Assembly (NCBI RefSeq): GCF_001435295.1
Contig: NZ_CM003594.1
Location: 1,550,001 to 1,614,000 of the forward strand
DNA from: Psychrobacter sp. P11F6
GTDB lineage: Bacteria; Pseudomonadota; Gammaproteobacteria; Pseudomonadales; Moraxellaceae
Reading direction: 5' to 3'
DNA length: 64,000 nucleotides
Shown here: piece after piece, positions 1-64,000 of the stretch
Layout of the letters: the number at the start of each line of letters is the position of its first letter
Numbering within the stretch: the stretch's first letter is position 1
Made by a program: the position numbers and the translations under genes
Notes under the pieces: generated by a model
Told to the model about the DNA's origin: nothing
Database searches by the model: none
Seen by the model: only the letters and a program-made list of their open reading frames with translations

Positions 1-21
1 AATATTTTAATGTTTATTAAT

Positions 22-68
22 ACGATTAAAGCCCTCTAAATCATAGTGGTTTAGAGGACTTTAATCGT
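22..68 (-). terminator. Imperfect 19-bp inverted repeat, possible terminator of the AGCS symporter
   Basis: Arms 22-40 and 50-68 pair with one mismatch around a nine-base loop. It lies just past the stop codon of the minus-strand symporter. There is no long T tract, so it may be an mRNA 3' stabiliser instead of a strong intrinsic terminator. Confidence 0.5.
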
Positions 69-111
69 CTGGGAAAGAAGGTTGTGTTTAGGGAGATTAT
101 ATCATTGCTGT

Positions 112-1560
112 TTAGCGCTTATCATGTTTATCGCTATATCCTATCCAAAAGTCTGCATTTTCAACGCCTGCTTTTCGGGGGTCAAAGACAGGGTCAAGTC
201 CCAGCTTCATTTGCTCATCGTAGTCTTTTAATACTTTGAGAGCGGTTTTACTGAGTAATACGATAGCGATAAAGTTGAGGTAACACATACTACCGAAGCC
301 AATATCACCTAATGCCCACATGACGCCGACTGATTGCATACTGCCAGTGAAGCAAATGATTAAAAACACCACTTTTAATATCGGCTTTAGCACCGGATAG
401 CGTAACTTACTATCTAAATAGACGAGCGTGGTTTCAGCGATATAGTAATAAGCAATCAAGCAAGTAAAAGCAAATAAGAAAATAGCAATCGCGACAAAAC
501 CGCTGCCATATTGGCTAAATACTGTCGATACAGCAGCTTGGGTAAATGCGGTTCCAGCTTCAATGCCTGGCATGTTTTCGACTAGCACCATTCCTTCTGC
601 TGGAATGACGTTATACATGCCCGTAGACAAGATCATGAGCGCAGTTGCGGTACAGACAAGAACCGTATCAACATAGATAGAAAAACTCTGTACCAAGCCT
701 TGTTTGGCAGGATGAGATACTTCTGCGGCAGCCGAGCTGAAAGTGGCTTCGCCTGCACCAGCAACGTTTGAAAAGACTGCGCGGCGTACACCCCAAGAAA
801 TCGCTAGACCAACAATACCACCAAATACTGCATCCATACCAAAGGCGCTTTTGAAAATGAGCGCGAACATGGCAGGTAGGTTTGAAGCATTAAAGCCTAA
901 AACAATCACCATGAGCAAGATATAGCCGATTGCCATAAAGGGGACAACTGTGCCCGCAAAGCTGGCAATACGTTTGACACCGCCAAAGATAATAAAGGCC
1001 AATAGAGCAATGATAATGGTCCCAGTGATGACGGGCGGAATATTAAAGGCGGTATTAAAAGAGTCGGCGATGGTATTGGCTTGTACACCGGGCACCAAAA
1101 CGCCATAAGAAAGACAGGTTACCGCTGCGACTACAATAGCGAACGGTTTCATCTTAAGGCCGCGCTCAATGTAGAAAGGGGAGCCGCCGCGATATTGACC
1201 ATCGACGTCATGCTTATATACCTGCGCAAGGGTTGACTCGACAAAGGCACTGGCACCGCCAAGCAAGCCCATAACAATCATCCAAAATACCGCTCCTGGA
1301 CCACCTGCTGCGATAGCGGTGGCCACACCTGCGATATTACCAACCCCAATACGACCGGACAATGCCATACAAAAGGCTTGGAATGAGCTGATACCTTGGG
1401 TTGAGGTTTGCTTATCAAACAACAGCCTAACCATCTCTTTAAGATAGCGGAACTGTACACCGCGAGTGACAACGGTAAAATAAATGCCGACACCGAGTGC
1501 CAAATAAACTAAAGCATCGCTCCATATATAGCCGACGATAGTATTAATAATCGCTTCCAT
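112..1560 (-). CDS. Sodium:amino acid symporter, AGCS (alanine/glycine:cation) family
   Basis: A 482-residue multi-span inner-membrane protein that imports a small neutral amino acid with sodium. The AGCS signature is visible at residues 70-94 (GNIAGVATAI followed by GGPGAVFWM), and the length suits the family. It is the last gene of a minus-strand set for hydroxyproline breakdown, so the physiological substrate could be hydroxyproline or proline instead of alanine; that is inference from position. The ATG is preceded by a purine-rich AGGGAAG. A 104-base gap separates it from the aldehyde dehydrogenase, so it may share that transcript. Family assignment is secure, substrate is not. Confidence 0.9.
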   Translation of the reverse strand: MEAIINTIVGYIWSDALVYLALGVGIYFTVVTRGVQFRYLKEMVRLLFDKQTSTQGISSFQAFCMALSGRIGVGNIAGVATAIAAGGPGAVFWMIVMGLLGGASAFVESTLAQVYKHDVDGQYRGGSPFYIERGLKMKPFAIVVAAVTCLSYGVLVPGVQANTIADSFNTAFNIPPVITGTIIIALLAFIIFGGVKRIASFAGTVVPFMAIGYILLMVIVLGFNASNLPAMFALIFKSAFGMDAVFGGIVGLAISWGVRRAVFSNVAGAGEATFSSAAAEVSHPAKQGLVQSFSIYVDTVLVCTATALMILSTGMYNVIPAEGMVLVENMPGIEAGTAFTQAAVSTVFSQYGSGFVAIAIFLFAFTCLIAYYYIAETTLVYLDSKLRYPVLKPILKVVFLIICFTGSMQSVGVMWALGDIGFGSMCYLNFIAIVLLSKTALKVLKDYDEQMKLGLDPVFDPRKAGVENADFWIGYSDKHDKR

Positions 1561-1664
1561 GACCTTACTTCCCTGTAAGTATGTGACTAAAGGCTTAAAT
1601 CAGATAAGCTGCTGTTTTTATTAGTGAATACGGTTATATAACCTGTGCCTATTGAGTAAGTGAG

Positions 1665-3176
1665 CTAATTAACCACCCAGATGGTTTTAGTCTGTGCGTA
1701 TTGTGATAAAGCCTCTAAACCATTATCACGGCCGCCAAACCCTGATTGCTTATAACCGCCAAATGGCGTTGTGATATCACCTTCTGAAAAACCATTGATT
1801 GAGACTGTGCCTGCTTTAATAGACGATGCCACACGATAAGCACGCTTGATGTTCTGGGTATAAAAAGAAGCAGCGAGTCCATAGTTGGTCTCATTGGCTA
1901 ATTTGATAGCTTCTTCTTCAGTCTCAAAACTCGTCACTGCAAGCAAAGGGCCAAATACTTCTTCTTTGAATAAAGTCATATCGGCACTAACATCATCAAA
2001 TATCGTCGGCTCGACATACCAGCCACTACCTAAGTCTGTGTGGATGTTGCCACCTGCGACAATCGTTGCACCTTCATCCTTTGCAGTTTGTAAGTAATGA
2101 CAAACCTTATCGAAGTGTGTTTTTTCAATCATAGGACCAATGGCGGTATCAGGGTCGTAAGGTGAGCCAACCTTCCAATCTTTTAGACCACTCTTTAGTT
2201 GCTCAAGCAGCGCTTTTTTTTGGCTACTATGTACCAGCAGACGTGAACCACAGCTACAGTTTTCACTCATATTCCAAAACGCGGCTGATAAGATATCGTT
2301 AATGGCAGCGTCATCGAGTACAGCATCGTCAAAGACTATTTGCGGGCTTTTACCGCCGCATTCTAAGACGATTTCTTTTAGATTACTTTGTGCCGAGTAT
2401 TGTAAAAACAGACGTCCGACCTCAGTCGAGCCAGTGAAAGACACCATGTCAACATCCATATGTTGACCAAGTGCAGCGCCGACATTTTCACCAAGACCGC
2501 AGACCATTTGTAAAGCTTCTCTGGGCACGCCAGCTTCATAGGCAAGCTCGGTTAGACGGTAGGCAGATAATGAGGTCAGCTCAGCTGGTTTAACAATGAC
2601 GGAGTTGCCCATAATCAGAGCAGGGGCGACTTTCCACGCGTACATTTGGGCTGGGAAATTCCAAGGCAATACTGCACCAACGACACCAATAGGCTCTTGG
2701 ACAATAAGCCCTAAAGCTGCGCTACCAGTTGGCGCGACTTTACCAAATATCTTATCAGCCGCTTCGGCATACCACTCGAACGTCTCAATAGTCGCTGGCA
2801 TGTCAGTGTTTAAACATTCAGTAATTGGTTTGCCTGCATCCACACAATCTAGGGCGGCAAGTTCTTCAGAATGCTCATGCATCAGGGCACACCAGCGCTG
2901 CATAACAGACTTACGCTCTGCTGGAGCCAGGCGACGCCATTCACCATTTTCAAAACTATCGCGGGCTATTTGCACGGCAATATCGACATCACCGCTAGTA
3001 CCAGAGGCAATCTGACCGATAACGCTATTATCAATAGGCGTGTAATTGTCCAAAGTAGCGTCTGATAAATGATCAGCCGCTATTAAGTGACCAGCCCAGA
3101 GCTGTTGCTGTTTTGCTTTCTCAAGTACTTGTTCTTTATAGATTTTTTCTTTAGTAGCTTGCTCTTTAGTGCTCAT
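1665..3176 (-). CDS. NAD(P)-dependent aldehyde dehydrogenase, probable 2-oxoglutarate semialdehyde dehydrogenase
   Basis: A 503-residue cytosolic aldehyde dehydrogenase. The general-base Glu272 (LECGGKSPQ) and the nucleophile Cys307 (SENCSCGSR) are present, along with the PWNFP and EEVFGP motifs. The sequence around the nucleophile departs from the usual GQxC form. Overall it resembles PuuC-type enzymes. In the hydroxyproline route the deaminase next door yields 2-oxoglutarate semialdehyde, which an enzyme of this family oxidises to 2-oxoglutarate, so that role is inferred from context. An AAGGA ribosome site precedes the ATG. A gamma-aminobutyraldehyde type substrate is the main alternative. 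Confidence 0.85.
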   Translation of the reverse strand: MSTKEQATKEKIYKEQVLEKAKQQQLWAGHLIAADHLSDATLDNYTPIDNSVIGQIASGTSGDVDIAVQIARDSFENGEWRRLAPAERKSVMQRWCALMHEHSEELAALDCVDAGKPITECLNTDMPATIETFEWYAEAADKIFGKVAPTGSAALGLIVQEPIGVVGAVLPWNFPAQMYAWKVAPALIMGNSVIVKPAELTSLSAYRLTELAYEAGVPREALQMVCGLGENVGAALGQHMDVDMVSFTGSTEVGRLFLQYSAQSNLKEIVLECGGKSPQIVFDDAVLDDAAINDILSAAFWNMSENCSCGSRLLVHSSQKKALLEQLKSGLKDWKVGSPYDPDTAIGPMIEKTHFDKVCHYLQTAKDEGATIVAGGNIHTDLGSGWYVEPTIFDDVSADMTLFKEEVFGPLLAVTSFETEEEAIKLANETNYGLAASFYTQNIKRAYRVASSIKAGTVSINGFSEGDITTPFGGYKQSGFGGRDNGLEALSQYAQTKTIWVVN

Positions 3177-3281
3177 TTTTCTAATCCTTATTTGCTAATT
3201 TCGATGCCATAGATTCAAAGTTTGATTGCGGCATCAAATATAGCGTTGGTTATCCTTAAAGTTGTTTTACTAAGCTGAGTA

Positions 3282-4148
3282 CTATTTAGCCAATAAGGCT
3301 AAAAACGTTGCTTTCTCATCTTTTGGCATATCAGTTAATGGCACACGCACTGAGCCAACATCCATACTGCCTTTTAAGCAGCCCGCTTTAGCCTTTTGGT
3401 TGTAGTTTCCAGATTCCATAGAATGGATGGCAGGATAAATCTCGCTCATAATTTGTTTGGCTTTATCCCAGTCGCCTTGCTGAGTGGCATTAAATAGTGC
3501 GACTTGCTCTGCTGGGAAGACGTTAGCTGCACCGGCAATCCAGCTTTTTGCGCCCCAAAAAAAGAAATCGATGGGTTGATCATCGCAGCCACAAACCACA
3601 TCAAAGTCATCAAAATCAGCTTGCAGCATGCGTAGCGCATGACTAAAGTCGCCGCTACTTTCTTTTACACCAACGATGTTAGGGTGCTTGGCTAGATGAG
3701 CGACAGTATCAAATTCAATGGCAACGCCAACACGAGCAGGGAAGTTATACATGATAATAGGCAGATCACTTGCATCTGCGACTTTTTCAAAGTGAGCGAT
3801 GATGCCGTCTTGTTCAGGCAAGCTGTAAGGAGTGGCAGACAGCATCAGACCGTCATAACCTAAAGCTTTGGCTTGGGCGGCAAGCTCAATAGAATGGTCC
3901 GTCGATAAGCTATTGATACCAGCGATGAGGGTGACTTTATCTTTTGCGGCTTCAGCGATAGTAGTTAATACCAACTCATGCTCTGCAGCCGAAAAGGTAT
4001 AGTATTCACCTGTGGTACCGCAGGCAACGATACCGGCTACGCCTTGGTCAATAAAAGCTTCGACCAGTGTCTTTAATTTTTGTGAATCAACGTTGCCGTT
4101 ATTGTCAAAAGGAGTAACGATTGGGACTAAAATTCCATTAATGTTCAT
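3282..4148 (-). CDS. DapA-family lyase, probable 1-pyrroline-4-hydroxy-2-carboxylate deaminase
   Basis: A 288-residue TIM-barrel protein of the dihydrodipicolinate synthase/N-acetylneuraminate lyase family. Visible are GTTGE at 44-48, catalytic Tyr134 in MYNFPAR and Schiff-base Lys162 in GVKESSGD. True DapA is normally a housekeeping gene elsewhere; here the gene lies between a hydroxyproline-type oxidase and a semialdehyde dehydrogenase. That matches the known pathway in which a DapA homologue deaminates 1-pyrroline-4-hydroxy-2-carboxylate to 2-oxoglutarate semialdehyde. Good AAGGA ribosome site. The family is certain; the deaminase role is a context call. Confidence 0.85.
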   Translation of the reverse strand: MNINGILVPIVTPFDNNGNVDSQKLKTLVEAFIDQGVAGIVACGTTGEYYTFSAAEHELVLTTIAEAAKDKVTLIAGINSLSTDHSIELAAQAKALGYDGLMLSATPYSLPEQDGIIAHFEKVADASDLPIIMYNFPARVGVAIEFDTVAHLAKHPNIVGVKESSGDFSHALRMLQADFDDFDVVCGCDDQPIDFFFWGAKSWIAGAANVFPAEQVALFNATQQGDWDKAKQIMSEIYPAIHSMESGNYNQKAKAGCLKGSMDVGSVRVPLTDMPKDEKATFLALLAK

Positions 4149-4239
4149 AAGACTATCCTTAGTGATGTTGATTTCATGGGTGATGATTCAATGCTGAATC
4201 GGTTAGTTTTTCTGGGTTTATAAACGTTTAATAATCTGC

Positions 4240-5487
4240 TTATTTAAAGCGTGAGAGTTGATACGGTTTTGGATCGATAGGGTGATCTTCATCAAAATAG
4301 TAGTTGGCAATCATTTGCGCACTAACGACAGCTTGCGTTAGGCCTAAATGTTGATGCCCAAAGCTTAAAAAGACGCGTTCGATTTTGTCGATGACTGGCA
4401 AGGAGTCTGCGGTCGATGGTCGAAACCCCATCCATGGCGTACTATCAGTAGAGTCTAACTCGGCTTTGAGCATAGGCTGCGCTTGTTGTAATAGCATATG
4501 CGCGCGCTGCATCTTGGCATGAGCATCAAGTCCTGCGTATTCTACTGTGCCTGCCAAGCGTAGCCCCTCTTGCATCGGTGTCATGATAAAACGGCGATCC
4601 ATGCTTGATACCGGTATCTGTAAGCGCGTACTTTCATGCGGTAGCATTAAGTGATAACCGCGTTCGGTATCTAGCGGCACATTCACGCCTGTCAGTTGCT
4701 TGGCCAATGCCTTAGAGTGTGAGCCTGCGGCTAGCATCACTTTGGACGCTGTCATATCACCTTGGCTGGTTGTTAGGTGAATACCGCCTGTATCGTTGGT
4801 CGCTGCAAGGACACGGCAATGTTCAATGACATGACCGCCTAACTGTCTAAAAGTATGGTGAAGCTGATTAATAACGGCTTTTAAATTGGTTATATGTCCT
4901 GTATTTGGAAAAAATAACGCCGCTAATTGGTTATCTCGTAAAGCAGGTTCAAGTTCTAATAACGCTTCTTTGGTCAATAGCTCATTATCCACGCCAATAT
5001 CGTTAAGTCGACTACCATGTGCTATGAGAGGATCGACGCTACTTGTATTCTCGACCGTCAATAATGAACCTTTTACCTGTACCCATTCGTCCAATTGCCA
5101 CTGATTGGCAAAGCCTTGCCATGCTTGCAGACTGTTTTTATTTAAGTTTAATAACGCTTGATGAATCCGCTCAAATGGCTCAGGGCGCATATTCATCAAT
5201 AGCTGCATTGCCCAAGGCATCAAACGAGGTAGATAGCGCCAGTCTATACGCAGCGGCCCAGTCGGATTGAATAACATGGCTGGTACATGACGCAGCATGC
5301 TGGCATCTGCAATGGGAAATACTTGCTCAGTAGCGATATGACCTGCATTACCAAGTGATGCACCTTGACCAACTTCGTTAGCGTCTAGAAGTAAGACCTT
5401 TACACCACGCGCTTGCAACATTACTGCCGCCGCTAGACCGATAATGCCACCGCCAATAATATGTAAGTCGAAGTCTAAGGTAGTCAT
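4240..5487 (-). CDS. FAD-dependent D-amino-acid dehydrogenase, probable D-hydroxyproline dehydrogenase
   Basis: A 415-residue DadA/glycine-oxidase family flavoprotein. The N-terminal dinucleotide fold (IIGGGIIGLAAA) begins near residue 10 and the acidic end of the second strand is LLLDAN. The DAO-type C-terminal part is complete (GFRPSTADSLPVI). It likely oxidises cis-4-hydroxy-D-proline made by the neighbouring epimerase to 1-pyrroline-4-hydroxy-2-carboxylate, passing electrons to the respiratory chain. It lies 81 bases after the epimerase gene in the same direction. A general D-alanine dehydrogenase is the alternative, but the flanking genes favour hydroxyproline. Confidence 0.85.
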   Translation of the reverse strand: MTTLDFDLHIIGGGIIGLAAAVMLQARGVKVLLLDANEVGQGASLGNAGHIATEQVFPIADASMLRHVPAMLFNPTGPLRIDWRYLPRLMPWAMQLLMNMRPEPFERIHQALLNLNKNSLQAWQGFANQWQLDEWVQVKGSLLTVENTSSVDPLIAHGSRLNDIGVDNELLTKEALLELEPALRDNQLAALFFPNTGHITNLKAVINQLHHTFRQLGGHVIEHCRVLAATNDTGGIHLTTSQGDMTASKVMLAAGSHSKALAKQLTGVNVPLDTERGYHLMLPHESTRLQIPVSSMDRRFIMTPMQEGLRLAGTVEYAGLDAHAKMQRAHMLLQQAQPMLKAELDSTDSTPWMGFRPSTADSLPVIDKIERVFLSFGHQHLGLTQAVVSAQMIANYYFDEDHPIDPKPYQLSRFK

Positions 5488-5568
5488 GATTTTTCTCGAT
5501 TGCGTTCTGTCGATTAAGCGGTCTTATATTAATAAACCTGTCATTTTATAAATAATGCTGCGATTTTA

Positions 5569-6893
<1,325 letters not shown>

Positions 6894-7709
6894 ATGACTG
6901 AGGTAATAACAGATGTAATAGAAGATACAGCGCTTGCTATGCTTACCACGTCATTGCAGCAGAATATGACTGTCTATCGTCCTGACAGTAGTGAGGCTTT
7001 TATCGGTAATGTCTCATTATTACTGCCGCTGCTGAATACTTTGACCAATGTGGTATTTTTTGTGAAAGATGAGCAGGCACGTTATCAGCTGGCAAACAAA
7101 ACCTTGTTAAAACGCTGTCAGTTGAGTCAGCACGAAGATATCATGGGATTTACCACTGAAGAGGTGTTTTCGCATCGACAGAGCAGGGATTATATTTTGC
7201 AAGATATGAAGGTATTGCGAGAGGGGAAGTCTATCGTTGATAACTTAGAGCTGCACAGTTATGCGTCTGGTAAGTTAGGATGGTGTATTACAAATAAACT
7301 GCCTATCTATAATAAGAGCCAACAAGTGGTTGCCATGGTTGGGATATCGGTCGATATTGATGAAGATAACGAGCGCGTTTTACGTAAACACGCTCGCTTG
7401 GCTGAAGTCGCTCAGTTTGTAAGAGCGCATCTTGATCAGAAAATTAATATTGCCCAATTGGCCGACTTGGCTAATTTAAGCGTGTCGCAGCTAGAGCGTA
7501 CCTTCAAGGCCGTACTGAATATGTCGCCATTACAGTTTGTGCAAAAGCTGAGGCTAGAATATGCGGTTAAGCTATTAGCCATGCCTGAGATGTCAGTCAC
7601 TCAAATATCATTGAACTGCGGCTATAGTGATCATAGTGCCTTTAGCCGCCAGTTCAAACAGTTTACGGGCTTGTCGCCCAGCCAATTTCGCCAAACGCAT
7701 TTATCATAA
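6894..7709 (+). CDS. AraC-family transcriptional regulator with N-terminal PAS domain
   Basis: A 271-residue regulator. Residues about 30-135 form a PAS-like sensor (FVKDEQARYQLANKTLL and the closing AMVGISVDID), and residues about 165-270 are a double helix-turn-helix AraC domain ending with GYSDHSAFSRQFKQFTGLSPSQFRQ. It is divergent from the hydroxyproline genes and so probably activates them, with hydroxyproline or a pathway intermediate as ligand; this is inference. It converges with the gamma-glutamyltransferase gene, the two stop codons lying only 10 bases apart. Confidence 0.85.
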   Translation: MTEVITDVIEDTALAMLTTSLQQNMTVYRPDSSEAFIGNVSLLLPLLNTLTNVVFFVKDEQARYQLANKTLLKRCQLSQHEDIMGFTTEEVFSHRQSRDYILQDMKVLREGKSIVDNLELHSYASGKLGWCITNKLPIYNKSQQVVAMVGISVDIDEDNERVLRKHARLAEVAQFVRAHLDQKINIAQLADLANLSVSQLERTFKAVLNMSPLQFVQKLRLEYAVKLLAMPEMSVTQISLNCGYSDHSAFSRQFKQFTGLSPSQFRQTHLS

Positions 7710-7719
7710 AAAATTTATA

Positions 7720-9660
7720 TCAATAACCAACGACTGCCGCATCAACGATACGTGGATCAGAAGAACCGTAAACACCATTTGGAGTCAACATAATTGAGTG
7801 CGTTGAGCCCATGGCTGATTTTGGACTGACCGTATGACCCATTGATTCAAGCTTTCTAACTGTATCAATATTCAGAGCTTTTTCGACCCGAATCTCATCA
7901 GGCAGCCATTGGTCATGGATACGCGGTGCGTGAGTGGCTTCAGCGATATTCATATCATGATCGATGACGTTCGATATTATTTGGGTAACGGTGGTGATGA
8001 TGCGGCTACCACCAGGGCTACCCGTGACGATATATGGTTTACTGTCTTTAAAGACAAGGGTCGGACTCATAGAAGATAATGGGCGTTTATTGGCTTCGAC
8101 GGCATTTGCTTTACCGCCCAATAAGCCATAACCATTAGGCACACCCGGTTTGGCAGAAAAATCATCCATCTCATTATTGAGCAATATCCCCGTACCTTCA
8201 GCGACAAGACCTGTGCCATAAGAAAAGTTCAGCGTATAAGTATTGGCTATCGCATTGCCCTCTTTATCGACAACAGAGAAATGCGTGGTCTGATCACTCT
8301 CATAGGGTAGAGGGTTGTTGGCTTTGATGGTAGACGCTGGCGTGGCTTTGTCTGGATTGATTAAGGTGCGCAGTTTATCCGCATAAGCCTGAGAAGCTAA
8401 ACCGCTGGCAGGCACATCGATAAAGTCAGAATCACCTAAATACTCTGAGCGATCCGCATAAGCCAACTGCATTGCTTCAGCCATTAAATGAATGGTTTGC
8501 GCACTGTTTTGCCCATAGTCTTTTAGCGGATAACCTTCCAAAATGTTTAAAATTTGCACAATATGAATACCGCCAGAAGACGGCGGTGGCATCGAGACAA
8601 TCTCATAACCACGATAATCGCCTTTGACTGGCTCGCGAGCTATGGCTTCATAGTTGGCTAAATCCTGCAAGCTCATGCTACCGCCAGCTTCATTGACAGC
8701 CTTTACTAACTTACTTGCGGTTTCCCCTTTATAAAACCCATCTGCGCCTTTTGCGGCAATAAGCTTAAGCGATTTTGCCAATTCAGGCTGTTTTAAACGC
8801 TCACCGGGTTGATAGGCGCTGCCATTAGGTTTAAAGAATATCTTTTTGGTGCTTGGCCATTTTTGCATGCGATCGCTTAATGCTTCTAGCGACTCAGACA
8901 GACCCGCAGTCACCTCTATACCGTTCTCAGCCAGTGCAATCGCAGGTGCCATCACTTGTCCGCGGCTCATGGTGCCATGATCTTCTAACGCTTTAAGTAA
9001 TCCTGCAACCGTTCCCGGTACGCCAACTGCTAGACCGTGATAACGAGACAAGTCGCTGACCGCATTGCCATCCTCATCGAGATACATATCACGCGAGGCG
9101 CTACTCGGTGCTTTTTCACGGTAATCGAGTGCCACCGTTTTGCCTTGCTTGGCATCATAAATCATCATAAAACCACCACCGCCAATGTTGCCTGCGCGCG
9201 GCAAAGTCACTGCTAAGGCAAAGCCAACCGCGACCCCAGCATCAATCGCATTACCGCCGTCTTTTAAAATCTTGAGTCCAATATCAGAGGCGAGGGCTTC
9301 TTGGGTGGCGACCATACCGTTCTTTGCCCAAACCGGATGATGAATCGCATCTTCAGAATAAATGGCTTGATCGGCATTGTTAATAGTGGAAGTGAGGGTA
9401 GTGGTTTTGGCTCTTGTCACACGCTGAGTTTCAGATATTACAGTAGGATTATCAGCCATAATCGCGAGATTGATGGCGCTAGTGTTAATCGATGTTGGGT
9501 TGATAGTAGTTGATTGATTGGTTGTCGGCTTAAGCGCGTGAGCAGATAGTGATACTAAAAATGTGCTACTGATTAACAAAATAGCCGCTTTAATATTTGC
9601 TCTACCTTGAGGATTATTGTCAGCAGTGCGTATGTTGTTTTTTGATATTGAGGTTGGCAT
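7720..9660 (-). CDS. ggt: Periplasmic gamma-glutamyltransferase
   Basis: Hydrolyses or transfers the gamma-glutamyl group of glutathione and related peptides in the periplasm, as an Ntn-hydrolase that self-cleaves into two subunits. The 646-residue reading uses the ATG at 9660, which has an AAGGA site; an in-frame ATG at 9726 would add 22 residues before the signal peptide. A signal peptide ends near SAHA. The autocleavage nucleophile is the first Thr of TTHFSVVDKEGN, about residue 458. LLNNEMDDFSAKPG and the SPGGSRII substrate loop are intact. A low-complexity Thr/Ser/Asn stretch follows the signal peptide. Converges with the AraC gene. Confidence 0.93.
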   Translation of the reverse strand: MPTSISKNNIRTADNNPQGRANIKAAILLISSTFLVSLSAHALKPTTNQSTTINPTSINTSAINLAIMADNPTVISETQRVTRAKTTTLTSTINNADQAIYSEDAIHHPVWAKNGMVATQEALASDIGLKILKDGGNAIDAGVAVGFALAVTLPRAGNIGGGGFMMIYDAKQGKTVALDYREKAPSSASRDMYLDEDGNAVSDLSRYHGLAVGVPGTVAGLLKALEDHGTMSRGQVMAPAIALAENGIEVTAGLSESLEALSDRMQKWPSTKKIFFKPNGSAYQPGERLKQPELAKSLKLIAAKGADGFYKGETASKLVKAVNEAGGSMSLQDLANYEAIAREPVKGDYRGYEIVSMPPPSSGGIHIVQILNILEGYPLKDYGQNSAQTIHLMAEAMQLAYADRSEYLGDSDFIDVPASGLASQAYADKLRTLINPDKATPASTIKANNPLPYESDQTTHFSVVDKEGNAIANTYTLNFSYGTGLVAEGTGILLNNEMDDFSAKPGVPNGYGLLGGKANAVEANKRPLSSMSPTLVFKDSKPYIVTGSPGGSRIITTVTQIISNVIDHDMNIAEATHAPRIHDQWLPDEIRVEKALNIDTVRKLESMGHTVSPKSAMGSTHSIMLTPNGVYGSSDPRIVDAAVVGY

Positions 9661-9840
9661 TGTAAAGTCCTTTTTACTTGGGCGAGAAAGCCTTAGTGAG
9701 AAAGTTGTTTTGTATAAAAAAACCAAAGTATTTTCTTAATAAATAGGTTCTAATATTACTAAATTGTAACGCATTGTGATATAAATAACGGTACTAATGT
9801 ACACTAATTATAGACTGGCTATTTATACAAAGAGATTACT

Positions 9841-11841
9841 ATGTCATCAAATCATATTAATAATCATAATCGACAGCACTATTCTGAGATGACGAGTCAT
9901 CATTCGTCTATCAATAATAACGACCATGTATATCAGGTAGGTAAATTGACGTCTATCGCCGTGCTGGTTGGCACTACGTCTCTGGCTCTTTTGGGCTGTC
10001 AATCAAGCCCAGCGGTATCATCGCCTGCGACATCAAAAAATATGATTGATTTTAGTACCGCTGATAGCGCACAGAGCCAAGCACAAGGACGCGCGTTTAA
10101 TACTGATTTAACAGCCAAATCTGAGCGTTATCAGCAATTATTTGATCAAGAAAAATATCCTAATACTGACAATCAAGCAAAGTCTCACTTACTGTCGGCT
10201 ATTCGTCAGCATCTGGCAACAGAGCACGTGGCAGTCGCGCAAGCCAATTATCAAGCGGTACCTTTTATTGCTCCAGATAGTATCGATGCCGGTTCTAGTA
10301 GCTTACTTAGAACGATTATAGAAGCTTATGTTTATAAGCCTGACGGTGACTATGATGAAAGTGATTATGAGGACAGGCAAACTGAGGCTATGGCAGAGTT
10401 AGCAGCGGTAAGTGCAGAGTCGAATAAATGCAATGACAATGAGGACGATGACGCTTATGAAGTCTGTGTTGTAGAGGATGTTAACTATGACGAAAACGGT
10501 TATAGTCGCAGTGACTATCAATTAGAGAGTTACGGCGAAGGGAACTATGACACCGATGATTATGAATCAGACAGTGCTTTTTCAAAGTTATCAAAATTAA
10601 ACCCAAAAAGCATGATAGAGCAGTATGAAGCCATACAAATGGCTAAGCAACAATCAGAGGCTGTAGAAGGTAGCCAATCATCAACGCCATCTACGGGTGT
10701 CATTGGTCAAATGCTGAGTATGTTCCATCGCACGCCTGAACAGATAGCTGCGTCAAATGTTTATCAATATCAAAATTTAACGTTCAATAGTGTCAGTCAG
10801 TACAAACCCAAACAACGACAACTGCAGAGCGTCTATAGCTATGATTATGTGACACCAACGATTAGCTCATCTATACAGATACCGCTAGCGTTCGATTTTA
10901 ACCATAGTACAGTTACGGTAGACCCATCAGCAATCATGCCTATCGTAGCATTGGTTAATCCTGAAAACACCCCTTTACCTAACCAAATGACCTCACATAC
11001 CGTTAGTTTTGGGTTGCCTGAGAGTATTACCGCGCAGCTGCCGCCAGCAGTGCTTTACGATGCCGCCATTGCTGCCATACAGAGCAGCATGGCAGAGCTA
11101 GCGCCCGAACACTTTAGTGCGGTAGATATTCGCAGTGATGCCTTTGCCAAAGAAGTTGGTGCGAGCCAAGCGGTAAAAGTCTATTTTGGCAGCAAGCAAA
11201 GCGGTGAGATGATCGGAAAAACTCTGAAATACATGACAAAGTCGCTACAGGATTATGTCGATGCTAATCCACAGAAATATCCTGATGGCGCCATGCTAAA
11301 AACTGCGCTTGCGAAAGTGCAGCTATACAATAAAGGCTACCAAAGTGCGGATGTAGGTTCGCTTTTGCAGCTAATTGAAGCCATAGGTCCGATATCTTTT
11401 AATCAGATAAATTACTATTATTTAGACCGCTCAGATCGCCTGCTTGCTAAGCAGCAGCGGGTAAATATCGGTGGTGACTTGATGGGTTCTACAACCAGCG
11501 TGCTGAATCAAGTACGCTATGATAAAAGCAGTTTTAGTAAACATGCACTAACGCCTTTATTGGCTGAGTCTTTTGGCGTAAATGCTAAAACTGCTATCGA
11601 TGGCAATGCATGGATGACAGAGCAGCGTCAACAAAAAGACAGACTGCAAACGGCACGTGATGCCCGCTATGACTATAGTGGGAGCAGTGATGATTACAAT
11701 GATGATGACTATGGTAGCGATTATGCAGATGGTGATAGCGGCTATGAGGCAGCAGAATATGACAGTGCTGATAGTCAAGATGACACTGATATCGAAGACG
11801 ATGCCGCAGATGATGCTGACAACAGGGTAGACCGTCAATAA
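9841..11841 (+). CDS. Uncharacterised lipoprotein with acidic Tyr/Asp-rich C-terminus
   Basis: No family recognised. The 666-residue product has a long polar His/Asn-rich leader, one hydrophobic segment and a lipobox ending at Cys53 (LALLGC), so it is probably anchored in the outer membrane. Two acidic zones rich in Asp, Glu and Tyr stand out: about residues 165-250, and the last 55 residues, which are almost all Asp, Tyr, Ser, Gly and Ala. The middle has ordinary globular composition. It lies 44 bases upstream of another lipoprotein gene, and the two probably form one transcript. The acidic tail could bind divalent cations; that is speculation. Confidence 0.75.
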   Translation: MSSNHINNHNRQHYSEMTSHHSSINNNDHVYQVGKLTSIAVLVGTTSLALLGCQSSPAVSSPATSKNMIDFSTADSAQSQAQGRAFNTDLTAKSERYQQLFDQEKYPNTDNQAKSHLLSAIRQHLATEHVAVAQANYQAVPFIAPDSIDAGSSSLLRTIIEAYVYKPDGDYDESDYEDRQTEAMAELAAVSAESNKCNDNEDDDAYEVCVVEDVNYDENGYSRSDYQLESYGEGNYDTDDYESDSAFSKLSKLNPKSMIEQYEAIQMAKQQSEAVEGSQSSTPSTGVIGQMLSMFHRTPEQIAASNVYQYQNLTFNSVSQYKPKQRQLQSVYSYDYVTPTISSSIQIPLAFDFNHSTVTVDPSAIMPIVALVNPENTPLPNQMTSHTVSFGLPESITAQLPPAVLYDAAIAAIQSSMAELAPEHFSAVDIRSDAFAKEVGASQAVKVYFGSKQSGEMIGKTLKYMTKSLQDYVDANPQKYPDGAMLKTALAKVQLYNKGYQSADVGSLLQLIEAIGPISFNQINYYYLDRSDRLLAKQQRVNIGGDLMGSTTSVLNQVRYDKSSFSKHALTPLLAESFGVNAKTAIDGNAWMTEQRQQKDRLQTARDARYDYSGSSDDYNDDDYGSDYADGDSGYEAAEYDSADSQDDTDIEDDAADDADNRVDRQ

Positions 11842-11885
11842 CGCTATCTTGACATGTTCCAGCCTATATTTCTTAAGGATAAAAA

Positions 11886-13520
11886 ATGAAAAAATCACAT
11901 CAAATCATTGCAAGTCGTCTTTCGTCAGCGAGCATTGCGTCAGTTCTTAATGGCAATCGCCTATTTGCTGGTGCATTGGTAACAGGGGCACTATTATTAA
12001 CGGGCTGCCAATCTACCAGTCTTGACCAATCTAATGCTGCTACTGCTAAGCAAACGCCAGTAGCAGCAAAGACAGCGTTGGCGACTGCGCTACAGAAACA
12101 GCGCAGACAGTCTTTTAGTTACCATAGCAATCTTGAGATCAGTAACGAGCAGCAGTTTAGCGATATAAATATTGAAATAGATGCTAAAGCGCTAGTCGCC
12201 TCAGGCTATATCGATGAATACTGCGAAGACACACACGATCAAGCATATGCCGCCTTGCTTTCTCAAACAGAAGCGCAAAATAAAGACATTTTAGCGGCGG
12301 ATTATGATGCTCAGCGAACGGTGCTCAAAGACACTTATCTTGAGTGTACGGATGTCTATGAGGCATGGGTAGAGAGTAAATATGATAGTGAAATCACTGT
12401 GCCAGCGTTTTACCAACAGTTATTTGATAATCACGACGACCGATCGACAGCGCAAGATATCAAAAAAGCAAAGTTGCTAGATGCTTATGTGCTAAAGCCG
12501 CTGTCTATCAATGCACAAGGCGTCTATCAGCCAATGGCTGGCAAGGCGACGATGCTGGCAAGCGCACAGTATCAAGCGCGCAATCATCAAAGCAGTATCA
12601 ATCAGCCAATTTATCTGGATTTGAAAAACGGTAATATTTATCTATGGGCAGATAATTTTGCGATGTTTAATTCAGAGCTATTAGACGATAAGCTCGGCAC
12701 AAAGTGGCGCAACAAGTGGTTAAAGCTAGCCATTGATGATGGCACCTTACCTAAAGGCTTTGGTAGTGAGTTGATAAAAAGCCACTTTGTCGCGTTAGAT
12801 GCCACATTTGATGCCGCACCTATTAGCCAGTTTGATTATGTCGCCCCTAATACGCTAGCCTCACTCTCTCCCAAGTTACCCGCGCATCAGCTACCAGCAA
12901 TGCTAGCAAGCAACCAAGTTATTCGCCGTGTACAAAGCGCTGAGAGTTATGAGCAGTTTTATCAAGATTATATGCGCATCGTTTACGAGCGGATGAGTCA
13001 GCGATACCCAGAACTGGTTAAAGAAAGCGCGGCTTACGAGGTAGGCAACACAGATGCTGATAAATTTACCAGTAAAGCGTTAGTGCAGCAGATGCTAGCA
13101 ATGATAAAGAGTGGCATGGATAGTGGCGGTGAGGCAGTAGAGGAAACAATGGCAGAGGCAAAAGAAAAGACGGCAGAAAGTGCAATGCTAGCAAATGCAG
13201 AGACGCAAGAGTTGTATGGATTTGGTAAGCGTGGTCAGCTCAAATGGCAGCATCTGCGTAGTGAGCTTCCGAGCGAAACTACTTCTAATAATATGGTCAT
13301 AGATGTTTTGCAGCAGTATTCCGCTATCAGCACTAAAGACATGGCATTTCCCAATTTACCAAGTAATGTACAAGTGCCTAATGCCAGTAACAGTATTGAT
13401 ATGCGCGAGTATGGTAGCGAGTTGATGCAGTATTATCGTGATGGCAATGGTACTGCGATGGGTAAGATGATGTTTAGTGTCATGCCACTGGCTAAAGAGA
13501 AGTTGGGTTCGGTTGATTAG
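11886..13520 (+). CDS. Uncharacterised lipoprotein, partner of the upstream acidic lipoprotein
   Basis: No family recognised. The 544-residue product has an N-terminal signal with a lipobox ending at Cys41 (LLLTGC) and a strong AAGGATA ribosome site. The mature part is mixed alpha/beta in composition, with an Ala/Glu/Lys-rich helical stretch at about residues 410-440. It follows the previous lipoprotein at short spacing and has a similar layout (lipobox, Gln-rich linker, large soluble part), so the pair may act together at the envelope. No catalytic motif is visible. Confidence 0.75.
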   Translation: MKKSHQIIASRLSSASIASVLNGNRLFAGALVTGALLLTGCQSTSLDQSNAATAKQTPVAAKTALATALQKQRRQSFSYHSNLEISNEQQFSDINIEIDAKALVASGYIDEYCEDTHDQAYAALLSQTEAQNKDILAADYDAQRTVLKDTYLECTDVYEAWVESKYDSEITVPAFYQQLFDNHDDRSTAQDIKKAKLLDAYVLKPLSINAQGVYQPMAGKATMLASAQYQARNHQSSINQPIYLDLKNGNIYLWADNFAMFNSELLDDKLGTKWRNKWLKLAIDDGTLPKGFGSELIKSHFVALDATFDAAPISQFDYVAPNTLASLSPKLPAHQLPAMLASNQVIRRVQSAESYEQFYQDYMRIVYERMSQRYPELVKESAAYEVGNTDADKFTSKALVQQMLAMIKSGMDSGGEAVEETMAEAKEKTAESAMLANAETQELYGFGKRGQLKWQHLRSELPSETTSNNMVIDVLQQYSAISTKDMAFPNLPSNVQVPNASNSIDMREYGSELMQYYRDGNGTAMGKMMFSVMPLAKEKLGSVD

Positions 13521-13599
13521 AGTAATGTTTTTATGTTTTAAATTGCTATGTTCTGGAACTTCAAAAATTGAATGATATTGATATTAAAAAAGGAAGGTT

Positions 13600-13953
13600 A
13601 TGAAAAAGTTTTTAGTAGGATTTATTTTCACTATAGTTGCATGTGGATCTGCCCAAGCAGGATGTATTGGTAGCTCATCTTTTTCTACATGTTCTGATGC
13701 AAGTGGAAATTCATATACAAATAACAGAGTAGGAAATACAACATATACATCTGGCTATAATAGTAGTACGGGAAGCAGTTGGAACCAAAATACTAATAGA
13801 ATTGGTGATACCTCTTATACTAATGGTGCTAGTGCTGATGGGAGTTCTTGGAACAAAACTTCTCGCCAGATTGGGTCTTATACTTACCATAATGGTAGCG
13901 ATAGTGATGGAAATAGTTTTAATTACTCATGCAACCAGTTTGGTTGTAATTAA
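13600..13953 (+). CDS. Small secreted Ser/Asn/Gly/Tyr-rich repeat protein
   Basis: A 117-residue protein with a clear signal peptide (cut after AQA) and an AAGGAAGG ribosome site. The mature part consists of about four imperfect repeats of roughly 21-22 residues built round R(V/Q/I)GxxxYTxGxxxxGSSWN, with a Cys near each end (CIGSS, CNQFGCN). This composition suggests a beta-solenoid or fibre-like surface protein. Its DNA is visibly more AT-rich than its neighbours. It is followed by a strong terminator, so it may be its own unit. Function unknown. Confidence 0.75.
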   Translation: MKKFLVGFIFTIVACGSAQAGCIGSSSFSTCSDASGNSYTNNRVGNTTYTSGYNSSTGSSWNQNTNRIGDTSYTNGASADGSSWNKTSRQIGSYTYHNGSDSDGNSFNYSCNQFGCN

Positions 13954-13979
13954 TTATATAAAGAAAAATTTTGAAAACT

Positions 13980-14014
13980 AAAAAGCGCACCGTTTATACG
14001 ATGCGCTTTTTTAT
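13980..14014 (+). terminator. Intrinsic terminator
   Basis: An 8-bp stem (AAAGCGCA / TGCGCTTT) with a short loop runs into a T tract. It ends the small repeat-protein unit and may also serve the convergent Spy-like gene. Confidence 0.8.
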
Positions 14015-14076
14015 GTGTTCATAATCAGTCTTATAGGACATTCAGTATGAATGCAAAATAGCCTATTAATGACGAA

Positions 14077-14598
14077 TTACATGCCTTGGCGCTGTTTGCC
14101 ATGCATTTTGCCGTGCTCTGAGCCTTTATGACCTTTCGCCATTTTTTCAGCTTTTAATGTAGCAAGTTTTGCGCGTTGCTCAGCAGTCAATACTTGAGAG
14201 ATAGCATGTTGAGTCTGTACTCGCTCAATGAAGCGCTGCTTGGTTTTAGCCGCTTGCTGATCAGCTAAGCGATTGACTGCCGCTGTATTTAGAGTGCTAC
14301 TATTAGTCAATGCTTGCATCTGTTGCTGCATTTGCGCCCGTTCCAATTTGTTTTTTGTACGGTCAGCTTTACGATCGCCGTGTTGTGCTTGCATGATGGC
14401 TTTGATTTGCGCTTGTTGCGTTGCTGTTAGATCTAGTTGCGACATTGGACCTCTCATACCACCTTTTTTCATGCCATCTTTATGCTGCATTTTACTGGTC
14501 GTTGGTGTGGTATCAGTGGTTGCATTAACACTGGTACAAGCCGTTACGGTGAAAATGCTAGACATTGCTAATACTGAGCCCATTAATAATTTTTTCAT
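14077..14598 (-). CDS. Spy/CpxP-like periplasmic LTxxQ protein
   Basis: About 173 residues; three tandem ATGs occur, and the third (14598) is best spaced from the AAGG site. A signal with a possible lipobox (TVTAC) is followed by Met/Lys/Gly/His-rich sequence, then an alpha-helical core with two LTxxQ motifs (LTATQQAQIKAI and LTAEQRAKLATL) and a His/Lys/Met-rich tail. Spy and CpxP are periplasmic chaperones or adaptor proteins that dampen envelope-stress signalling. The gene is divergent from a CpxRA-like two-component pair, exactly as cpxP is in Escherichia coli, which supports this reading. The His/Met-rich ends might also bind metal. Confidence 0.8.
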   Translation of the reverse strand: MKKLLMGSVLAMSSIFTVTACTSVNATTDTTPTTSKMQHKDGMKKGGMRGPMSQLDLTATQQAQIKAIMQAQHGDRKADRTKNKLERAQMQQQMQALTNSSTLNTAAVNRLADQQAAKTKQRFIERVQTQHAISQVLTAEQRAKLATLKAEKMAKGHKGSEHGKMHGKQRQGM

Positions 14599-14865
14599 CA
14601 TCATTACCTTAATTTATGGTGCATACGTTATTGGTTGCGAAAAAGTCAGTTTTTATCTGATCAGCTTATGAACAGTAAGTGCCCCGGATAGCCACTATCC
14701 ATCACAGCTTGTTATCAGTATTTGTCGCTGATAGACGCTATATTACGACAGTTAGAGGTTACGAACATTTATGAAGTATTAAGAAAGGTAACGTTTATAG
14801 CGAATCGATAAGCAATTGACTGATAATATGGCTCATAAAGCGATCTAACGCTTAAGGAGAAAGAT

Positions 14866-15564
14866 GTGCCACACATACTACTAGGCGATGATGACGAAGA
14901 ATTGACCCAGTTATTACAAGAATACTTGCACAATCATGGGGTGACATGCGACTGCGTTCACGATGGTGAGGCTGTCATACATAAACTCAAAACTGCGAGC
15001 AATAATGTGCTTAATGGCACTGCTGCTTATGATTTGCTGGTGTTAGATATTATGATGCCAAAAATCGATGGATTGAGTGTCTTGCGTCAATTGCCCAATA
15101 TCAGTGATATCCCTGTCATCATGCTGACCGCAAAAGGGGAGGAGATTGATCGTATTATTGGGCTTGAACTTGGTGCTGATGATTATATTACCAAACCCTG
15201 CAACCCTAGAGAGCTGCTGGCACGTATCAATGCCGTCATCAAACGTACCAGCGCAGCGACATCAGAGCATACGCCGCTACCAGAGAGCCGTTTGCATCTG
15301 AATCAAAACCAGAGGCTTTGTCAGATAGATGGCATAGAGTTACAAGTGACGGGGACAGAATTTGATTTATTGGTTGCGCTACTGAAACAAAAAGGTGAGG
15401 TGGTGAGCAAAGCATGGCTGTCAGAGCATGTTTTACAACGTGAATTACAACCCTTCGACCGTAGCCTTGATGTGCATGTCTCGCGACTCCGCAAAAAACT
15501 CCAACCTTTTCATGATGAGCCGATCAAAGCGGTTCGTGGTAAAGGTTATCAGCTGGTATTGTAA
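14866..15564 (+). CDS. OmpR-family response regulator, CpxR-like
   Basis: A 232-residue DNA-binding response regulator. The receiver has the acidic pocket DDDEE at 8-12, phosphoacceptor Asp61 (LLVLDIMMP) and the conserved Lys in ITKPCNPRE. The C-terminal winged helix ends with VHVSRLRKKL and IKAVRGKGYQLVL. The start is GTG at 14866, six bases after AAGGAG; an ATG at 14864 is out of frame. The stop codon shares one base with the kinase start, so the two are translationally coupled. Divergence from a CpxP-like gene suggests an envelope-stress regulator. Confidence 0.9.
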   Translation: MPHILLGDDDEELTQLLQEYLHNHGVTCDCVHDGEAVIHKLKTASNNVLNGTAAYDLLVLDIMMPKIDGLSVLRQLPNISDIPVIMLTAKGEEIDRIIGLELGADDYITKPCNPRELLARINAVIKRTSAATSEHTPLPESRLHLNQNQRLCQIDGIELQVTGTEFDLLVALLKQKGEVVSKAWLSEHVLQRELQPFDRSLDVHVSRLRKKLQPFHDEPIKAVRGKGYQLVL

Positions 15565-17234
15565 TGATGGACTCATCGATGAACGCTTCCAAGAAAGCTA
15601 TTAGCCATAAAAGGCTTAAGCAAACCCCAAAGTTTAAAGTGCGAATCACACTGTTTTGGCGTTTGTTTCTAAGTCTATTATTAACAATTATAATCACCTC
15701 TATTTTATCGATCATGGTGGAGCGTTGGCTGGTCGAAAAAGCACTAACGGCTCGCATGAACGTACAAACTGATAGTTTATTGATTAAGCGTCAAGAAATG
15801 GTTGAGGCATTAAGAGCGGGTGATTTAAGTACAGTTAAGCAGATGTATCGTCAGGACCGTCAACTCATGAATCAGATAAGTGTTTACGATGAAGAAGGGG
15901 CGATTATATTTCCGCGTTATCGCAATAGAGATGAGCGTAGGCAAAAAGGTATGCAGGGTAGTCGGCGTGAAGTAGGGCAACTATCAATGCAGCCATCAGT
16001 GCAATCAATGGCAGATCAGCCCAGTGTAGACAATAACAGGACTAACCGTCACGATGATAATAATAAAATGTCGAATGATAAGTCATCATTCTTAAACCAT
16101 ATTCTGCAACCGATGATGCCAAATAGCGCTACGCTAGCTGATTTCGACAGTCGCCCTGAGCTGGCTGATGTGACGGTCGTCTTACCAGATGAGCAGTCTG
16201 TCATTATACAGTTACGTCCGCATTTGCGTTTTGCTGATGTTATGGCGCTGCAACGTGGCAATTTTCCCATACGTTTGCTATTTATTCTCGTTTTTAGCGT
16301 CTTGGTTTGTATTTGGCTGAGCCGTACAATGACTCAGCGTATCCGCCGTGTACAAAATACCGTACACCGTCTGATTGATGGCGATTATCAGACCCATCCA
16401 GACCTATCAAAAATGGGAGATGATGAGCTTGGTTTACTCGCGAAAGATGTGGCTAAACTATCAAAACGGTTGGCTGAGAGTGAGCTGGCACGCAAACAGA
16501 TGCTCAGTGATATCTCGCACGAGCTACGATCGCCACTGGCGCGTCTAGACGTTGCGACTGAGCTGACTCGCGACTTTGCACCGAATGCCAGTCGTTATCT
16601 CGACCGTATAGATAAAGAGTCAGCGCGGATGAATGAGTTGATTGAGCAAATCATTCATATTCAATCTCTACAAATGCAGCAATATACCATCGACAATATA
16701 GAAAACGAAGCGGTTGATATTTCTGACATCATCAGTGAGATTGGACAAGACGTTTGCTTTGAGTTTCAGCATAAAAATGTGCGTTGGCAATGGCAGCCGA
16801 GTCACACACCTATGACAGATTCTTTATCAACGGCTCACTCAGCCACTCCTTGGACTGTGCTTGGCAACCAAGAACAGCTACATAGTGCACTTGAAAATGT
16901 CATCCGTAACGCTTTTATGCATACTGCCTCTGATTCGACGGTCATTGCTGACATTAAGAAAGTGGAGATGGAGGGCAATAAGCCAGCACTTCAAATCAGC
17001 ATCACAGACGAGGGTGGCGGTATTGCGGATAATGACTTGGCGCGTATTTTTCAGCCCTTTGTACGGCTTGACTCGGCTCGCCATCGTGAAACGGGGGGCT
17101 ATGGTTTGGGGCTGGCAATCGTTCATGCCGTGGTAATGGCACACAAGGGTCAGATTCATGTCTATAATCGCCAAGATGATATCCAAGGGCTGGTGATGCA
17201 AATAACATTGCCTGTTAACTCTGAAGAGGACTAA
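15564..17234 (+). CDS. Sensor histidine kinase, CpxA-like
   Basis: A 556-residue inner-membrane kinase. Transmembrane helices lie at about 30-52 and 236-253, flanking a periplasmic domain with a polar, Asn/Asp/Gln-rich insert at about 125-175. HAMP follows, then the H box with His319 (SDISHELRSPLARL), an N box (NVIRNAF), and the ATP-binding G boxes (DEGGGIAD, GYGLGLAI). Overlaps the regulator stop codon by one base. The insert makes the sensor domain longer than in classical CpxA, so the stimulus may differ. Confidence 0.9.
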   Translation: MMDSSMNASKKAISHKRLKQTPKFKVRITLFWRLFLSLLLTIIITSILSIMVERWLVEKALTARMNVQTDSLLIKRQEMVEALRAGDLSTVKQMYRQDRQLMNQISVYDEEGAIIFPRYRNRDERRQKGMQGSRREVGQLSMQPSVQSMADQPSVDNNRTNRHDDNNKMSNDKSSFLNHILQPMMPNSATLADFDSRPELADVTVVLPDEQSVIIQLRPHLRFADVMALQRGNFPIRLLFILVFSVLVCIWLSRTMTQRIRRVQNTVHRLIDGDYQTHPDLSKMGDDELGLLAKDVAKLSKRLAESELARKQMLSDISHELRSPLARLDVATELTRDFAPNASRYLDRIDKESARMNELIEQIIHIQSLQMQQYTIDNIENEAVDISDIISEIGQDVCFEFQHKNVRWQWQPSHTPMTDSLSTAHSATPWTVLGNQEQLHSALENVIRNAFMHTASDSTVIADIKKVEMEGNKPALQISITDEGGGIADNDLARIFQPFVRLDSARHRETGGYGLGLAIVHAVVMAHKGQIHVYNRQDDIQGLVMQITLPVNSEED

Positions 17235-17651
17235 GAGCAGCATAAAGTGGCGAACACGCGCTTAAAACATCTCTAAAGTGTGTGTATAAGCGTGTGTTTT
17301 ATTAAGTTTCAAAGCGGATTATTTCAAAAAAGTGGGAGCATTCAATATAAGCAAGGAGCAAAAAACATCTATATATTCATTTTTTGTTATATAAATAGAT
17401 GAACGGTAATAAATGCCAGACGAGCGGCATTGTCTCTCTCTATATATTCGGTAATACTAATATATAGAGAGAGCGATTAGGGCTTTTCAAGATAAAAAGT
17501 GTTATTTGTTGGTTAACAAGATAAATGACGAACAAAAAACATTTAATCGTTATCCGCCGATAACGTGTTTTATTTTGTGATATCGACTCTCTGCAAGATG
17601 GATATTATCTCTGATTTTTAAATCTGACCAGTCTGTAAGGGAGTGCACACT
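17235..17651. promoter_or_regulatory. Leader region of the large trimeric autotransporter with a 15-bp inverted repeat
   Basis: No gene in these 417 bases. A perfect 15-bp inverted repeat (17434-17448 and 17459-17473, ten-base loop) combines CT-repeat and TA-repeat tracts. It lies about 180 bases before the adhesin start. With no T tract after it, it reads as an operator or 5' UTR structure more than a terminator. A strong ribosome site, AAGGGAG at 17637-17643, decides the adhesin start. Confidence 0.5.
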
Positions 17652-20600
17652 ATGAACCGCATCTATAAAGTAATATGGAATGAAGCCTTGAGCTGTTTTA
17701 CCGCAGTTGGTGAATATGCAAAGGGGCGCGGCAAATCTTCCAAATCTAGCGTGAGCGCAAACGCGACCATCAATACGACTTCTAATCTTTCTTCTACCCA
17801 ATTTTTCCGATTATCTACGATCGCCATAGGGATGCTGGCGGCTGGATTTACAATGTCACCGCAAGCTTTTGCACAAGTGAATGTCGGCGGTGGTACGGGA
17901 TCTGGTACGGCAATTTCTTCTTGTAATACAAACAGTACTGAGGCAAATGCTGAAGGCAGCTATTCGGTTGCCATTGGCTGTGAAGCGGACGCTGGACAAA
18001 ACTTCAATCTGGTCGATAGAGGCAATCCGTCGTTTACTTGGACGGGTGGTTCACAAAACAACTCTGGTAGTACCGCCATTGGCACTGGGACAGAAGCCGG
18101 TGACGTCGCTACTGCTCTAGGCACTCAAGCAAAAGCTATTGGTCGGTCATCTGTGGCAATTGGGGCGGCAGCATATTCTAATGGGAATACCTCGTTAGCG
18201 CTTGGACGTCAATCGGCAGCGACTGCTGACTTTGCTCAGGCTATTGGTAACGTCTCCTCAGCAACGGGTCAAGGCTCTCTTGCTGTTGGTCATTCAGCAC
18301 TTGCCTCAGGCAAACGTGGTATTGCGATTGGTTCAACTGATTTTGAAAATGCAGGTACAGTGGCCGATCAAGCAAATGTAGGTTATAGAGCGAATGGACA
18401 AACTCAAGCAGTTGGCAGTGATACGATTGCCTTTGGTAGTAATGCAAAAGCGACTGCTGATAACAGTCTTGCTTTTGGTGTCGGCTCTCGATCTAACGCA
18501 GTAAATGGCATCGCATTAGGTTCAAACTCTATTGCAAATCGTGCTGGTGGTGCCAGTGGTTTCGTGCCAGTAGGAGCAGATAGCTCAGTCATCCAAGCGA
18601 CGGACAGCGTTACGCTTGGCGCGGTCTCTGTAGGAACAGGAGCAGCGGGTGGCAACCGTCAGATTGTAAACGTTGCAGCAGGCAGTAGTGCTAGTGATGC
18701 TGTCAATGTGGCTCAGCTAACGGGGCTGTCGAATACTGTCGCTAATAATAAAACTAAGTATTATAGCGTAGACTCAACCGCTATCGGTAATGCTAATAAC
18801 GACGGAGCGACAGGTTATAACGCCATGGCGCTGGGCGGAAATGCAAAAGCCACAGGCAGCCAAACTATTGCGATTGGCAGCTCAGAATTTGGGCAACAGA
18901 CGATGGCAAGTGGTGAGCAATCGATTGCTATCGGTGCTAATGTCGTGTCTAGAGGGGCATCGTCTATCGCAATAGGCGGTGATGATCTAGATTTTGCATC
19001 GAAAACCAATATCGATGGTAGTCCGTTGTCACCATTAAATAGTGGCACAGTTAACGATGTTTTCAAATCCTACGTAGGTAAAGATTTGGTAGAAACCAAT
19101 CAGTACGATGTCAATACCGAAGCTGGAGGTGCTGCGTCGATAGCCATTGGTGCAAAATCGCTGTCTAAAGGTGATCTGTCTACAGCCGTTGGTGTTCATT
19201 CCAATACCTCGGGAACGGCTTCTTCAGCGTTTGGTGTTGGCGCATCAGCGAGCAAAGACGGTTCAGTCTCTTTAGGTGCAGGCTCAACAACAGCAACAAG
19301 TGCAAGCTCTGAAAAGACGATGACAGTTGGTGGCGTGGTATATGATATCGCCGGTAATGTCATTGATGATAAGGGCATGCTACGAGAGGGTGCGCAAGTA
19401 TCCGTGGGCGTAGTAGGATCTGAGCGTCAGATCAAAAACGTCGCTGGTGGAGCTGTCACTGCGGCTAGTACAGATGCCGTGAATGGTAGTCAATTATATG
19501 CGACCAATGAAGCTGTCGGAAATAATACCACGACTATTAACAAAGGCTTTGCGCTAAAAGCCGCTGATGGTAATACAGTACAGAAACCATTGGGACAAGC
19601 CGTTGAGGTAGTTGGCTCTAACAGCAACATCGACACCCGAGTAAAAAATGGCAAAATCGAAGTCGAGCTCAATGACAACTTAAACCTAGGTACAACAGGC
19701 AGCGTTAGCACTGGCAACTTATTAAACGGCACAACGGTCAATGGTCTAGGTATTGTCACTGGCGGCGTGCTCACTGGCGTCACTACCGTTAGTGGTGCAG
19801 GTGTCACGGTAACGGGTGGAAACATATTTAACCCTACCAATGCCACGTTAACCAGCAATGGTCTGACCATTTTAAATGGTCCAAGCATCACCAAAAGCGG
19901 GGTCAATGCGGGTAATAAGAGAGTTATTAACGTTGATGATGGGGTTAACGCAAAAGATGCGGTGAATTTTAGTCAGCTAGAAACGACTAATACTAATGTT
20001 ACGACCAATACTAACAACATCTCAACCAATACTACCAATATTGGCACCAACACTGACAATATTGCTAAAGGCATCAAGTTTAATGTGAATGATGCAAGTA
20101 GCGGCGGCACTCTCAAAAAAACCTTCGCCTTGGGTGAAGAAATTAAGTTTGATACGGACAGTAATTTAACCACCACTGGCTTATCAACGGGTGATGGAAT
20201 CAAACTTGGCTTAGCCAACAACTTAACAGGTCTGGATAGCGCAAGCTTTAATAGCGGCGTTAGTATCTCATCTACTGGTATCAATGCCAACGACACCCAG
20301 ATCAAGGGAGTAAAAAGCGGTGGTAATACAGTAACCAATGCAGCAAACATCGGTGATGTACAAATGGCAGCCGCAGGAGCGAGAACCAAAGTAGTTAAAG
20401 GTACGAATGTTGCCAGTGTTGACTTTTCAACCGATAGCGATACTGGACAGGATGTCTATACTGTCAATGCCAATGGCACCAGTGTTTCTACTGCAGATGC
20501 TAATGCACTAACAGTTAGCACTAGTGTCAAAGATCCTGATACCAATATCACCGACTATCAAGTTGATCTAAGCGAAGGTAGTAAGGCAAGCTTGGTAAAA

Positions 20601-22889
20601 GCTGATAGTGCGATGCAAACGGTAGTGACACAAATCAATGGTGCTGAAGTCAAAACTCTGGATAAAGACAATAATACAGCCAACTTTATTACTGGTGACA
20701 ATATTGTCTTGACCGCTGACAATGGTGGTATCAAAGTTGCTACTGCTGCCGATTTAGTCTCAACCAGCTTGACCACAGGAACTACAGTCGTCAACGCTGA
20801 TGGTGTCACATTCACGGGTGGGACTAATCAAACGGTCAGACTCAGTAATAGTGGGCTGGACAATGGTGGCAATCAAATTACCAATGTCGCTAACGGTACA
20901 ATAGCCAGCGATGCCGTAAACTTTGGTCAACTACAAGCCACGACCACGACCATCGATAAAGGCCTCGACTTCGATGGTGACACGGGTACTACCGTTAATC
21001 GTCAGCTTGGTGACAAGCTGGCAATCAAAGGTGGCACGACCGTGGCAAGTGACTTGTCAAATGGCAACAACATTGGCGTCGTTGCTGACGGTACCAGCAC
21101 ATTGACCGTGAAACTTGCGAAAGATTTAACTGGTCTTAACAGCGCAAACTTTGGTAGCGGTGTCAGCATCTCAGCCAATGGTCTGAACAATGGTGGCAAT
21201 AAAATTACTAACGTTGCAGAAGCGACCACAGGTAAGGATGCGGTAAACTTCGACCAATTGTCAGCAACCAATAGTCTCGTGGCCAAAGGCATCAAAATCG
21301 GTGATGGCAATAGTGCCAACGACCAGCAGTTTGCTTTAGGTGATACCATCAACGTCACTGGTGATAGCAACATTACGACGACAGCCTCGGCAACGGGTGT
21401 TCAGGTGAAACTGAATAACCAGTTAAATTTAGGCAATGAGGGTAGCATGCAGATTGGTAATAGCATTATGAATAGTAATGGCTTTACCTTTACTGGTAAT
21501 GGTCTGGGTAAAACGGTTAGACTGAGCAGTAGTGGTCTTGACAATGGTTTTAACAGAATCACCAATGTAGCTGCTGGTATTGCAGATACAGATGCGGCGA
21601 CTGTCGGACAGTTGAACGCCACGACGTTTGCCCTTGATCAAGGTTGGGGACTAACGGCTCAGGGTGATGTTGCCACTATGATCAAACAAGGCAGCGCCAT
21701 CGATTTGAACAGTACAGATGGTAATATTAAAGTGTCTAGATCAGCGGACAATAATGTTAGTCCTGGCCTACTTGCTGCTGCACCATTGGCAGGCGTCAAT
21801 GACATTAGCTTCGATTTAAATCCAGACCTGAATTTAGATAGCGTAACGACGGGTGATACCATTATGAATAATAATGGACTGACTATTACAGGTGGACCTA
21901 GTGTCACCAAAGCGGGTATCGATGCTGCTGACACTAAGATTACAAACGTTGTGAATGGCGATGTCTCTGAAGGTAGCAAAGATGCTATCAATGGTGGTCA
22001 GCTCTATGCACAAGGTAGTGGCATCAGTAGTATCATTGGCGGTGAGACAGTCTACAATCCTGTAGATGGTACCTTTACCAATAGTAATATTGGTGGTACT
22101 GGTCAAAATAGTATCGACGGTGCGATTGCTTCTATTAAGCAAGGAGAAGTCGTTATCAATGAAAACATCCAAGCCAACACCACCAATATCCAAACCAATA
22201 CCACGAATATTGCCACTAATAAAACAAACATCGACACCAATACGACTAATATCAAAGTGAACAAGGATAAAATAGATGCGGGTCTCAATTTTGGTGCTGA
22301 TAGCGGTGCTACCATCAACAAACCAGTAGGCGATGGCAGTGTCCTCACCTTCACAGGTGGTAATAACATCACCACAACAGCAGCAGGCAGTAGTATTAAG
22401 TTTGATCTAAACGGTGATATTAATATCGATAGCGTCAAAACTGGCAATACGACAATCAATAATAATGGTGTCAGCATTGTCGGTGGTCCTAGTATGACTG
22501 CAAGCGGTATCAACGCCGCTGGTAACAAGATCACTGATGTGGCTGATGGCATGGCTCCCAGAGATGCTGTGAATATGGGTCAATTAGATGCTGTTAGTCA
22601 AAGACTTGGCAACAACATGAATGAGCTAGGTTATAAAATTGGTGAAGTCGAAGACGATGCAAATGCTGGTATCTCAGCCGCCATGGCAATGTCTTCACTA
22701 CCGCAAGCTTACATCGCTGGTAAATCCTTAATCGGTGGCGGTATAGGAACGTACAATGGGGAAAGTGCAGTTGCTATTGGCTTCTCGAAGTTATCCAATG
22801 ATGGTCGTTGGGTCATGAAGGTAAACGGCACCGCTGATACCCAAGGTAATGCTGGCGGCTCGATTGGTGCAGGCTTCCATTTTGATTAA
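17652..22889 (+). CDS. Trimeric autotransporter adhesin (type Vc, YadA/Hia-like)
   Basis: A 1745-residue surface adhesin that trimerises and is anchored in the outer membrane. The start at ATG 17652 gives a canonical extended signal peptide region (MNRIYKVIWNEALSCFTAVGE) followed by a signal peptide ending near SPQAFA, residue 74. Next come YadA-head repeats (SxAIGxxAxASG type) to about 330 and again at about 390-560, neck motifs (IVNVAAGSSASDAVNVAQL and related), a long stalk with repeated NTNNIxTNTxNI coiled-coil segments, and a C-terminal YadA anchor of about 65 residues from about 1675. The last residue is Asp after an aromatic, instead of the usual terminal aromatic. Monocistronic, with its own terminator. 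Confidence 0.93.
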   Translation: MNRIYKVIWNEALSCFTAVGEYAKGRGKSSKSSVSANATINTTSNLSSTQFFRLSTIAIGMLAAGFTMSPQAFAQVNVGGGTGSGTAISSCNTNSTEANAEGSYSVAIGCEADAGQNFNLVDRGNPSFTWTGGSQNNSGSTAIGTGTEAGDVATALGTQAKAIGRSSVAIGAAAYSNGNTSLALGRQSAATADFAQAIGNVSSATGQGSLAVGHSALASGKRGIAIGSTDFENAGTVADQANVGYRANGQTQAVGSDTIAFGSNAKATADNSLAFGVGSRSNAVNGIALGSNSIANRAGGASGFVPVGADSSVIQATDSVTLGAVSVGTGAAGGNRQIVNVAAGSSASDAVNVAQLTGLSNTVANNKTKYYSVDSTAIGNANNDGATGYNAMALGGNAKATGSQTIAIGSSEFGQQTMASGEQSIAIGANVVSRGASSIAIGGDDLDFASKTNIDGSPLSPLNSGTVNDVFKSYVGKDLVETNQYDVNTEAGGAASIAIGAKSLSKGDLSTAVGVHSNTSGTASSAFGVGASASKDGSVSLGAGSTTATSASSEKTMTVGGVVYDIAGNVIDDKGMLREGAQVSVGVVGSERQIKNVAGGAVTAASTDAVNGSQLYATNEAVGNNTTTINKGFALKAADGNTVQKPLGQAVEVVGSNSNIDTRVKNGKIEVELNDNLNLGTTGSVSTGNLLNGTTVNGLGIVTGGVLTGVTTVSGAGVTVTGGNIFNPTNATLTSNGLTILNGPSITKSGVNAGNKRVINVDDGVNAKDAVNFSQLETTNTNVTTNTNNISTNTTNIGTNTDNIAKGIKFNVNDASSGGTLKKTFALGEEIKFDTDSNLTTTGLSTGDGIKLGLANNLTGLDSASFNSGVSISSTGINANDTQIKGVKSGGNTVTNAANIGDVQMAAAGARTKVVKGTNVASVDFSTDSDTGQDVYTVNANGTSVSTADANALTVSTSVKDPDTNITDYQVDLSEGSKASLVKADSAMQTVVTQINGAEVKTLDKDNNTANFITGDNIVLTADNGGIKVATAADLVSTSLTTGTTVVNADGVTFTGGTNQTVRLSNSGLDNGGNQITNVANGTIASDAVNFGQLQATTTTIDKGLDFDGDTGTTVNRQLGDKLAIKGGTTVASDLSNGNNIGVVADGTSTLTVKLAKDLTGLNSANFGSGVSISANGLNNGGNKITNVAEATTGKDAVNFDQLSATNSLVAKGIKIGDGNSANDQQFALGDTINVTGDSNITTTASATGVQVKLNNQLNLGNEGSMQIGNSIMNSNGFTFTGNGLGKTVRLSSSGLDNGFNRITNVAAGIADTDAATVGQLNATTFALDQGWGLTAQGDVATMIKQGSAIDLNSTDGNIKVSRSADNNVSPGLLAAAPLAGVNDISFDLNPDLNLDSVTTGDTIMNNNGLTITGGPSVTKAGIDAADTKITNVVNGDVSEGSKDAINGGQLYAQGSGISSIIGGETVYNPVDGTFTNSNIGGTGQNSIDGAIASIKQGEVVINENIQANTTNIQTNTTNIATNKTNIDTNTTNIKVNKDKIDAGLNFGADSGATINKPVGDGSVLTFTGGNNITTTAAGSSIKFDLNGDINIDSVKTGNTTINNNGVSIVGGPSMTASGINAAGNKITDVADGMAPRDAVNMGQLDAVSQRLGNNMNELGYKIGEVEDDANAGISAAMAMSSLPQAYIAGKSLIGGGIGTYNGESAVAIGFSKLSNDGRWVMKVNGTADTQGNAGGSIGAGFHFD

Positions 22890-22944
22890 ATCAATCAAGC
22901 CTACTATCAAGTAAAGTGATTTGTTAGTTATAAAAATTAGTCAT

Positions 22945-22977
22945 AAAAAAGCAAGGCATCAGATGCCTTGCTTTTTT
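22945..22977 (+). terminator. Intrinsic terminator of the large adhesin gene
   Basis: A GC-rich stem (GCAAGGCA at 22951-22958 with TGCCTTGC at 22964-22971) is flanked by A and T tracts on both sides. Confidence 0.85.
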
Positions 22978-23012
22978 GCGACATGAGCATGAAGACGTTT
23001 TCAGCGTGATGA

Positions 23013-23054
23013 TTTGGTAGTCACTATTTGGTAATCACTATTTGGTAATCACTA
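23013..23054. repeat. Three tandem copies of a 14-bp unit
   Basis: The unit TTTGGTAATCACTA is repeated head to tail three times (first copy with one substitution), between two terminators in a non-coding interval. Copy number may vary between strains. Confidence 0.85.
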
Positions 23055-23107
23055 TATGATTTTTACCAATGATTTGTTTCTCTTTGGCTCAATAGCCAAG
23101 CGATAAA

Positions 23108-23130
23108 AAGCCCTCACTCTATGAGGGCTT
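23108..23130. terminator. Terminator hairpin of the flavoprotein gene, possibly bidirectional
   Basis: A perfect 9-bp stem (23108-23116 with 23122-23130, five-base loop), with A-rich sequence on the left that reads as U-rich on the minus transcript. It lies 22 bases after the minus-strand stop codon. Confidence 0.75.
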
Positions 23131-23152
23131 ACTTATTTTTATAAAAGCAATT

Positions 23153-24334
23153 TTATACTCTGAACATAGCTGCATTTGGGGTCAATCCGACATAAGCCAT
23201 GCCAGCTTGCTCCATCCAATGTGGCTGCACGATACCATGTTGTAAAATAGCATGAATGTCTCGATGCGCTCTTTCTATTCTATGTTTTTTATATAGCGAG
23301 ACCGTACCAGCGACCGCATAAATCTCCGATACCATGGCTCTGGCTTCTCTCGCTGCCTCACAGGCTGCTGCCCACACATCAGCCAGCTGTATATCGGTAA
23401 AGGCATTCTGTTGCTGTGCTTCGTTCCATAATACCTCTACGCTATTGTGTAGTTGTGCGCACCTAGACGCTAATAGTGTTTTGCTTTTAGCAATAGTCGC
23501 TTGTACTGCTGCACGATCACGCAAATCTGGGCTTTTACCGGGCGTTACTTTCTCAAGGCAAATTTGGATTAACTCATCTGTCGCTGCTTTTAAGACACCC
23601 AGTGCCATCGCTGCACAGCCAGCGGCATTAATACAGCCGATTGGTAGGCGGCTATACGCATTATCGATGGCGGCAGGGCTATCAAAATCGACCGCATAAC
23701 GTTCCTGCACAAACGCGTCTTTGATGACGATGTCATGACTGCCTGTACCATTTAGTCCACCAACATGCCAAGTATCAATCACTTCCACATCTTCTTTTGG
23801 AATAAAGAACAGCTTTAAATTTGCACCCGGTCCAAGGGTCGTAGGCGAGCCTTCAGATATTACCAAGCAGCGCAGCACAAACCAGTCTGCCAATTCACAA
23901 CCTGATACTAATGTCCATTGACCTGAGACCGTATATCCTTCAGCGGTTTGTTTAGCAATCCCTTCAGGGCGTGCTGAGTTGGCATAGACATGAGAGGGGT
24001 CACTATATATCTCCTTCATGCTAGGCTCGTCTAAAAATCGTCCAAATGTGCAGGCCAAATGATTGTTCCAAACGATCCAAGCAACTGAGGCTTCAGCACT
24101 GGCTAGCGTCTCATAAACCTTTAACGTTTCCACAGGATTGCCTTGCCATCCTCCCAACGATTTTGGCAGTCCCATCCTAAATAACGACAACTCTGACAGT
24201 TTTTTGACCACTGTCGGTGCAATTTTTCTACAGGTTTCTGTTTCTTCTCTAGCCGATAGGGCTAAATCATAAATATCTTGAGCGGCATGGGATGGTAGAG
24301 CGTCTTTGTTATTTGATAAAGGTGTATAACTCAT
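23153..24334 (-). CDS. Acyl-CoA-dehydrogenase-fold flavoprotein, possible group D flavin monooxygenase
   Basis: A 393-residue flavoprotein. The ATG at 24334 is preferred; a TTG nine bases upstream sits too close to the AAGG site. It shows the acyl-CoA dehydrogenase layout: helical N-terminus, central beta domain (SGQWTLVSGCELADWFVL), and C-terminal helices ending with RIERAHRDIHAI. The catalytic Glu of true acyl-CoA dehydrogenases is not evident, and the C-terminal pattern is that of reduced-flavin-dependent hydroxylases such as the HpaH oxygenase component and DszC. Near the aromatic catabolism genes it may hydroxylate or desulfurise an aromatic compound. No flavin reductase partner lies beside it. 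Confidence 0.7.
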   Translation of the reverse strand: MSYTPLSNNKDALPSHAAQDIYDLALSAREETETCRKIAPTVVKKLSELSLFRMGLPKSLGGWQGNPVETLKVYETLASAEASVAWIVWNNHLACTFGRFLDEPSMKEIYSDPSHVYANSARPEGIAKQTAEGYTVSGQWTLVSGCELADWFVLRCLVISEGSPTTLGPGANLKLFFIPKEDVEVIDTWHVGGLNGTGSHDIVIKDAFVQERYAVDFDSPAAIDNAYSRLPIGCINAAGCAAMALGVLKAATDELIQICLEKVTPGKSPDLRDRAAVQATIAKSKTLLASRCAQLHNSVEVLWNEAQQQNAFTDIQLADVWAAACEAAREARAMVSEIYAVAGTVSLYKKHRIERAHRDIHAILQHGIVQPHWMEQAGMAYVGLTPNAAMFRV

Positions 24335-24703
24335 AATATCCAACCTTATTTTAATGTATAAAACAGTATGTTTATCTAAAATTAATTCTAAATTTGAGAT
24401 ATAACAACGCCTATACCAAGAATAGCCAACAGTTGACTGCTATACAACCAATAATTTGAATATATTAAATATTATATTGAGATAAAAAGTGGAAGTGATG
24501 ATTCGATGAAATATTGAATGCTGTATTTGGCTTAAGAGTATCGATGCTTTGTCTATTTTCAGGCAGTCATTCGCTTTGATTGCTTTGTCTGAGCCCTGAG
24601 CCCAGCAATTATAAGGGCGTTTTGTTATTAAATTCTCTAATCATTTAATTTTCTAGTCATTTAATAGCAAAATACCCTTACTGAAAGCACTCTGTTTGAT
24701 TGT
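24335..24703. other. Non-coding interval upstream of the flavoprotein gene
   Basis: About 370 AT-rich bases with no supportable gene. An imperfect direct repeat (TCTAATCATTTAATT then TCTAGTCATTTAATA, about 24635-24664) is the only pattern seen. It should contain the flavoprotein promoter and the 3' end of the maiA transcript, but neither a promoter nor a terminator could be assigned. Confidence 0.4.
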
Positions 24704-25354
24704 TTATTGAGACTTGGGCGCATCAGGCTGCATGCTAGGATCAGCGTCAGCAAAGGCTTTGAGCGTACGGCAATGCGTGTCAATTTCGACGATATTGGGA
24801 TAAGCACTTAAATCCACGTTAAAACGTCGCGCCGAAGAGACCTGAGGAATCAAATAGCAATCTGCAAAAGTAGGGCTGTCACCGTAGCAAAATTTTCCAC
24901 GGCTTTTGTCTTTTGCTAGTATTTTCTCTAACGCCGCAAAGCCCTCACTCATCCAACGGTTGCACCACGCCATGACTTTTTCTTCGTCTACTGCCAGCTC
25001 ATTGCGTAGGTATTGTAAGATACGGCGGTTATTAATAGGATGAATATCACAACCAATCATAGCGCTAATGGCTCGTACTTGCATACGTCCAGCCGCGTCT
25101 TTAGGCAATAGCGGGTTTTTAGGATGAACCTCTTCTAACCATTCTAAAATGGCTGGGCTTTGATATAGTAATAAATCATCTGTCTGTAAAACAGGCACCA
25201 ATCCTTGTGGATTGAGTGATTTAAAGGCATCTGCTAACTGCTCATCTTTTGCTAAATTGACCGAAATATAGTCATAATCTAAGCCTTTGAGATTCATCGC
25301 GATACGAGTACGATACGAGGTGCTGCTGCGAAAGTAGCCATAAAGTGTCATCAT
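24704..25354 (-). CDS. maiA: Maleylacetoacetate isomerase (zeta-class glutathione transferase)
   Basis: A 216-residue enzyme that isomerises maleylacetoacetate to fumarylacetoacetate with glutathione as cofactor, the penultimate step of tyrosine breakdown. The zeta-class N-terminal motif SSTSYRTRIAMNLKGL and the LNPQGLVPVL and QSPAILEWLEE signatures are present. It has an AAGGA site before the ATG. It is divergent from the IclR regulator and shares an upstream sequence motif with fahA. Assignment is strong. Confidence 0.92.
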   Translation of the reverse strand: MMTLYGYFRSSTSYRTRIAMNLKGLDYDYISVNLAKDEQLADAFKSLNPQGLVPVLQTDDLLLYQSPAILEWLEEVHPKNPLLPKDAAGRMQVRAISAMIGCDIHPINNRRILQYLRNELAVDEEKVMAWCNRWMSEGFAALEKILAKDKSRGKFCYGDSPTFADCYLIPQVSSARRFNVDLSAYPNIVEIDTHCRTLKAFADADPSMQPDAPKSQ

Positions 25355-25397
25355 TGTGAATTCCTTTTATTATGGTAGGTTGTGAATGAGATAAGCA

Positions 25398-25431
25398 GTT
25401 ATAATTAATAATACGAAATGTATGTTATACA
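25398..25431. promoter_or_regulatory. Candidate operator upstream of maiA shared with fahA
   Basis: The 11-mer GTTATAATTAA is followed by ACG and AATGTA elements. The same order of elements occurs at 29701-29730 in front of fahA. It lies between maiA and the divergent IclR gene, so IclR is the likely binder; inference. Confidence 0.45.
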
Positions 25432-25493
25432 ATTAAAGAACTCTTATGACGTTACCTCTTCATTTCAGTTTTTCATGAATATATTAGATTAAT

Positions 25494-26381
25494 ATGCCAA
25501 GTAAATTACTCATTGAGCAAAACATGCCAGCAGCTGAAAACCCTTTAGAAAATCCCGTGACAACCAATAAAAGTCAAAGTGGCGTCCAGTCACTGGAGAT
25601 TGGCTTGTCGGTATTAGACGTTCTTATTGATCATAACGAGCCGATGATGCTAAAAGATATTGCGCAAGTGATGCAAATGCATCCAGCAAAGTGTCACCGC
25701 TATTTGGTCAGTCTCATTCGTAAAAACTATGCGCGTAAGCTTGATGATGGTCGCTACGGGCTAGGCGATAGGGTTAACACATTGGCAGCATTGGGGCACT
25801 CTGTATTTAGTCAAAACAATATTTTAGAGCGGCTGACGCACATCGCTAATGAAATCAAAGACACCCTGAATTGCGGTGTGCAGATTGCCAAATGGTTTAG
25901 CGAAGGTCCTATTATTATTCAGTCCGTTGAACCAGATAGCCCGATTAGTATTATCACTCGTATCGGTTCACGTATGCCGCTGACGACATCGGCGACGGGG
26001 CAATTATTTGCCAGTTATCAGCCAGATGCCGTCATTCAGCCATTGGTCACAGCTGAATGGCAGACAGACAATGAAGCAATAATCACAGAAAAATGGCAGA
26101 ATTTCAGTCACTTGCAAGCCAAGATTCGTACCCAAGGCTATGCGACAGTGACGGGTGATATGCTCATGGGTATTAATGCCATTACCATTCCTGTCATATT
26201 GCCGCCGTTTGTTAATAGCGCTGTTAATCTATCTGCTGTTAGTGGCAAAACTGCTAGCAAAGGACTACCCCTAGAATATGCCATCACTATCATTGGAACG
26301 ACACAGCAATTGCCTATGAGTGAGAAACACAACGTGGTTGAGCAAATTCTAGCAATCGCGCAGCGTTATCAAATTGCGTAG
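25494..26381 (+). CDS. IclR-family transcriptional regulator
   Basis: A 295-residue regulator: a winged-helix DNA-binding domain at about 30-95 (VLDVLIDHNEPMMLKDIAQ, HPAKCHRYLVSLIRK) followed by the IclR effector domain (PLTTSATGQLFASY, YATVTGDMLMGINAITIP). IclR proteins often control aromatic degradation, including homogentisate pathways. Divergent position from maiA supports control of the maiA/fahA genes. Start is uncertain because no ribosome site is evident; Met11 is an alternative. It converges with the TRAP binding protein gene. Confidence 0.88.
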   Translation: MPSKLLIEQNMPAAENPLENPVTTNKSQSGVQSLEIGLSVLDVLIDHNEPMMLKDIAQVMQMHPAKCHRYLVSLIRKNYARKLDDGRYGLGDRVNTLAALGHSVFSQNNILERLTHIANEIKDTLNCGVQIAKWFSEGPIIIQSVEPDSPISIITRIGSRMPLTTSATGQLFASYQPDAVIQPLVTAEWQTDNEAIITEKWQNFSHLQAKIRTQGYATVTGDMLMGINAITIPVILPPFVNSAVNLSAVSGKTASKGLPLEYAITIIGTTQQLPMSEKHNVVEQILAIAQRYQIA

Positions 26382-26450
26382 CTGGTATTTTTACTATATA
26401 AGTTTTAAGCATATAAATTGACCGGCTATCGCGTAAATGGGGTTTTGTCC

Positions 26451-26471
26451 GAATATCATTTAATGATATTC
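26451..26471. terminator. Hairpin between convergent IclR and TRAP genes
   Basis: A perfect 9-bp stem (GAATATCAT / ATGATATTC, three-base loop) lies between two convergent stop codons. It lacks a strong T tract, so it is a structural call. Confidence 0.5.
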
Positions 26472-26476
26472 ACCCT

Positions 26477-27529
26477 TTAGACCACACAGGCGCTACTGGC
26501 AGCTTTTGCTTTTTCGTATACATTATTAGCATCTAGACCAGTGGCATTCACTTCATCTAGATAGTGCTGCGAGCCTTCCATTAATGGACCTTTCCAGTCT
26601 GGGTCATTGAGTGGGTCAGGAATATCGATCATGATATCGCCTTTTTCTTTAGCGGCAGCCATTGCTTTGGCGTTACTGACGTCAAATACTTTGGAGACAC
26701 GTGCTGCCATCTCCGCCCCTGAATTGTCATCAATCACTTTTTTGAGATCATCAGGTAAGTTGTTATATTTCTCTTTATTCATACTGATAACAAAAGTAGA
26801 ATTATAAAAAGGAATGTTGGTGTGCGTATTGATTAACTCATCAAGACGAAATGCTTGAATGGGCTGCCAAGTAAAGCTGAGCCCGTCAATGACACCGCGC
26901 TGAAGCGAGGTATAAGTATCACTGGCAGGCATGCCAACGGGCGCAGCGCCAGTCGCTTCGATAATGTGGCTAGCAACGGCAGAAGGTTGGCGAATACGCA
27001 AACCTTTCATATCAGCTGGCGTGCGAATAGGCTTATCTACAGTATGCAGCGCACCTTGTCCAGTGCCTATCAGCGCTAGTAGGTGAGTATCTTCGTACTC
27101 GTCTTTAATGACACCATCATCATACAGTTTATGAAGTATGCAGCTCTGCTGCTGTGCAGTATTTGTGATACCTGGCAGCTCTACAATTTGAGTTAAAGGA
27201 AATCGCCCTGCTGTATATCCTTGCGCTTGCATACCAATATCAACGATACCTTTCGCGGTAGCATCATAGGTAGCACCCGGTTTGCTAAGAGTAGCAGAAG
27301 GGTAGATCTCAATCTTTAAGCGGCCTTTTGATTCTTCTTCGATTTTCTTTGCCCATGGCTGCAATGCTTCAGTGTTTATGTTGTCATTGGCAGTCATAAA
27401 GTGTGAGAATCTTAGAGTAGTCGCATCGCCTGTATCTACATCAGCGTTTATTGCTGGGTCATTATTAGAGCAACCAGTCATTGCGATCGAGGTCGCTAAG
27501 AGTATTCCTAAAGGGGTTTTTATTTTCAT
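26477..27529 (-). CDS. Orphan TRAP transporter substrate-binding lipoprotein (DctP family)
   Basis: About 350 residues with a lipobox ending at Cys20 (SIAMTGC) and a DctP-type fold (LRFSHFMTANDNINTEALQPWAKK, KGLRIRQPSAVASHIIEATGAAPVGM, the position of the carboxylate-binding Arg). It binds an organic acid outside the cytoplasmic membrane for sodium-driven uptake. No DctQ or DctM membrane subunits are adjacent, so it must pair with components elsewhere. Position among aromatic genes suggests an aromatic or keto acid ligand; inference. The second ATG (27529) is better spaced from AAAGGA than the first (27532). Confidence 0.88.
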   Translation of the reverse strand: MKIKTPLGILLATSIAMTGCSNNDPAINADVDTGDATTLRFSHFMTANDNINTEALQPWAKKIEEESKGRLKIEIYPSATLSKPGATYDATAKGIVDIGMQAQGYTAGRFPLTQIVELPGITNTAQQQSCILHKLYDDGVIKDEYEDTHLLALIGTGQGALHTVDKPIRTPADMKGLRIRQPSAVASHIIEATGAAPVGMPASDTYTSLQRGVIDGLSFTWQPIQAFRLDELINTHTNIPFYNSTFVISMNKEKYNNLPDDLKKVIDDNSGAEMAARVSKVFDVSNAKAMAAAKEKGDIMIDIPDPLNDPDWKGPLMEGSQHYLDEVNATGLDANNVYEKAKAASSACVV

Positions 27530-27571
27530 CATTGAATCCTTTCATGATGGTTAGATATTGTTCGCTACCTA

Positions 27572-27630
27572 GGACGTATCATCAATTAGTATATTGATAC
27601 ATTTAATGGTCTTAAAATGATGGTACGCCC
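27572..27630. mobile_element. Short TA-flanked inverted-repeat element (MITE-like), copy 1
   Basis: A 59-bp element with ends GGACGTATCATCA and (reverse complement) GGGCGTACCATCA, flanked by TA on both sides (27570-27571 and 27631-27632). No coding capacity. Its right end resembles that of the element at 37961-38047 (both read TTAAAATGA then GG then GCCC-TA). TA duplication and length suggest a non-autonomous element mobilised by an IS630/mariner-type transposase; inference. Confidence 0.6.
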
Positions 27631-27675
27631 TAATTAGTCATATAAAAAGAGATAGCGAACACAATAACAGGTCAA

Positions 27676-28251
27676 TCACTCACCGACAGGCGCGACTTCT
27701 CTTGCTTCAGCCAGTTCCTCTGCATGTAAAAACTGGGTATGCGCCGGTGCGCGTTTGGTAAGTGACCATTCTTCTAACATCTCATACTTCATGGCTTCAG
27801 TAATCATCGAGACTTTTTCTTCTGAGGTAATATCATCGTAGGTGAGTTCCATACGATGGCCATTAGGATCAAAGAAATAGATAGAATGAAAGATACCGTG
27901 ATTGGTCACGCCGACCACATCAATACCATTTTCTTCTAAATGCTTTTTTGCTGCCATTAAGGCATCACGGTCTTTTACCTTCATGGCTAAGTGTTGCACC
28001 CAATTTGGGGTATTCGGATCAAAACCCATTTCAGGCTGATTGGGCACTTCAAAAAACGCCAATACGTTGCCATTACCAGCATCTAAAAATACATGCATAT
28101 AAGGATCAAAGGCTTTGGTCGAAGGCACGTGGTCTTCAGCGAATGCAAGGATGAAGTCCATGTTTAGGTATTTTTGATACCATTCAACGGTTTCTTTAGC
28201 GTCTTTGCAGCGATAAGCCACATGATGGATTTTTTCAATTTTAAAGCTCAT
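27676..28251 (-). CDS. VOC-family metalloprotein, candidate alternative homogentisate dioxygenase
   Basis: A 191-residue protein of the vicinal oxygen chelate fold. The likely two-His-one-Glu metal set is complete: His10 (IHHVAYRC), His87 (WVQHLAMKV) and Glu135 (GHRMELTYDD), as in extradiol dioxygenases and glyoxalases. It lies 113 bases downstream of fahA in the same direction, with a good AAGGAG site. The window holds every tyrosine-to-fumarate enzyme except homogentisate 1,2-dioxygenase, so this protein may do the ring cleavage. That role is inference; glyoxalase-like or isomerase functions remain possible. Confidence 0.8.
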   Translation of the reverse strand: MSFKIEKIHHVAYRCKDAKETVEWYQKYLNMDFILAFAEDHVPSTKAFDPYMHVFLDAGNGNVLAFFEVPNQPEMGFDPNTPNWVQHLAMKVKDRDALMAAKKHLEENGIDVVGVTNHGIFHSIYFFDPNGHRMELTYDDITSEEKVSMITEAMKYEMLEEWSLTKRAPAHTQFLHAEELAEAREVAPVGE

Positions 28252-28364
28252 ATCAAACTCCTTTTGATAGGGAATGCAGTGAGTAATAGGCTGCCAGTAC
28301 CAATTGACTATAGGTCGATGGTTGCTTGGCAGCTCAAAACCACTATGCTCACATTTTTTCTAGA

Positions 28365-29666
28365 CTATTTGTCAAAATCAAAGTTAAGCGCGGGCAGTAC
28401 TTTGCCGCGTACTTCACCAAACCCGACACGAATGCCGTCTTTTTCGCTATAGCCTTTCATGATTACTGTGTCGCCATCTTCAATAAAACTGCGGGTCTCG
28501 CCGCCTTTTAAAGTGACAGGTTTGGTCGCATTCCAAGCAATCTCTAACATTGAGCCATAAGAATCTAGTGTTGGTCCTGAAATCGTCCCTGAGCCCATCA
28601 TATCGCCAACTTCCACTTTACAGCCAGTGATGGTGTGGTGGGTGAGCTGCTGCGCCATTGACCAATACATGTGCTTGAAGTTGGTCTCACAAACCACAGT
28701 GGCGCTATCTGAGTTTTCAGGCAATAACTCAACTGATAGATTGATGTCATAGCTATTATTGCTGTCTTTTTCGTTTAGATATGCCAATGGTTTTGGCTCT
28801 TGAATCGGGCATGCTGTTTTAAAAGGTGCCAACGCATCCATAGTCACAATCCAAGGCGAGACTTCAGAAGCAAAGGTTTTGGCATTAAATGGCCCTAAAG
28901 GCACGTATTCCCATTTTTGAATGTCACGGGCTGACCAGTCGTTGAGCAAAACCATGCCAAAAATATGCTCAAAGGCACTGTCTACTGCAATTGGTTGACC
29001 AATGCTATTACCTTTACCAACCACAAAAGCAGTCTCAAGCTCAAAATCTAAACGCTTGCAGGCTGAGAAAATAGGGCGGTCGTCAGCGTTTGGCTTTAAT
29101 TGACCAGACGGGCGTATCACCTCAGTGCCACTGACGATGACGGTGCTGGCGCGTCCGTTATAGCCGACTGGCATTTCAGTCCAGTTAGGTAGTAGGGCGT
29201 TGTTTGGATCACGGAACATAGTGCCGACGTTGGTGGCGTGTTCTTTAGACGAATAGAAATCGGTAAAACCTGGGACGTGAACAGGCAGATGCATGGTGAC
29301 GTCTGCTTGCTTCAACAATACCTTTTTCTGCAAGTCTTGATTATCACGCAAGGCGTCGCTGACACTAGATAGGAGGGTTTGGATGGTTGAGCGTGCTTGA
29401 GTCCAATTGTCTCGACCTGAATCAATAAAAGCGTTTAGCGTTGGTTGATCAAAATATGGACCGCCCTCTAAGCTCAGTAAACCTTCTGCTTCGAGCACGG
29501 CCAAATCCAATACGTACTCACCGATAGCCACACCAGCTCGGCGTTTGTTATTATCAGCAGCGTCTTTGGTATCACTAAAAATACCATAAGGCAGGTTATG
29601 AATGGAGAAGTCAGAATCAGCGGCGATATCGATAAAGGATGTGAGGCTGTTGTCAATCTTTGACAT
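28365..29666 (-). CDS. fahA: Fumarylacetoacetase
   Basis: A 433-residue enzyme that splits fumarylacetoacetate into fumarate and acetoacetate, the last step of tyrosine catabolism. It has the N-terminal SH3-like domain and the FAH catalytic domain with DFYSSKEHATNVGTMFRD, LNDWSARDIQKWEYVPLGPF and DMMGSGTISGP, which include the metal and catalytic residues of the family. AAGGAG site before ATG. Likely co-transcribed with the downstream VOC gene. Assignment is strong. Confidence 0.94.
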   Translation of the reverse strand: MSKIDNSLTSFIDIAADSDFSIHNLPYGIFSDTKDAADNNKRRAGVAIGEYVLDLAVLEAEGLLSLEGGPYFDQPTLNAFIDSGRDNWTQARSTIQTLLSSVSDALRDNQDLQKKVLLKQADVTMHLPVHVPGFTDFYSSKEHATNVGTMFRDPNNALLPNWTEMPVGYNGRASTVIVSGTEVIRPSGQLKPNADDRPIFSACKRLDFELETAFVVGKGNSIGQPIAVDSAFEHIFGMVLLNDWSARDIQKWEYVPLGPFNAKTFASEVSPWIVTMDALAPFKTACPIQEPKPLAYLNEKDSNNSYDINLSVELLPENSDSATVVCETNFKHMYWSMAQQLTHHTITGCKVEVGDMMGSGTISGPTLDSYGSMLEIAWNATKPVTLKGGETRSFIEDGDTVIMKGYSEKDGIRVGFGEVRGKVLPALNFDFDK

Positions 29667-29695
29667 AGGTTGCTCCTTGCTAAAGCATATAATGA

Positions 29696-29731
29696 ATTAC
29701 GTTATAATTAACTACTTACGCATAATGTAAT
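29696..29731. promoter_or_regulatory. Candidate operator upstream of fahA
   Basis: A near-perfect 10-bp inverted repeat (ATTACGTTAT with ATAATGTAAT, one mismatch, 16-base spacer) overlaps the GTTATAATTAA element also found before maiA. It lies 30 bases upstream of the fahA start. Confidence 0.5.
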
Positions 29732-29841
29732 TTATCAAAGTGGAGATTGCAAGGGTTTTTGTGCAGTGTTTTTTTAAAAGAGATGTGATACTAGGGACGT
29801 TGATGTTCTTTGGTAAAACAAATAGGAAAAACGCAGGACAT

Positions 29842-29875
29842 AAAAAAAGGCTGAGCACTCGCTCAACCTTTTTGT
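29842..29875 (-). terminator. Intrinsic terminator of the aromatic aminotransferase gene
   Basis: Stem GGTTGAGC / GCTCAGCC (one mismatch) on the minus strand followed by seven T residues. It lies 45 bases after the aminotransferase stop codon. Confidence 0.8.
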
Positions 29876-29919
29876 GAATCGCTATTACTGACTACCGCAC
29901 CGTTTTAATGCGTGCTCAC

Positions 29920-31116
29920 TCAGTCTTTCAAGACGTCTGCCATGGCATTGGCCACATAGTCGATGTTGCTGGTGTTCAGTCCAGCCACACACATACGTGA
30001 GTTGGAAATCATGTAAATGCCAAACTCGCTTTGTAAGCGTTCGACTTGCTCAGGCGTCAAACCAGTAAAGCTAAACATGCCGTTTTGACGGGTAATATAG
30101 TCAAAGTTGCGGTTCGGGATTTTGGCTTCTAACACTGATTTTAGCTGTAAACGCATGGCTTTGATACGATCGCGCATCGCATAAACTTCGCCAACCCATT
30201 GCTTATGTAGTGCTTCGTCGTTCATGACGATATCGACCACACGACCACCATGTGATGGCGGGCTTGAGTAAATACGGCGTACGGTAGCATTCAGCTGACC
30301 GAAGACGCGCTCTGTCTCGTCAACCGTTGGACAAACAACTGATAGACCGCCGACACGCTCACCATATAGTGATAAGTTTTTAGAGAATGAGTTGCTGACA
30401 AACAATGGCAAGCCCATATCGACAGCTTTACGAATCGCATAAGCATCGCTGTCCATGTCTTCGCCAAAGCCTTGGTAGGCAATATCCATAAATGGAATCA
30501 GTTCGCGCGCTTGAATGACGTTCAGCACGGTATCCCATTGCTCACGGGTCAAATCTAGACCTGTTGGATTGTGGCAACAAGGATGCAGCAAGATCACATC
30601 ATTTTTGTTCAATGTCTCAAAAAACGCAATCATTTCATCGAACTTGATGCTGCTGTTGGCTTTGTCGTAGTACGGGTATTTACCCACTTCGACATCAGAG
30701 CCTTCAAAAATGGCAATGTGGTTGCCCCATGTTGGGTCACTCACATAGCATTTAGATTGTGGGAACCATTCATGGATGAACTCAGCGCCAACTTTTAACG
30801 CGCCAGAACCGCCGATCGTAGCGATAGTAGCGACCAAACCATCTTTTAAAATCTGCGCGTCTTTACCGAACAGTAGTTCCTGACAGCCTTTACGATGTCC
30901 TGGTAAGCCTGCCATCGGCAGATATGGACGCGGCGCAATAGGATCGGCAATGCGTTCTTCGGCTGTTTTTACACAGTCAAGTACGGGCAATACACCATTT
31001 TCATCATAATAAATACCAATGCCTAAATTGACCTTTTTAGGATTGTTATCTGCTGTATATTTTTCCATCAGCCCTAAAATTGGATCACCAGCGTAATAGT
31101 CGATACGTTCAAACAT
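29920..31116 (-). CDS. tyrB: Aromatic amino acid aminotransferase (class I)
   Basis: A 398-residue PLP enzyme of the AspC/TyrB type. The PLP lysine lies in SNSFSKNLSLYGERVGG; YDENGVLPVLDCV, HPCCHNPTGLD and the C-terminal arginine (SNSRMCVAGLN) are in place. It converts tyrosine to 4-hydroxyphenylpyruvate, feeding the hpd product nearby. Aspartate activity cannot be excluded on sequence, but the location favours the aromatic role. Strong AAGGAA site; own terminator. Confidence 0.88.
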   Translation of the reverse strand: MFERIDYYAGDPILGLMEKYTADNNPKKVNLGIGIYYDENGVLPVLDCVKTAEERIADPIAPRPYLPMAGLPGHRKGCQELLFGKDAQILKDGLVATIATIGGSGALKVGAEFIHEWFPQSKCYVSDPTWGNHIAIFEGSDVEVGKYPYYDKANSSIKFDEMIAFFETLNKNDVILLHPCCHNPTGLDLTREQWDTVLNVIQARELIPFMDIAYQGFGEDMDSDAYAIRKAVDMGLPLFVSNSFSKNLSLYGERVGGLSVVCPTVDETERVFGQLNATVRRIYSSPPSHGGRVVDIVMNDEALHKQWVGEVYAMRDRIKAMRLQLKSVLEAKIPNRNFDYITRQNGMFSFTGLTPEQVERLQSEFGIYMISNSRMCVAGLNTSNIDYVANAMADVLKD

Positions 31117-31281
31117 GTTGTTTCCTTATGAAATATAAATCAAGCCGCCAAAAATCATAGAGCAAATTGACGGTGAACTCAATATGAGATTCAATTATCT
31201 TGCATAATTAATAAAATAGTTGATTGAAACCATTGTGTATCAAGGCTTTTTAAGCACCGATCATATCTGTGTCAGCGATAC

Positions 31282-32211
31282 TTAAGTATGCTGTAAGTCA
31301 TTAAAATGACTGGAAAAATAGCTCTGCAAGAAGTCTTTGAAAGCAATGGTAGCAGGCGATAACGCACGAGAAGAACGCTGATAGATAAAAAACTGCCGCA
31401 TTTTAACGGGTTGTGCCAGCGGCCTCATTTGTAAGCCATTGGCGCTAACCCAGTCGATGACTTCGGGCATATAGGGCAAACATAAGGTAATGCCGAAGCC
31501 TTGACGGGTCATCTCAAGCGCGGTGGACATAAAATTGACCTTGTAACGTGCCTGTTGGATATGGCTGGCGATCTGGTCATCCAACTCGGTTGTCACTTGT
31601 TCAATGAAAGGGCCTTGCAGCGTGATGAGAGGAATGTCTAATAAATCCTGCCACGTTATTTCATGTTTTTGTGCCAGCGCATGGTTGTCAGGCATCACCA
31701 CACAAAATGGTAGCTGATATAACAAATCGGCATTGATATCGTCCTCAGCCTCCATAAAACCAAGCTCAGTACCGACACCCAAATCTACTTCAATGTCCTG
31801 AATATGTCTGAGTAAGTTTTCTGCTGAACAATCTAATAACGATACGCCAATCTCGGGGTGTTGTTTGGAGAATTGGGCGATGACCGCTGGCATAGAGGAG
31901 GCTGCAAACTGCGAAACAGCGAGTCGGACTTGACCTTGCGCCAAGCTTGTTAAGCTGCTCGCCTCATTTTCAAACAGCTGCATCTCATTCAATATACGCC
32001 GTGCTTGCGGCAATAAATGCCGTCCTACTACCGACAACGACAACTGGCGGGTAGTACGGTCGAACAGCACAATACCGAGGCTGGACTCTAGCTCTTTAAT
32101 CAAGCCGCTAACGGCAGATTGGGTCAAATGCATCTGATCGCTGGCACGGGTAAAACTGCCATTGTCAGCGACTTGGATGAAAGCGGTTAATTGGCGAATG
32201 CTGATATTCAT
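31282..32211 (-). CDS. LysR-family transcriptional regulator
   Basis: About 309 residues from the Met at 32211 (MNISIRQLTAFIQVAD), where LysR homology begins; an upstream in-frame ATG at 32244 would add 11 residues. N-terminal helix-turn-helix (SFTRASDQMHLTQSAVSGLIKELE) and a C-terminal periplasmic-binding-like effector domain. It is divergent from hpd with a 145-base gap, so hpd and perhaps phhAB are likely targets. The inducer is unknown. Confidence 0.88.
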   Translation of the reverse strand: MNISIRQLTAFIQVADNGSFTRASDQMHLTQSAVSGLIKELESSLGIVLFDRTTRQLSLSVVGRHLLPQARRILNEMQLFENEASSLTSLAQGQVRLAVSQFAASSMPAVIAQFSKQHPEIGVSLLDCSAENLLRHIQDIEVDLGVGTELGFMEAEDDINADLLYQLPFCVVMPDNHALAQKHEITWQDLLDIPLITLQGPFIEQVTTELDDQIASHIQQARYKVNFMSTALEMTRQGFGITLCLPYMPEVIDWVSANGLQMRPLAQPVKMRQFFIYQRSSRALSPATIAFKDFLQSYFSSHFNDLQHT

Positions 32212-32356
32212 AAGTAAACCTGATAAATAAATCATAAAAAACAATTAGTCTTATAAATGAACCTAATCTAATATAAATACATCGTCAATAAGAATTATTG
32301 ATTGAAGACATTTTTTATTGCATTTTTACCACCAATTGAAATTAAGGATGATTACA

Positions 32357-33457
32357 ATGGCAGATTTATTTGACAACCCAATGAGCCTAAATGGGTTTGA
32401 TTTTGTTGAATTCGCCTCACCTCAACCGGATGCGGTCGACGCACTGTTCAAACAGCTTGGCTTTGCCCATGTCGCCAACCATCGCTCAAAAGATGTGGCG
32501 CTATACCGTCAAGGTGACATCAATCTTATTCTAAATCGTGAACCAAAAAGCGAAGCCAGCTATTTCGTTGAAGAGCATGGTGCTGGTGCTTGTAGCATGG
32601 GCTTTCGTGTGCAGAATTCTAAAAAAGCTTATGAGCGTGCCATCGAAATGGGCGCACAGCCAGTAGACGTACCAACTGGTGTGATGGAGCTACGCTTGCC
32701 TGCTATTAAGGGTATCGGTGGCTCACTGATTTATCTCATCGATCGTTATAAAGATGGTGAGTCTATTTATGACGTCGATTTCGAGTTTTTTGCTGATGTA
32801 GACCGTCGTCCTGTCGGGCATGGTTTTAAAGTCATCGACCATTTAACCCATAACGTCTACCGTGGTCGTATGGCCTATTGGGCAAACTTTTATGAGCGCA
32901 TATTTAACTTCCGCGAAATCCGCTTTTTTGACATCAAAGGTGAATATACGGGTTTGACCAGTAAAGCCATGACAGCGCCTGATGGCAAAATCCGTATTCC
33001 ATTGAACGAAGAGTCAAAGCAGGGCGGCGGTCAAATCGAAGAATACTTGATGCATTTCAACGGTGAAGGTATTCAGCATATTGCTTTAGCCAGCGATGAT
33101 TTGTTTGCCAGCATCGACAAGTTAAAAGCAGCGGGTATCCCGCTCATGACCGCTCCAACTGCGACTTACTATGAAATGCTGAGTGAGCGTCTACCAAATC
33201 ATGGCGAAAATGTCTCTGAGCTACAGATGCGCGGTATCTTATTAGATGGCACCACTGAAGGCGGCACACCGCGTCTGCTGCTACAAATTTTCTCTGAAAC
33301 TATCTTAGGTAGCCCTGTTTTCTTCGAGTTTATCCAGCGTAAAGGTGATTACGAAGATGGCTTTGGTGAAGGTAACTTCAAAGCCCTATTTGAATCCATT
33401 GAGCGCGATCAAGTCCGTCGTGGCACGGTTGGTCAGCCAGAAACTGAAACACCGTAA
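32357..33457 (+). CDS. hpd: 4-Hydroxyphenylpyruvate dioxygenase
   Basis: A 366-residue two-domain VOC enzyme that turns 4-hydroxyphenylpyruvate into homogentisate with Fe(II). The start at ATG 32357 has AAGGA nine bases upstream; the longer frame from 32318 has no such support. Iron ligands are the His of VIDHLTHNV, the His of [11 protein letters not shown] and the Glu of FFEFIQRKG. The C-terminal helix needed for catalysis ([16 protein letters not shown]) is intact. Divergent from the LysR gene. Confidence 0.95.
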
Positions 33458-33656
33458 GCGCCTCTACATTTAGGGAAAAATCCATAAAATAAATGGGCAG
33501 GGCAAAAGGAGTTTGTCTTGTCCCTAATAATCACTGCGCTCTGTAATGCCATGTGTTCAATGCGATGACTGGGCTATGGTTCAGTCATGATTGAAAACGA
33601 CTAGCAAAATTCAGAGTGCCATTCAGAGCGCTAATGGCAATAAAAGGAATACAGGC

Positions 33657-34610
33657 ATGGAACGCCTACCACATACGAATTCTGTTAATAAAGCTATCGG
33701 TGCCAACAGCGTTGCTTGCAAAACGCTAGGCACTGATGCCAGTCACGATAATTCTGCTCATAAAAAGCAGGATTCTATGCCTAAAAAACAACCTTACGTG
33801 TCGCATCAGCCAGATAGCCATGGTCATATTCACTATAGTGATGATGAAAATGGTATGTGGCAGGCATTGCTTGAGCGTCAAGCCGAACAAATACCTAACC
33901 GTGCCTGCCCAGCCTATCTAGACGGTTTAAAAAAACTGAATTTGCCCGTTACGCGTATTCCGCAGCTGCAAGATATTGATGCAGTATTGCAAGCCACCAC
34001 TGGTTGGCAAACTGCCGCTGTCCCTGCATTAATCAGTTTTGGTAAGTTTTTTAAATTGCTTGCCAATAAATCCTTTCCAGTGGCAACTTTTATCCGTCGA
34101 TTTGATGATATGGACTATATTGAAGAGCCTGATATTTTTCATGAAATCGTTGGACATTGTCCGCTTTTGACCCATCCTGCCTTTGCGACGTTCAATGAAA
34201 CTTATGGCAAGTTGGGTCTTAATGCCACTAAAGAAGAACGGTGGTTTTTGGCACGGCTCTATTGGTTTACCATCGAGTTTGGTTTGGTGGGACAAAATAA
34301 AGGCAGTCGCCGAATCTATGGCGGAGGCATCTTAAGCTCACCGTCTGAGACGGTGTATGCACTCAATGCTGGTTCTGAGCAGCAAGCAGAACCTCAGCAT
34401 CAACCGCAAAATCAACCAGAGCACCGAGCGTTTGACTTGCTTGATGTGTTGCGTACCCCTTATCGTATCGATCATATCCAGCCGATTTATTATGTCATTG
34501 ATGATTTGGATACATTATTTGATATCGTCAATAGCGATATCATGGGAATGGTCAAACAAGCCATGTCGCTAGGATTGTTCGAGCCTAGTTATGCAGTAAA
34601 AAACGCCTAA
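33657..34610 (+). CDS. phhA: Phenylalanine 4-hydroxylase
   Basis: Pterin- and iron-dependent hydroxylation of phenylalanine to tyrosine. The 317-residue reading from ATG 33657 uses an AAAGGA site; an upstream TTG (33591) and the downstream Met at 33777 are alternatives, and homology to the family begins near the latter. The iron site is PDIFHEIVGHCPLL with the Glu of YWFTIEFGLV. A Gln/Pro/Glu-rich insert (AEPQHQPQNQPEH) interrupts the C-terminal part and is unusual. Followed by phhB, its cofactor-recycling partner. Confidence 0.93.
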   Translation: MERLPHTNSVNKAIGANSVACKTLGTDASHDNSAHKKQDSMPKKQPYVSHQPDSHGHIHYSDDENGMWQALLERQAEQIPNRACPAYLDGLKKLNLPVTRIPQLQDIDAVLQATTGWQTAAVPALISFGKFFKLLANKSFPVATFIRRFDDMDYIEEPDIFHEIVGHCPLLTHPAFATFNETYGKLGLNATKEERWFLARLYWFTIEFGLVGQNKGSRRIYGGGILSSPSETVYALNAGSEQQAEPQHQPQNQPEHRAFDLLDVLRTPYRIDHIQPIYYVIDDLDTLFDIVNSDIMGMVKQAMSLGLFEPSYAVKNA

Positions 34611-34736
34611 TGCATGGTTAAGACAAACGGCATCATTTGAATGATGTAGTCGTAAATGACAGCGTCAACATGGACGTAACTGTATTAAACATAACAGTAT
34701 TAAAAAAACGAATAGTTAACATAAAAGGACATTATA

Positions 34737-35078
34737 ATGACGACATTATCACAAGCCAGCTGTGAGGTGTGCCGCATTGGCGCGCCAACGGTCAGCGACA
34801 TCGAAGCACAAGAGCTATTACAGCAAATTCCAGATTGGTCATTGATCGAGGTTGATGGCATCAAGCAATTACAACGTCCATATAAATTCAAAAACTTCGT
34901 CAAGGCGATGGAGTTTGCCAACCAATTAGCAGACATCGCCGAAGCAGAAGGGCATCATCCTGGCATATTGGTAGAGTGGGGCAAGGTGACGGTTACGTGG
35001 TGGTCACACAGCATTAAAGGTCTGCATCGCAATGATTTTGTCATGGCAGCTAAGACCGATAGTCTGCTGGATCAATAA
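34737..35078 (+). CDS. phhB: Pterin-4a-carbinolamine dehydratase
   Basis: A 113-residue protein that regenerates the tetrahydrobiopterin-type cofactor used by phenylalanine hydroxylase. The [21 protein letters not shown] block carries the catalytic histidines, and the length matches the family. AAAGGA site before the ATG. Lies 126 bases after phhA and is probably co-transcribed. Confidence 0.93.
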
Positions 35079-35170
35079 TGAGGGTAGCAATCGCTATTGC
35101 AACTCATTAAACTTGTCCGACTCAAAGCCAACCCTAACGCCAGATTTGACTGGCAAGCTAAGGATGTGTG

Positions 35171-36559
35171 ATGCCTCCAAAAATATTAACCCAAATTTCA
35201 CCTCAACTGGCATTTATGATTTCTGCCATTGTCATCGCTATTATGGGCGTTACCATGATAGGTTTTGGCTGGGTACCGCATTTATCATTGATACTCGCTA
35301 TTTGTGTCTTGCTAGGCATTGGTCTGTTTAAAGGCTTGACCTTTGATGACATGCAAGCGCAAATGGCATCGGGTGTCATGCGTGGTATCGGTGCGATCTA
35401 TCTATTCTTCTTTATTGGCTTGATGGTCGCCGCTTTAATGATGTCTGGTGCTATTCCAACGCTGATGTATTTTGGTTTTCAGTTGATTTCACCAGAGTAT
35501 TATTACATTTCAGCCTTTGTATTGACCTCCATTATTGGTATTGCATTGGGCAGTAGTTTGACCACCGCGGCGACATTGGGCGTGGCTTTTATTGGTATGA
35601 GTAATGCCTTTGATGCCAACGTGGCGATTGCGGCTGGTGCGGTGGTCTCAGGGGCGTTTTTCGGTGATAAAATGTCGCCGTTATCAGACACCTGTACCAT
35701 TGCTTCATCAGTGGTGGGTATTGATTTGTTTGAGCATATTCGCAATATGATGTATACCACGGTACCAGCGTGGATACTCACGGTCATTATTTTTTGGTTT
35801 TTCTCTGGGCAGACCGCAGGCTCTGACTTGAGTCAAGTAACCGTATTGCAAGGTCAGTTGATTGAAAGTGGCTTGGTACATGGTTATGCGGTATTGCCAT
35901 TTGTGGTACTGGTTGGGTTGGCGGTTTTTCGTGTCAATGCGATTTATACGATTATCTGTACCATTGTGGCAGCATTGATTATTACTTATTTGCACAGCTC
36001 GCCGAGCTTTGGACAATTAGGCGGCTATTTATTTGCAGGCTATGCACCGGCTGAATCGTTAGAGCTGGGTGAAGTCGGTGGTATGCTATCGCGCGGCGGT
36101 GTGCAGAGTATGTTCTTCACTCAAGCGATTGTGATATTGGCACTCAGTCTTGGTGGCTTGCTCACAGCATTGGGTATTTTGCCAGCACTGTTATCAGGGA
36201 TTAAAGACACCTTAACCACATCAGGACGCGCCATATTTGCCGCTGCCATGTCTGCTCTGAGTATTAACGTGCTTATTGGCGAGCAGTATTTGAGTATTTT
36301 ATTATCTGGTACTGCCTTTCGTCCGACGTTTGAGCGTTTGAATTTACATCCTAAAAATCTGTCTCGTACCATTGAAGATGCAGGTACGGTCATCAATCCT
36401 CTAGTGCCTTGGAGTGTGTGCGGTGTGTTTATCAGCCAAGCATTAGGCGTGCCTGTGCTTGATTATCTGCCTTATGCGTTCTTCTGTTATTTATCGCTGT
36501 TACTAACGATATTGTTTGGTTTTACGGGAATTACCATCAGCCGCCTCAAGAATCAGTGA
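35171..36559 (+). CDS. nhaC: Sodium/proton antiporter, NhaC family
   Basis: A 462-residue inner-membrane exchanger with about 11-12 hydrophobic segments. Family marks are FGDKMSPLSDTCTIAS and GTAFRPTFERLNLHPKNLSRTIEDAGTVINPLVPW. The ATG at 35171 is preferred over the GTG just upstream because of the AGGA spacing. It follows phhB by 92 bases. Tyrosine-type substrates have been proposed for some relatives, so a role in amino acid uptake is an open alternative. Ends at a strong terminator. Confidence 0.88.
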   Translation: MPPKILTQISPQLAFMISAIVIAIMGVTMIGFGWVPHLSLILAICVLLGIGLFKGLTFDDMQAQMASGVMRGIGAIYLFFFIGLMVAALMMSGAIPTLMYFGFQLISPEYYYISAFVLTSIIGIALGSSLTTAATLGVAFIGMSNAFDANVAIAAGAVVSGAFFGDKMSPLSDTCTIASSVVGIDLFEHIRNMMYTTVPAWILTVIIFWFFSGQTAGSDLSQVTVLQGQLIESGLVHGYAVLPFVVLVGLAVFRVNAIYTIICTIVAALIITYLHSSPSFGQLGGYLFAGYAPAESLELGEVGGMLSRGGVQSMFFTQAIVILALSLGGLLTALGILPALLSGIKDTLTTSGRAIFAAAMSALSINVLIGEQYLSILLSGTAFRPTFERLNLHPKNLSRTIEDAGTVINPLVPWSVCGVFISQALGVPVLDYLPYAFFCYLSLLLTILFGFTGITISRLKNQ

Positions 36560-36597
36560 CCCGAAAAACTTTTGTCTCTAAACTCTGCATTAAAACG

Positions 36598-36643
36598 CTA
36601 GGGCTTGAGTCTTCTAAGACAACACAACAAGCCCTAGTTTTTA
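36598..36643 (+). terminator. Intrinsic terminator of nhaC
   Basis: A perfect 10-bp stem (CTAGGGCTTG / CAAGCCCTAG) followed by a T tract, 39 bases after the nhaC stop codon. Confidence 0.85.
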
Positions 36644-36788
36644 TTTATACCCTTGCAATCATTTGAGACAAGCTGATGGATGTGGAGCATGATATACCAG
36701 ATTTGTAGCTTGCTAAGTTGAGTAGTAGGTGCTGTACAGGGGATTAAAAACGTTTGTTCAAGAGATTGAGCAGACGTTTTTTTGTGTC
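36644..36788 (+). ncRNA. Candidate small RNA with its own terminator
   Basis: About 100 non-coding bases after the nhaC terminator end in a second strong hairpin (arms 36746-36760 and 36771-36785, two G-U wobbles) followed by T residues. A free-standing terminator with no gene before it is the only evidence for a small transcript. No promoter was clearly identified. Confidence 0.35.
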
Positions 36789-37178
36789 TTTCAATAATAC
36801 TTGTACAGCCATTGTTTCGGCATAGATAGTCGTTACTGACGTTGGTACTAGATAGCTCTTTGGTGGTTAAAGAAATAAAAGCGACTAAAAAACCAATTAG
36901 CTTATCTCAACTTATTGAAGTGTTCTTCATTGAGTTGAGTAATGGTTTGTGCGAGTTCAAAAATGATTAAGAGGATAAAAGTGATAAAGAATTATGCTTG
37001 TATTTAAGGGTTGCGTGTCACAGATAAAAGAAAATCGGTCGTATATATACTTATCAAGTAACAGCGTATGGGAATAAAAAGAATGGCATTTTAAGTTAAT
37101 GATAATTGTTTTTATTATCGTTTACGAGTAAAATCGGTTTTTATTGGCTGTCCAATATAAACACAACGATTTAAATTA
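36789..37178. other. Upstream region of the siderophore importer
   Basis: An AT-rich non-coding stretch of 390 bases. Apart from the Fur-box-like site near its right end, no gene or repeat could be supported. Confidence 0.4.
37095..37113 (+). promoter_or_regulatory. Fur-box-like site
   Basis: The 19-bp sequence GTTAATGATAATTGTTTTT agrees with the Fur consensus at about 14 of 19 positions, including the full AATGATAAT core. It lies about 66-84 bases before the ATPase start, as expected for iron-dependent repression of siderophore uptake. Confidence 0.65.
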
Positions 37179-37958
37179 ATGATGAGTACAGATATGTTAC
37201 GTGCAAACCAATTGACCATCAGTCGCCAAGGTAATACCTTACTAGACAATGTAAGCTGTGAGATTGATAGCAACCAATTGGTCGCTTTGGTTGGACATAA
37301 TGGTTCAGGAAAATCGACTTTAATCAAAGCGCTGGCAGGCGAGATGATAAGTAATGGCGGTAGTATCAGCTTGGATGAGCGCCGTATCAGTGATTACAGT
37401 AGCAAAGCGCTGGCGCGACAAATGGCATATTTGCCACAGCAACTACCAGAAGCCGCTGGGTTTTCAGTACGTGAGCTGGTCATGTTAGGACGTTATCCGC
37501 ATCAAAAATGGCTGCAAAAGCCCAACCAAATAGACAAAGATAAAGTAATAGAAGCCATGCGCATCACCCAAACAGAGGCGTTCGCTGACCGCATTACGGC
37601 CACGCTTTCAGGTGGCGAGCGCGCTCGCGTTTGGCTTGCTATGTGTCTGGCACAAGACACCAGATATTTATTACTTGATGAGCCATTAGCCGCGCTTGAT
37701 ATGCACTATCAGCTTGAAGTTATCCAGCTTATCCGTCGTTTGGTGGATGAGCAGGGCTTGAGTGTGGTTATCATTTTGCATGATATTAATTTGGCCGCGC
37801 AGTATGCCGATCGAGTTATCGCCTTAAAAAACGGTCGTATTTGCCATAACGGTGATATCGGCAGCACCATGCAACCGACAGTATTGCACAAGATTTTTAA
37901 CGTCGATATGCAGCTGCTTAGTCATCCTATAACGGGGCAGCCAGTCGCTGTTGCCTAG
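37179..37958 (+). CDS. Iron-siderophore ABC transporter ATP-binding protein (FhuC/FepC-like)
   Basis: A 259-residue cytosolic ATPase powering ferric siderophore import. Walker A GHNGSGKST at 39-47, Q loop LPQQLPEAAG, signature LSGGERARV, Walker B YLLLDEPLAALD and switch His (ILHDINLA) are all present. Sequence is of the FhuC subgroup. A Fur-box-like site precedes it. A short MITE-like element sits between this gene and the binding-protein gene, right after the stop codon, and may weaken or separate downstream transcription. Confidence 0.9.
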   Translation: MMSTDMLRANQLTISRQGNTLLDNVSCEIDSNQLVALVGHNGSGKSTLIKALAGEMISNGGSISLDERRISDYSSKALARQMAYLPQQLPEAAGFSVRELVMLGRYPHQKWLQKPNQIDKDKVIEAMRITQTEAFADRITATLSGGERARVWLAMCLAQDTRYLLLDEPLAALDMHYQLEVIQLIRRLVDEQGLSVVIILHDINLAAQYADRVIALKNGRICHNGDIGSTMQPTVLHKIFNVDMQLLSHPITGQPVAVA

Positions 37959-37960
37959 TA

Positions 37961-38047
37961 GGGCATATCATCAATGTGAACGAAAATGAATAAGTAGGCT
38001 AAAAATGGTTAAATTTTTATAACCATTTTTAAAATGAGGGCATGCCC
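37961..38047. mobile_element. Short TA-flanked inverted-repeat element (MITE-like), copy 2, with internal hairpin
   Basis: An 87-bp element with TA at both edges (37959-37960, 38048-38049). Ends read GGGCATATCATCA and (reverse complement) GGGCATGCCCTCA, related to copy 1 at 27572. Inside is a perfect 11-bp hairpin (38001-38011 with 38020-38030, GGTTA core, T run at the end) that resembles an intrinsic terminator. The right edge also holds the palindrome AGGGCATGCCCT. Confidence 0.6.
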
Positions 38048-38109
38048 TAGTATTTGTTTCATCTTTTTCATTTCTTATTTTCTCTTATTCGCGCAAAAGA
38101 TAGGCCGCC

Positions 38110-39117
38110 ATGTTTCCAGCTCTTTATAAATCTCTGTTCTCTTTAATAGCCATAAAACCTTTTATAAAAGCTGGCTCAAATCTCACTATCAGTAAATATA
38201 AGTGGTTGCCGCTTATAGCAAGCTTAACACTGAGCATGGTGCTGACGGCCTGTCACCAACCAATAACGTCACAAAAAGACGCTCAAGTGGGCAATGTAGA
38301 TAACGCTAACATCAATATAGTCTCACCTGATTGGGGCAATGCGGCAACCTTGACCGCCATGGGTTACCCCCCGATAGCGACGGGTGATGTGAGGGTGTGG
38401 GACAGATGGGTAGGTACGCCTGAATTGCCAACCTCAATCATTGATTTGGGCATTCGCTATCAGCCTAATGCGGAATTGGTTGCCCAATTGCCTGTCGATT
38501 TGGTCGTCGATAACTTTTTTTATGAGCATGCCCGCAATCTCTATGGAGATGTGCCCTCTGAGTCAGTCATGTTCGCCGCCAAAGGTGATACTGCAACTTG
38601 GGCAGATTATACTGAGCCAACTCGTCAGTTGGGACAGCTAATTGATGAACCAGCCTTGGCTGAAAGCTATATTACAAAAAGTCAGACAGATATCAAACTG
38701 GCAAGTGAGCGTCTGCAGCAGCGCTATCCAAAAGTAAAGAGATTTGCCGTTGTGCAGTTTGCTGATGCCAATAACATGCGCATGTATGTCAAAAATAGTT
38801 TGTTTCAGCCCGTGCTAAAAGAGATGGGCAGAGAGCTGGATGTATTAGGCAAAGGCAATCAATGGGGGTTTGTCCCTATTCGAATGGGCGACTTGGCTCA
38901 ATTGGATAATGAGACCTGCCTATTAATCATCGACCCTTTAAGCCCGATAACCCGAGCTGAGATTAAAGACAGTTTGGTTTGGCAGCGTCTAGGCTATGGC
39001 GATGAGCGCTGCGTGGGTGAGCTGCCGCCCATATGGATTTATGGTGGCATGTCGTCACTGGTCGGCTTAGCAAATAATTTATCAACAGTGACATTAAAAG
39101 GTGGGGCAGCATCATGA
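38110..39117 (+). CDS. Iron-siderophore substrate-binding lipoprotein (FhuD-like)
   Basis: A 335-residue class III periplasmic binding protein with a lipobox ending at Cys48 (MVLTAC). Features are WGNAATLTAMGYPPIATGD near the N-terminus and PELPTSIIDLGIRYQPNAELVAQLPVDLVV, typical of ferric-hydroxamate binders. It overlaps the permease gene by four bases (ATGA), so the two are translationally coupled. The ligand cannot be read from sequence. The ribosome site is weak. Confidence 0.87.
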   Translation: MFPALYKSLFSLIAIKPFIKAGSNLTISKYKWLPLIASLTLSMVLTACHQPITSQKDAQVGNVDNANINIVSPDWGNAATLTAMGYPPIATGDVRVWDRWVGTPELPTSIIDLGIRYQPNAELVAQLPVDLVVDNFFYEHARNLYGDVPSESVMFAAKGDTATWADYTEPTRQLGQLIDEPALAESYITKSQTDIKLASERLQQRYPKVKRFAVVQFADANNMRMYVKNSLFQPVLKEMGRELDVLGKGNQWGFVPIRMGDLAQLDNETCLLIIDPLSPITRAEIKDSLVWQRLGYGDERCVGELPPIWIYGGMSSLVGLANNLSTVTLKGGAAS

Positions 39118-41282
39118 CTATTAATACTGCCGCACAGACTCATCACTCTCATACCAATAATACTACTGATTATGTCAAACCTATGACTTCACTTGCAGCG
39201 TCTCAGTCGCCCACATTGAAAACACCATCAGAGCAACACTCTAAGCTCATGCAAAAACCTCCCAATCCAGCACCAAAATTACCTCGGAAATCACCTTCGG
39301 TATTTGCAGATACATGGCGCATCTGGGCAGTAATGATTATCCTTGTGGTGTTGTCAGTATGGAGCACGTGGGCATTAATCGCTCAGGAATGGACACGCCC
39401 ACTCAGTGATTTGTTTATTCCAAGCTCGCAATTGGATATCATCAGTCTTGCGACACAGCTGCATATAGTGGCGACCAGTATAGTGGCGCTATTGGCAGGT
39501 GGTCTGCTTGGGGTTGTCAGTATTTTGCTACAGCAATTGGTCAAAAACCCATTGGCGTCAGACACCACATTGGGCGTCGGTGTTGGTGCGCAATTGGCCA
39601 TGCTCATTGTGACCTTGTTTTTGCCAAGTTTAGCGATTTATGGCGGACTTTATGTGGCCTTTGTCGGCGCGCTTATTAGTATGGGACTGGTCTTTGTATT
39701 GTCAGCACCCAGTCGTTTTAATCCGCTCATTTTAATATTGGCAGGCTTGGTGGTAAACATTCTACTTGCCGCCGTTGCCAATGTCTTGGTATTGTTTTTT
39801 GCTGAACGTAGTAATGGCATGCTGTCATGGGCGGCGGGATTTTTGGCACAGAATAGCTGGCATACCAGTACGATGCTAGCGATAACGGCCGTCGTGATGG
39901 CGGTTGTCTGTTTACCTTTGTTAAAACCATTAACCTTGATGAGTCTCGATGACTCACAAGCCAAGCGCTTGGGCGTGCCGATTAACAGTATACGTGCATT
40001 GGTGGTGCTTATTGTGGCGGTCGTTACCGCTTTGGTGGTTAGCGAAGTTGGTCTAATCGGTTTTATCGGTCTTGGCGCTGCCAGTCTGGTTAATGCGTTG
40101 GGAGTTGCTTCTATTAGCAAACGTCTGCTTGCAGCCTTTGTCTTAGGGGCGCTGCTTTTATGGTTGACTAGCAATGTTGCTTTATTACTCGAACCCATAC
40201 TAAATATGCAAATTCCAGCAGGGGCGATGACGGGTATTCTCGGTGCACCACTGATTATTTGGCTGATTTTGCGTCAGCGCCGCGAGCGGATAGAAACAGT
40301 GACTCCAATGCTAACGGGCAAGCATGCACCTGTGGCATGGTGGCGCTGGACTCTTGGCGTGGTAATGATAATTATGCTTGCCTGTCTTTTTGTCCAAGAC
40401 GTCAGTGGCTGGGGACTAAGTACCGATTGGGCGATCACCCAGCAGTATCGGCTACCGCGCAGTTTGAGCGCTGCGGCAACAGGTCTGATGTTGGCCATCG
40501 CTGGTGTATTATTGCAAACGCTCACCCGCAACCCGATGGCAAGTCCAGAAGTATTGGGTGTGAGCTCGGGCGCGGCGCTTGGGGTTATCTTAGGGTTTTT
40601 ACTGTTACCAAGCTTAGGACTATCTGCCGGAGCTGGTACTTTATTAATCTCAGGACTATCAGGAGCAATGGCTGTATTATTGCTGGTTATTTGGCTGGCA
40701 CGTAAGGTAAGCTCTGGCTATCTATTACTGGTCGGTATTGGTATTGCCGCGATGATGGATGGGGTGATGCACATGGTCAAGCTGTCTGGCGATCCACGCC
40801 TAGAAGCGATGCTTAGCTGGTTGTCTGGAACCACTTATAGCGCTCAACCTAGCACCGTGTGGTATCTTATCGGCATTGCTCTCATCTTATTCACCCTCAG
40901 CTTACTGCTTATCAAACCCTTAAGAGTGCTTGGTTTGGGTACAGGGGTCGCTCGTAATTTAGGGGTGGCAGTGACACCAGTGACACTCGCGTTATTGGTG
41001 TTGGTGGCGGCGCTAAGTACTGCCAGTACGCTTGCGGTTGGGCCATTGAGCTTTATTGGTCTAATGGTGCCACATTTGGCGACGTCACTTGGTGCGGTAA
41101 GGCTTGAGCGCCAATTGCCATTAGCGGCTTTGTTAGGCGCAGGGGTGATGGTAATAGCAGACTGGATTGGGCGTTATGTCATTTTCCCTTATGAGCTGCC
41201 TGCGGGTACGATTGCGGCTATCATTGGTGGTGCGTACTTTTTATGGCTGATTCGTAAAGTGCCAGTCGCAGTAAGTGGATAG
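39114..41282 (+). CDS. Fused double iron-siderophore permease (FhuB-like)
   Basis: A 722-residue inner-membrane protein carrying two tandem FecCD permease units, as in FhuB, so one chain forms the whole channel. Each half has an EAA-like coupling segment (LGVPINSIRALVVLIVAVV in the first, LGVAVTPVTLALLVLVAAL in the second) and the conserved RNPMASPEVLGV / KNPLASDTTLGV loop. An N-terminal polar extension of about 65 residues, Thr/Pro/Ser-rich, precedes the first helix. No TonB-dependent receptor lies beside it. Confidence 0.92.
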   Translation: MTINTAAQTHHSHTNNTTDYVKPMTSLAASQSPTLKTPSEQHSKLMQKPPNPAPKLPRKSPSVFADTWRIWAVMIILVVLSVWSTWALIAQEWTRPLSDLFIPSSQLDIISLATQLHIVATSIVALLAGGLLGVVSILLQQLVKNPLASDTTLGVGVGAQLAMLIVTLFLPSLAIYGGLYVAFVGALISMGLVFVLSAPSRFNPLILILAGLVVNILLAAVANVLVLFFAERSNGMLSWAAGFLAQNSWHTSTMLAITAVVMAVVCLPLLKPLTLMSLDDSQAKRLGVPINSIRALVVLIVAVVTALVVSEVGLIGFIGLGAASLVNALGVASISKRLLAAFVLGALLLWLTSNVALLLEPILNMQIPAGAMTGILGAPLIIWLILRQRRERIETVTPMLTGKHAPVAWWRWTLGVVMIIMLACLFVQDVSGWGLSTDWAITQQYRLPRSLSAAATGLMLAIAGVLLQTLTRNPMASPEVLGVSSGAALGVILGFLLLPSLGLSAGAGTLLISGLSGAMAVLLLVIWLARKVSSGYLLLVGIGIAAMMDGVMHMVKLSGDPRLEAMLSWLSGTTYSAQPSTVWYLIGIALILFTLSLLLIKPLRVLGLGTGVARNLGVAVTPVTLALLVLVAALSTASTLAVGPLSFIGLMVPHLATSLGAVRLERQLPLAALLGAGVMVIADWIGRYVIFPYELPAGTIAAIIGGAYFLWLIRKVPVAVSG

Positions 41283-41295
41283 TTTTTATAGGAAA

Positions 41296-41345
41296 ATTAA
41301 TGACTGACGAATAACTATAATCAGCCATCATGATCAGTCATTAAT
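41296..41345. repeat. 12-bp perfect inverted repeat with 26-base spacer
   Basis: ATTAATGACTGA and its reverse complement flank a 26-base spacer between the permease gene and the convergent DUF3817 gene. No T tract follows, so it is not called a terminator. Confidence 0.6.
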
Positions 41346-41437
41346 ACATACCGTCCAGCGCTTAAATAGCGCTATATCTTAAAATCACCAATGTTCGTCA
41401 TATTCAGTAAGTCATTTGACATTACTTTGAAGGGGTT

Positions 41438-41788
41438 TTAAGCTTTTTTATTCAAGCTCTTTTTTAATAAATGATCGAATATAAACGGACCAAGGGGCAA
41501 AAAGGATCCGAGTACCCCTGCTGGCATCGCCCAAAGCGGCATTTTTATTTTGGTAGTGGCTATCAACAGCATTAAAATATACGCGATGAACAATCCGCCA
41601 TGAGCCATCCCTATGTAGGTGACCGCTTCTGCAATACCCATCATGTACTTTAAGGGCATGGCGATGCAAAGTAGTAATAAAAAGGACGTGCCTTCCAAGT
41701 AACCCATGATCGTAAGAATCTTTAATACAGAGTTCTGATCTTTTGTGAGATTAGGTGTTTCTGTGATAGTTGTCTGAGCCTGCGACAC
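41438..41788 (-). CDS. DUF3817 small integral membrane protein
   Basis: A GTG at 41788 with AAGGAAG upstream gives 116 residues; a longer frame from ATG 41860 lacks a ribosome site. Three or four hydrophobic segments (GYLEGTSFLLLLCIAMPLKY, HGGLFIAYILMLLIATT, MPAGVLGSFLPLGPFIFDHLL) fit the DUF3817 family, whose function is unknown. Convergent with the permease gene. The basic tail LLKKSLNKKA is cytosolic by the positive-inside rule. Confidence 0.82.
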   Translation of the reverse strand: MSQAQTTITETPNLTKDQNSVLKILTIMGYLEGTSFLLLLCIAMPLKYMMGIAEAVTYIGMAHGGLFIAYILMLLIATTKIKMPLWAMPAGVLGSFLPLGPFIFDHLLKKSLNKKA

Positions 41789-41914
41789 TATATCTTCCTT
41801 TTGTTTATAATAAATAAGGTAAAGGTTTTTCAATGCCGCTATGATACTGGCTTTGTTCAATGCTTTGAAGTATTAATTTTACCAACCCTTAATAGAGATC
41901 AGTAACGAAACTAA

Positions 41915-42625
41915 ATGACTCTTGATGTCAGTGACTCTAAGGCTACTGATCTCGTTTTAACTGTGAAAAAATATATGACTGCTTACTCCCTTTCTTGTCT
42001 TTACTCTTTTCGTCGCTGTCCTTATGCCATGCGCGCGCGTCTCGGCCTGTTGTTTGCCGAGTTGCCAGTAGAGCTACGGGAGATCACCTTAAAAAACAAA
42101 CCTGCCAAAATGCTAGCGATTAGCCCAAAAGGCACCGTGCCCGTTTTACAGCTCGCTGATGGTGTTGTGATTGAAGAGAGTCGGGAAATAATGGAGTGGG
42201 CGCTTGAACAGCAAGATCCACAAGAGCTGATGAACCCTAAGACTTTGTATCAAGGTAATACGTTAATTGAGCAAAACGATCAGGAGTTTAAGCATTGGCT
42301 AGATCGCTATAAATATGCTGACCGTCATCTTGAAATGACCCAAACAGAATATCGGCAAAAAGGTGAAGCATTTCTACAGACTTTAGAAGCACTGCTTACT
42401 AAAAATACTTATTTGCTAGGAGACAGTGTGACCATTGCCGATATCAGTATTATGCCATTTGTCCGCCAATTTGCTCATGTAGATCGCGACGTTTTTTACA
42501 GTTTGCCTTATCCGAAGCTGCAAATATGGCTAAAAAACTGGCTAGTGCATCCATTATTTATACAAGCCATGACCAAGTTTCAACCTTGGCAAGATGGCGA
42601 TGAGCCAGTGATTTTCCCTTCTTAG
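41915..42625 (+). CDS. Glutathione S-transferase-like protein
   Basis: About 236 residues, or 216 from the Met at 41975. The N-terminal thioredoxin-like domain has a single redox Cys in RRCPYAMRARL, the GTVPVL cis-proline motif and an EESREIMEWAL glutathione-binding segment. The C-terminal helical domain has LLGDSVTIADISIMPFVRQF. A one-Cys active site resembles omega/beta-type transferases or GrxB-like proteins. Substrate unknown. No clear ribosome site for either start. Confidence 0.82.
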   Translation: MTLDVSDSKATDLVLTVKKYMTAYSLSCLYSFRRCPYAMRARLGLLFAELPVELREITLKNKPAKMLAISPKGTVPVLQLADGVVIEESREIMEWALEQQDPQELMNPKTLYQGNTLIEQNDQEFKHWLDRYKYADRHLEMTQTEYRQKGEAFLQTLEALLTKNTYLLGDSVTIADISIMPFVRQFAHVDRDVFYSLPYPKLQIWLKNWLVHPLFIQAMTKFQPWQDGDEPVIFPS

Positions 42626-42671
42626 TAAAAGTAGCTCATTCTTTGCTTTGTAAATATTTCATCAATCTATT

Positions 42672-42816
42672 TTAGATATGTCCAGCACGAATCCACGCGT
42701 CATTAAACAATTCCTAATAGTGAGGGAGTTGTTTACCCTCATCATTTTGATAGACCTCAACAGTACTATTCTCAAAATAAATATCAATCTATGGCGGTTT
42801 GATAGCCGCTTTTCAT
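42672..42816 (-). pseudogene. Decayed small reading frame
   Basis: On the minus strand an ATG at 42816 begins MKSGYQTAID; one surplus base then shifts the frame to IYFENSTVEVYQNDEGKQL, and a single TAG interrupts it before ELFNDAWIRAGHI and a stop. Removing one base and the TAG would give about 47 residues of natural-looking protein. The family was not recognised. This accounts for part of the 467-base gap 42626-43092; the remainder shows nothing else. Confidence 0.45.
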
Positions 42817-43092
42817 AACCTTTGTATCAAAAGGGTTGAATGTCTATTGTGTACACTTGTACTCTTAGGTTAGAATGAACATAAGTGTATCATTATATAA
42901 ATATTCTTGAGTGAGCTCAATTACGGATTGATTGGCATGGTTGTGAAAGTAACTTTTATACGAGTATGAATATAAGAGTGCGCAAACAACGAATCCACGT
43001 GCTAATTATAGTGACGCCGATGGCTTTGCTTTTTATACGCGATAACCACTTAATTCAACCCTAATCCCAACATTTACGAAGGACTGTTTGAA

Positions 43093-43518
43093 ATGTTAAA
43101 AAGTGCCATTAAAGAGACTGAATTAGAAAAAATCGATATCATATTAGTAAAAAATATTTTAGAGATTGGTATTCAAGATGATTATGCTGACAAGATAGCG
43201 GCTGATTATATCGAGACGTTAGCCCGCGCAAAAAGTGATAAAAACAGTCTCTTATATAAATCATCTAAGGTAAAAGAGTGCTATAGACAGTCGGATCTGC
43301 ATAAATCTATCAACCGTATTATTTATAAGATCGAGCCTTTAAGGGTTGCTATTATGTGTGAAGGCCTAGCATTGCAGCAGGCAGTGGCTGAAGGCAATAA
43401 AGAGATAGCAGATGAGATTATTAAGGTTGTCGTTAGAATGAAGCTAGAAAAAAGTAAGCTTGAGAAAAATCTTAGCGCACTTATGGGTAACGTAAAAAAG
43501 CTTCAGCTCGCTAGCTAA
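43093..43518 (+). CDS. Hypothetical all-helical protein
   Basis: A 141-residue soluble protein with no signal peptide, rich in Lys, Glu, Ile and Leu, and probably all-helical with a coiled-coil-like C-terminus (ADEIIKVVVRMKLEKSKLEK). An acceptable GAAGGA site lies upstream. Family not recognised. It sits among decayed genes, so it may be part of a variable region. Composition and length fit a real gene. Confidence 0.6.
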   Translation: MLKSAIKETELEKIDIILVKNILEIGIQDDYADKIAADYIETLARAKSDKNSLLYKSSKVKECYRQSDLHKSINRIIYKIEPLRVAIMCEGLALQQAVAEGNKEIADEIIKVVVRMKLEKSKLEKNLSALMGNVKKLQLAS

Positions 43519-43526
43519 TAAAATAA

Positions 43527-43952
43527 CAACAAAGCAAGGCCATGCTTGAAAGTGGCGTCAGCCTTTTTGAGCTACGTAGCCAAGCTGCGTCTGGTGCACC
43601 CGCTGACCATCTAGGAGCGTTCAGATCGTCAAAAGCCAGCCTTCACGCAAAAACCTTTGCGGTAGATGGAAAGCGCATTTTTATTGGCTCGTTCAATTTT
43701 GACCCCCGTTAGACTGCTCTCAATACTGAAATGGGTTTAATGATAAACAGTGAACAGATGGCACAGAAACTGCACAAAGCATTTGACGAGGGCATGGTTG
43801 GTCTTACTTGGCGATTAGAGCAGCGTAATGGAAGGCTCGTCTGGATCGATTCCTATACTGGATCGATGAGCGTCTCGGAGCCTGGACAAAGTACCCTGCT
43901 TAACATTATCTTGACAGTAATAGGGTGGTTACCAGTTGAGTGGCTTTTGTAG
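43527..43952 (+). pseudogene. Truncated and interrupted phospholipase D / cardiolipin synthase-like gene
   Basis: The frame reads KAMLESGVSLFELR, then LHAKTFAVDGKRIFIGSFNF with DPR, the second HKD motif of phospholipase D proteins. A TAG at 43710-43712 interrupts it where a Ser codon (one base different) would be expected, and it continues with TALNTEMGLMINSEQM to a normal C-terminus. The first HKD half and the start are missing; an in-frame TAA at 43524 closes the left end. A 73-codon frame from ATG 43731 is just the tail. Clearly a remnant. Confidence 0.85.
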
Positions 43953-44266
43953 CTATAGAGAATAGTACTATATATGATGAACAGTGCTATATGGGATTAT
44001 GAGCTATAATATCCAAAATCTGACACATTCATTCAGCAATGTGATAAATATAAAAAATTAGCTAATGCTATGTCTGTCATAATGCTTGGAATGTTTTTAC
44101 GTTCTTTTAATTAAAAAAAGCAGCGATGCTACAACTATTAATAATTATTTTTACTATTTTTTAAGATGATTTGTTAGCTTCTCTATCGTGCTTGTTTTTA
44201 ATCGTTTATGCTCAAGTATTTTACAGATACTCACTAAGATATCTAAAAAACAATTAAGGAAAGTTT
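43953..44266. other. AT-rich non-coding interval
   Basis: About 314 bases with no gene found on either strand. It carries the ribosome site AAGGAAA of the downstream peptidase at its right end; nothing else could be supported. Confidence 0.4.
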
Positions 44267-45409
44267 ATGCATATCACTGCTAATTTCGATGCTGGTAATA
44301 TTGAGGTTATTAATTTAGAAGATAAAAAAAATATCCAATTGGCTATTCGTCCGGACGTCGGTGGTGAGTTTTTTCAGTGGTTTAATTTTCGCCTGACAGG
44401 TCAGGTTGGCGAGCAATATGTGCTCAATATCATGAATGCAGGGGGTGCGGCATTTCCTGCAGGGTGGGAGAATTACCAAGCGGTGGCGTCGTACGATCGC
44501 GACTATTGGTTTCGTCTGCCAACTTCTTATAAAGACGGCAAACTAACCATAACGGCAGAGTTGGAATGTGAAACCATTCAAATTGCTTTTTTTGCCCCTT
44601 ACAGTGATGAGCGTCATCAAGATTTATTAGCAGCGGTGCAAATGCATCCATTAGTGACGTTACAGCATTTGGGAGAAACCCTTGATAAGCGCGATTTAAT
44701 CTTAGTCAAAATTAGTGATGGCGCTAGCAATAACGATGCGCCTAAACGCAATATTTGGATTACGGCACGTCAACATCCTGGTGAAACGATGGCCGAATGG
44801 TTGGTCGATGGTCTACTGCATAGCCTGTTAGATGGTGATAATGCCACGGGTAAATTATTATTAGATAAAGCTAACTTTTACATCGTGCCCAATATGAACC
44901 CAGATGGCAGCGTGAGAGGTCATTTGCGTACCAACGCAGTTGGTACTAACCTAAACCGTGCTTGGTCAAATCCAAGTTTGGAAACCAGCCCAGAAGTCTT
45001 TCATGTCATTAATAAAATGGAAGAGACGGGTGTTGATCTATTTTATGATGTGCACGGTGATGAAGAAATACCTTTTGTGTTCCTTGCTGGCTCGCAGGGT
45101 ACACCAAATTATAGTGACCGCCTCGCACGTCTACGCGATAGATTCTCAGAAGTGTTAAAGATCGCCAGTGCCGACTTTCAGATGGAAGAGGGCTATGACG
45201 TTGATGCACCGGGTACTGCGAACATGACGCTTGCCACTCACTGGGTTGCCGAACGTTTTGACTGCCTTGCCAATACCTTGGAGATGCCATTTATAGACAA
45301 CAATAATGTCCCCGATGCGGATACGGGTTGGTCACCAGAGCGCTCTATGAAATTAGGGGAAGCCTCATTAGTGGCTATGTTGGCGGTCGTGGATGATTTA
45401 CGTGAGTGA
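44267..45409 (+). CDS. M14-family zinc carboxypeptidase (cytosolic carboxypeptidase-like)
   Basis: A 380-residue peptidase with no signal peptide. An N-terminal beta-rich domain of about 120 residues precedes the catalytic domain, the layout of the M14D cytosolic carboxypeptidase subfamily. Zinc ligands are in RQHPGETMAEW (His, Glu) and the His of FYDVHGDEE; NMNPDGSVRGHLRTNAVGTNLNRAW carries the substrate-binding Asn-Arg pair, and the catalytic Glu is in LEMPF. It trims C-terminal residues; bacterial substrates are unknown. Confidence 0.88.
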   Translation: MHITANFDAGNIEVINLEDKKNIQLAIRPDVGGEFFQWFNFRLTGQVGEQYVLNIMNAGGAAFPAGWENYQAVASYDRDYWFRLPTSYKDGKLTITAELECETIQIAFFAPYSDERHQDLLAAVQMHPLVTLQHLGETLDKRDLILVKISDGASNNDAPKRNIWITARQHPGETMAEWLVDGLLHSLLDGDNATGKLLLDKANFYIVPNMNPDGSVRGHLRTNAVGTNLNRAWSNPSLETSPEVFHVINKMEETGVDLFYDVHGDEEIPFVFLAGSQGTPNYSDRLARLRDRFSEVLKIASADFQMEEGYDVDAPGTANMTLATHWVAERFDCLANTLEMPFIDNNNVPDADTGWSPERSMKLGEASLVAMLAVVDDLRE

Positions 45410-45440
45410 ATCATTTAGGTGGATTGTTTGGGTTATGAAA

Positions 45441-45646
45441 TCAGTCCATCCACTCAAGGGTTACTTGTTCAACACTCTCTATGCCATTCCAAATTTCCTT
45501 AGATACGCCATCAGGTTGATCTGCTGCCAGACCTTGCGAGTGCCATAACGGCACTTGCAATCCTACCAGACGCGCTCACTCTTATCGATATAACAATCGT
45601 TATACTCACTGTGCAGTGAGCGTTTGGGTGGGTGAATCTTACTCAT
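45441..45646 (-). pseudogene. Frameshifted small reading frame
   Basis: On the minus strand ATG 45646 opens MSKIHPPKRSLHSEYNDCYI and runs 27 codons to a TAG. About 70 bases in, near 45570-45574, the adjoining frame continues LVGLQVPLWHSQGLAADQPD through VEQVTLEWMD to a TGA at 45441. One inserted base would join them into 68 residues, and the total length of 206 fits a single-base loss. No family recognised. Either a recent pseudogene or a sequencing error. The rest of the 45410-45865 gap shows no gene. Confidence 0.5.
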
Positions 45647-45865
45647 AACGCTATTTTCCCATAAAACTATCCCAGATTATTTTGCTTATCTAAGACAGCC
45701 CTGAAGATTAAATATCCTTTAATATAAATATACAGGTATGTTAGCTTTGTGCTTTAATAAATGACAGTTGTCATTTATGAGCATGGTTAATGTAAGTGGC
45801 ATAGTAAGTGACATAGATAGCCTTGATTTTATCGACGATTAGTTTTTGGACTTATGGATCGAGCT

Positions 45866-47962
45866 ATGAATAAAGTATTTAAAAAGATTTGGAGTCAATC
45901 ACTAGGTTGTATAGTGGTGGTATCTGAAAATGCTAAGAGCGCTGGTAAGACCAGCGGCACGACTGGCACTATCGCCCAAATAGCTCGCTCAAATGACTAT
46001 AAGATGTTGACCCTAAAAGGGCTTGCCTTCAGTATCGCAGCGATCAGTGGTTCGACAGTGTGGGCAGGCGTGGTATGCGTAACGGATCCTGTTTCTGGAG
46101 GAAGTACGGCAAGAGGTGCAATTGCACTAGCCTGTGGAATAAATAATGCAGCAGGCGGTATTAATAGTAGTGCCTTAGGTATTAACAATAAAGCTTCAAA
46201 TGAAGCGACTAGTGCGCTAGGTTATGCAAATGAAGCAACAGGTAACTCTAGCAATGCAGTGGGGTTTTTCAATAAGTCCTCGGGTAGTTATAGCAGTGCG
46301 GTTGGTTATACTAATGCAGCATCAGGTGATTATAGTAGTGCGTTAGGCGCTAATAATGAAGCTTCAGTTGAGTACAGTAGTGCCGTTGGTTATAACAATA
46401 CCGCATCGCGTATCAATAGCAGTGCGATAGGATCTAATAATATCGCCTCAGAGGGTTATAGTAGTGCATTTGGTTATAACAACACGGCATCGAACATAAA
46501 TAGCAGTGCAATTGGCTATAAAAATACCGCCTCGAATGTAAATAGCAGTGCCGTCGGTTATAATAATACAGCATCAGGTGAAGACAGTAGTGCCATCGGT
46601 TTTGAAAATACATCAGAGGGTGACTACAGTGTTGCAGTTGGTTATCAGAATACCGCATCAGGTACAGACAGCAGCGTGTTTGGCAGTAATAGCCAAGCAA
46701 CTGCGACAGGCGCAACCGCCATCGGTAGTTTCTCCATTGCAGATGAAAGAGATACGATTTCAGTTGGTAGCAAGGGTTTCGAAAAACGTATCACTAACGT
46801 GGCAGATGCAACAAATGATACAGATGCGGTAAATAAACGATATACCGACGACAAAGCAACCGAGACTTTAACTGCCTCCAAAGGCTATACCGACGACAAA
46901 GCAACCGAGACTTTGACTGCATCGAAAGGTTATACCGACGACAAAGCAACCGAGACTTTGACTGCATCGAAAGGTTATACCGACGACAAAGCAACCGAGA
47001 CTTTGACCGCCTCCAAAGGTTATACCGACGGCAAAGCAACCGAGACTTTAACCGCATCGAAAGGCTACACCGATGGCAAAGCCACCGAGACTCTAGCATT
47101 GTCACAAAGTTATACAAATGATCAGGTGCTAATCGTTAAACAGGACATTGCTGCACAGCATAAATACCTAAGCATCAATGGTGGTACGTCTGCAGAAGCG
47201 ATTGCTAGTGGAGACAACGCAATGGCTTTAGGCGCTAACGCGGCGGCGCAGGGCAAGCAATCTATTGCAATGGGAGATGGTGCTCAAGCAATCGGCGAGC
47301 AAGCTATCAGCATTGGCACTGGTAATAAAGTGACTGGAAATCATTCAGGTGCGATTGGCGATCCAAGTACGGTCAGTGGCAATAACAGCTATAGTATGGG
47401 CAATAATAATACCGTGTCTGGCGACAATACTTTTGTGCTCGGTAATAATGTCAATACTACTGCAAAAAACGCCGTGGTACTCGGCAATGACTCTAGCTCT
47501 AACCGTGAAAACACAGTGTCGGTTGGTTCGGATCTTAACCAGCGTCAGATTATCAATGTTGCTAATGGTACCGCTGATAATGACGCAGTCAATGTCAGTC
47601 AGTTACAAGACGCAAAAACAAGCGCTATCGAAACCTCGAACACTTATACTGATACTAAATTTAATGCTCTAAATGACTCTATTCACAATTATCTGCAAGA
47701 CAATGGACAGCGTTTTAAGGAAATTGATGATCGTTTTGATCGTCAAGGTGCGATGAGTGCTGCGATGTTAAACATGGCAACCAGCACGTCAGGTCTACAA
47801 GGTAAGAACCGTATAGGCGTGGGCGCAGGTTTTCAGGGTTCTGAGCAAGCGGTTTCCTTAGGATATCAGCGTGTCATTAATCCCAATACCAGCTTTAGTC
47901 TCGGTGGTGCTTTCACAAAAGATGAGAACTCTGGTGGCATGGGTATGGGCTTTAGCTGGTAA
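45866..47962 (+). CDS. Trimeric autotransporter adhesin with 15-residue stalk repeats (YadA-like)
   Basis: A 698-residue surface protein from the ATG at 45866, which starts the extended signal region MNKVFKKIWSQSLGC; an ATG 12 bases upstream is in frame. A signal peptide ends near TVWA. The head has about a dozen 14-residue YadA repeats of the type SSAIGYNNTAS. A neck (RITNVADATNDTDAVNKR) is followed by six copies of the 15-residue unit YTDDKATETLTASKG, then a second small head, a neck (QIINVANGTADNDAVNVSQL), coiled coil, and the YadA anchor ending in FSW. Independent unit with its own terminator. Confidence 0.92.
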   Translation: MNKVFKKIWSQSLGCIVVVSENAKSAGKTSGTTGTIAQIARSNDYKMLTLKGLAFSIAAISGSTVWAGVVCVTDPVSGGSTARGAIALACGINNAAGGINSSALGINNKASNEATSALGYANEATGNSSNAVGFFNKSSGSYSSAVGYTNAASGDYSSALGANNEASVEYSSAVGYNNTASRINSSAIGSNNIASEGYSSAFGYNNTASNINSSAIGYKNTASNVNSSAVGYNNTASGEDSSAIGFENTSEGDYSVAVGYQNTASGTDSSVFGSNSQATATGATAIGSFSIADERDTISVGSKGFEKRITNVADATNDTDAVNKRYTDDKATETLTASKGYTDDKATETLTASKGYTDDKATETLTASKGYTDDKATETLTASKGYTDGKATETLTASKGYTDGKATETLALSQSYTNDQVLIVKQDIAAQHKYLSINGGTSAEAIASGDNAMALGANAAAQGKQSIAMGDGAQAIGEQAISIGTGNKVTGNHSGAIGDPSTVSGNNSYSMGNNNTVSGDNTFVLGNNVNTTAKNAVVLGNDSSSNRENTVSVGSDLNQRQIINVANGTADNDAVNVSQLQDAKTSAIETSNTYTDTKFNALNDSIHNYLQDNGQRFKEIDDRFDRQGAMSAAMLNMATSTSGLQGKNRIGVGAGFQGSEQAVSLGYQRVINPNTSFSLGGAFTKDENSGGMGMGFSW
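46841..47110 (+). repeat. Six tandem 45-bp repeats in the adhesin stalk
   Basis: Copies begin at 46841, 46886, 46931, 46976, 47021 and 47066. They encode YTD(D/G)KATETLTASKG, the last copy diverging at its end. Near-identity at the DNA level suggests recent expansion. Confidence 0.92.
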
Positions 47963-47983
47963 GCATTGAGTAAACCAAAAGCC

Positions 47984-48013
47984 AGAAAAAGGACATTAAT
48001 TTGTCCTTTTTCT
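47984..48013 (+). terminator. Intrinsic terminator of the second adhesin gene
   Basis: A perfect 12-bp stem (AGAAAAAGGACA / TGTCCTTTTTCT) with a six-base loop, 22 bases after the stop codon; its descending arm is U-rich. Confidence 0.85.
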
Positions 48014-48071
48014 CTGATGACCATTTTTACTTATTATCTAAAGCTTCTTATAGCCCAAACCTTTTTGAATG

Positions 48072-48206
48072 CTAATCCTGCTGTGAGCTAAGCGGTCGCT
48101 TGAGCGGCCTTATTTCTTTAAGAGTTTCTTTAAGAGCTGTCATAAGCTCAGGGGCATAAGGCAATTTATATAATGTCACCTGCGTGCATTTTGGTAAGTA
48201 TGGCAT
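48072..48206 (-). CDS. Possible 44-residue small protein
   Basis: ATG 48206 opens MPYLPKCTQVTLYKLPYAPE and continues through a Lys/Leu-rich helix (LMTALKETLKEIRPLK) to a TAG at 48072. Composition is protein-like but the ribosome site is poor, so this may be the end of a decayed gene. It accounts for part of the 332-base gap after the adhesin; the rest holds only its terminator. Confidence 0.3.
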   Translation of the reverse strand: MPYLPKCTQVTLYKLPYAPELMTALKETLKEIRPLKRPLSSQQD

Positions 48207-48294
48207 CAATACTCATTGTTATGATAGATCGCTGCACAGCCAGCCACTTCAACTTACTACCGTGTTAAACAACTCTGTGTATAAATTAACAAAG

Positions 48295-48972
48295 TTACCC
48301 TAACAGCACACCGCATAAACCGACAACAGCTATAACACGTTGAATAATCAAACTGTCTTGCAGGTGAGTGTTTAGATAAGTGGCAAATCCTTTGCCGATA
48401 GTATATAGACCTAGCATGGCAACAATCATACCCGTAAAGAAGCCAGCGGTATTACTGTTTGCAGGCACTTCGATTGCATGAGCTGCACCGTGGAACATAG
48501 CAAGCGCACCAAAGCCAATGATTAAGAATTTATACACAGTTTTGACGGACATCTCGTGGCTTTGATTCAATGCCACATTAAAGTAGCGGCTCATAAGTGC
48601 CATGGTCAGGAGTACGATGGAGAGTAGAATGCCGTATTCAATAAACAGGCTGTTCAAGCTCACACTTAAACTCAGTACAAATCCTGTTACTAGACCAATT
48701 AACAGTGCTACAAAGCCTTTTTTAAAGCTGTGCATTTGAGTAAATAGCATGCCCATGCCCAGCGCTAACATCAGATGGTCGAACCCAGTCAAAGGGTGCA
48801 ATATACCAGACAATATTGAAAGGCTAAATGAGCCATCCGCTGCCATCAAGCCATGCCCAGGGTGAGCAAATGCGAGTGTTGGTAGCAACGATAACAGTGC
48901 TAAGCTACTGATTATGGTGGTTTTTTGGAAGATATTTTTGCGTATCATCGTTTTGGCTGTGTCTGTTGTCAT
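48295..48972 (-). CDS. HupE/UreJ-family nickel permease
   Basis: A 225-residue membrane protein with a signal-like first segment ending in LAFA, then HPGHG and HPLTGFDHLMLALGMG, the family's metal-binding histidine motif, and about six transmembrane helices. HupE/UreJ proteins import nickel. It is the last gene of the urea cluster, 105 bases after ureG, and would supply nickel for urease. A preceding polar stretch of about 17 residues (MTTDTAKTMIRKNIFQK) is short of a classical signal peptide but plausible. Confidence 0.9.
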   Translation of the reverse strand: MTTDTAKTMIRKNIFQKTTIISSLALLSLLPTLAFAHPGHGLMAADGSFSLSILSGILHPLTGFDHLMLALGMGMLFTQMHSFKKGFVALLIGLVTGFVLSLSVSLNSLFIEYGILLSIVLLTMALMSRYFNVALNQSHEMSVKTVYKFLIIGFGALAMFHGAAHAIEVPANSNTAGFFTGMIVAMLGLYTIGKGFATYLNTHLQDSLIIQRVIAVVGLCGVLLG

Positions 48973-49077
48973 GATAAATCCTTAATAAATAAACAAATCG
49001 ATATAAAAAATGACTGATAATCCACTGATCCATCAGCGGTTTGTAGAGCACTTATTGATGCCATTACCTAAGGCATT

Positions 49078-49731
49078 CTACGCCACACTTAACATGCCTT
49101 TATCTAAGATAAAAGCAACAATGTCATCAAGACCTTCGCCTGTTTTCATGTTACTAAATACCACCGGCTTATCACCGCGCATTTTTTTGGCATCATGTGC
49201 CATCACCTCAAGTGACGCGCCTACGAAAGGGGCAAGGTCGGTTTTATTGATAATGAGTAAGTCCGATTTCATGATACCAGGGCCGCCTTTACGAGGAATT
49301 TTATCGCCTGCAGACACGTCAATGACATATAGTGTCAAGTCGGACAATTCAGGGCTAAAAGTTGCTGCCAAATTATCACCACCAGACTCGATGATAATAA
49401 GCTCAAGACCTGCAAATTGCTGCTGTAATTCGGCGATGGCAGATAAGTTAATTGAGGCATCTTCACGGATGGCAGTATGCGGGCAGCCACCGGTTTCAAC
49501 ACCGCGAATGCGCTCAGCTGGCATCGCCTCATTGCGGGTTAAAAATTCAGAGTCTTCTTTGGTATAAATATCATTAGTTACCACGGCCATATTAATATCA
49601 TCCCGCAGGCGTTGACATAGTCTCAGCGTCAATGCCGTTTTTCCTGAGCCTACAGGGCCGCCAATGCCTAAACGTAGCGGAGAGAGCGTCGTTTCTAAAT
49701 TTTTGTTTTCGACTTTGGGTGTTAGTGCCAT
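49078..49731 (-). CDS. ureG: Urease accessory GTPase UreG
   Basis: A 217-residue SIMIBI-class GTPase that delivers nickel to apo-urease with UreE and UreF-UreD. P-loop GGPVGSGKT at about 24-32, the metal-binding CPH motif ([16 protein letters not shown]), [17 protein letters not shown] and [16 protein letters not shown] are all intact. Length is normal. It follows ureF by 38 bases. Confidence 0.96.
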
Positions 49732-49769
49732 AGATAAAGTTCCTTGATGAGAGTTGTGTTTATTAGCGA

Positions 49770-50585
49770 TTAAGAGCGAAATAGGCGGCTGTATTGCCTT
49801 TCATGCTGACAAGACAGTATGGCTAAATTTGGTAGGTTGGCGGACATATGTAGCTGTTGATAGAGAAGATTTAGCTTAAATGTTGTTATATCAGAGCAAT
49901 CAGTCATTAACGCCATATGTTGAACGTGCGAAAATTTTTGCTGGACGTTAGCAGCCAGTGGCTGTATTTGCTGACTTAATAACTGTTGCAGCTGCCAAAT
50001 GATGCGCTGTCCTGCCATTTGTCCAAGCGGTACGGTTTTGACCGCAGCCAGCACCATATTTTCGATTTGACCAAAGGCGTAGGTGGTCATGGCTTGTACA
50101 GGGTTAAATTGCCAGTGCGAGCTAATATGGGCAAACAGTGGCAAAAACCCATGAGCGAGTAAGCTATCAGGCACATTAAGCTCAAGAACATTATCTAGCC
50201 ATGCGGATAAAGACAGCGCCAATTGACTTGACTCATAGACGAACTCTTTGGTTTCGCGGCTAGCGTGATAATCGGCACCTAAAGCATCAGTCAGCGCCAC
50301 ATCATTAATCATAATTGCCTCTATCATCAGCGCCAGTAGCGGTAGCTCATAACGACACAATGCCAGCTCCAAATAGTCACTCATAAACGCTAAACCACTG
50401 CTTTCGTCGTGAATGAGCCCTGACTCGATAGCAGGCTCTATGCCTTGCGAGTAGGTATAACTGCCAATAGGTAGGTTGCTTGACGCCAGCATGAGCAAAC
50501 GTCCAGTTACCTCTGTATTATTCAGATCATTTATACCTTGTGCGGTACTGGCAGGATGCTGGGAGTGCGTGGCGTGATTAGTCAT
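49770..50585 (-). CDS. ureF: Urease accessory protein UreF
   Basis: A 271-residue nickel-insertion chaperone that acts with UreD and UreG. The ATG at 50585 overlaps the ureE stop by eight bases. The reading frame is open a further 69 codons upstream, but that stretch is only the other frame of the ureE histidine repeats and is not used. UreF marks are [27 protein letters not shown] near residue 30 and [24 protein letters not shown] in the second half. Confidence 0.93.
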
Positions 50586-51189
50586 GAGTATGCTCATGAT
50601 TACGGCTACGGCTATGGCTATGGCTATGGCTGTGAGCGTCAGAGTGATTGTGCTGATGGTTACCGCTATGTTCATGACTGTGACTGTGATCACGATTGTG
50701 GCTATGAGAGTGAGAATGTCCGCCGTGCTCACCTTTATACGCACCCGTTTCTGGCTCAAATGGCGCTTGTACGGCTTGGGTATGTAGGCCAAGTTGATTT
50801 AACATCGCTTCTAAAACATGATCAGGCTCAAAGTACAGTGCATTAGGTGTCAGCATTAAAGGAACATGGCGGTTGCCTAAATGGTAAGCGCCTTTCATAA
50901 GGTCAAAGCCATTATCAGCGGTTACTTCTATCAAAGCTTGCTTAGCAGCTATTATTTGTATCAAGTTGCCTTGATGGTCTGCCAGCACACTGCCATTCTT
51001 AATGGTTTCCGTACGTGGCAAATCGACACCAATGGTATCTTGGTGCTGTGTTTCTGCTTTAAAACGGCTACGCTGACGGGTGTCGAAATCTAAATATAAA
51101 AAGTTTTCTGCCTGTTTTTGCCTATCAATAATTGCTTGTTGTTCAGCGCTAAGGGTTGATAGATCAAGACGTTGCGTATAAATGTTCAT
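50578..51189 (-). CDS. ureE: Urease accessory nickel metallochaperone UreE
   Basis: A 203-residue protein that binds nickel and hands it to UreG. The N-terminal beta domain and C-terminal metal-binding domain (NGFDLMKGAYHLGNRHVPLM with the interfacial His of YHLGNRH) are followed by a tail of about 50 residues holding about 19 histidines, mostly as HS, HN or HE pairs. This resembles Klebsiella UreE, whose tail stores extra nickel. The tail is encoded by short tandem repeats. The stop codon overlaps the ureF start. Confidence 0.95.
   Translation of the reverse strand: MNIYTQRLDLSTLSAEQQAIIDRQKQAENFLYLDFDTRQRSRFKAETQHQDTIGVDLPRTETIKNGSVLADHQGNLIQIIAAKQALIEVTADNGFDLMKGAYHLGNRHVPLMLTPNALYFEPDHVLEAMLNQLGLHTQAVQAPFEPETGAYKGEHGGHSHSHSHNRDHSHSHEHSGNHQHNHSDAHSHSHSHSRSRNHEHTHD
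50603..50634 (-). repeat. Hexanucleotide tandem repeat in the ureE tail
   Basis: About five head-to-tail copies of a 6-bp unit (GGCTAT on the plus strand, with two variants) encode alternating histidine and serine near the C-terminus of UreE. Length could vary by slippage without shifting the frame. Confidence 0.75.
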
Positions 51190-51263
51190 AATTATGTTTA
51201 TAGTCCGTTAAAGTAGATGGTTGACAGCTGATGGTAGATTATCAGCACGACAATAAAAAGTAG

Positions 51264-53390
51264 CTAGAATAAAAAATAGCGCTGTGCCATCGGTAGATAG
51301 TCGGCAGGCTCACAGGTCAACAGCTCACCATCGGCGTACACTTCATAGGTTTCTGGGTTAACCTCCATCTTAGGACAGTAGCTATTAAACTTCATGTCTT
51401 GTTTACGTACCTTACGAATGTTGTGTACCGCTTTAATGACCTTTTCTAGTCCTAATTGCCTATCAACACCCTTATCAATAGCCGCACTTGACATAAAGGT
51501 GATGCAAGTCTGCGCTACTGTCTTGGGGAAGCTACCAAACAGACTGCGATAGTGCACAGGCTGCGGGGTTGAAATGGAAGCATTGAGGTCACCCATGGAC
51601 GCTGCCGCAATCAAGCCGCCTTTAATAATAAGGTCGGGCTTTACGCCAAAAAATGCCGGCGACCATAAAATTAAATCCGCCCATTTATCTACTTCAATGG
51701 ATCCCACTTCGTCACTAATGCCATGAGTGATGGCAGGGTTGATGGTGTATTTTGCGAGGTAGCGTTTGATACGAAAATTATCATTGCTGCTATCAGAGTC
51801 CGTAGGACTGAGCATGATATTTTCTAATGCTTGCTCAGTTTTAGCTGATTGATCAGGAGCCAGATGACCACGTTGGGCTTTCATTTTATCAGCCGTTTGC
51901 CACGTGCGAATAATGACTTCTCCCACGCGTCCCATCGCTTGCGAATCACTACTCATCATGGAGATGGCACCCATGTCTTGTAAAATATCTTCGGCGGCAA
52001 TGGTTTCTTTACGAATACGACTTTCTGCAAAAGCGACATCTTCAGCAATGGCTGGGCTTAAATGGTGACAAACCATGAGCATGTCGAGATGCTCGTCAAT
52101 GGTATTAATGGTGAAAGGGCGCGTCGGGTTGGTTGATGAGGGTAAAACATTGGTTTCGCCAATAGCTTTTAAGATATCTGGGGCATGACCGCCGCCAGCG
52201 CCTTCGGTATGGAAGGTGTGAATACAGCGGTCTTTAAACGCGCCTAGAGTGCTATCTAAATAGCCGCTTTCATTTAACGTATCAGTATGAATCGCCACTT
52301 GCACATCATATTCTTCAGCCACGCTAAGGCAGTTATCAATGGCTTTGGGCGTGGAGCCCCAGTCTTCATGAAGCTTAAGCCCGATAGCACCCGCTTCAAT
52401 CTGCTCTACAATGGGGGCAGATAAACTGACGTTGCCTTTACCCAAGAATCCGATGTTCATCGGAATAGCATCAGTGGCTTTTAGCATGCTGTGAATATGA
52501 TAAGCACCAGGCGTACAAGTGGTGGCAAGAGTACCTTCAGCAGGTCCCGTACCACCGCCTAACATCGTGGTTACACCAGACATCAATGCCGTCTCACACT
52601 GCTGCGGTGCAATGAAGTGAATATGGCTATCGATCCCACCAGCAGTTAATATTTTACCTTCTCCTGCGATAATTTCGGTAGCAGCGCCAATAGGTAACGT
52701 CACATTAGGCTGAATATCAGGGTTGCCAGCTTTACCAATGCCACTGATACGACCCTCTTTGATAGCGACATCTGCCTTATAGATACCGCTGTAGTCCACA
52801 ATCAAAGCATTGGTAATAATAGTATCGGCAACTTGCTCACCCAGCAGCTGTGATTGACCCATCCCATCGCGGATTACCTTGCCGCCACCAAATTTGACCT
52901 CTTCACCAATGCTAACGCTATCAGTATGCTGGTCACTGTGACTGGTCAAGTCATATTCAACTTCAAGCCATAAATTTGTATCTGCCAAGCGTACTTTGTC
53001 CCCTGTGGTAGGGCCAAAATGTTCGGCGTAAATACGTCGGTCAATGCGTTTTTTCGAGGTGTTTTGAGAGGTTTTAGGGTCTACAGCGCCCATAACTTTG
53101 CCCGAAAAACCATAAATGTGCTGTCTACCTGAGATGGCAACCAGTTCCACTTCGCGCGCTTGTCCTGGCTCAAAACGTACCGCAGTGCCAGATAGGATAT
53201 TGAGTCGATAGCCAAGCGTCGACTCTCGATCAAAGCTCAGTGCTACATTGACTTCATAGAAGTGATAGTGAGAACCGATTTGAATAGGGCGGTCGCCGGT
53301 ATTGATTACCGTTATGTTTTGAACATATCGACCAGCATTCAAAGCCATATCGCCTGCTTTAATATTATATTCGCCTGCTTTTATCGTCAT
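51264..53390 (-). CDS. ureBC: Fused urease beta and alpha subunits (UreB-UreC)
   Basis: A 708-residue protein. Residues 1-107 match urease beta ([34 protein letters not shown]), residues about 107-116 are a Ser/Lys linker, and the rest is urease alpha from [20 protein letters not shown]. The whole active site is present: His256 and His258, carbamylated Lys339, His368, His394, the flap Cys441-His442-His443 and Asp482. These lie at a constant +122 offset from the Klebsiella UreC numbering. A ten-residue insert ([10 protein letters not shown]) precedes [10 protein letters not shown]. It hydrolyses urea to ammonia and carbamate. Most bacteria encode ureB and ureC separately. Confidence 0.96.
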
Positions 53391-53464
53391 TTTTGTTATC
53401 CTTAATCGTCTTATGGCAATGGCTCTCGTTCAATATCGTTTTATACGGCTTTATAGCAAGTAAG

Positions 53465-53767
53465 CTACACGATGGGGTTATGTACCGTCACCAGCTTAGT
53501 GCCATCAGGAAAAGTGGCTTCAACTTGGACATCATGTATCATCTCTGCGATGCCTTCCATGACGTCATCGGCAGAAAGATAAGTGGCTCCTTCACTCATC
53601 AGTTGTGCCACGGTTTTGCCATCACGCGCGCCTTCCATTAGTAACATGCTAATGTAAGCGATAGACTCAGGATAATTGAGCTTGACGCCGCGGTTTTTAC
53701 GACGTTCCGCCACCATGCCTGCGGTAAATAGTAAAAGTTTATCTTTTTCGGTAGGATTTAATTGCAT
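53465..53767 (-). CDS. ureA: Urease gamma subunit UreA
   Basis: A 100-residue subunit that completes the urease trimer-of-trimers with the fused UreBC protein. Starts [20 protein letters not shown] and ends [14 protein letters not shown], both family hallmarks. Length is normal and it is not fused. AAGGAA site before the ATG; 74 bases ahead of ureBC. Confidence 0.96.
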
Positions 53768-53836
53768 AAAGCTTCCTTAATAATTATTGTGCTTTAAAGG
53801 CTATGATTCGTCTTTAATCTTTATAAAGTAAATAGG

Positions 53837-53864
53837 CTAAGTTAAATGTACTAAGTTAAATGTA
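53837..53864. repeat. Two tandem copies of a 14-bp unit in the ureD-ureA gap
   Basis: The unit CTAAGTTAAATGTA occurs twice head to tail plus a partial third copy. It sits in a 164-base intercistronic space and might carry an internal promoter, but no elements were assigned. Confidence 0.7.
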
Positions 53865-53931
53865 CTAAGTATAGTTATTCTGGTTTGATTCAGCACTGTT
53901 TAAGGATGAGATTAAGTCGGAGCACATGATA

Positions 53932-54921
53932 TTAAGTGTCCCAAATCCTTGGTCGATGAGGCTCAAGTGCGTACCATTTAGACCTGATAAGCTCGCGAAT
54001 TTGGTAAAAAGCCTCAAAGCAAGCGCGCACATCTGCTCCTAAATAACGGCAGTTGATACCTTGAAAATTGTGAGTACAGTGAATAGGTAGTGACTGCTGA
54101 TCAATGAGATGGCGTAGATCGGTAATAGTGGCATCTAAATATTGGCCGAGCTTGAGCGGATTATTCTGTAACTCAGGCGCAATGACCTCTGTGCTAGGTA
54201 TTGCCCAAAAAGAGCCATGCACATGTTGATTATTCAGTCCTAATGGTGAGATAAACCAGCGCGCATTTGCTTGCTGGGAGGTACATTCATTAACCAATAA
54301 ATTGCCCTCACGCCATATCTCTAAGCGGTTAACATAATGACCATTAGCAAACGTCTCTTGATACGCTTGACGTCCAAATACCGCAATATCCCAAGTCAAC
54401 AAACTTGCTGTCTTAGCTAAATAAAAGCGGTTGTTCGCATTAGAGTTGGAATAATCGTAATAGATGCTTTCTTGGGGTAGCCATTCTAGGACAGCGTGGT
54501 CATCGAGGCGGGCGTCGATATGCTGTTCTGCGCTGACAACATCATTAAAATAGTCGTTAGAAGTGTTGCTGTTTGCCGATTGAGTGCCGTTGTTAAATTT
54601 TGATGAGTAGCTGGGTCTAGAGGAACGCAACGATTTGCGTTGCCCGTACCATTTACCGGCTCCAGGGGTGGTAATCACCGCATGGCTGTTAGATTGTAGA
54701 TCAAATTCCAATGTTAAGCGGTCATCATCAGCAATACCAGCAGGAGGATACAATACATAAATATGGCAAATCCCTGCTTGGCTGTTATCAGTACTATCAG
54801 GCTCAGGATACAGAGCGCGCTGCACCATGAGTGCGCCAGTATGGGCACGATGATACAGCCGAGTTTTTGCAGCATTAGAGGCGCAGTCGAAATGGAGCTG
54901 TAGTGAGGATTGCCAAATCAA
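53932..54921 (-). CDS. ureD: Urease accessory protein UreD
   Basis: A 329-residue scaffold that binds apo-urease with UreF and UreG. Marks include VQRALYPEPD, HIYVLYPPAGIADDDRLTLEFDL, TTPGAGKWYG and ARWFISPLGLN. A polar, Ser/Asn-rich insert at about 105-130 is longer than usual. It starts the urease half of the cluster, 29 bases after urtE. Confidence 0.93.
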   Translation of the reverse strand: MIWQSSLQLHFDCASNAAKTRLYHRAHTGALMVQRALYPEPDSTDNSQAGICHIYVLYPPAGIADDDRLTLEFDLQSNSHAVITTPGAGKWYGQRKSLRSSRPSYSSKFNNGTQSANSNTSNDYFNDVVSAEQHIDARLDDHAVLEWLPQESIYYDYSNSNANNRFYLAKTASLLTWDIAVFGRQAYQETFANGHYVNRLEIWREGNLLVNECTSQQANARWFISPLGLNNQHVHGSFWAIPSTEVIAPELQNNPLKLGQYLDATITDLRHLIDQQSLPIHCTHNFQGINCRYLGADVRACFEAFYQIRELIRSKWYALEPHRPRIWDT

Positions 54922-54950
54922 AATTGTGTTCCCTTTTAGAAAGTGTCCTT

Positions 54951-55649
54951 TTAGATTGCCACCAACTCTTGAATATTGTTTTTTGCCATGTCACATCCAG
55001 CCCCTTGAGCTACCACTTGTCCTCTAGAAAGCACGGTATAGTTATCGGCAAGCTCTTCTGCAAATTCATAAAACTGCTCGACTAAAACAATTGCCATATC
55101 ACCTTTAATAGCAAGACTACGAATGACTCTACCAATGTCTTTAATAATGGACGGTTGGATACCTTCAGTCGGCTCATCAAGTACTAGTACTCGAGGCTCT
55201 GATGCAAGCGCACGAGCAATAGCGAGCTGCTGCTGCTGACCGCCTGATAGATCGCCACCGCGGCGATGCTTCATTTCGTCCAGCACTGGAAATATATCAT
55301 ATAAGTGTTTGGGTACTTTACTTGCTTTACGTTGAGAGAATTTCGCCATTCCAATCAGAATGTTTTCTTCAACGGTTAAGGTGGAAAAGATATCGCGTCC
55401 TTGCGGCACATAAGCGAGTCCTGCGCGCACACGCTGCTCAGGCGTCATCTGACTAATATCCTTACCGTCTAATAAAATCTCACCTGATTTTATTGGTAGG
55501 ATGCCCATCAAGCATTTAAGCAAGGTGGTTTTACCGACGCCATTACGACCCAGTACCACGCTACATTCTCCTACAGGGGCGGCGAGGGTGACATCACGTA
55601 AAATGTGACTGCCACCGTAATATTGATTTATGGCATTGATTTCTAACAT
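54951..55649 (-). CDS. urtE: Urea ABC transporter ATP-binding protein UrtE
   Basis: A 232-residue LivF-type ATPase of the urea importer. Walker A GRNGVGKTTLL, signature LSGGQQQQLAIARAL, Walker B VLVLDEPTEGIQPSII and the switch region IVLVEQFYEFAEELAD are intact. The GIQPSII motif is typical of UrtE rather than LivF. It is 63 bases after urtD. Confidence 0.93.
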   Translation of the reverse strand: MLEINAINQYYGGSHILRDVTLAAPVGECSVVLGRNGVGKTTLLKCLMGILPIKSGEILLDGKDISQMTPEQRVRAGLAYVPQGRDIFSTLTVEENILIGMAKFSQRKASKVPKHLYDIFPVLDEMKHRRGGDLSGGQQQQLAIARALASEPRVLVLDEPTEGIQPSIIKDIGRVIRSLAIKGDMAIVLVEQFYEFAEELADNYTVLSRGQVVAQGAGCDMAKNNIQELVAI

Positions 55650-55712
55650 ATAAGCACCTCTATTTTTTAGGTCTATTTCTAAGTGTTACTATTTGTTATC
55701 GACCTGAGCTTA

Positions 55713-56669
55713 TTACCGACCCAAATAGGTCTCAATAACGGCCTCATTATTCTGTACTTCACTCAACGTGCCTTCAGCCAAAATAGCGCCATTTGCCAAA
55801 ACCGTTACTTTCTCACTTATGGCATCAATAAAGGTCATGTCATGCTCAACCACGATCAAGGTGTGATTCTTTTTTAGGCGTAGACATAACTCAGCGGTAT
55901 GTTCAGTTTCGGCATCGGTCATGCCTGCTACTGGTTCATCAAGTAAGATAAGTTTTGGTCTTTGCATCAGTAACATTCCAATCTCTAGCCACTGCTTTTG
56001 ACCATGAGATAATAGTCCTGCTGGCTTGTTAATCAGCTCTTTTAGGCGTATTTGATCAAGCGTTGAGTCAAGGGTATCTTGGATTTCTGTGTCAATACGA
56101 GTAAACCAGCTCTTTGATACCCGTTTGTCCTTTGGCGCAGCCAGCATTAAGTTATCAAGTACGGTAAATTTCTCAAATACGGTAGGTTTTTGAAACTTAC
56201 GGCCAATGCCTGCTTCCGCTATTTCTTCGGTAGATAGTTTGGCTAAATTATGTACTTGACCGAAAAATGCACTGCCTTTAGTGGGGCGCGTTTTACCCGT
56301 AATAACATCCATTAAAGTTGTTTTGCCTGCGCCATTAGGGCCGATGATGCAGCGTAGCTCGCCTGCCTCAATATATAAAGATAAATCATTGAGTGCGCGG
56401 AACGAGTCAAACCACACGCTAACGTCTTCTAAATACAGCGCAATACCATGTCTCATATCTGGCCCTGATTTGGGAACAGGATGCGCTAAGCCACCGCTAT
56501 CTCCGTAATCTTCAGCCAAAGTAGTGACTGGTCGGGTAGGCGTGTTTTCTGCGACCGTTATGTGTGGTGTATTTTTAGATTTTTTCATTGGATTATTGAT
56601 ACTAGGATTGTTTTTAACAAGCGTATCGTTAGTAACTTTTTGGGAAGTAGCAGCATTAGTTATTAACAT
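55713..56669 (-). CDS. urtD: Urea ABC transporter ATP-binding protein UrtD
   Basis: A 318-residue LivG-type ATPase with an N-terminal polar extension of about 75 residues rich in Asn and Thr before homology starts near MRHGIALYLEDVSVWFDSF. The start is supported by an AAGGA site and a one-base overlap with the urtC stop. Walker A GPNGAGKTTLMDVITG, signature LSHGQKQWLEIGM and Walker B LILLDEPVAGMTDAE are present; the LSHGQKQWLEIGM form is characteristic of UrtD. Confidence 0.92.
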   Translation of the reverse strand: MLITNAATSQKVTNDTLVKNNPSINNPMKKSKNTPHITVAENTPTRPVTTLAEDYGDSGGLAHPVPKSGPDMRHGIALYLEDVSVWFDSFRALNDLSLYIEAGELRCIIGPNGAGKTTLMDVITGKTRPTKGSAFFGQVHNLAKLSTEEIAEAGIGRKFQKPTVFEKFTVLDNLMLAAPKDKRVSKSWFTRIDTEIQDTLDSTLDQIRLKELINKPAGLLSHGQKQWLEIGMLLMQRPKLILLDEPVAGMTDAETEHTAELCLRLKKNHTLIVVEHDMTFIDAISEKVTVLANGAILAEGTLSEVQNNEAVIETYLGR

Positions 56670-57739
56670 TATTCTTTTTCCTTTTTAAAACGATCAAGTA
56701 CGCCAATGATGCCGTTAGGGAGAAATAAAGTAACCACCACAAATAATCCACCTAGAATAAGTAACCAAAACTCCGGATAGGCGACGGTAAAATACGTTTT
56801 AATCACATTAATTGTACCAGCGCCTACAATGGCACCGATTAATGAACCTCTACCTCCAGCAGCCACCCATACTGCCATCTCGATAGAGTTGACGGGGTTC
56901 ATCTCACCTGGATTAATGATGCCAACTTGCGGTACATATAGAGCACCAGCGATACCAGCTATTATTGCAGACAATACCCAAGCTGAAAGCTTGTACCAAA
57001 GCGTGCGATAGCCTAGATATTGCAAGCGATTTTCACTATCACGGATGGCACCGAGTACACGCCCGTAAGGCTGGCTCATCAGATAGCGTAGTCCAAGATA
57101 TGACAGTAGCAGCGCCAAAGCGGTCGTAAAGCACAGCAGAGTCCTCGTTGAAGAGGCCGTGATGTCATAACCTAATAGCGTCGTAAAACCTGTGAAGCCA
57201 TTGTTACCACCAAAGCCTGTTTCGTTACGGAAAAACAGTAAAGCTGCCGCGTAGGTCATGGCCTGAGTAATAATCGAAAAATAAACGCCTTTAATTTTTG
57301 AGCGAAAAGCAAAATAGCCAAAGATAAAAGCGACCAGACCCGGAACTAATACCACTAAAGCCATTGCCCACCAGAAATGTTGAGTGCCTGCCCAATACCA
57401 CGGCAATTCGGTCCAACTTAAGAAACGCATAAAATCTGGCAAGCCCGTACCAGCAGTTTCACGCGTCAAGTACATGCCAAAGGCATAACCTCCTAATGCA
57501 AAATAAAGACCATGACCTAAGCTTAGAATGCCGGCATAGCCCCAGACCAAGTCTAAAGCCAGTGCTACCATGGCGAGCGCCATTATTTTACCAATCAAAG
57601 TTATCCAGTAAGCAGACAGGTGAAAACTAGAGGTTTCAGGTAATAAATGGAGCCAAGGCAATATCAATAGCACTAAAAAACACAAACCAATCAGAATGGC
57701 ATTACGTGGGGAGTCAGATAATAATTGAGTCAAACGCAT
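56669..57739 (-). CDS. urtC: Urea ABC transporter permease UrtC
   Basis: A 356-residue LivM-type inner-membrane subunit. The start at ATG 57739 has an AAGGAGA site; a longer frame upstream overlaps urtB. About 8-9 transmembrane segments; the LivM-type signatures YAGILSLGHGLYFALGGYAFGMYL and YGRVLGAIRDSENRLQYLGYRTLWYKL are clear. Follows urtB by ten bases, its ribosome site overlapping the urtB stop. Confidence 0.93.
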   Translation of the reverse strand: MRLTQLLSDSPRNAILIGLCFLVLLILPWLHLLPETSSFHLSAYWITLIGKIMALAMVALALDLVWGYAGILSLGHGLYFALGGYAFGMYLTRETAGTGLPDFMRFLSWTELPWYWAGTQHFWWAMALVVLVPGLVAFIFGYFAFRSKIKGVYFSIITQAMTYAAALLFFRNETGFGGNNGFTGFTTLLGYDITASSTRTLLCFTTALALLLSYLGLRYLMSQPYGRVLGAIRDSENRLQYLGYRTLWYKLSAWVLSAIIAGIAGALYVPQVGIINPGEMNPVNSIEMAVWVAAGGRGSLIGAIVGAGTINVIKTYFTVAYPEFWLLILGGLFVVVTLFLPNGIIGVLDRFKKEKE

Positions 57740-57749
57740 GAGGTTCTCC

Positions 57750-59555
57750 TTAATCCACAAAACGGCCTTTGAGGGCGAATAAACCTTGTGGACGTTTTTG
57801 AATAAACAAAATCACAAGAACCAGTAACACAATCTTAGCCATCACAGCACCAATGCCAATCTCAAGCACCGTACCACTGACACCAAGACCTAAAGATGCC
57901 AATACCGCGCCCCATACTTGCCCAACACCGCCAACCACGACGACTAAGAACGCATCAATAATATAAGTTTGACCTAAGTCGGGTCCGACATTGCCTACTT
58001 GCGCCAAAGCACAGCCAGCGAGACCTGCGAGACCCGAGCCAAGTCCAAAAGCCAACATATCGATGCGAGCAGATGAGATACCAACTGCACGTGCCATTTG
58101 CCGGTTTTGAGTGACAGCGCGCACAAACAACCCAAAGCGAGTCTTGTTCAGTAAGTACACCAGTAGCATAAGAATAATGATGGTAAAGCCAATAATAGCG
58201 ATACGATTGAAGGGAAGCACAAGGCTCGAGGAGACTTGATAGGCACCGCTCAACCAGTCGACATTGCTGACTTCGACGTTTTGCGCGCCAAATATCATCC
58301 GAACCAACTGCATGAGAATCAGACTGACACCGAAGGTTGCCAATAAGGTTTCAAGCTCACGACCATAAAGCGGGCGAATAATGATTCGTTCGATAACCAT
58401 GCCAATAATGGCACTAACTAAAAAAGCAACGGGTATAGCAGCAACCAGATACCATCCAGTCATACTAGGAAAATACGCTTGAAAGAGATTTTGCACCATA
58501 TAAGTGGCGTAAGCACCAATCATAATGAGCTCACCATGAGCCATATTGATGACCCCAAGCAGACCAAAGGTAATGGCAAGCCCTAATGCCGCGAGTAGTA
58601 AGATGCTTGCCGTACTAAGCCCTGTGAATAGATGACCGATCCAAGTACTGATGGTAATGCGCTGCTCAATACTATCCTCAGCGTCTAACAGCGCAGATTT
58701 GAGCACAGGATCGATATCATCTGCCGCCAATGCTTTTTTAACATCAACTAAGACTTGTGGGCTATCGCTATCAGCAAGCACGGTAAGCGCGGCAATTTGG
58801 GTAGTAACGTCGCCGTCTCTAAAATCAATCCTCGCTTGTAAAGTACTCAACGCCGTTTTGACGTCGTCGTCTTGCTCATTGGTGGCAGCAGTACTTATGA
58901 GTGCTGGATCTAGCTGTTCGATATTGTCCGCTAAGATGGCAACTGCTTGCACACGTTGCGTAGGATCGTTTGACTCAAGCTTAACCTTGGCTTGTCCAAA
59001 TACTAAGGCTGAGCGTAGCGTATTGGTCAAAGTCACTTGCGCCAAGTCACTCGGCCACTCGGTGGTCAGCTGCTTAGCAGGATAAGTAAATAGCTCATCT
59101 TCGCTGTTAAGTAGATAAGTTTGCCCACCATTACCTTGGTATAGCTCATCGTTTTTTATCAGCTCAACTAAAGTATCCAAACTCTCCACTGACCCCGGCC
59201 ACTGATTGAGCATGGTTTGGCGCTTGGTGAAGTCAGCAGCAACGAACTGCTCGATAGCATCCCCTTTACTTATCGCAAGATTAGCTGATGTTGTTAGAGA
59301 CTGCTTGTTTTGAGCAAGCAAGGTGTCGTCTTGAGCAGGTAAGATCTCTTCACTTACAGCAGTGGATGTCGCTGCCACAGTATTACTAGATACTGCCTCA
59401 TCGCGCTCGTGGCTGTGTACTGCTGGTGTCTCGTGAGCATGAGCAGCTGATGTGATAGCAATGAGAAGGAGTAAAGATAGTAAGGTGATGACAAAAGTCT
59501 TGTTAAAATAATTGGCTTGCGCGACACTTTTATAATAGGAAGGGTAATGTGACAT
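57750..59555 (-). CDS. urtB: Urea ABC transporter permease UrtB with large periplasmic N-domain
   Basis: A 601-residue LivH-type permease. A signal peptide (ending near SAAHAHE) and a periplasmic, helical repeat-like domain of about 260 residues (46-310) precede about eight transmembrane helices (GHLFTGLSTASILLLAALGLAI onward, with LGVINMAHGELIMIGAYATY and VRAVTQNRQMARAVGIS). Such an N-domain is usual for proteobacterial UrtB, but this one is long and starts with a His/Glu-rich stretch (HETPAVHSHERDE). Confidence 0.93.
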   Translation of the reverse strand: MSHYPSYYKSVAQANYFNKTFVITLLSLLLLIAITSAAHAHETPAVHSHERDEAVSSNTVAATSTAVSEEILPAQDDTLLAQNKQSLTTSANLAISKGDAIEQFVAADFTKRQTMLNQWPGSVESLDTLVELIKNDELYQGNGGQTYLLNSEDELFTYPAKQLTTEWPSDLAQVTLTNTLRSALVFGQAKVKLESNDPTQRVQAVAILADNIEQLDPALISTAATNEQDDDVKTALSTLQARIDFRDGDVTTQIAALTVLADSDSPQVLVDVKKALAADDIDPVLKSALLDAEDSIEQRITISTWIGHLFTGLSTASILLLAALGLAITFGLLGVINMAHGELIMIGAYATYMVQNLFQAYFPSMTGWYLVAAIPVAFLVSAIIGMVIERIIIRPLYGRELETLLATFGVSLILMQLVRMIFGAQNVEVSNVDWLSGAYQVSSSLVLPFNRIAIIGFTIIILMLLVYLLNKTRFGLFVRAVTQNRQMARAVGISSARIDMLAFGLGSGLAGLAGCALAQVGNVGPDLGQTYIIDAFLVVVVGGVGQVWGAVLASLGLGVSGTVLEIGIGAVMAKIVLLVLVILFIQKRPQGLFALKGRFVD

Positions 59556-59591
59556 GATGGTTCCTTTTTTGCAGTCAACACTCCTCTAACT

Positions 59592-59618
59592 TCTACTGAA
59601 AACTGTTTTATCAGTAGA
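59592..59618 (-). other. Hairpin between urtA and urtB
   Basis: A perfect 8-bp stem (TCTACTGA / TCAGTAGA) lies in the 138-base urtA-urtB gap. In importer operons a hairpin after the binding-protein gene often raises its mRNA level above that of the permeases. No T tract, so not an efficient terminator. Confidence 0.55.
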
Positions 59619-59693
59619 GGAGCTAAAGGGTTGCTGGTATTGATACCGTTAAGGGGCTAAGGGCTAAGGATTACGGTTTAGGTGACCGCAACC

Positions 59694-61058
59694 TTATTTA
59701 GGAATGTACTGACTCCATGGCTCAGCACGAATGACTTTTGGCGTTTTGCTGATCACATCGAACTGACCATCGGCACGGATTTGACCGATCATGACAGGCT
59801 TCCATAAATGATGGTTTTCCTCATCCATTTTCAATGTATACCCTGATGGAGCGTCAAAAGTCTGACCTCCCATACTAATACGCACTTTATCGACATTAGT
59901 AGTACCAGCTTTTTCGACTGCTTGTTTCCACATATTGATACCCACGTAGGTGGCTTCCATAGGATCATTTGTCACGACTTTATCAGCATTGGGTAGCTTA
60001 TGATCCAGCGCATATTTCTTATACTTTTTAGTGAAGTCGCTGTTGACAGGATTTTTAACCGACATAAAGTAGTTCCATGACGCTAAATGCCCTTGCAATA
60101 AGCTGGTATCGATACCGCGAAGCTCTTCTTCTCCTACTGAGAATGCCATGACTGGGATATCAGAGGCTTTAATACCCTGATTGGCAAGCTCACGATAAAA
60201 GGGTACGTTTGAGTCCCCATTAATGGTAGAGATAACCGCCGTCTTTTTACCAGTAGAGAAGCTTTTAATATTGCCAACGATGGTCTGATAGTTGCTAAAA
60301 CCGAAAGGGGTGTACTCTTCCATGATATCTGTTTCAGCGACGCCTTTAGATTTTAAGAAAGCCCGCAGTATCTGGTTAGTAGTCCGAGGATAAACATAGT
60401 CTGTCCCAAGTAAGACAAAGCGTTCTGCACTACCACCCTCCGGACTCATTAAATATTCAACGGCAGGAATGGCTTGTTGGTTCGGTGCAGCACCAGTGTA
60501 GAAAATGTTTTCTGACTGCTCTTGACCCTCGTACTGCACCGGATAAAACATGAGTCCATTTAACTCTTCAACGACAGGCAGCACGGACTTACGTGACACC
60601 GATGTCCAACCTCCAAATATCACATCAACTTTATCTTGGGTTAACAGCTGACGTGCTTTTTCAGCGAATAACGGCCAATCAGAAGCGGGATCTACGACGA
60701 TTGGCTCTAGCTGCTTGCCCAACACACCGCCATTGGCATTAATTTCATCAATGGTCATGAGCGCAGTATCTTTTAATGATGTTTCAGAGATGGCCATCGT
60801 TCCAGATAAAGAATGCAAGATACCTACTTTGATGGTGTCACCATCTGCCGTTGGGGTAGCAGTCGTCGCAGAGGTTTCCGTTTTTGTGGCTGTAGAATTG
60901 GTCTCAGCGCTAGTTTCTGCAGGTTTTTGACAACCTATAAGACTTAAGCTACCTACAACGGCTACTGCTAGTAGAGACAAACGTGATGTCAATTTTGAGT
61001 CGATACGATAATTTGTACTTATAGAAGTAGCAGTGATAAGCGTTGGCAATAAAGACAT
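59694..61058 (-). CDS. urtA: Urea ABC transporter substrate-binding lipoprotein UrtA
   Basis: A 454-residue type I periplasmic binding protein specific for urea. The start at 61058 has a GGAG site six bases away; the open frame continues to 61112. A hydrophobic segment ends in a lipobox (SLSLIGC, Cys43), followed by a Thr/Glu/Ala-rich linker of about 30 residues. UrtA marks are IKVGILHSLSGTMAISE, DPASDWPLFAEKARQLL, VFGGWTSVSRKSVLPVVEE and FYPVQYEGQEQSENIFYTGA. First gene of the urea cluster. Confidence 0.94.
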   Translation of the reverse strand: MSLLPTLITATSISTNYRIDSKLTSRLSLLAVAVVGSLSLIGCQKPAETSAETNSTATKTETSATTATPTADGDTIKVGILHSLSGTMAISETSLKDTALMTIDEINANGGVLGKQLEPIVVDPASDWPLFAEKARQLLTQDKVDVIFGGWTSVSRKSVLPVVEELNGLMFYPVQYEGQEQSENIFYTGAAPNQQAIPAVEYLMSPEGGSAERFVLLGTDYVYPRTTNQILRAFLKSKGVAETDIMEEYTPFGFSNYQTIVGNIKSFSTGKKTAVISTINGDSNVPFYRELANQGIKASDIPVMAFSVGEEELRGIDTSLLQGHLASWNYFMSVKNPVNSDFTKKYKKYALDHKLPNADKVVTNDPMEATYVGINMWKQAVEKAGTTNVDKVRISMGGQTFDAPSGYTLKMDEENHHLWKPVMIGQIRADGQFDVISKTPKVIRAEPWSQYIPK

Positions 61059-61130
61059 ATATTTCTCCAAAAAGATAAAGTAGCAGCCTGGTAGGCCGAG
61101 TGAACGAGCCATTCCTAACTATGATTAATA

Positions 61131-61148
61131 CTTCAATATCTATGCCAA
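61131..61148 (-). promoter_or_regulatory. Near-consensus sigma54 promoter upstream of urtA
   Basis: On the minus strand TTGGCATAGATATTGAAG gives GG-N10-GA, one base short of the GG-N10-GC consensus of RpoN promoters. It would start transcription about 60 bases before the urtA ATG. Support comes from the NtrC-like sites behind it. Confidence 0.45.
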
Positions 61149-61166
61149 TATAAAATACAAGACAAA

Positions 61167-61254
61167 TGCACCAATATCGGTCTTTATCAGGGACTAGGGC
61201 ACTTCTTTGCACCATAATTGGTTTTTATGATTTTCTATGCACCATTTATGTCTG
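61167..61254 (-). promoter_or_regulatory. Three NtrC-like half-sites upstream of urtA
   Basis: TGCACCA occurs at 61167, 61208 and 61238. The first two continue as TGCACCAATATCGGTCT and TGCACCATAATTGGTTT, matching TGCACCA-N4-TGGT of the NtrC consensus except for one base in the first and the final GCA in both. Spacing of 41 and 30 bases is regular. Together with the candidate sigma54 promoter this suggests nitrogen-responsive control of the urea operon. Confidence 0.6.
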
Positions 61255-61588
61255 GTTAAGAAATGCTAAAGTGGTATAAAAAATGACGACATCAGAAGCG
61301 ATGTTTTTTTGAGTTCAGAAAGTGTGAACAGAAGGAAATTAAGAAGCAAACGTACTAAATGATGTTAACTCAACTAAAGGTAGGTTTTGTCTTTGGCTAA
61401 AGCACGTTAGCCATTACGCTTGGTAGCTAGCTTGGGATGAAGTCTGACATTTATTTTTTATAATAGGGTGCTGATCTATGCTGAAGAAACCGTAAATTTA
61501 CCCTGCGTAAGTAAAATATTTATTCGCTTATTTGTACCAGTACCAGTAAAATGCGAGACTGTTTTCTACACGAGTTTATGAGTACCCA
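61255..61588. other. Remainder of the urtA-oxidoreductase divergent interval
   Basis: About 330 AT-rich bases in which no further gene, repeat or strong hairpin was found. It should hold the promoter of the downstream oxidoreductase. Confidence 0.4.
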
Positions 61589-63205
61589 ATGATACGTTTA
61601 ACTGAAATTAAATTGCCATTAAATCATGCGCCTGAAGATCTAGCGACGGCTATAACGACAAAACTTAAAATCTCTGCTGAGCAAATGGCGTCATTTGTGA
61701 TGTTTAAACGTGGTTATGATGCTCGTAATAAAAGAAATATCCAATTAATTTATACGCTAGACATCACCCTTACCGACTCGGATTTGACCAATGATTTACT
61801 GGTTCAGTTTGAGTCAGACAACCATGTCAAAGCAACACCAGACACCAGCTACAAATATGTAGGTGAAGCGCCAAAAGATTTAACTGAGCGTCCTGTTGTT
61901 ATTGGTTTTGGACCTTGTGGTTTGTTAGCAGCACTGACCCTTGCTCAAATGGGTTTTAAACCTATCATTATTGAACGTGGTAATGAAGTCAGACAACGCA
62001 CCAAAGATACCTTTGGTTTTTGGCGTCAGCGTAAATTAAATACAGAATCTAACGTACAGTTCGGTGAAGGCGGAGCGGGTACTTTTTCCGACGGCAAACT
62101 ATATAGCCAAGTGAAAGATCCAAATCATTATGGCCGTAAAGTCATGACTGAGTTTGTAAAAGCTGGCGCACCAGAGGAAATTTTATTTGTCAGTAAACCG
62201 CACATAGGTACTTATAAGTTAGTCACTATGGTAGAAAAAATGCGTGCCGAGATCATAAAACTCGGTGGTGAAGTCCGTTTTGCTACTCGCGTAGACGACT
62301 TACATATAACTGACTCAAAAGTAACTGGCGTGACACTTAATAGTGGCGAAATCTTAAAAACTAACCATGTTATTTTTGCTGTTGGTCATAGTGCCCGTGA
62401 TACCTTCCAAATGATCCATGATAAAGGCGTATATGTTGAAGCAAAACCTTTCTCGATTGGCTTTAGGATTGAACATAAACAATCAACCATAGATCAAGCA
62501 CGCTTTGGTGACAATGCTGGAAACGAAATACTTGGCGCTGCGGATTACAAACTGGTTCATCATTGTAAAAATGGTCGTTCTGTTTATAGCTTCTGTATGT
62601 GTCCAGGCGGAACCGTTGTTGCCGCAACATCAGAAGAAGGCCGTGTGGTCACTAACGGCATGAGCCAATATTCAAGGAACGAGCGTAACGCCAACAGTGC
62701 TATTGTTGTCGGCATAGACCCAGAGCGAGATTACCCAAACCACCCTCTTGCTGGTATCGAATTACAAAGACAACTAGAAACTTTAGCGTTTGAATTGGGC
62801 GGCAAAGACTACAGTGCACCAGCGCAAACCATTGGCGATTTCTTAAAAGGTAAACCAGACTCAGAATTAGGCGATGTAAAACCCTCCTACACACCGGGCA
62901 TTACTTTAACTGACTTAAGCAAAGCGTTACCTGACTTTGCCGTGGATGCCATACGTGAAGCCATTCCAGCGTTTAATAAAAAAATCCAAGGATTTTCATC
63001 TGATGATGGGTTACTCACTGGCGTAGAAACCAGAACATCGTCACCCATCAGCATTAAACGCAATAAAGAATTCCAAAGCATTAACACCAAAGGCTTATTC
63101 CCTGCAGGCGAGGGCGCTGGTTACGCAGGAGGTATATTATCAGCAGGGATTGATGGCATTAAAGTGGCCGAAGCTGTAGCGAAATCGATGTTGAAGATAG
63201 AGTAA
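61589..63205 (+). CDS. Uncharacterised FAD-dependent dehydrogenase (COG2509-type)
   Basis: A 538-residue cytosolic flavoprotein. A distinct N-terminal domain of about 100 residues precedes the FAD-binding fold (VVIGFGPCGLLAALTLAQMG), the glycine-rich FGEGGAGTFSDGKLYSQVKDP signature and the C-terminal FAD loop GLFPAGEGAGYAGGILSAG. The family is widespread and conserved, but its reaction is not established. Single gene, ended by a terminator pair. Confidence 0.85.
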   Translation: MIRLTEIKLPLNHAPEDLATAITTKLKISAEQMASFVMFKRGYDARNKRNIQLIYTLDITLTDSDLTNDLLVQFESDNHVKATPDTSYKYVGEAPKDLTERPVVIGFGPCGLLAALTLAQMGFKPIIIERGNEVRQRTKDTFGFWRQRKLNTESNVQFGEGGAGTFSDGKLYSQVKDPNHYGRKVMTEFVKAGAPEEILFVSKPHIGTYKLVTMVEKMRAEIIKLGGEVRFATRVDDLHITDSKVTGVTLNSGEILKTNHVIFAVGHSARDTFQMIHDKGVYVEAKPFSIGFRIEHKQSTIDQARFGDNAGNEILGAADYKLVHHCKNGRSVYSFCMCPGGTVVAATSEEGRVVTNGMSQYSRNERNANSAIVVGIDPERDYPNHPLAGIELQRQLETLAFELGGKDYSAPAQTIGDFLKGKPDSELGDVKPSYTPGITLTDLSKALPDFAVDAIREAIPAFNKKIQGFSSDDGLLTGVETRTSSPISIKRNKEFQSINTKGLFPAGEGAGYAGGILSAGIDGIKVAEAVAKSMLKIE

Positions 63206-63270
63206 GAGCGGCTGTAAATTGTAAGCAAACCCCAATATTAAAACGCTTACTTAGATAAAAATATGCGATC

Positions 63271-63317
63271 AAAAAAGCCTTTCAAGCTTTATACTTAATA
63301 GCGTGAAAGGCTTTTTT
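63271..63317 (+). terminator. Intrinsic terminator of the FAD dehydrogenase gene
   Basis: A long stem (AAAAAAGCCTTTCA with TGAAAGGCTTTTTT, arms ending near 63287 and starting near 63301) closes with a T tract. About 65 bases after the stop codon. Confidence 0.85.
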
Positions 63318-63385
63318 GTGTTTTGCAGGTATGCTGTATGAAAATACATCGTCAGTTATGCAATGTTATGATGCGATAAGACGTT

Positions 63386-63421
63386 AAAAGACCCCACAAC
63401 TGATAGGCTGTGAGGTCTTTT
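63386..63421. terminator. Second terminator-like hairpin
   Basis: Arms AAAAGACC..CACA and TGTG.AGGTCTTTT pair with a small bulge, flanked by A and T tracts, so it may act in both directions. It lies between the dehydrogenase gene and the tRNA-like att remnant. Confidence 0.7.
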
Positions 63422-63443
63422 GATTACTTTTGACAATGTTTGA

Positions 63444-63463
63444 TGGTGCGCCCACCAGAATTC
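63444..63463 (-). other. Probable tRNA-Arg 3'-end remnant (att-like site)
   Basis: The minus strand of this 20-mer (plus strand TGGTGCGCCCACCAGAATTC) reads as the end of a tRNA: T-loop GAAT, T-stem TCTGG, acceptor TGGGCGC, discriminator A and CCA. A GCGCCCA acceptor is typical of tRNA-Arg. To the right the tRNA body is absent and AT-rich DNA follows. This is what remains at one end when an element integrates into a tRNA 3' end; inference. Confidence 0.5.
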
Positions 63464-64000
63464 AAATTAATACGTTAAGTTAATGATAAATAATGCTTTT
63501 ATAAGTTCGGAAAATAAAAATACCGTAAATAATACCGTAATTGACTAAAATGATAGTGTAAATGCTACTTTTTTCAAATTGTCTGACCTCCGCTATCAAA
63601 TCCGTACAGTTAAATCTGGGGTATTTTAATTACGCAGGTTGATGATAAAAGTCAGACCATACCTTGCTTGGTGATCTATAGACCAAACTTTTTTTAATAC
63701 TAATCACACTATGAGCATAGTTTTTGTCTTGCATCAGGGCGAAACAGTGCGTCGCTTTATCCTCTAATACCCCTCGTTCCTCTTCGAACATTATAAATTG
63801 GCGTTTATTCTTTTCCGATATGGCTATCTTCTTGACAGCCTTGGCTTTAAATTTGTCATTTTGTGTTCTGGTTTTTTTGTCATGACAAACTTCGGTTAAT
63901 ACGCTTAGTTTAGCAATTTTAATTGTAAAGATTCTTCAGCATAGCTCAAACAGCATCTTTTCATACAACACACTGATGACGTTTGGGTGCTTTCACATAT
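63464..64000. other. AT-rich region, possible left end of an integrated element
   Basis: No intact gene in about 540 bases. A direct repeat AATACCGTAA occurs at 63519 and 63531. A frameshifted small reading frame is listed separately. The window ends before any integrase or phage gene appears, so an element is only suspected. Confidence 0.35.
63630..63883 (-). pseudogene. Frameshifted small reading frame with an A7 tract after the start codon
   Basis: An ATG at 63883 is followed at codons 2-4 by seven A residues. In the ATG frame translation stops after 19 codons, but the adjacent frame is open to TAA at 63630 and reads TRTQNDKFKAKAVKKIAISE, RQFIMFEEERGVLEDKATHC and YRSPSKVWSDFYHQPA. One more A in the tract would join them into an 84-residue basic protein, and the total length of 254 fits a one-base loss. 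No family recognised. Could be a pseudogene, a sequencing error or a slippage-switched gene. Confidence 0.5.

Follow-up and report, generated by a model that had tools for sequence, protein, structure and literature searches.

A single-domain VOC-fold protein predicted to open the homogentisate ring in Psychrobacter

We predict, with a probability of about 95%, that the 191-aa protein encoded on the minus strand at positions 27676..28251 of the window (the whole stretch of 64,000 nucleotides from Psychrobacter sp. P11F6 analysed here) acts as a homogentisate 1,2-dioxygenase built of one VOC-fold domain, orthologous to the Acinetobacter enzyme of PDB entry 9u42. A function of the 9u42 type is supported by the absence of HmgA, the kinship to 9u42, the conserved residues, the gene neighbourhood and the phylogenetic profile. 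We favour homogentisate cleavage because the profile, the neighbourhood, published co-expression, a published insertion mutant and the title of 9u42 agree.

Tyrosine-pathway genes of the window and the missing HmgA

The preliminary description listed phhA, phhB, an aromatic aminotransferase, hpd, maiA and fahA in the window, and all six enzymes, which lead from phenylalanine to fumarate, score above curated NCBIfam cut-offs, with only the HmgA step missing. The features are:

23153-24343, minus strand: flavin monooxygenase of the HsaA / 4-hydroxyphenylacetate 3-hydroxylase oxygenase type, near maiA (E 2e-39 with the HsaA model, whose cut-off is far from reached)
24704..25354, minus strand: maiA, maleylacetoacetate isomerase (TIGR01262, 283 bits, cut-off 171.05)
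25494..26381, plus strand: IclR-type regulator (PF01614 and PF09339)
26477-27532, minus strand: TRAP-type substrate-binding protein (DctP), flanked by the VOC and iclR genes
27676..28251, minus strand: predicted VOC-type homogentisate 1,2-dioxygenase, 191 aa (ORF, Pfam, 80% identity to PDB 9u42)
28365..29666, minus strand: fahA, fumarylacetoacetase (TIGR01266, 584.8 bits, cut-off 375.3)
29920..31116, minus strand: aromatic amino acid transaminase (NF006719, 559.9 bits, cut-off 377)
32318..33457, plus strand: hpd, 4-hydroxyphenylpyruvate dioxygenase, which makes homogentisate (TIGR01263, 390.3 bits, cut-off 277)
33591..34610, plus strand: phhA, phenylalanine 4-monooxygenase (TIGR01267, 320.4 bits, cut-off 264.75)
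34737..35078, plus strand: phhB, 4a-hydroxytetrahydrobiopterin dehydratase (NF002016, 182.8 bits, cut-off 133)

The VOC ORF starts with ATG, just 5' of which lies an AGGAG ribosome-binding-like site, and the gene is, as had been stated, directly downstream of fahA, 113 bp away on the same minus strand. The aminotransferase gene, fahA and the VOC gene run in one direction, followed by the TRAP substrate-binding gene, iclR (on the other strand) and maiA, while hpd, phhA and phhB form the far side of the cluster, beyond the aminotransferase gene. The VOC gene is found, then, beside fahA, with maiA and hpd near, in a genome that lacks HmgA. The DctP gene also adjoins the VOC gene in some Psychrobacter loci (L049, L050, L053 and L066) and is absent from this position in L051 and L055. 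The HsaA-type flavin monooxygenase could provide a further aromatic acid for conversion by way of homogentisate.

Textbooks assign homogentisate ring cleavage to HmgA, the loss of which leads to brown pyomelanin. That the window has no cupin-type HmgA had been pointed out before, and the full-genome search, in which an intact copy would have counted against the proposal, extends this absence: neither of the HmgA domains PF04209 and PF20510 has a match at E <= 0.001 anywhere in the assembly (3.51 Mb, 99.93% complete), while a Caulobacter control was matched. An HmgA located outside the window is thereby ruled out. The VOC protein is not itself a cupin HmgA in disguise, as its Pfam scan returns only VOC-type models and neither PF04209 nor PF20510. 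As to stand-ins, gentisate dioxygenase has no match in the genome. A LigB-type extradiol protein is encoded at G000:C1:620034-620774; it scores highest with the 4,5-DOPA dioxygenase model, at 194 of 233 bits and so short of the cut-off, and is probably not a stand-in.

Fold, putative metal site and solved relatives

The protein matches the Pfam Glyoxalase family (PF00903, E 1.1e-14), and no NCBIfam model (June 2026) reaches its cut-off on it. By the curated cut-offs it is not YaeR (36 of 140 bits), glyoxalase I (21.8 of 120 bits) or FosA (22 of 250 bits), and it likewise falls short of catechol 2,3-dioxygenase (TIGR03211, 32.5 of 320.2 bits) and HpaD (TIGR02295, 30.6 of 321.4 bits).

In the structural model of the 191-aa chain two beta-alpha-beta modules make one VOC domain, in which H10 comes before strand one of the first module, while H87 stands at the start of strand one of the second module and E135 in that module's last strand, which we take to be the layout expected for a VOC metal site. 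The complete His-His-Glu site noted earlier is borne out by conservation: H10, H87 and E135, presumably the metal ligands by analogy with the VOC family, are invariant in 72/72 aligned relatives (72 of 73 representatives, L111 being left out) down to 34% identity. The same holds for H53, H118, Y125, S44, T45, W84 and R133, and the nearly invariant E68 could serve as an additional ligand. An extradiol signature pattern, presumably that of PROSITE PS00082, is present in every one of the 48 loci tested, among them that of the window.

Hpd would supply homogentisate, the VOC protein would convert it to maleylacetoacetate, and MaiA and FahA would carry this on to fumarate and acetoacetate. The two modules of the single chain would form a cup holding one divalent metal through H10, H87 and E135, to which homogentisate and O2 would bind; the bond cut would be that between a hydroxyl-bearing carbon and the neighbouring carbon that bears the side chain. 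The invariant H118, Y125 and H53 are likely second-shell residues. Fe(II) or Mn(II) is our guess for the working metal; the crystal of 9u42 has Zn.

Among the matches listed, 9u42 is the nearest solved structure (about 80% identity over 169 residues, rmsd 1.5, H10/H87/E135 identical), and the similarity is full-length. It comes from another genus of the same family as Psychrobacter. The available part of the entry, released 2025-07-23, carries the title "Homogentisate 1,2-Dioxygenase from Acinetobacter", which is the depositors' claim, names the molecule 'Glyoxalase' and includes Zn in the crystal; a search by title found no paper on it in the open-access literature. The L-DOPA dioxygenase of Streptomyces sclerotialus (6on3, 6on1) is only 18% identical and by its name acts on a different substrate. 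The second-best sequence-profile match in the PDB (E 8.8e-16) is 1zsw, a glyoxalase family protein of 338 residues in which two stretches are matched. Classical HmgA (cupin, PF20510/PF04209) fills the same slot in the pathway; its fold is unrelated, its length is 434 aa in the reference used against 191 aa, and it shares no Pfam match with the VOC protein.

LinE and PcpA are two-domain hydroquinone dioxygenases of about 320 residues, in which the VOC fold cleaves the hydroquinone ring beside a substituted carbon. This chemistry is the one proposed here for the window protein, which had been assigned to the LinE/PcpA group; the assignment is not supported, the protein being a dioxygenase candidate of 191 aa with a single VOC domain. 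Neither LinE nor PcpA is named among the sequence matches, or among the 50 matches listed in each of two structure comparisons.

Occurrence and neighbourhoods of the VOC gene

For a phylogenetic profile we used 219 Pseudomonadota genomes, drawn evenly, in which fumarylacetoacetase and hpd were counted only above the model cut-offs. Fumarylacetoacetase is present in 36 of them, 25 with HmgA and 11 without; a relative of the VOC protein occurs in 3 of the former and in all 11 of the latter (identity 59% or higher in 8, 39–41% in 3). Fisher's test gives p = 6e-7, or 7e-4 without the distant VOC form, values to be taken only as guides since the genomes are not independent. The HmgA count excludes four weak or partial PF04209 matches, those in G091, G053 and G170 and a fragment in G204, though all exceed Pfam's 21-bit cut-off; G204 was thus treated as HmgA-less, and counting it as HmgA-bearing would change the figures to 4/26 and 10/10. 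In the stretches retrieved around the three distant VOC genes (39–41%; L142, L144, L145), fumarylacetoacetase is not a neighbour. Among the 94 genomes that carry hpd, 7 have both enzymes, 51 only HmgA, 18 only the VOC protein and 18 neither, so that hpd alone does not require one or the other. Half of the VOC-bearing genomes in this phylum sample (14/28) have no fumarylacetoacetase above cut-off, and 13 of these 14 have hpd; some contain a shorter FAA-type gene nearby (L133, L139, L140).

Within Psychrobacter the VOC gene occurs in 19 of 25 genomes and fumarylacetoacetase in exactly those 19, while HmgA was found in none of the 25 genomes searched. Annotation places close relatives in Psychrobacter. 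As the VOC gene and fahA are neighbours, one deletion could remove both. A Psychrobacter genome without the VOC gene retains a 51-residue match to the N-terminus of fumarylacetoacetase (G022:C1:1757294-1757443), and this remnant suggests loss of the whole pathway.

HmgA was also sought in 28 genomes or records chosen as VOC carriers. Of these, 25 stem from the 80 named loci, with 5 from Psychrobacter, 6 from Acinetobacter, 2 from Marinomonas, one from a Neisseriaceae MAG and 11 whose locus includes hpd, and the other three are chromosome-sized A. baumannii records; alphaproteobacterial loci with HmgA nearby were left out of this choice. HmgA is absent from 25 of the 28, including 9/9 Acinetobacter and 5/5 Psychrobacter, and coexists with the VOC gene in Marinomonas polaris, an Oxalobacteraceae and Rhodoferax ferrireducens. 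The absence in Acinetobacter rests on this search rather than on the HmgA tblastn search of plasmids, which covered the best 60 of 180 records. The three A. baumannii records, NZ_CP077849.1, NZ_CP064203.1 and NZ_CP104448.1 (L151–L153; 3.7–4.1 Mb), are filed as plasmids though they are chromosome-sized.

Gene neighbourhoods were annotated by tblastn with reference proteins in the named loci, 80 of 597 stretches from GTDB genomes, 50 of which extend 9 kb or more to either side of the VOC gene. Within 10 kb of it, 63 loci have a fumarylacetoacetase-type gene, 44 a relative of the FAD hydroxylase, 44 maiA, 25 hpd and 20 HmgA. In 10 loci hpd is less than 400 bp away, several of them ordered hpd-VOC-fahA; hpd and fahA directly flank the VOC gene in the betaproteobacterial L082, L115 and L116 and in a Holophagaceae MAG (L072). 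Nine loci, several of them short contigs, show no pathway gene of those looked for.

The 20 loci with HmgA near the VOC gene are nearly all alphaproteobacterial, and many alphaproteobacterial clusters combine hmgA, fahA or a shorter FAA-type gene, an MBL-fold protein, the FAD hydroxylase and the VOC gene, often with maiA. Where both occur in one locus or genome, the VOC protein must be redundant or do something else, for instance with a shifted substrate. Other clusters (L139, L146, L087, L088, L024) have an MBL-fold protein, an FAD hydroxylase and often DUF2783 in place of hpd, which possibly reflects a 3-hydroxyphenylacetate-type entry; ahead of the fumarylacetoacetase-type gene, L024 and L088 have the VOC gene, where L139 and the second L087 cluster have HmgA. 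In G204 the region beside fahA (L131, contig C33, about 6256-6549) holds remnants of hmgA, one clear piece matching HmgA residues 382-434 at E 2e-9 and one weak piece matching residues 57-81 at E 0.007, while a stop-free VOC gene lies on another contig; this is an apparent case of HmgA decay where the VOC enzyme is present. On an Acinetobacter plasmid, genes for an FAD monooxygenase and an IclR-type regulator diverge from fahA, maiA, the VOC gene, CoA-transferase A and B and thiolase, a route to acetyl-CoA in which the VOC protein is the sole ring-cleavage candidate in the stretch shown. Cupriavidus necator N-1 has a 49% identical relative with no pathway-annotated gene within 8 kb, hence outer members of the family may have other roles. 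Such distant members and the coexistence with HmgA have no direct bearing on the window protein, with its identity of about 80% to 9u42 and its full pathway context. The earlier proposal of a non-homologous replacement of HmgA is supported as to function by the HmgA-less genome and the 80% identity to 9u42, whereas the word replacement calls for caution in view of the many alphaproteobacterial clusters that hold both enzymes.

Acinetobacter reports, rival readings and wider distribution

In A. baumannii the gene order is fahA-maiA-VOC-iclR-hppD. The iclR type is also present in the window; there, in contrast, maiA is parted from fahA and the VOC gene by the TRAP binding protein and iclR genes, and hpd, phhA and phhB are linked. 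Several papers touch on this cluster, and we cite each from its available part. PMC7646211 reports no hmgA homologue in a pigmented strain and describes, between hmgC and hmgR, a gene with a ring-cleaving-dioxygenase domain, which was judged probably inactive because the strain is pigmented. According to PMC9431530, Tn2006 is inserted in 'hmgA' of a pigmented A. baumannii, and supplying 'hmgA' removed the pigment; the target-site duplication is printed as nine letters where the text says 11 bp. Judged from this printed duplication alone, the insertion site would fall within the VOC gene: in 7/7 A. baumannii-type loci (six A. baumannii, one A. lactucae) the roughly 5.5 kb around the VOC gene contain the 9-mer a single time, at nucleotide 76 of that gene. 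The chance expectation is 0.58 occurrences in the 4.7-kb cluster, 12% of which is the VOC gene; the 14.5-kb locus L021 has two matches against 1.44 expected, one of them outside the cluster. Since the duplication is found in the cluster only inside the VOC gene, the 'hmgA' that was supplied is very likely the VOC gene, as far as nine printed letters can indicate.

In the available part of PMC11945678, the 'hmgA' reference of 633 bp overlaps a 1308-bp 'hmgB' by 14 bp, which are exactly the lengths and overlap of A. baumannii maiA and fahA. The three reports thus appear, from these parts, to mean different genes by 'hmgA': in the first a distant homologue taken as inactive, in the second the insertion target that matches the VOC gene, and in the third a gene of 633 bp, the size of maiA. 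As to expression, the accessible data of PMC11348943 have hppD, a VOC gene, maiA and fahA raised together, both as RNA (log2 2.90, 2.16, 2.20 and 2.14) and as protein (1.91, 2.78, 1.82 and 1.73); we infer that this VOC gene is the relative studied here from its locus tag, which lies between those of hppD and maiA. In the section of PMC8307839 seen, a VOC protein is, with hppD, maiA and fahA, among the nine most lowered genes. In PMC12718150 homogentisate appears solely among the cited references.

We regard it as very unlikely that the VOC protein is a pathway accessory, for example a detoxifying or isomerising enzyme of the glyoxalase type, with homogentisate cleaved by some unrecognised enzyme. 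HmgA and the VOC gene do share a cluster in many alphaproteobacterial loci, yet across genomes the occurrence of the VOC gene follows the gap left by HmgA, and an isomerase would be superfluous where maiA already covers that step. Weak matches to many non-dioxygenase VOC models could point the same way, against which stand the conserved proposed ligands, the extradiol signature that we take to be PS00082, and the title of 9u42, which in the accessible part of the entry names homogentisate 1,2-dioxygenase. The LigB-type protein elsewhere in the genome would be a candidate for the unrecognised enzyme; neither HmgA nor gentisate dioxygenase has a match there. Even less probable, in our view, is that the VOC protein cleaves another hydroquinone or catechol, delivered by way of the TRAP binding protein or produced by the HsaA-like monooxygenase, with homogentisate a dead end excreted as pigment. 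Genes for both these proteins flank the cluster, and an FAD-hydroxylase relative is within 10 kb of the VOC gene more often than hpd is (44/80 and 25/80 loci). Such a substrate is hard to reconcile with FahA and MaiA above their pathway-specific cut-offs, with the VOC genes directly between hpd and fahA in L082, L115, L116 and L072, or with the joint changes of an A. baumannii VOC gene with hppD, maiA and fahA in the cited parts of PMC11348943 and PMC8307839.

Beyond homogentisate cleavage by the window protein, we suggest tentatively, with somewhat more doubt than belief, that the small VOC enzyme may have evolved independently as a second way to cleave homogentisate, distributed over the Proteobacteria and also present in MAGs outside them, and that it repeatedly displaces HmgA in like clusters (one genome having a decayed-looking hmgA beside fahA and the VOC gene elsewhere), and that alphaproteobacteria may keep both because the two are unlike in their metal, their demand for oxygen or their substrate, such as a homogentisate analogue from the FAD hydroxylase. 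This coexistence is the most interesting remaining point, and the reason for retaining two enzymes could be tested directly in the lineages that carry both. The kind of enzyme was already deposited in 2025 (9u42) and, as far as we have seen, has not been carried into annotation: public records label the gene only 'VOC family protein' or 'glyoxalase' (relatives among the best 120 of 8000 candidates; A. baumannii). With such generic labels and no NCBIfam model reaching its cut-off, the tyrosine pathway can be scored as broken in Psychrobacter, Acinetobacter and other genera; a clear name would close this gap and help settle the conflicting reports on 'hmgA' in A. baumannii.

Outside the pathway cluster, the window encodes a repetitive protein of 1748 aa (17643-22889, plus strand) whose translation resembles a trimeric autotransporter adhesin. 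At 37179-41282 (plus strand) the translations resemble an iron-siderophore ABC importer, with an ATPase, a binding protein and a permease of 722 aa, apparently a fusion of two permeases.
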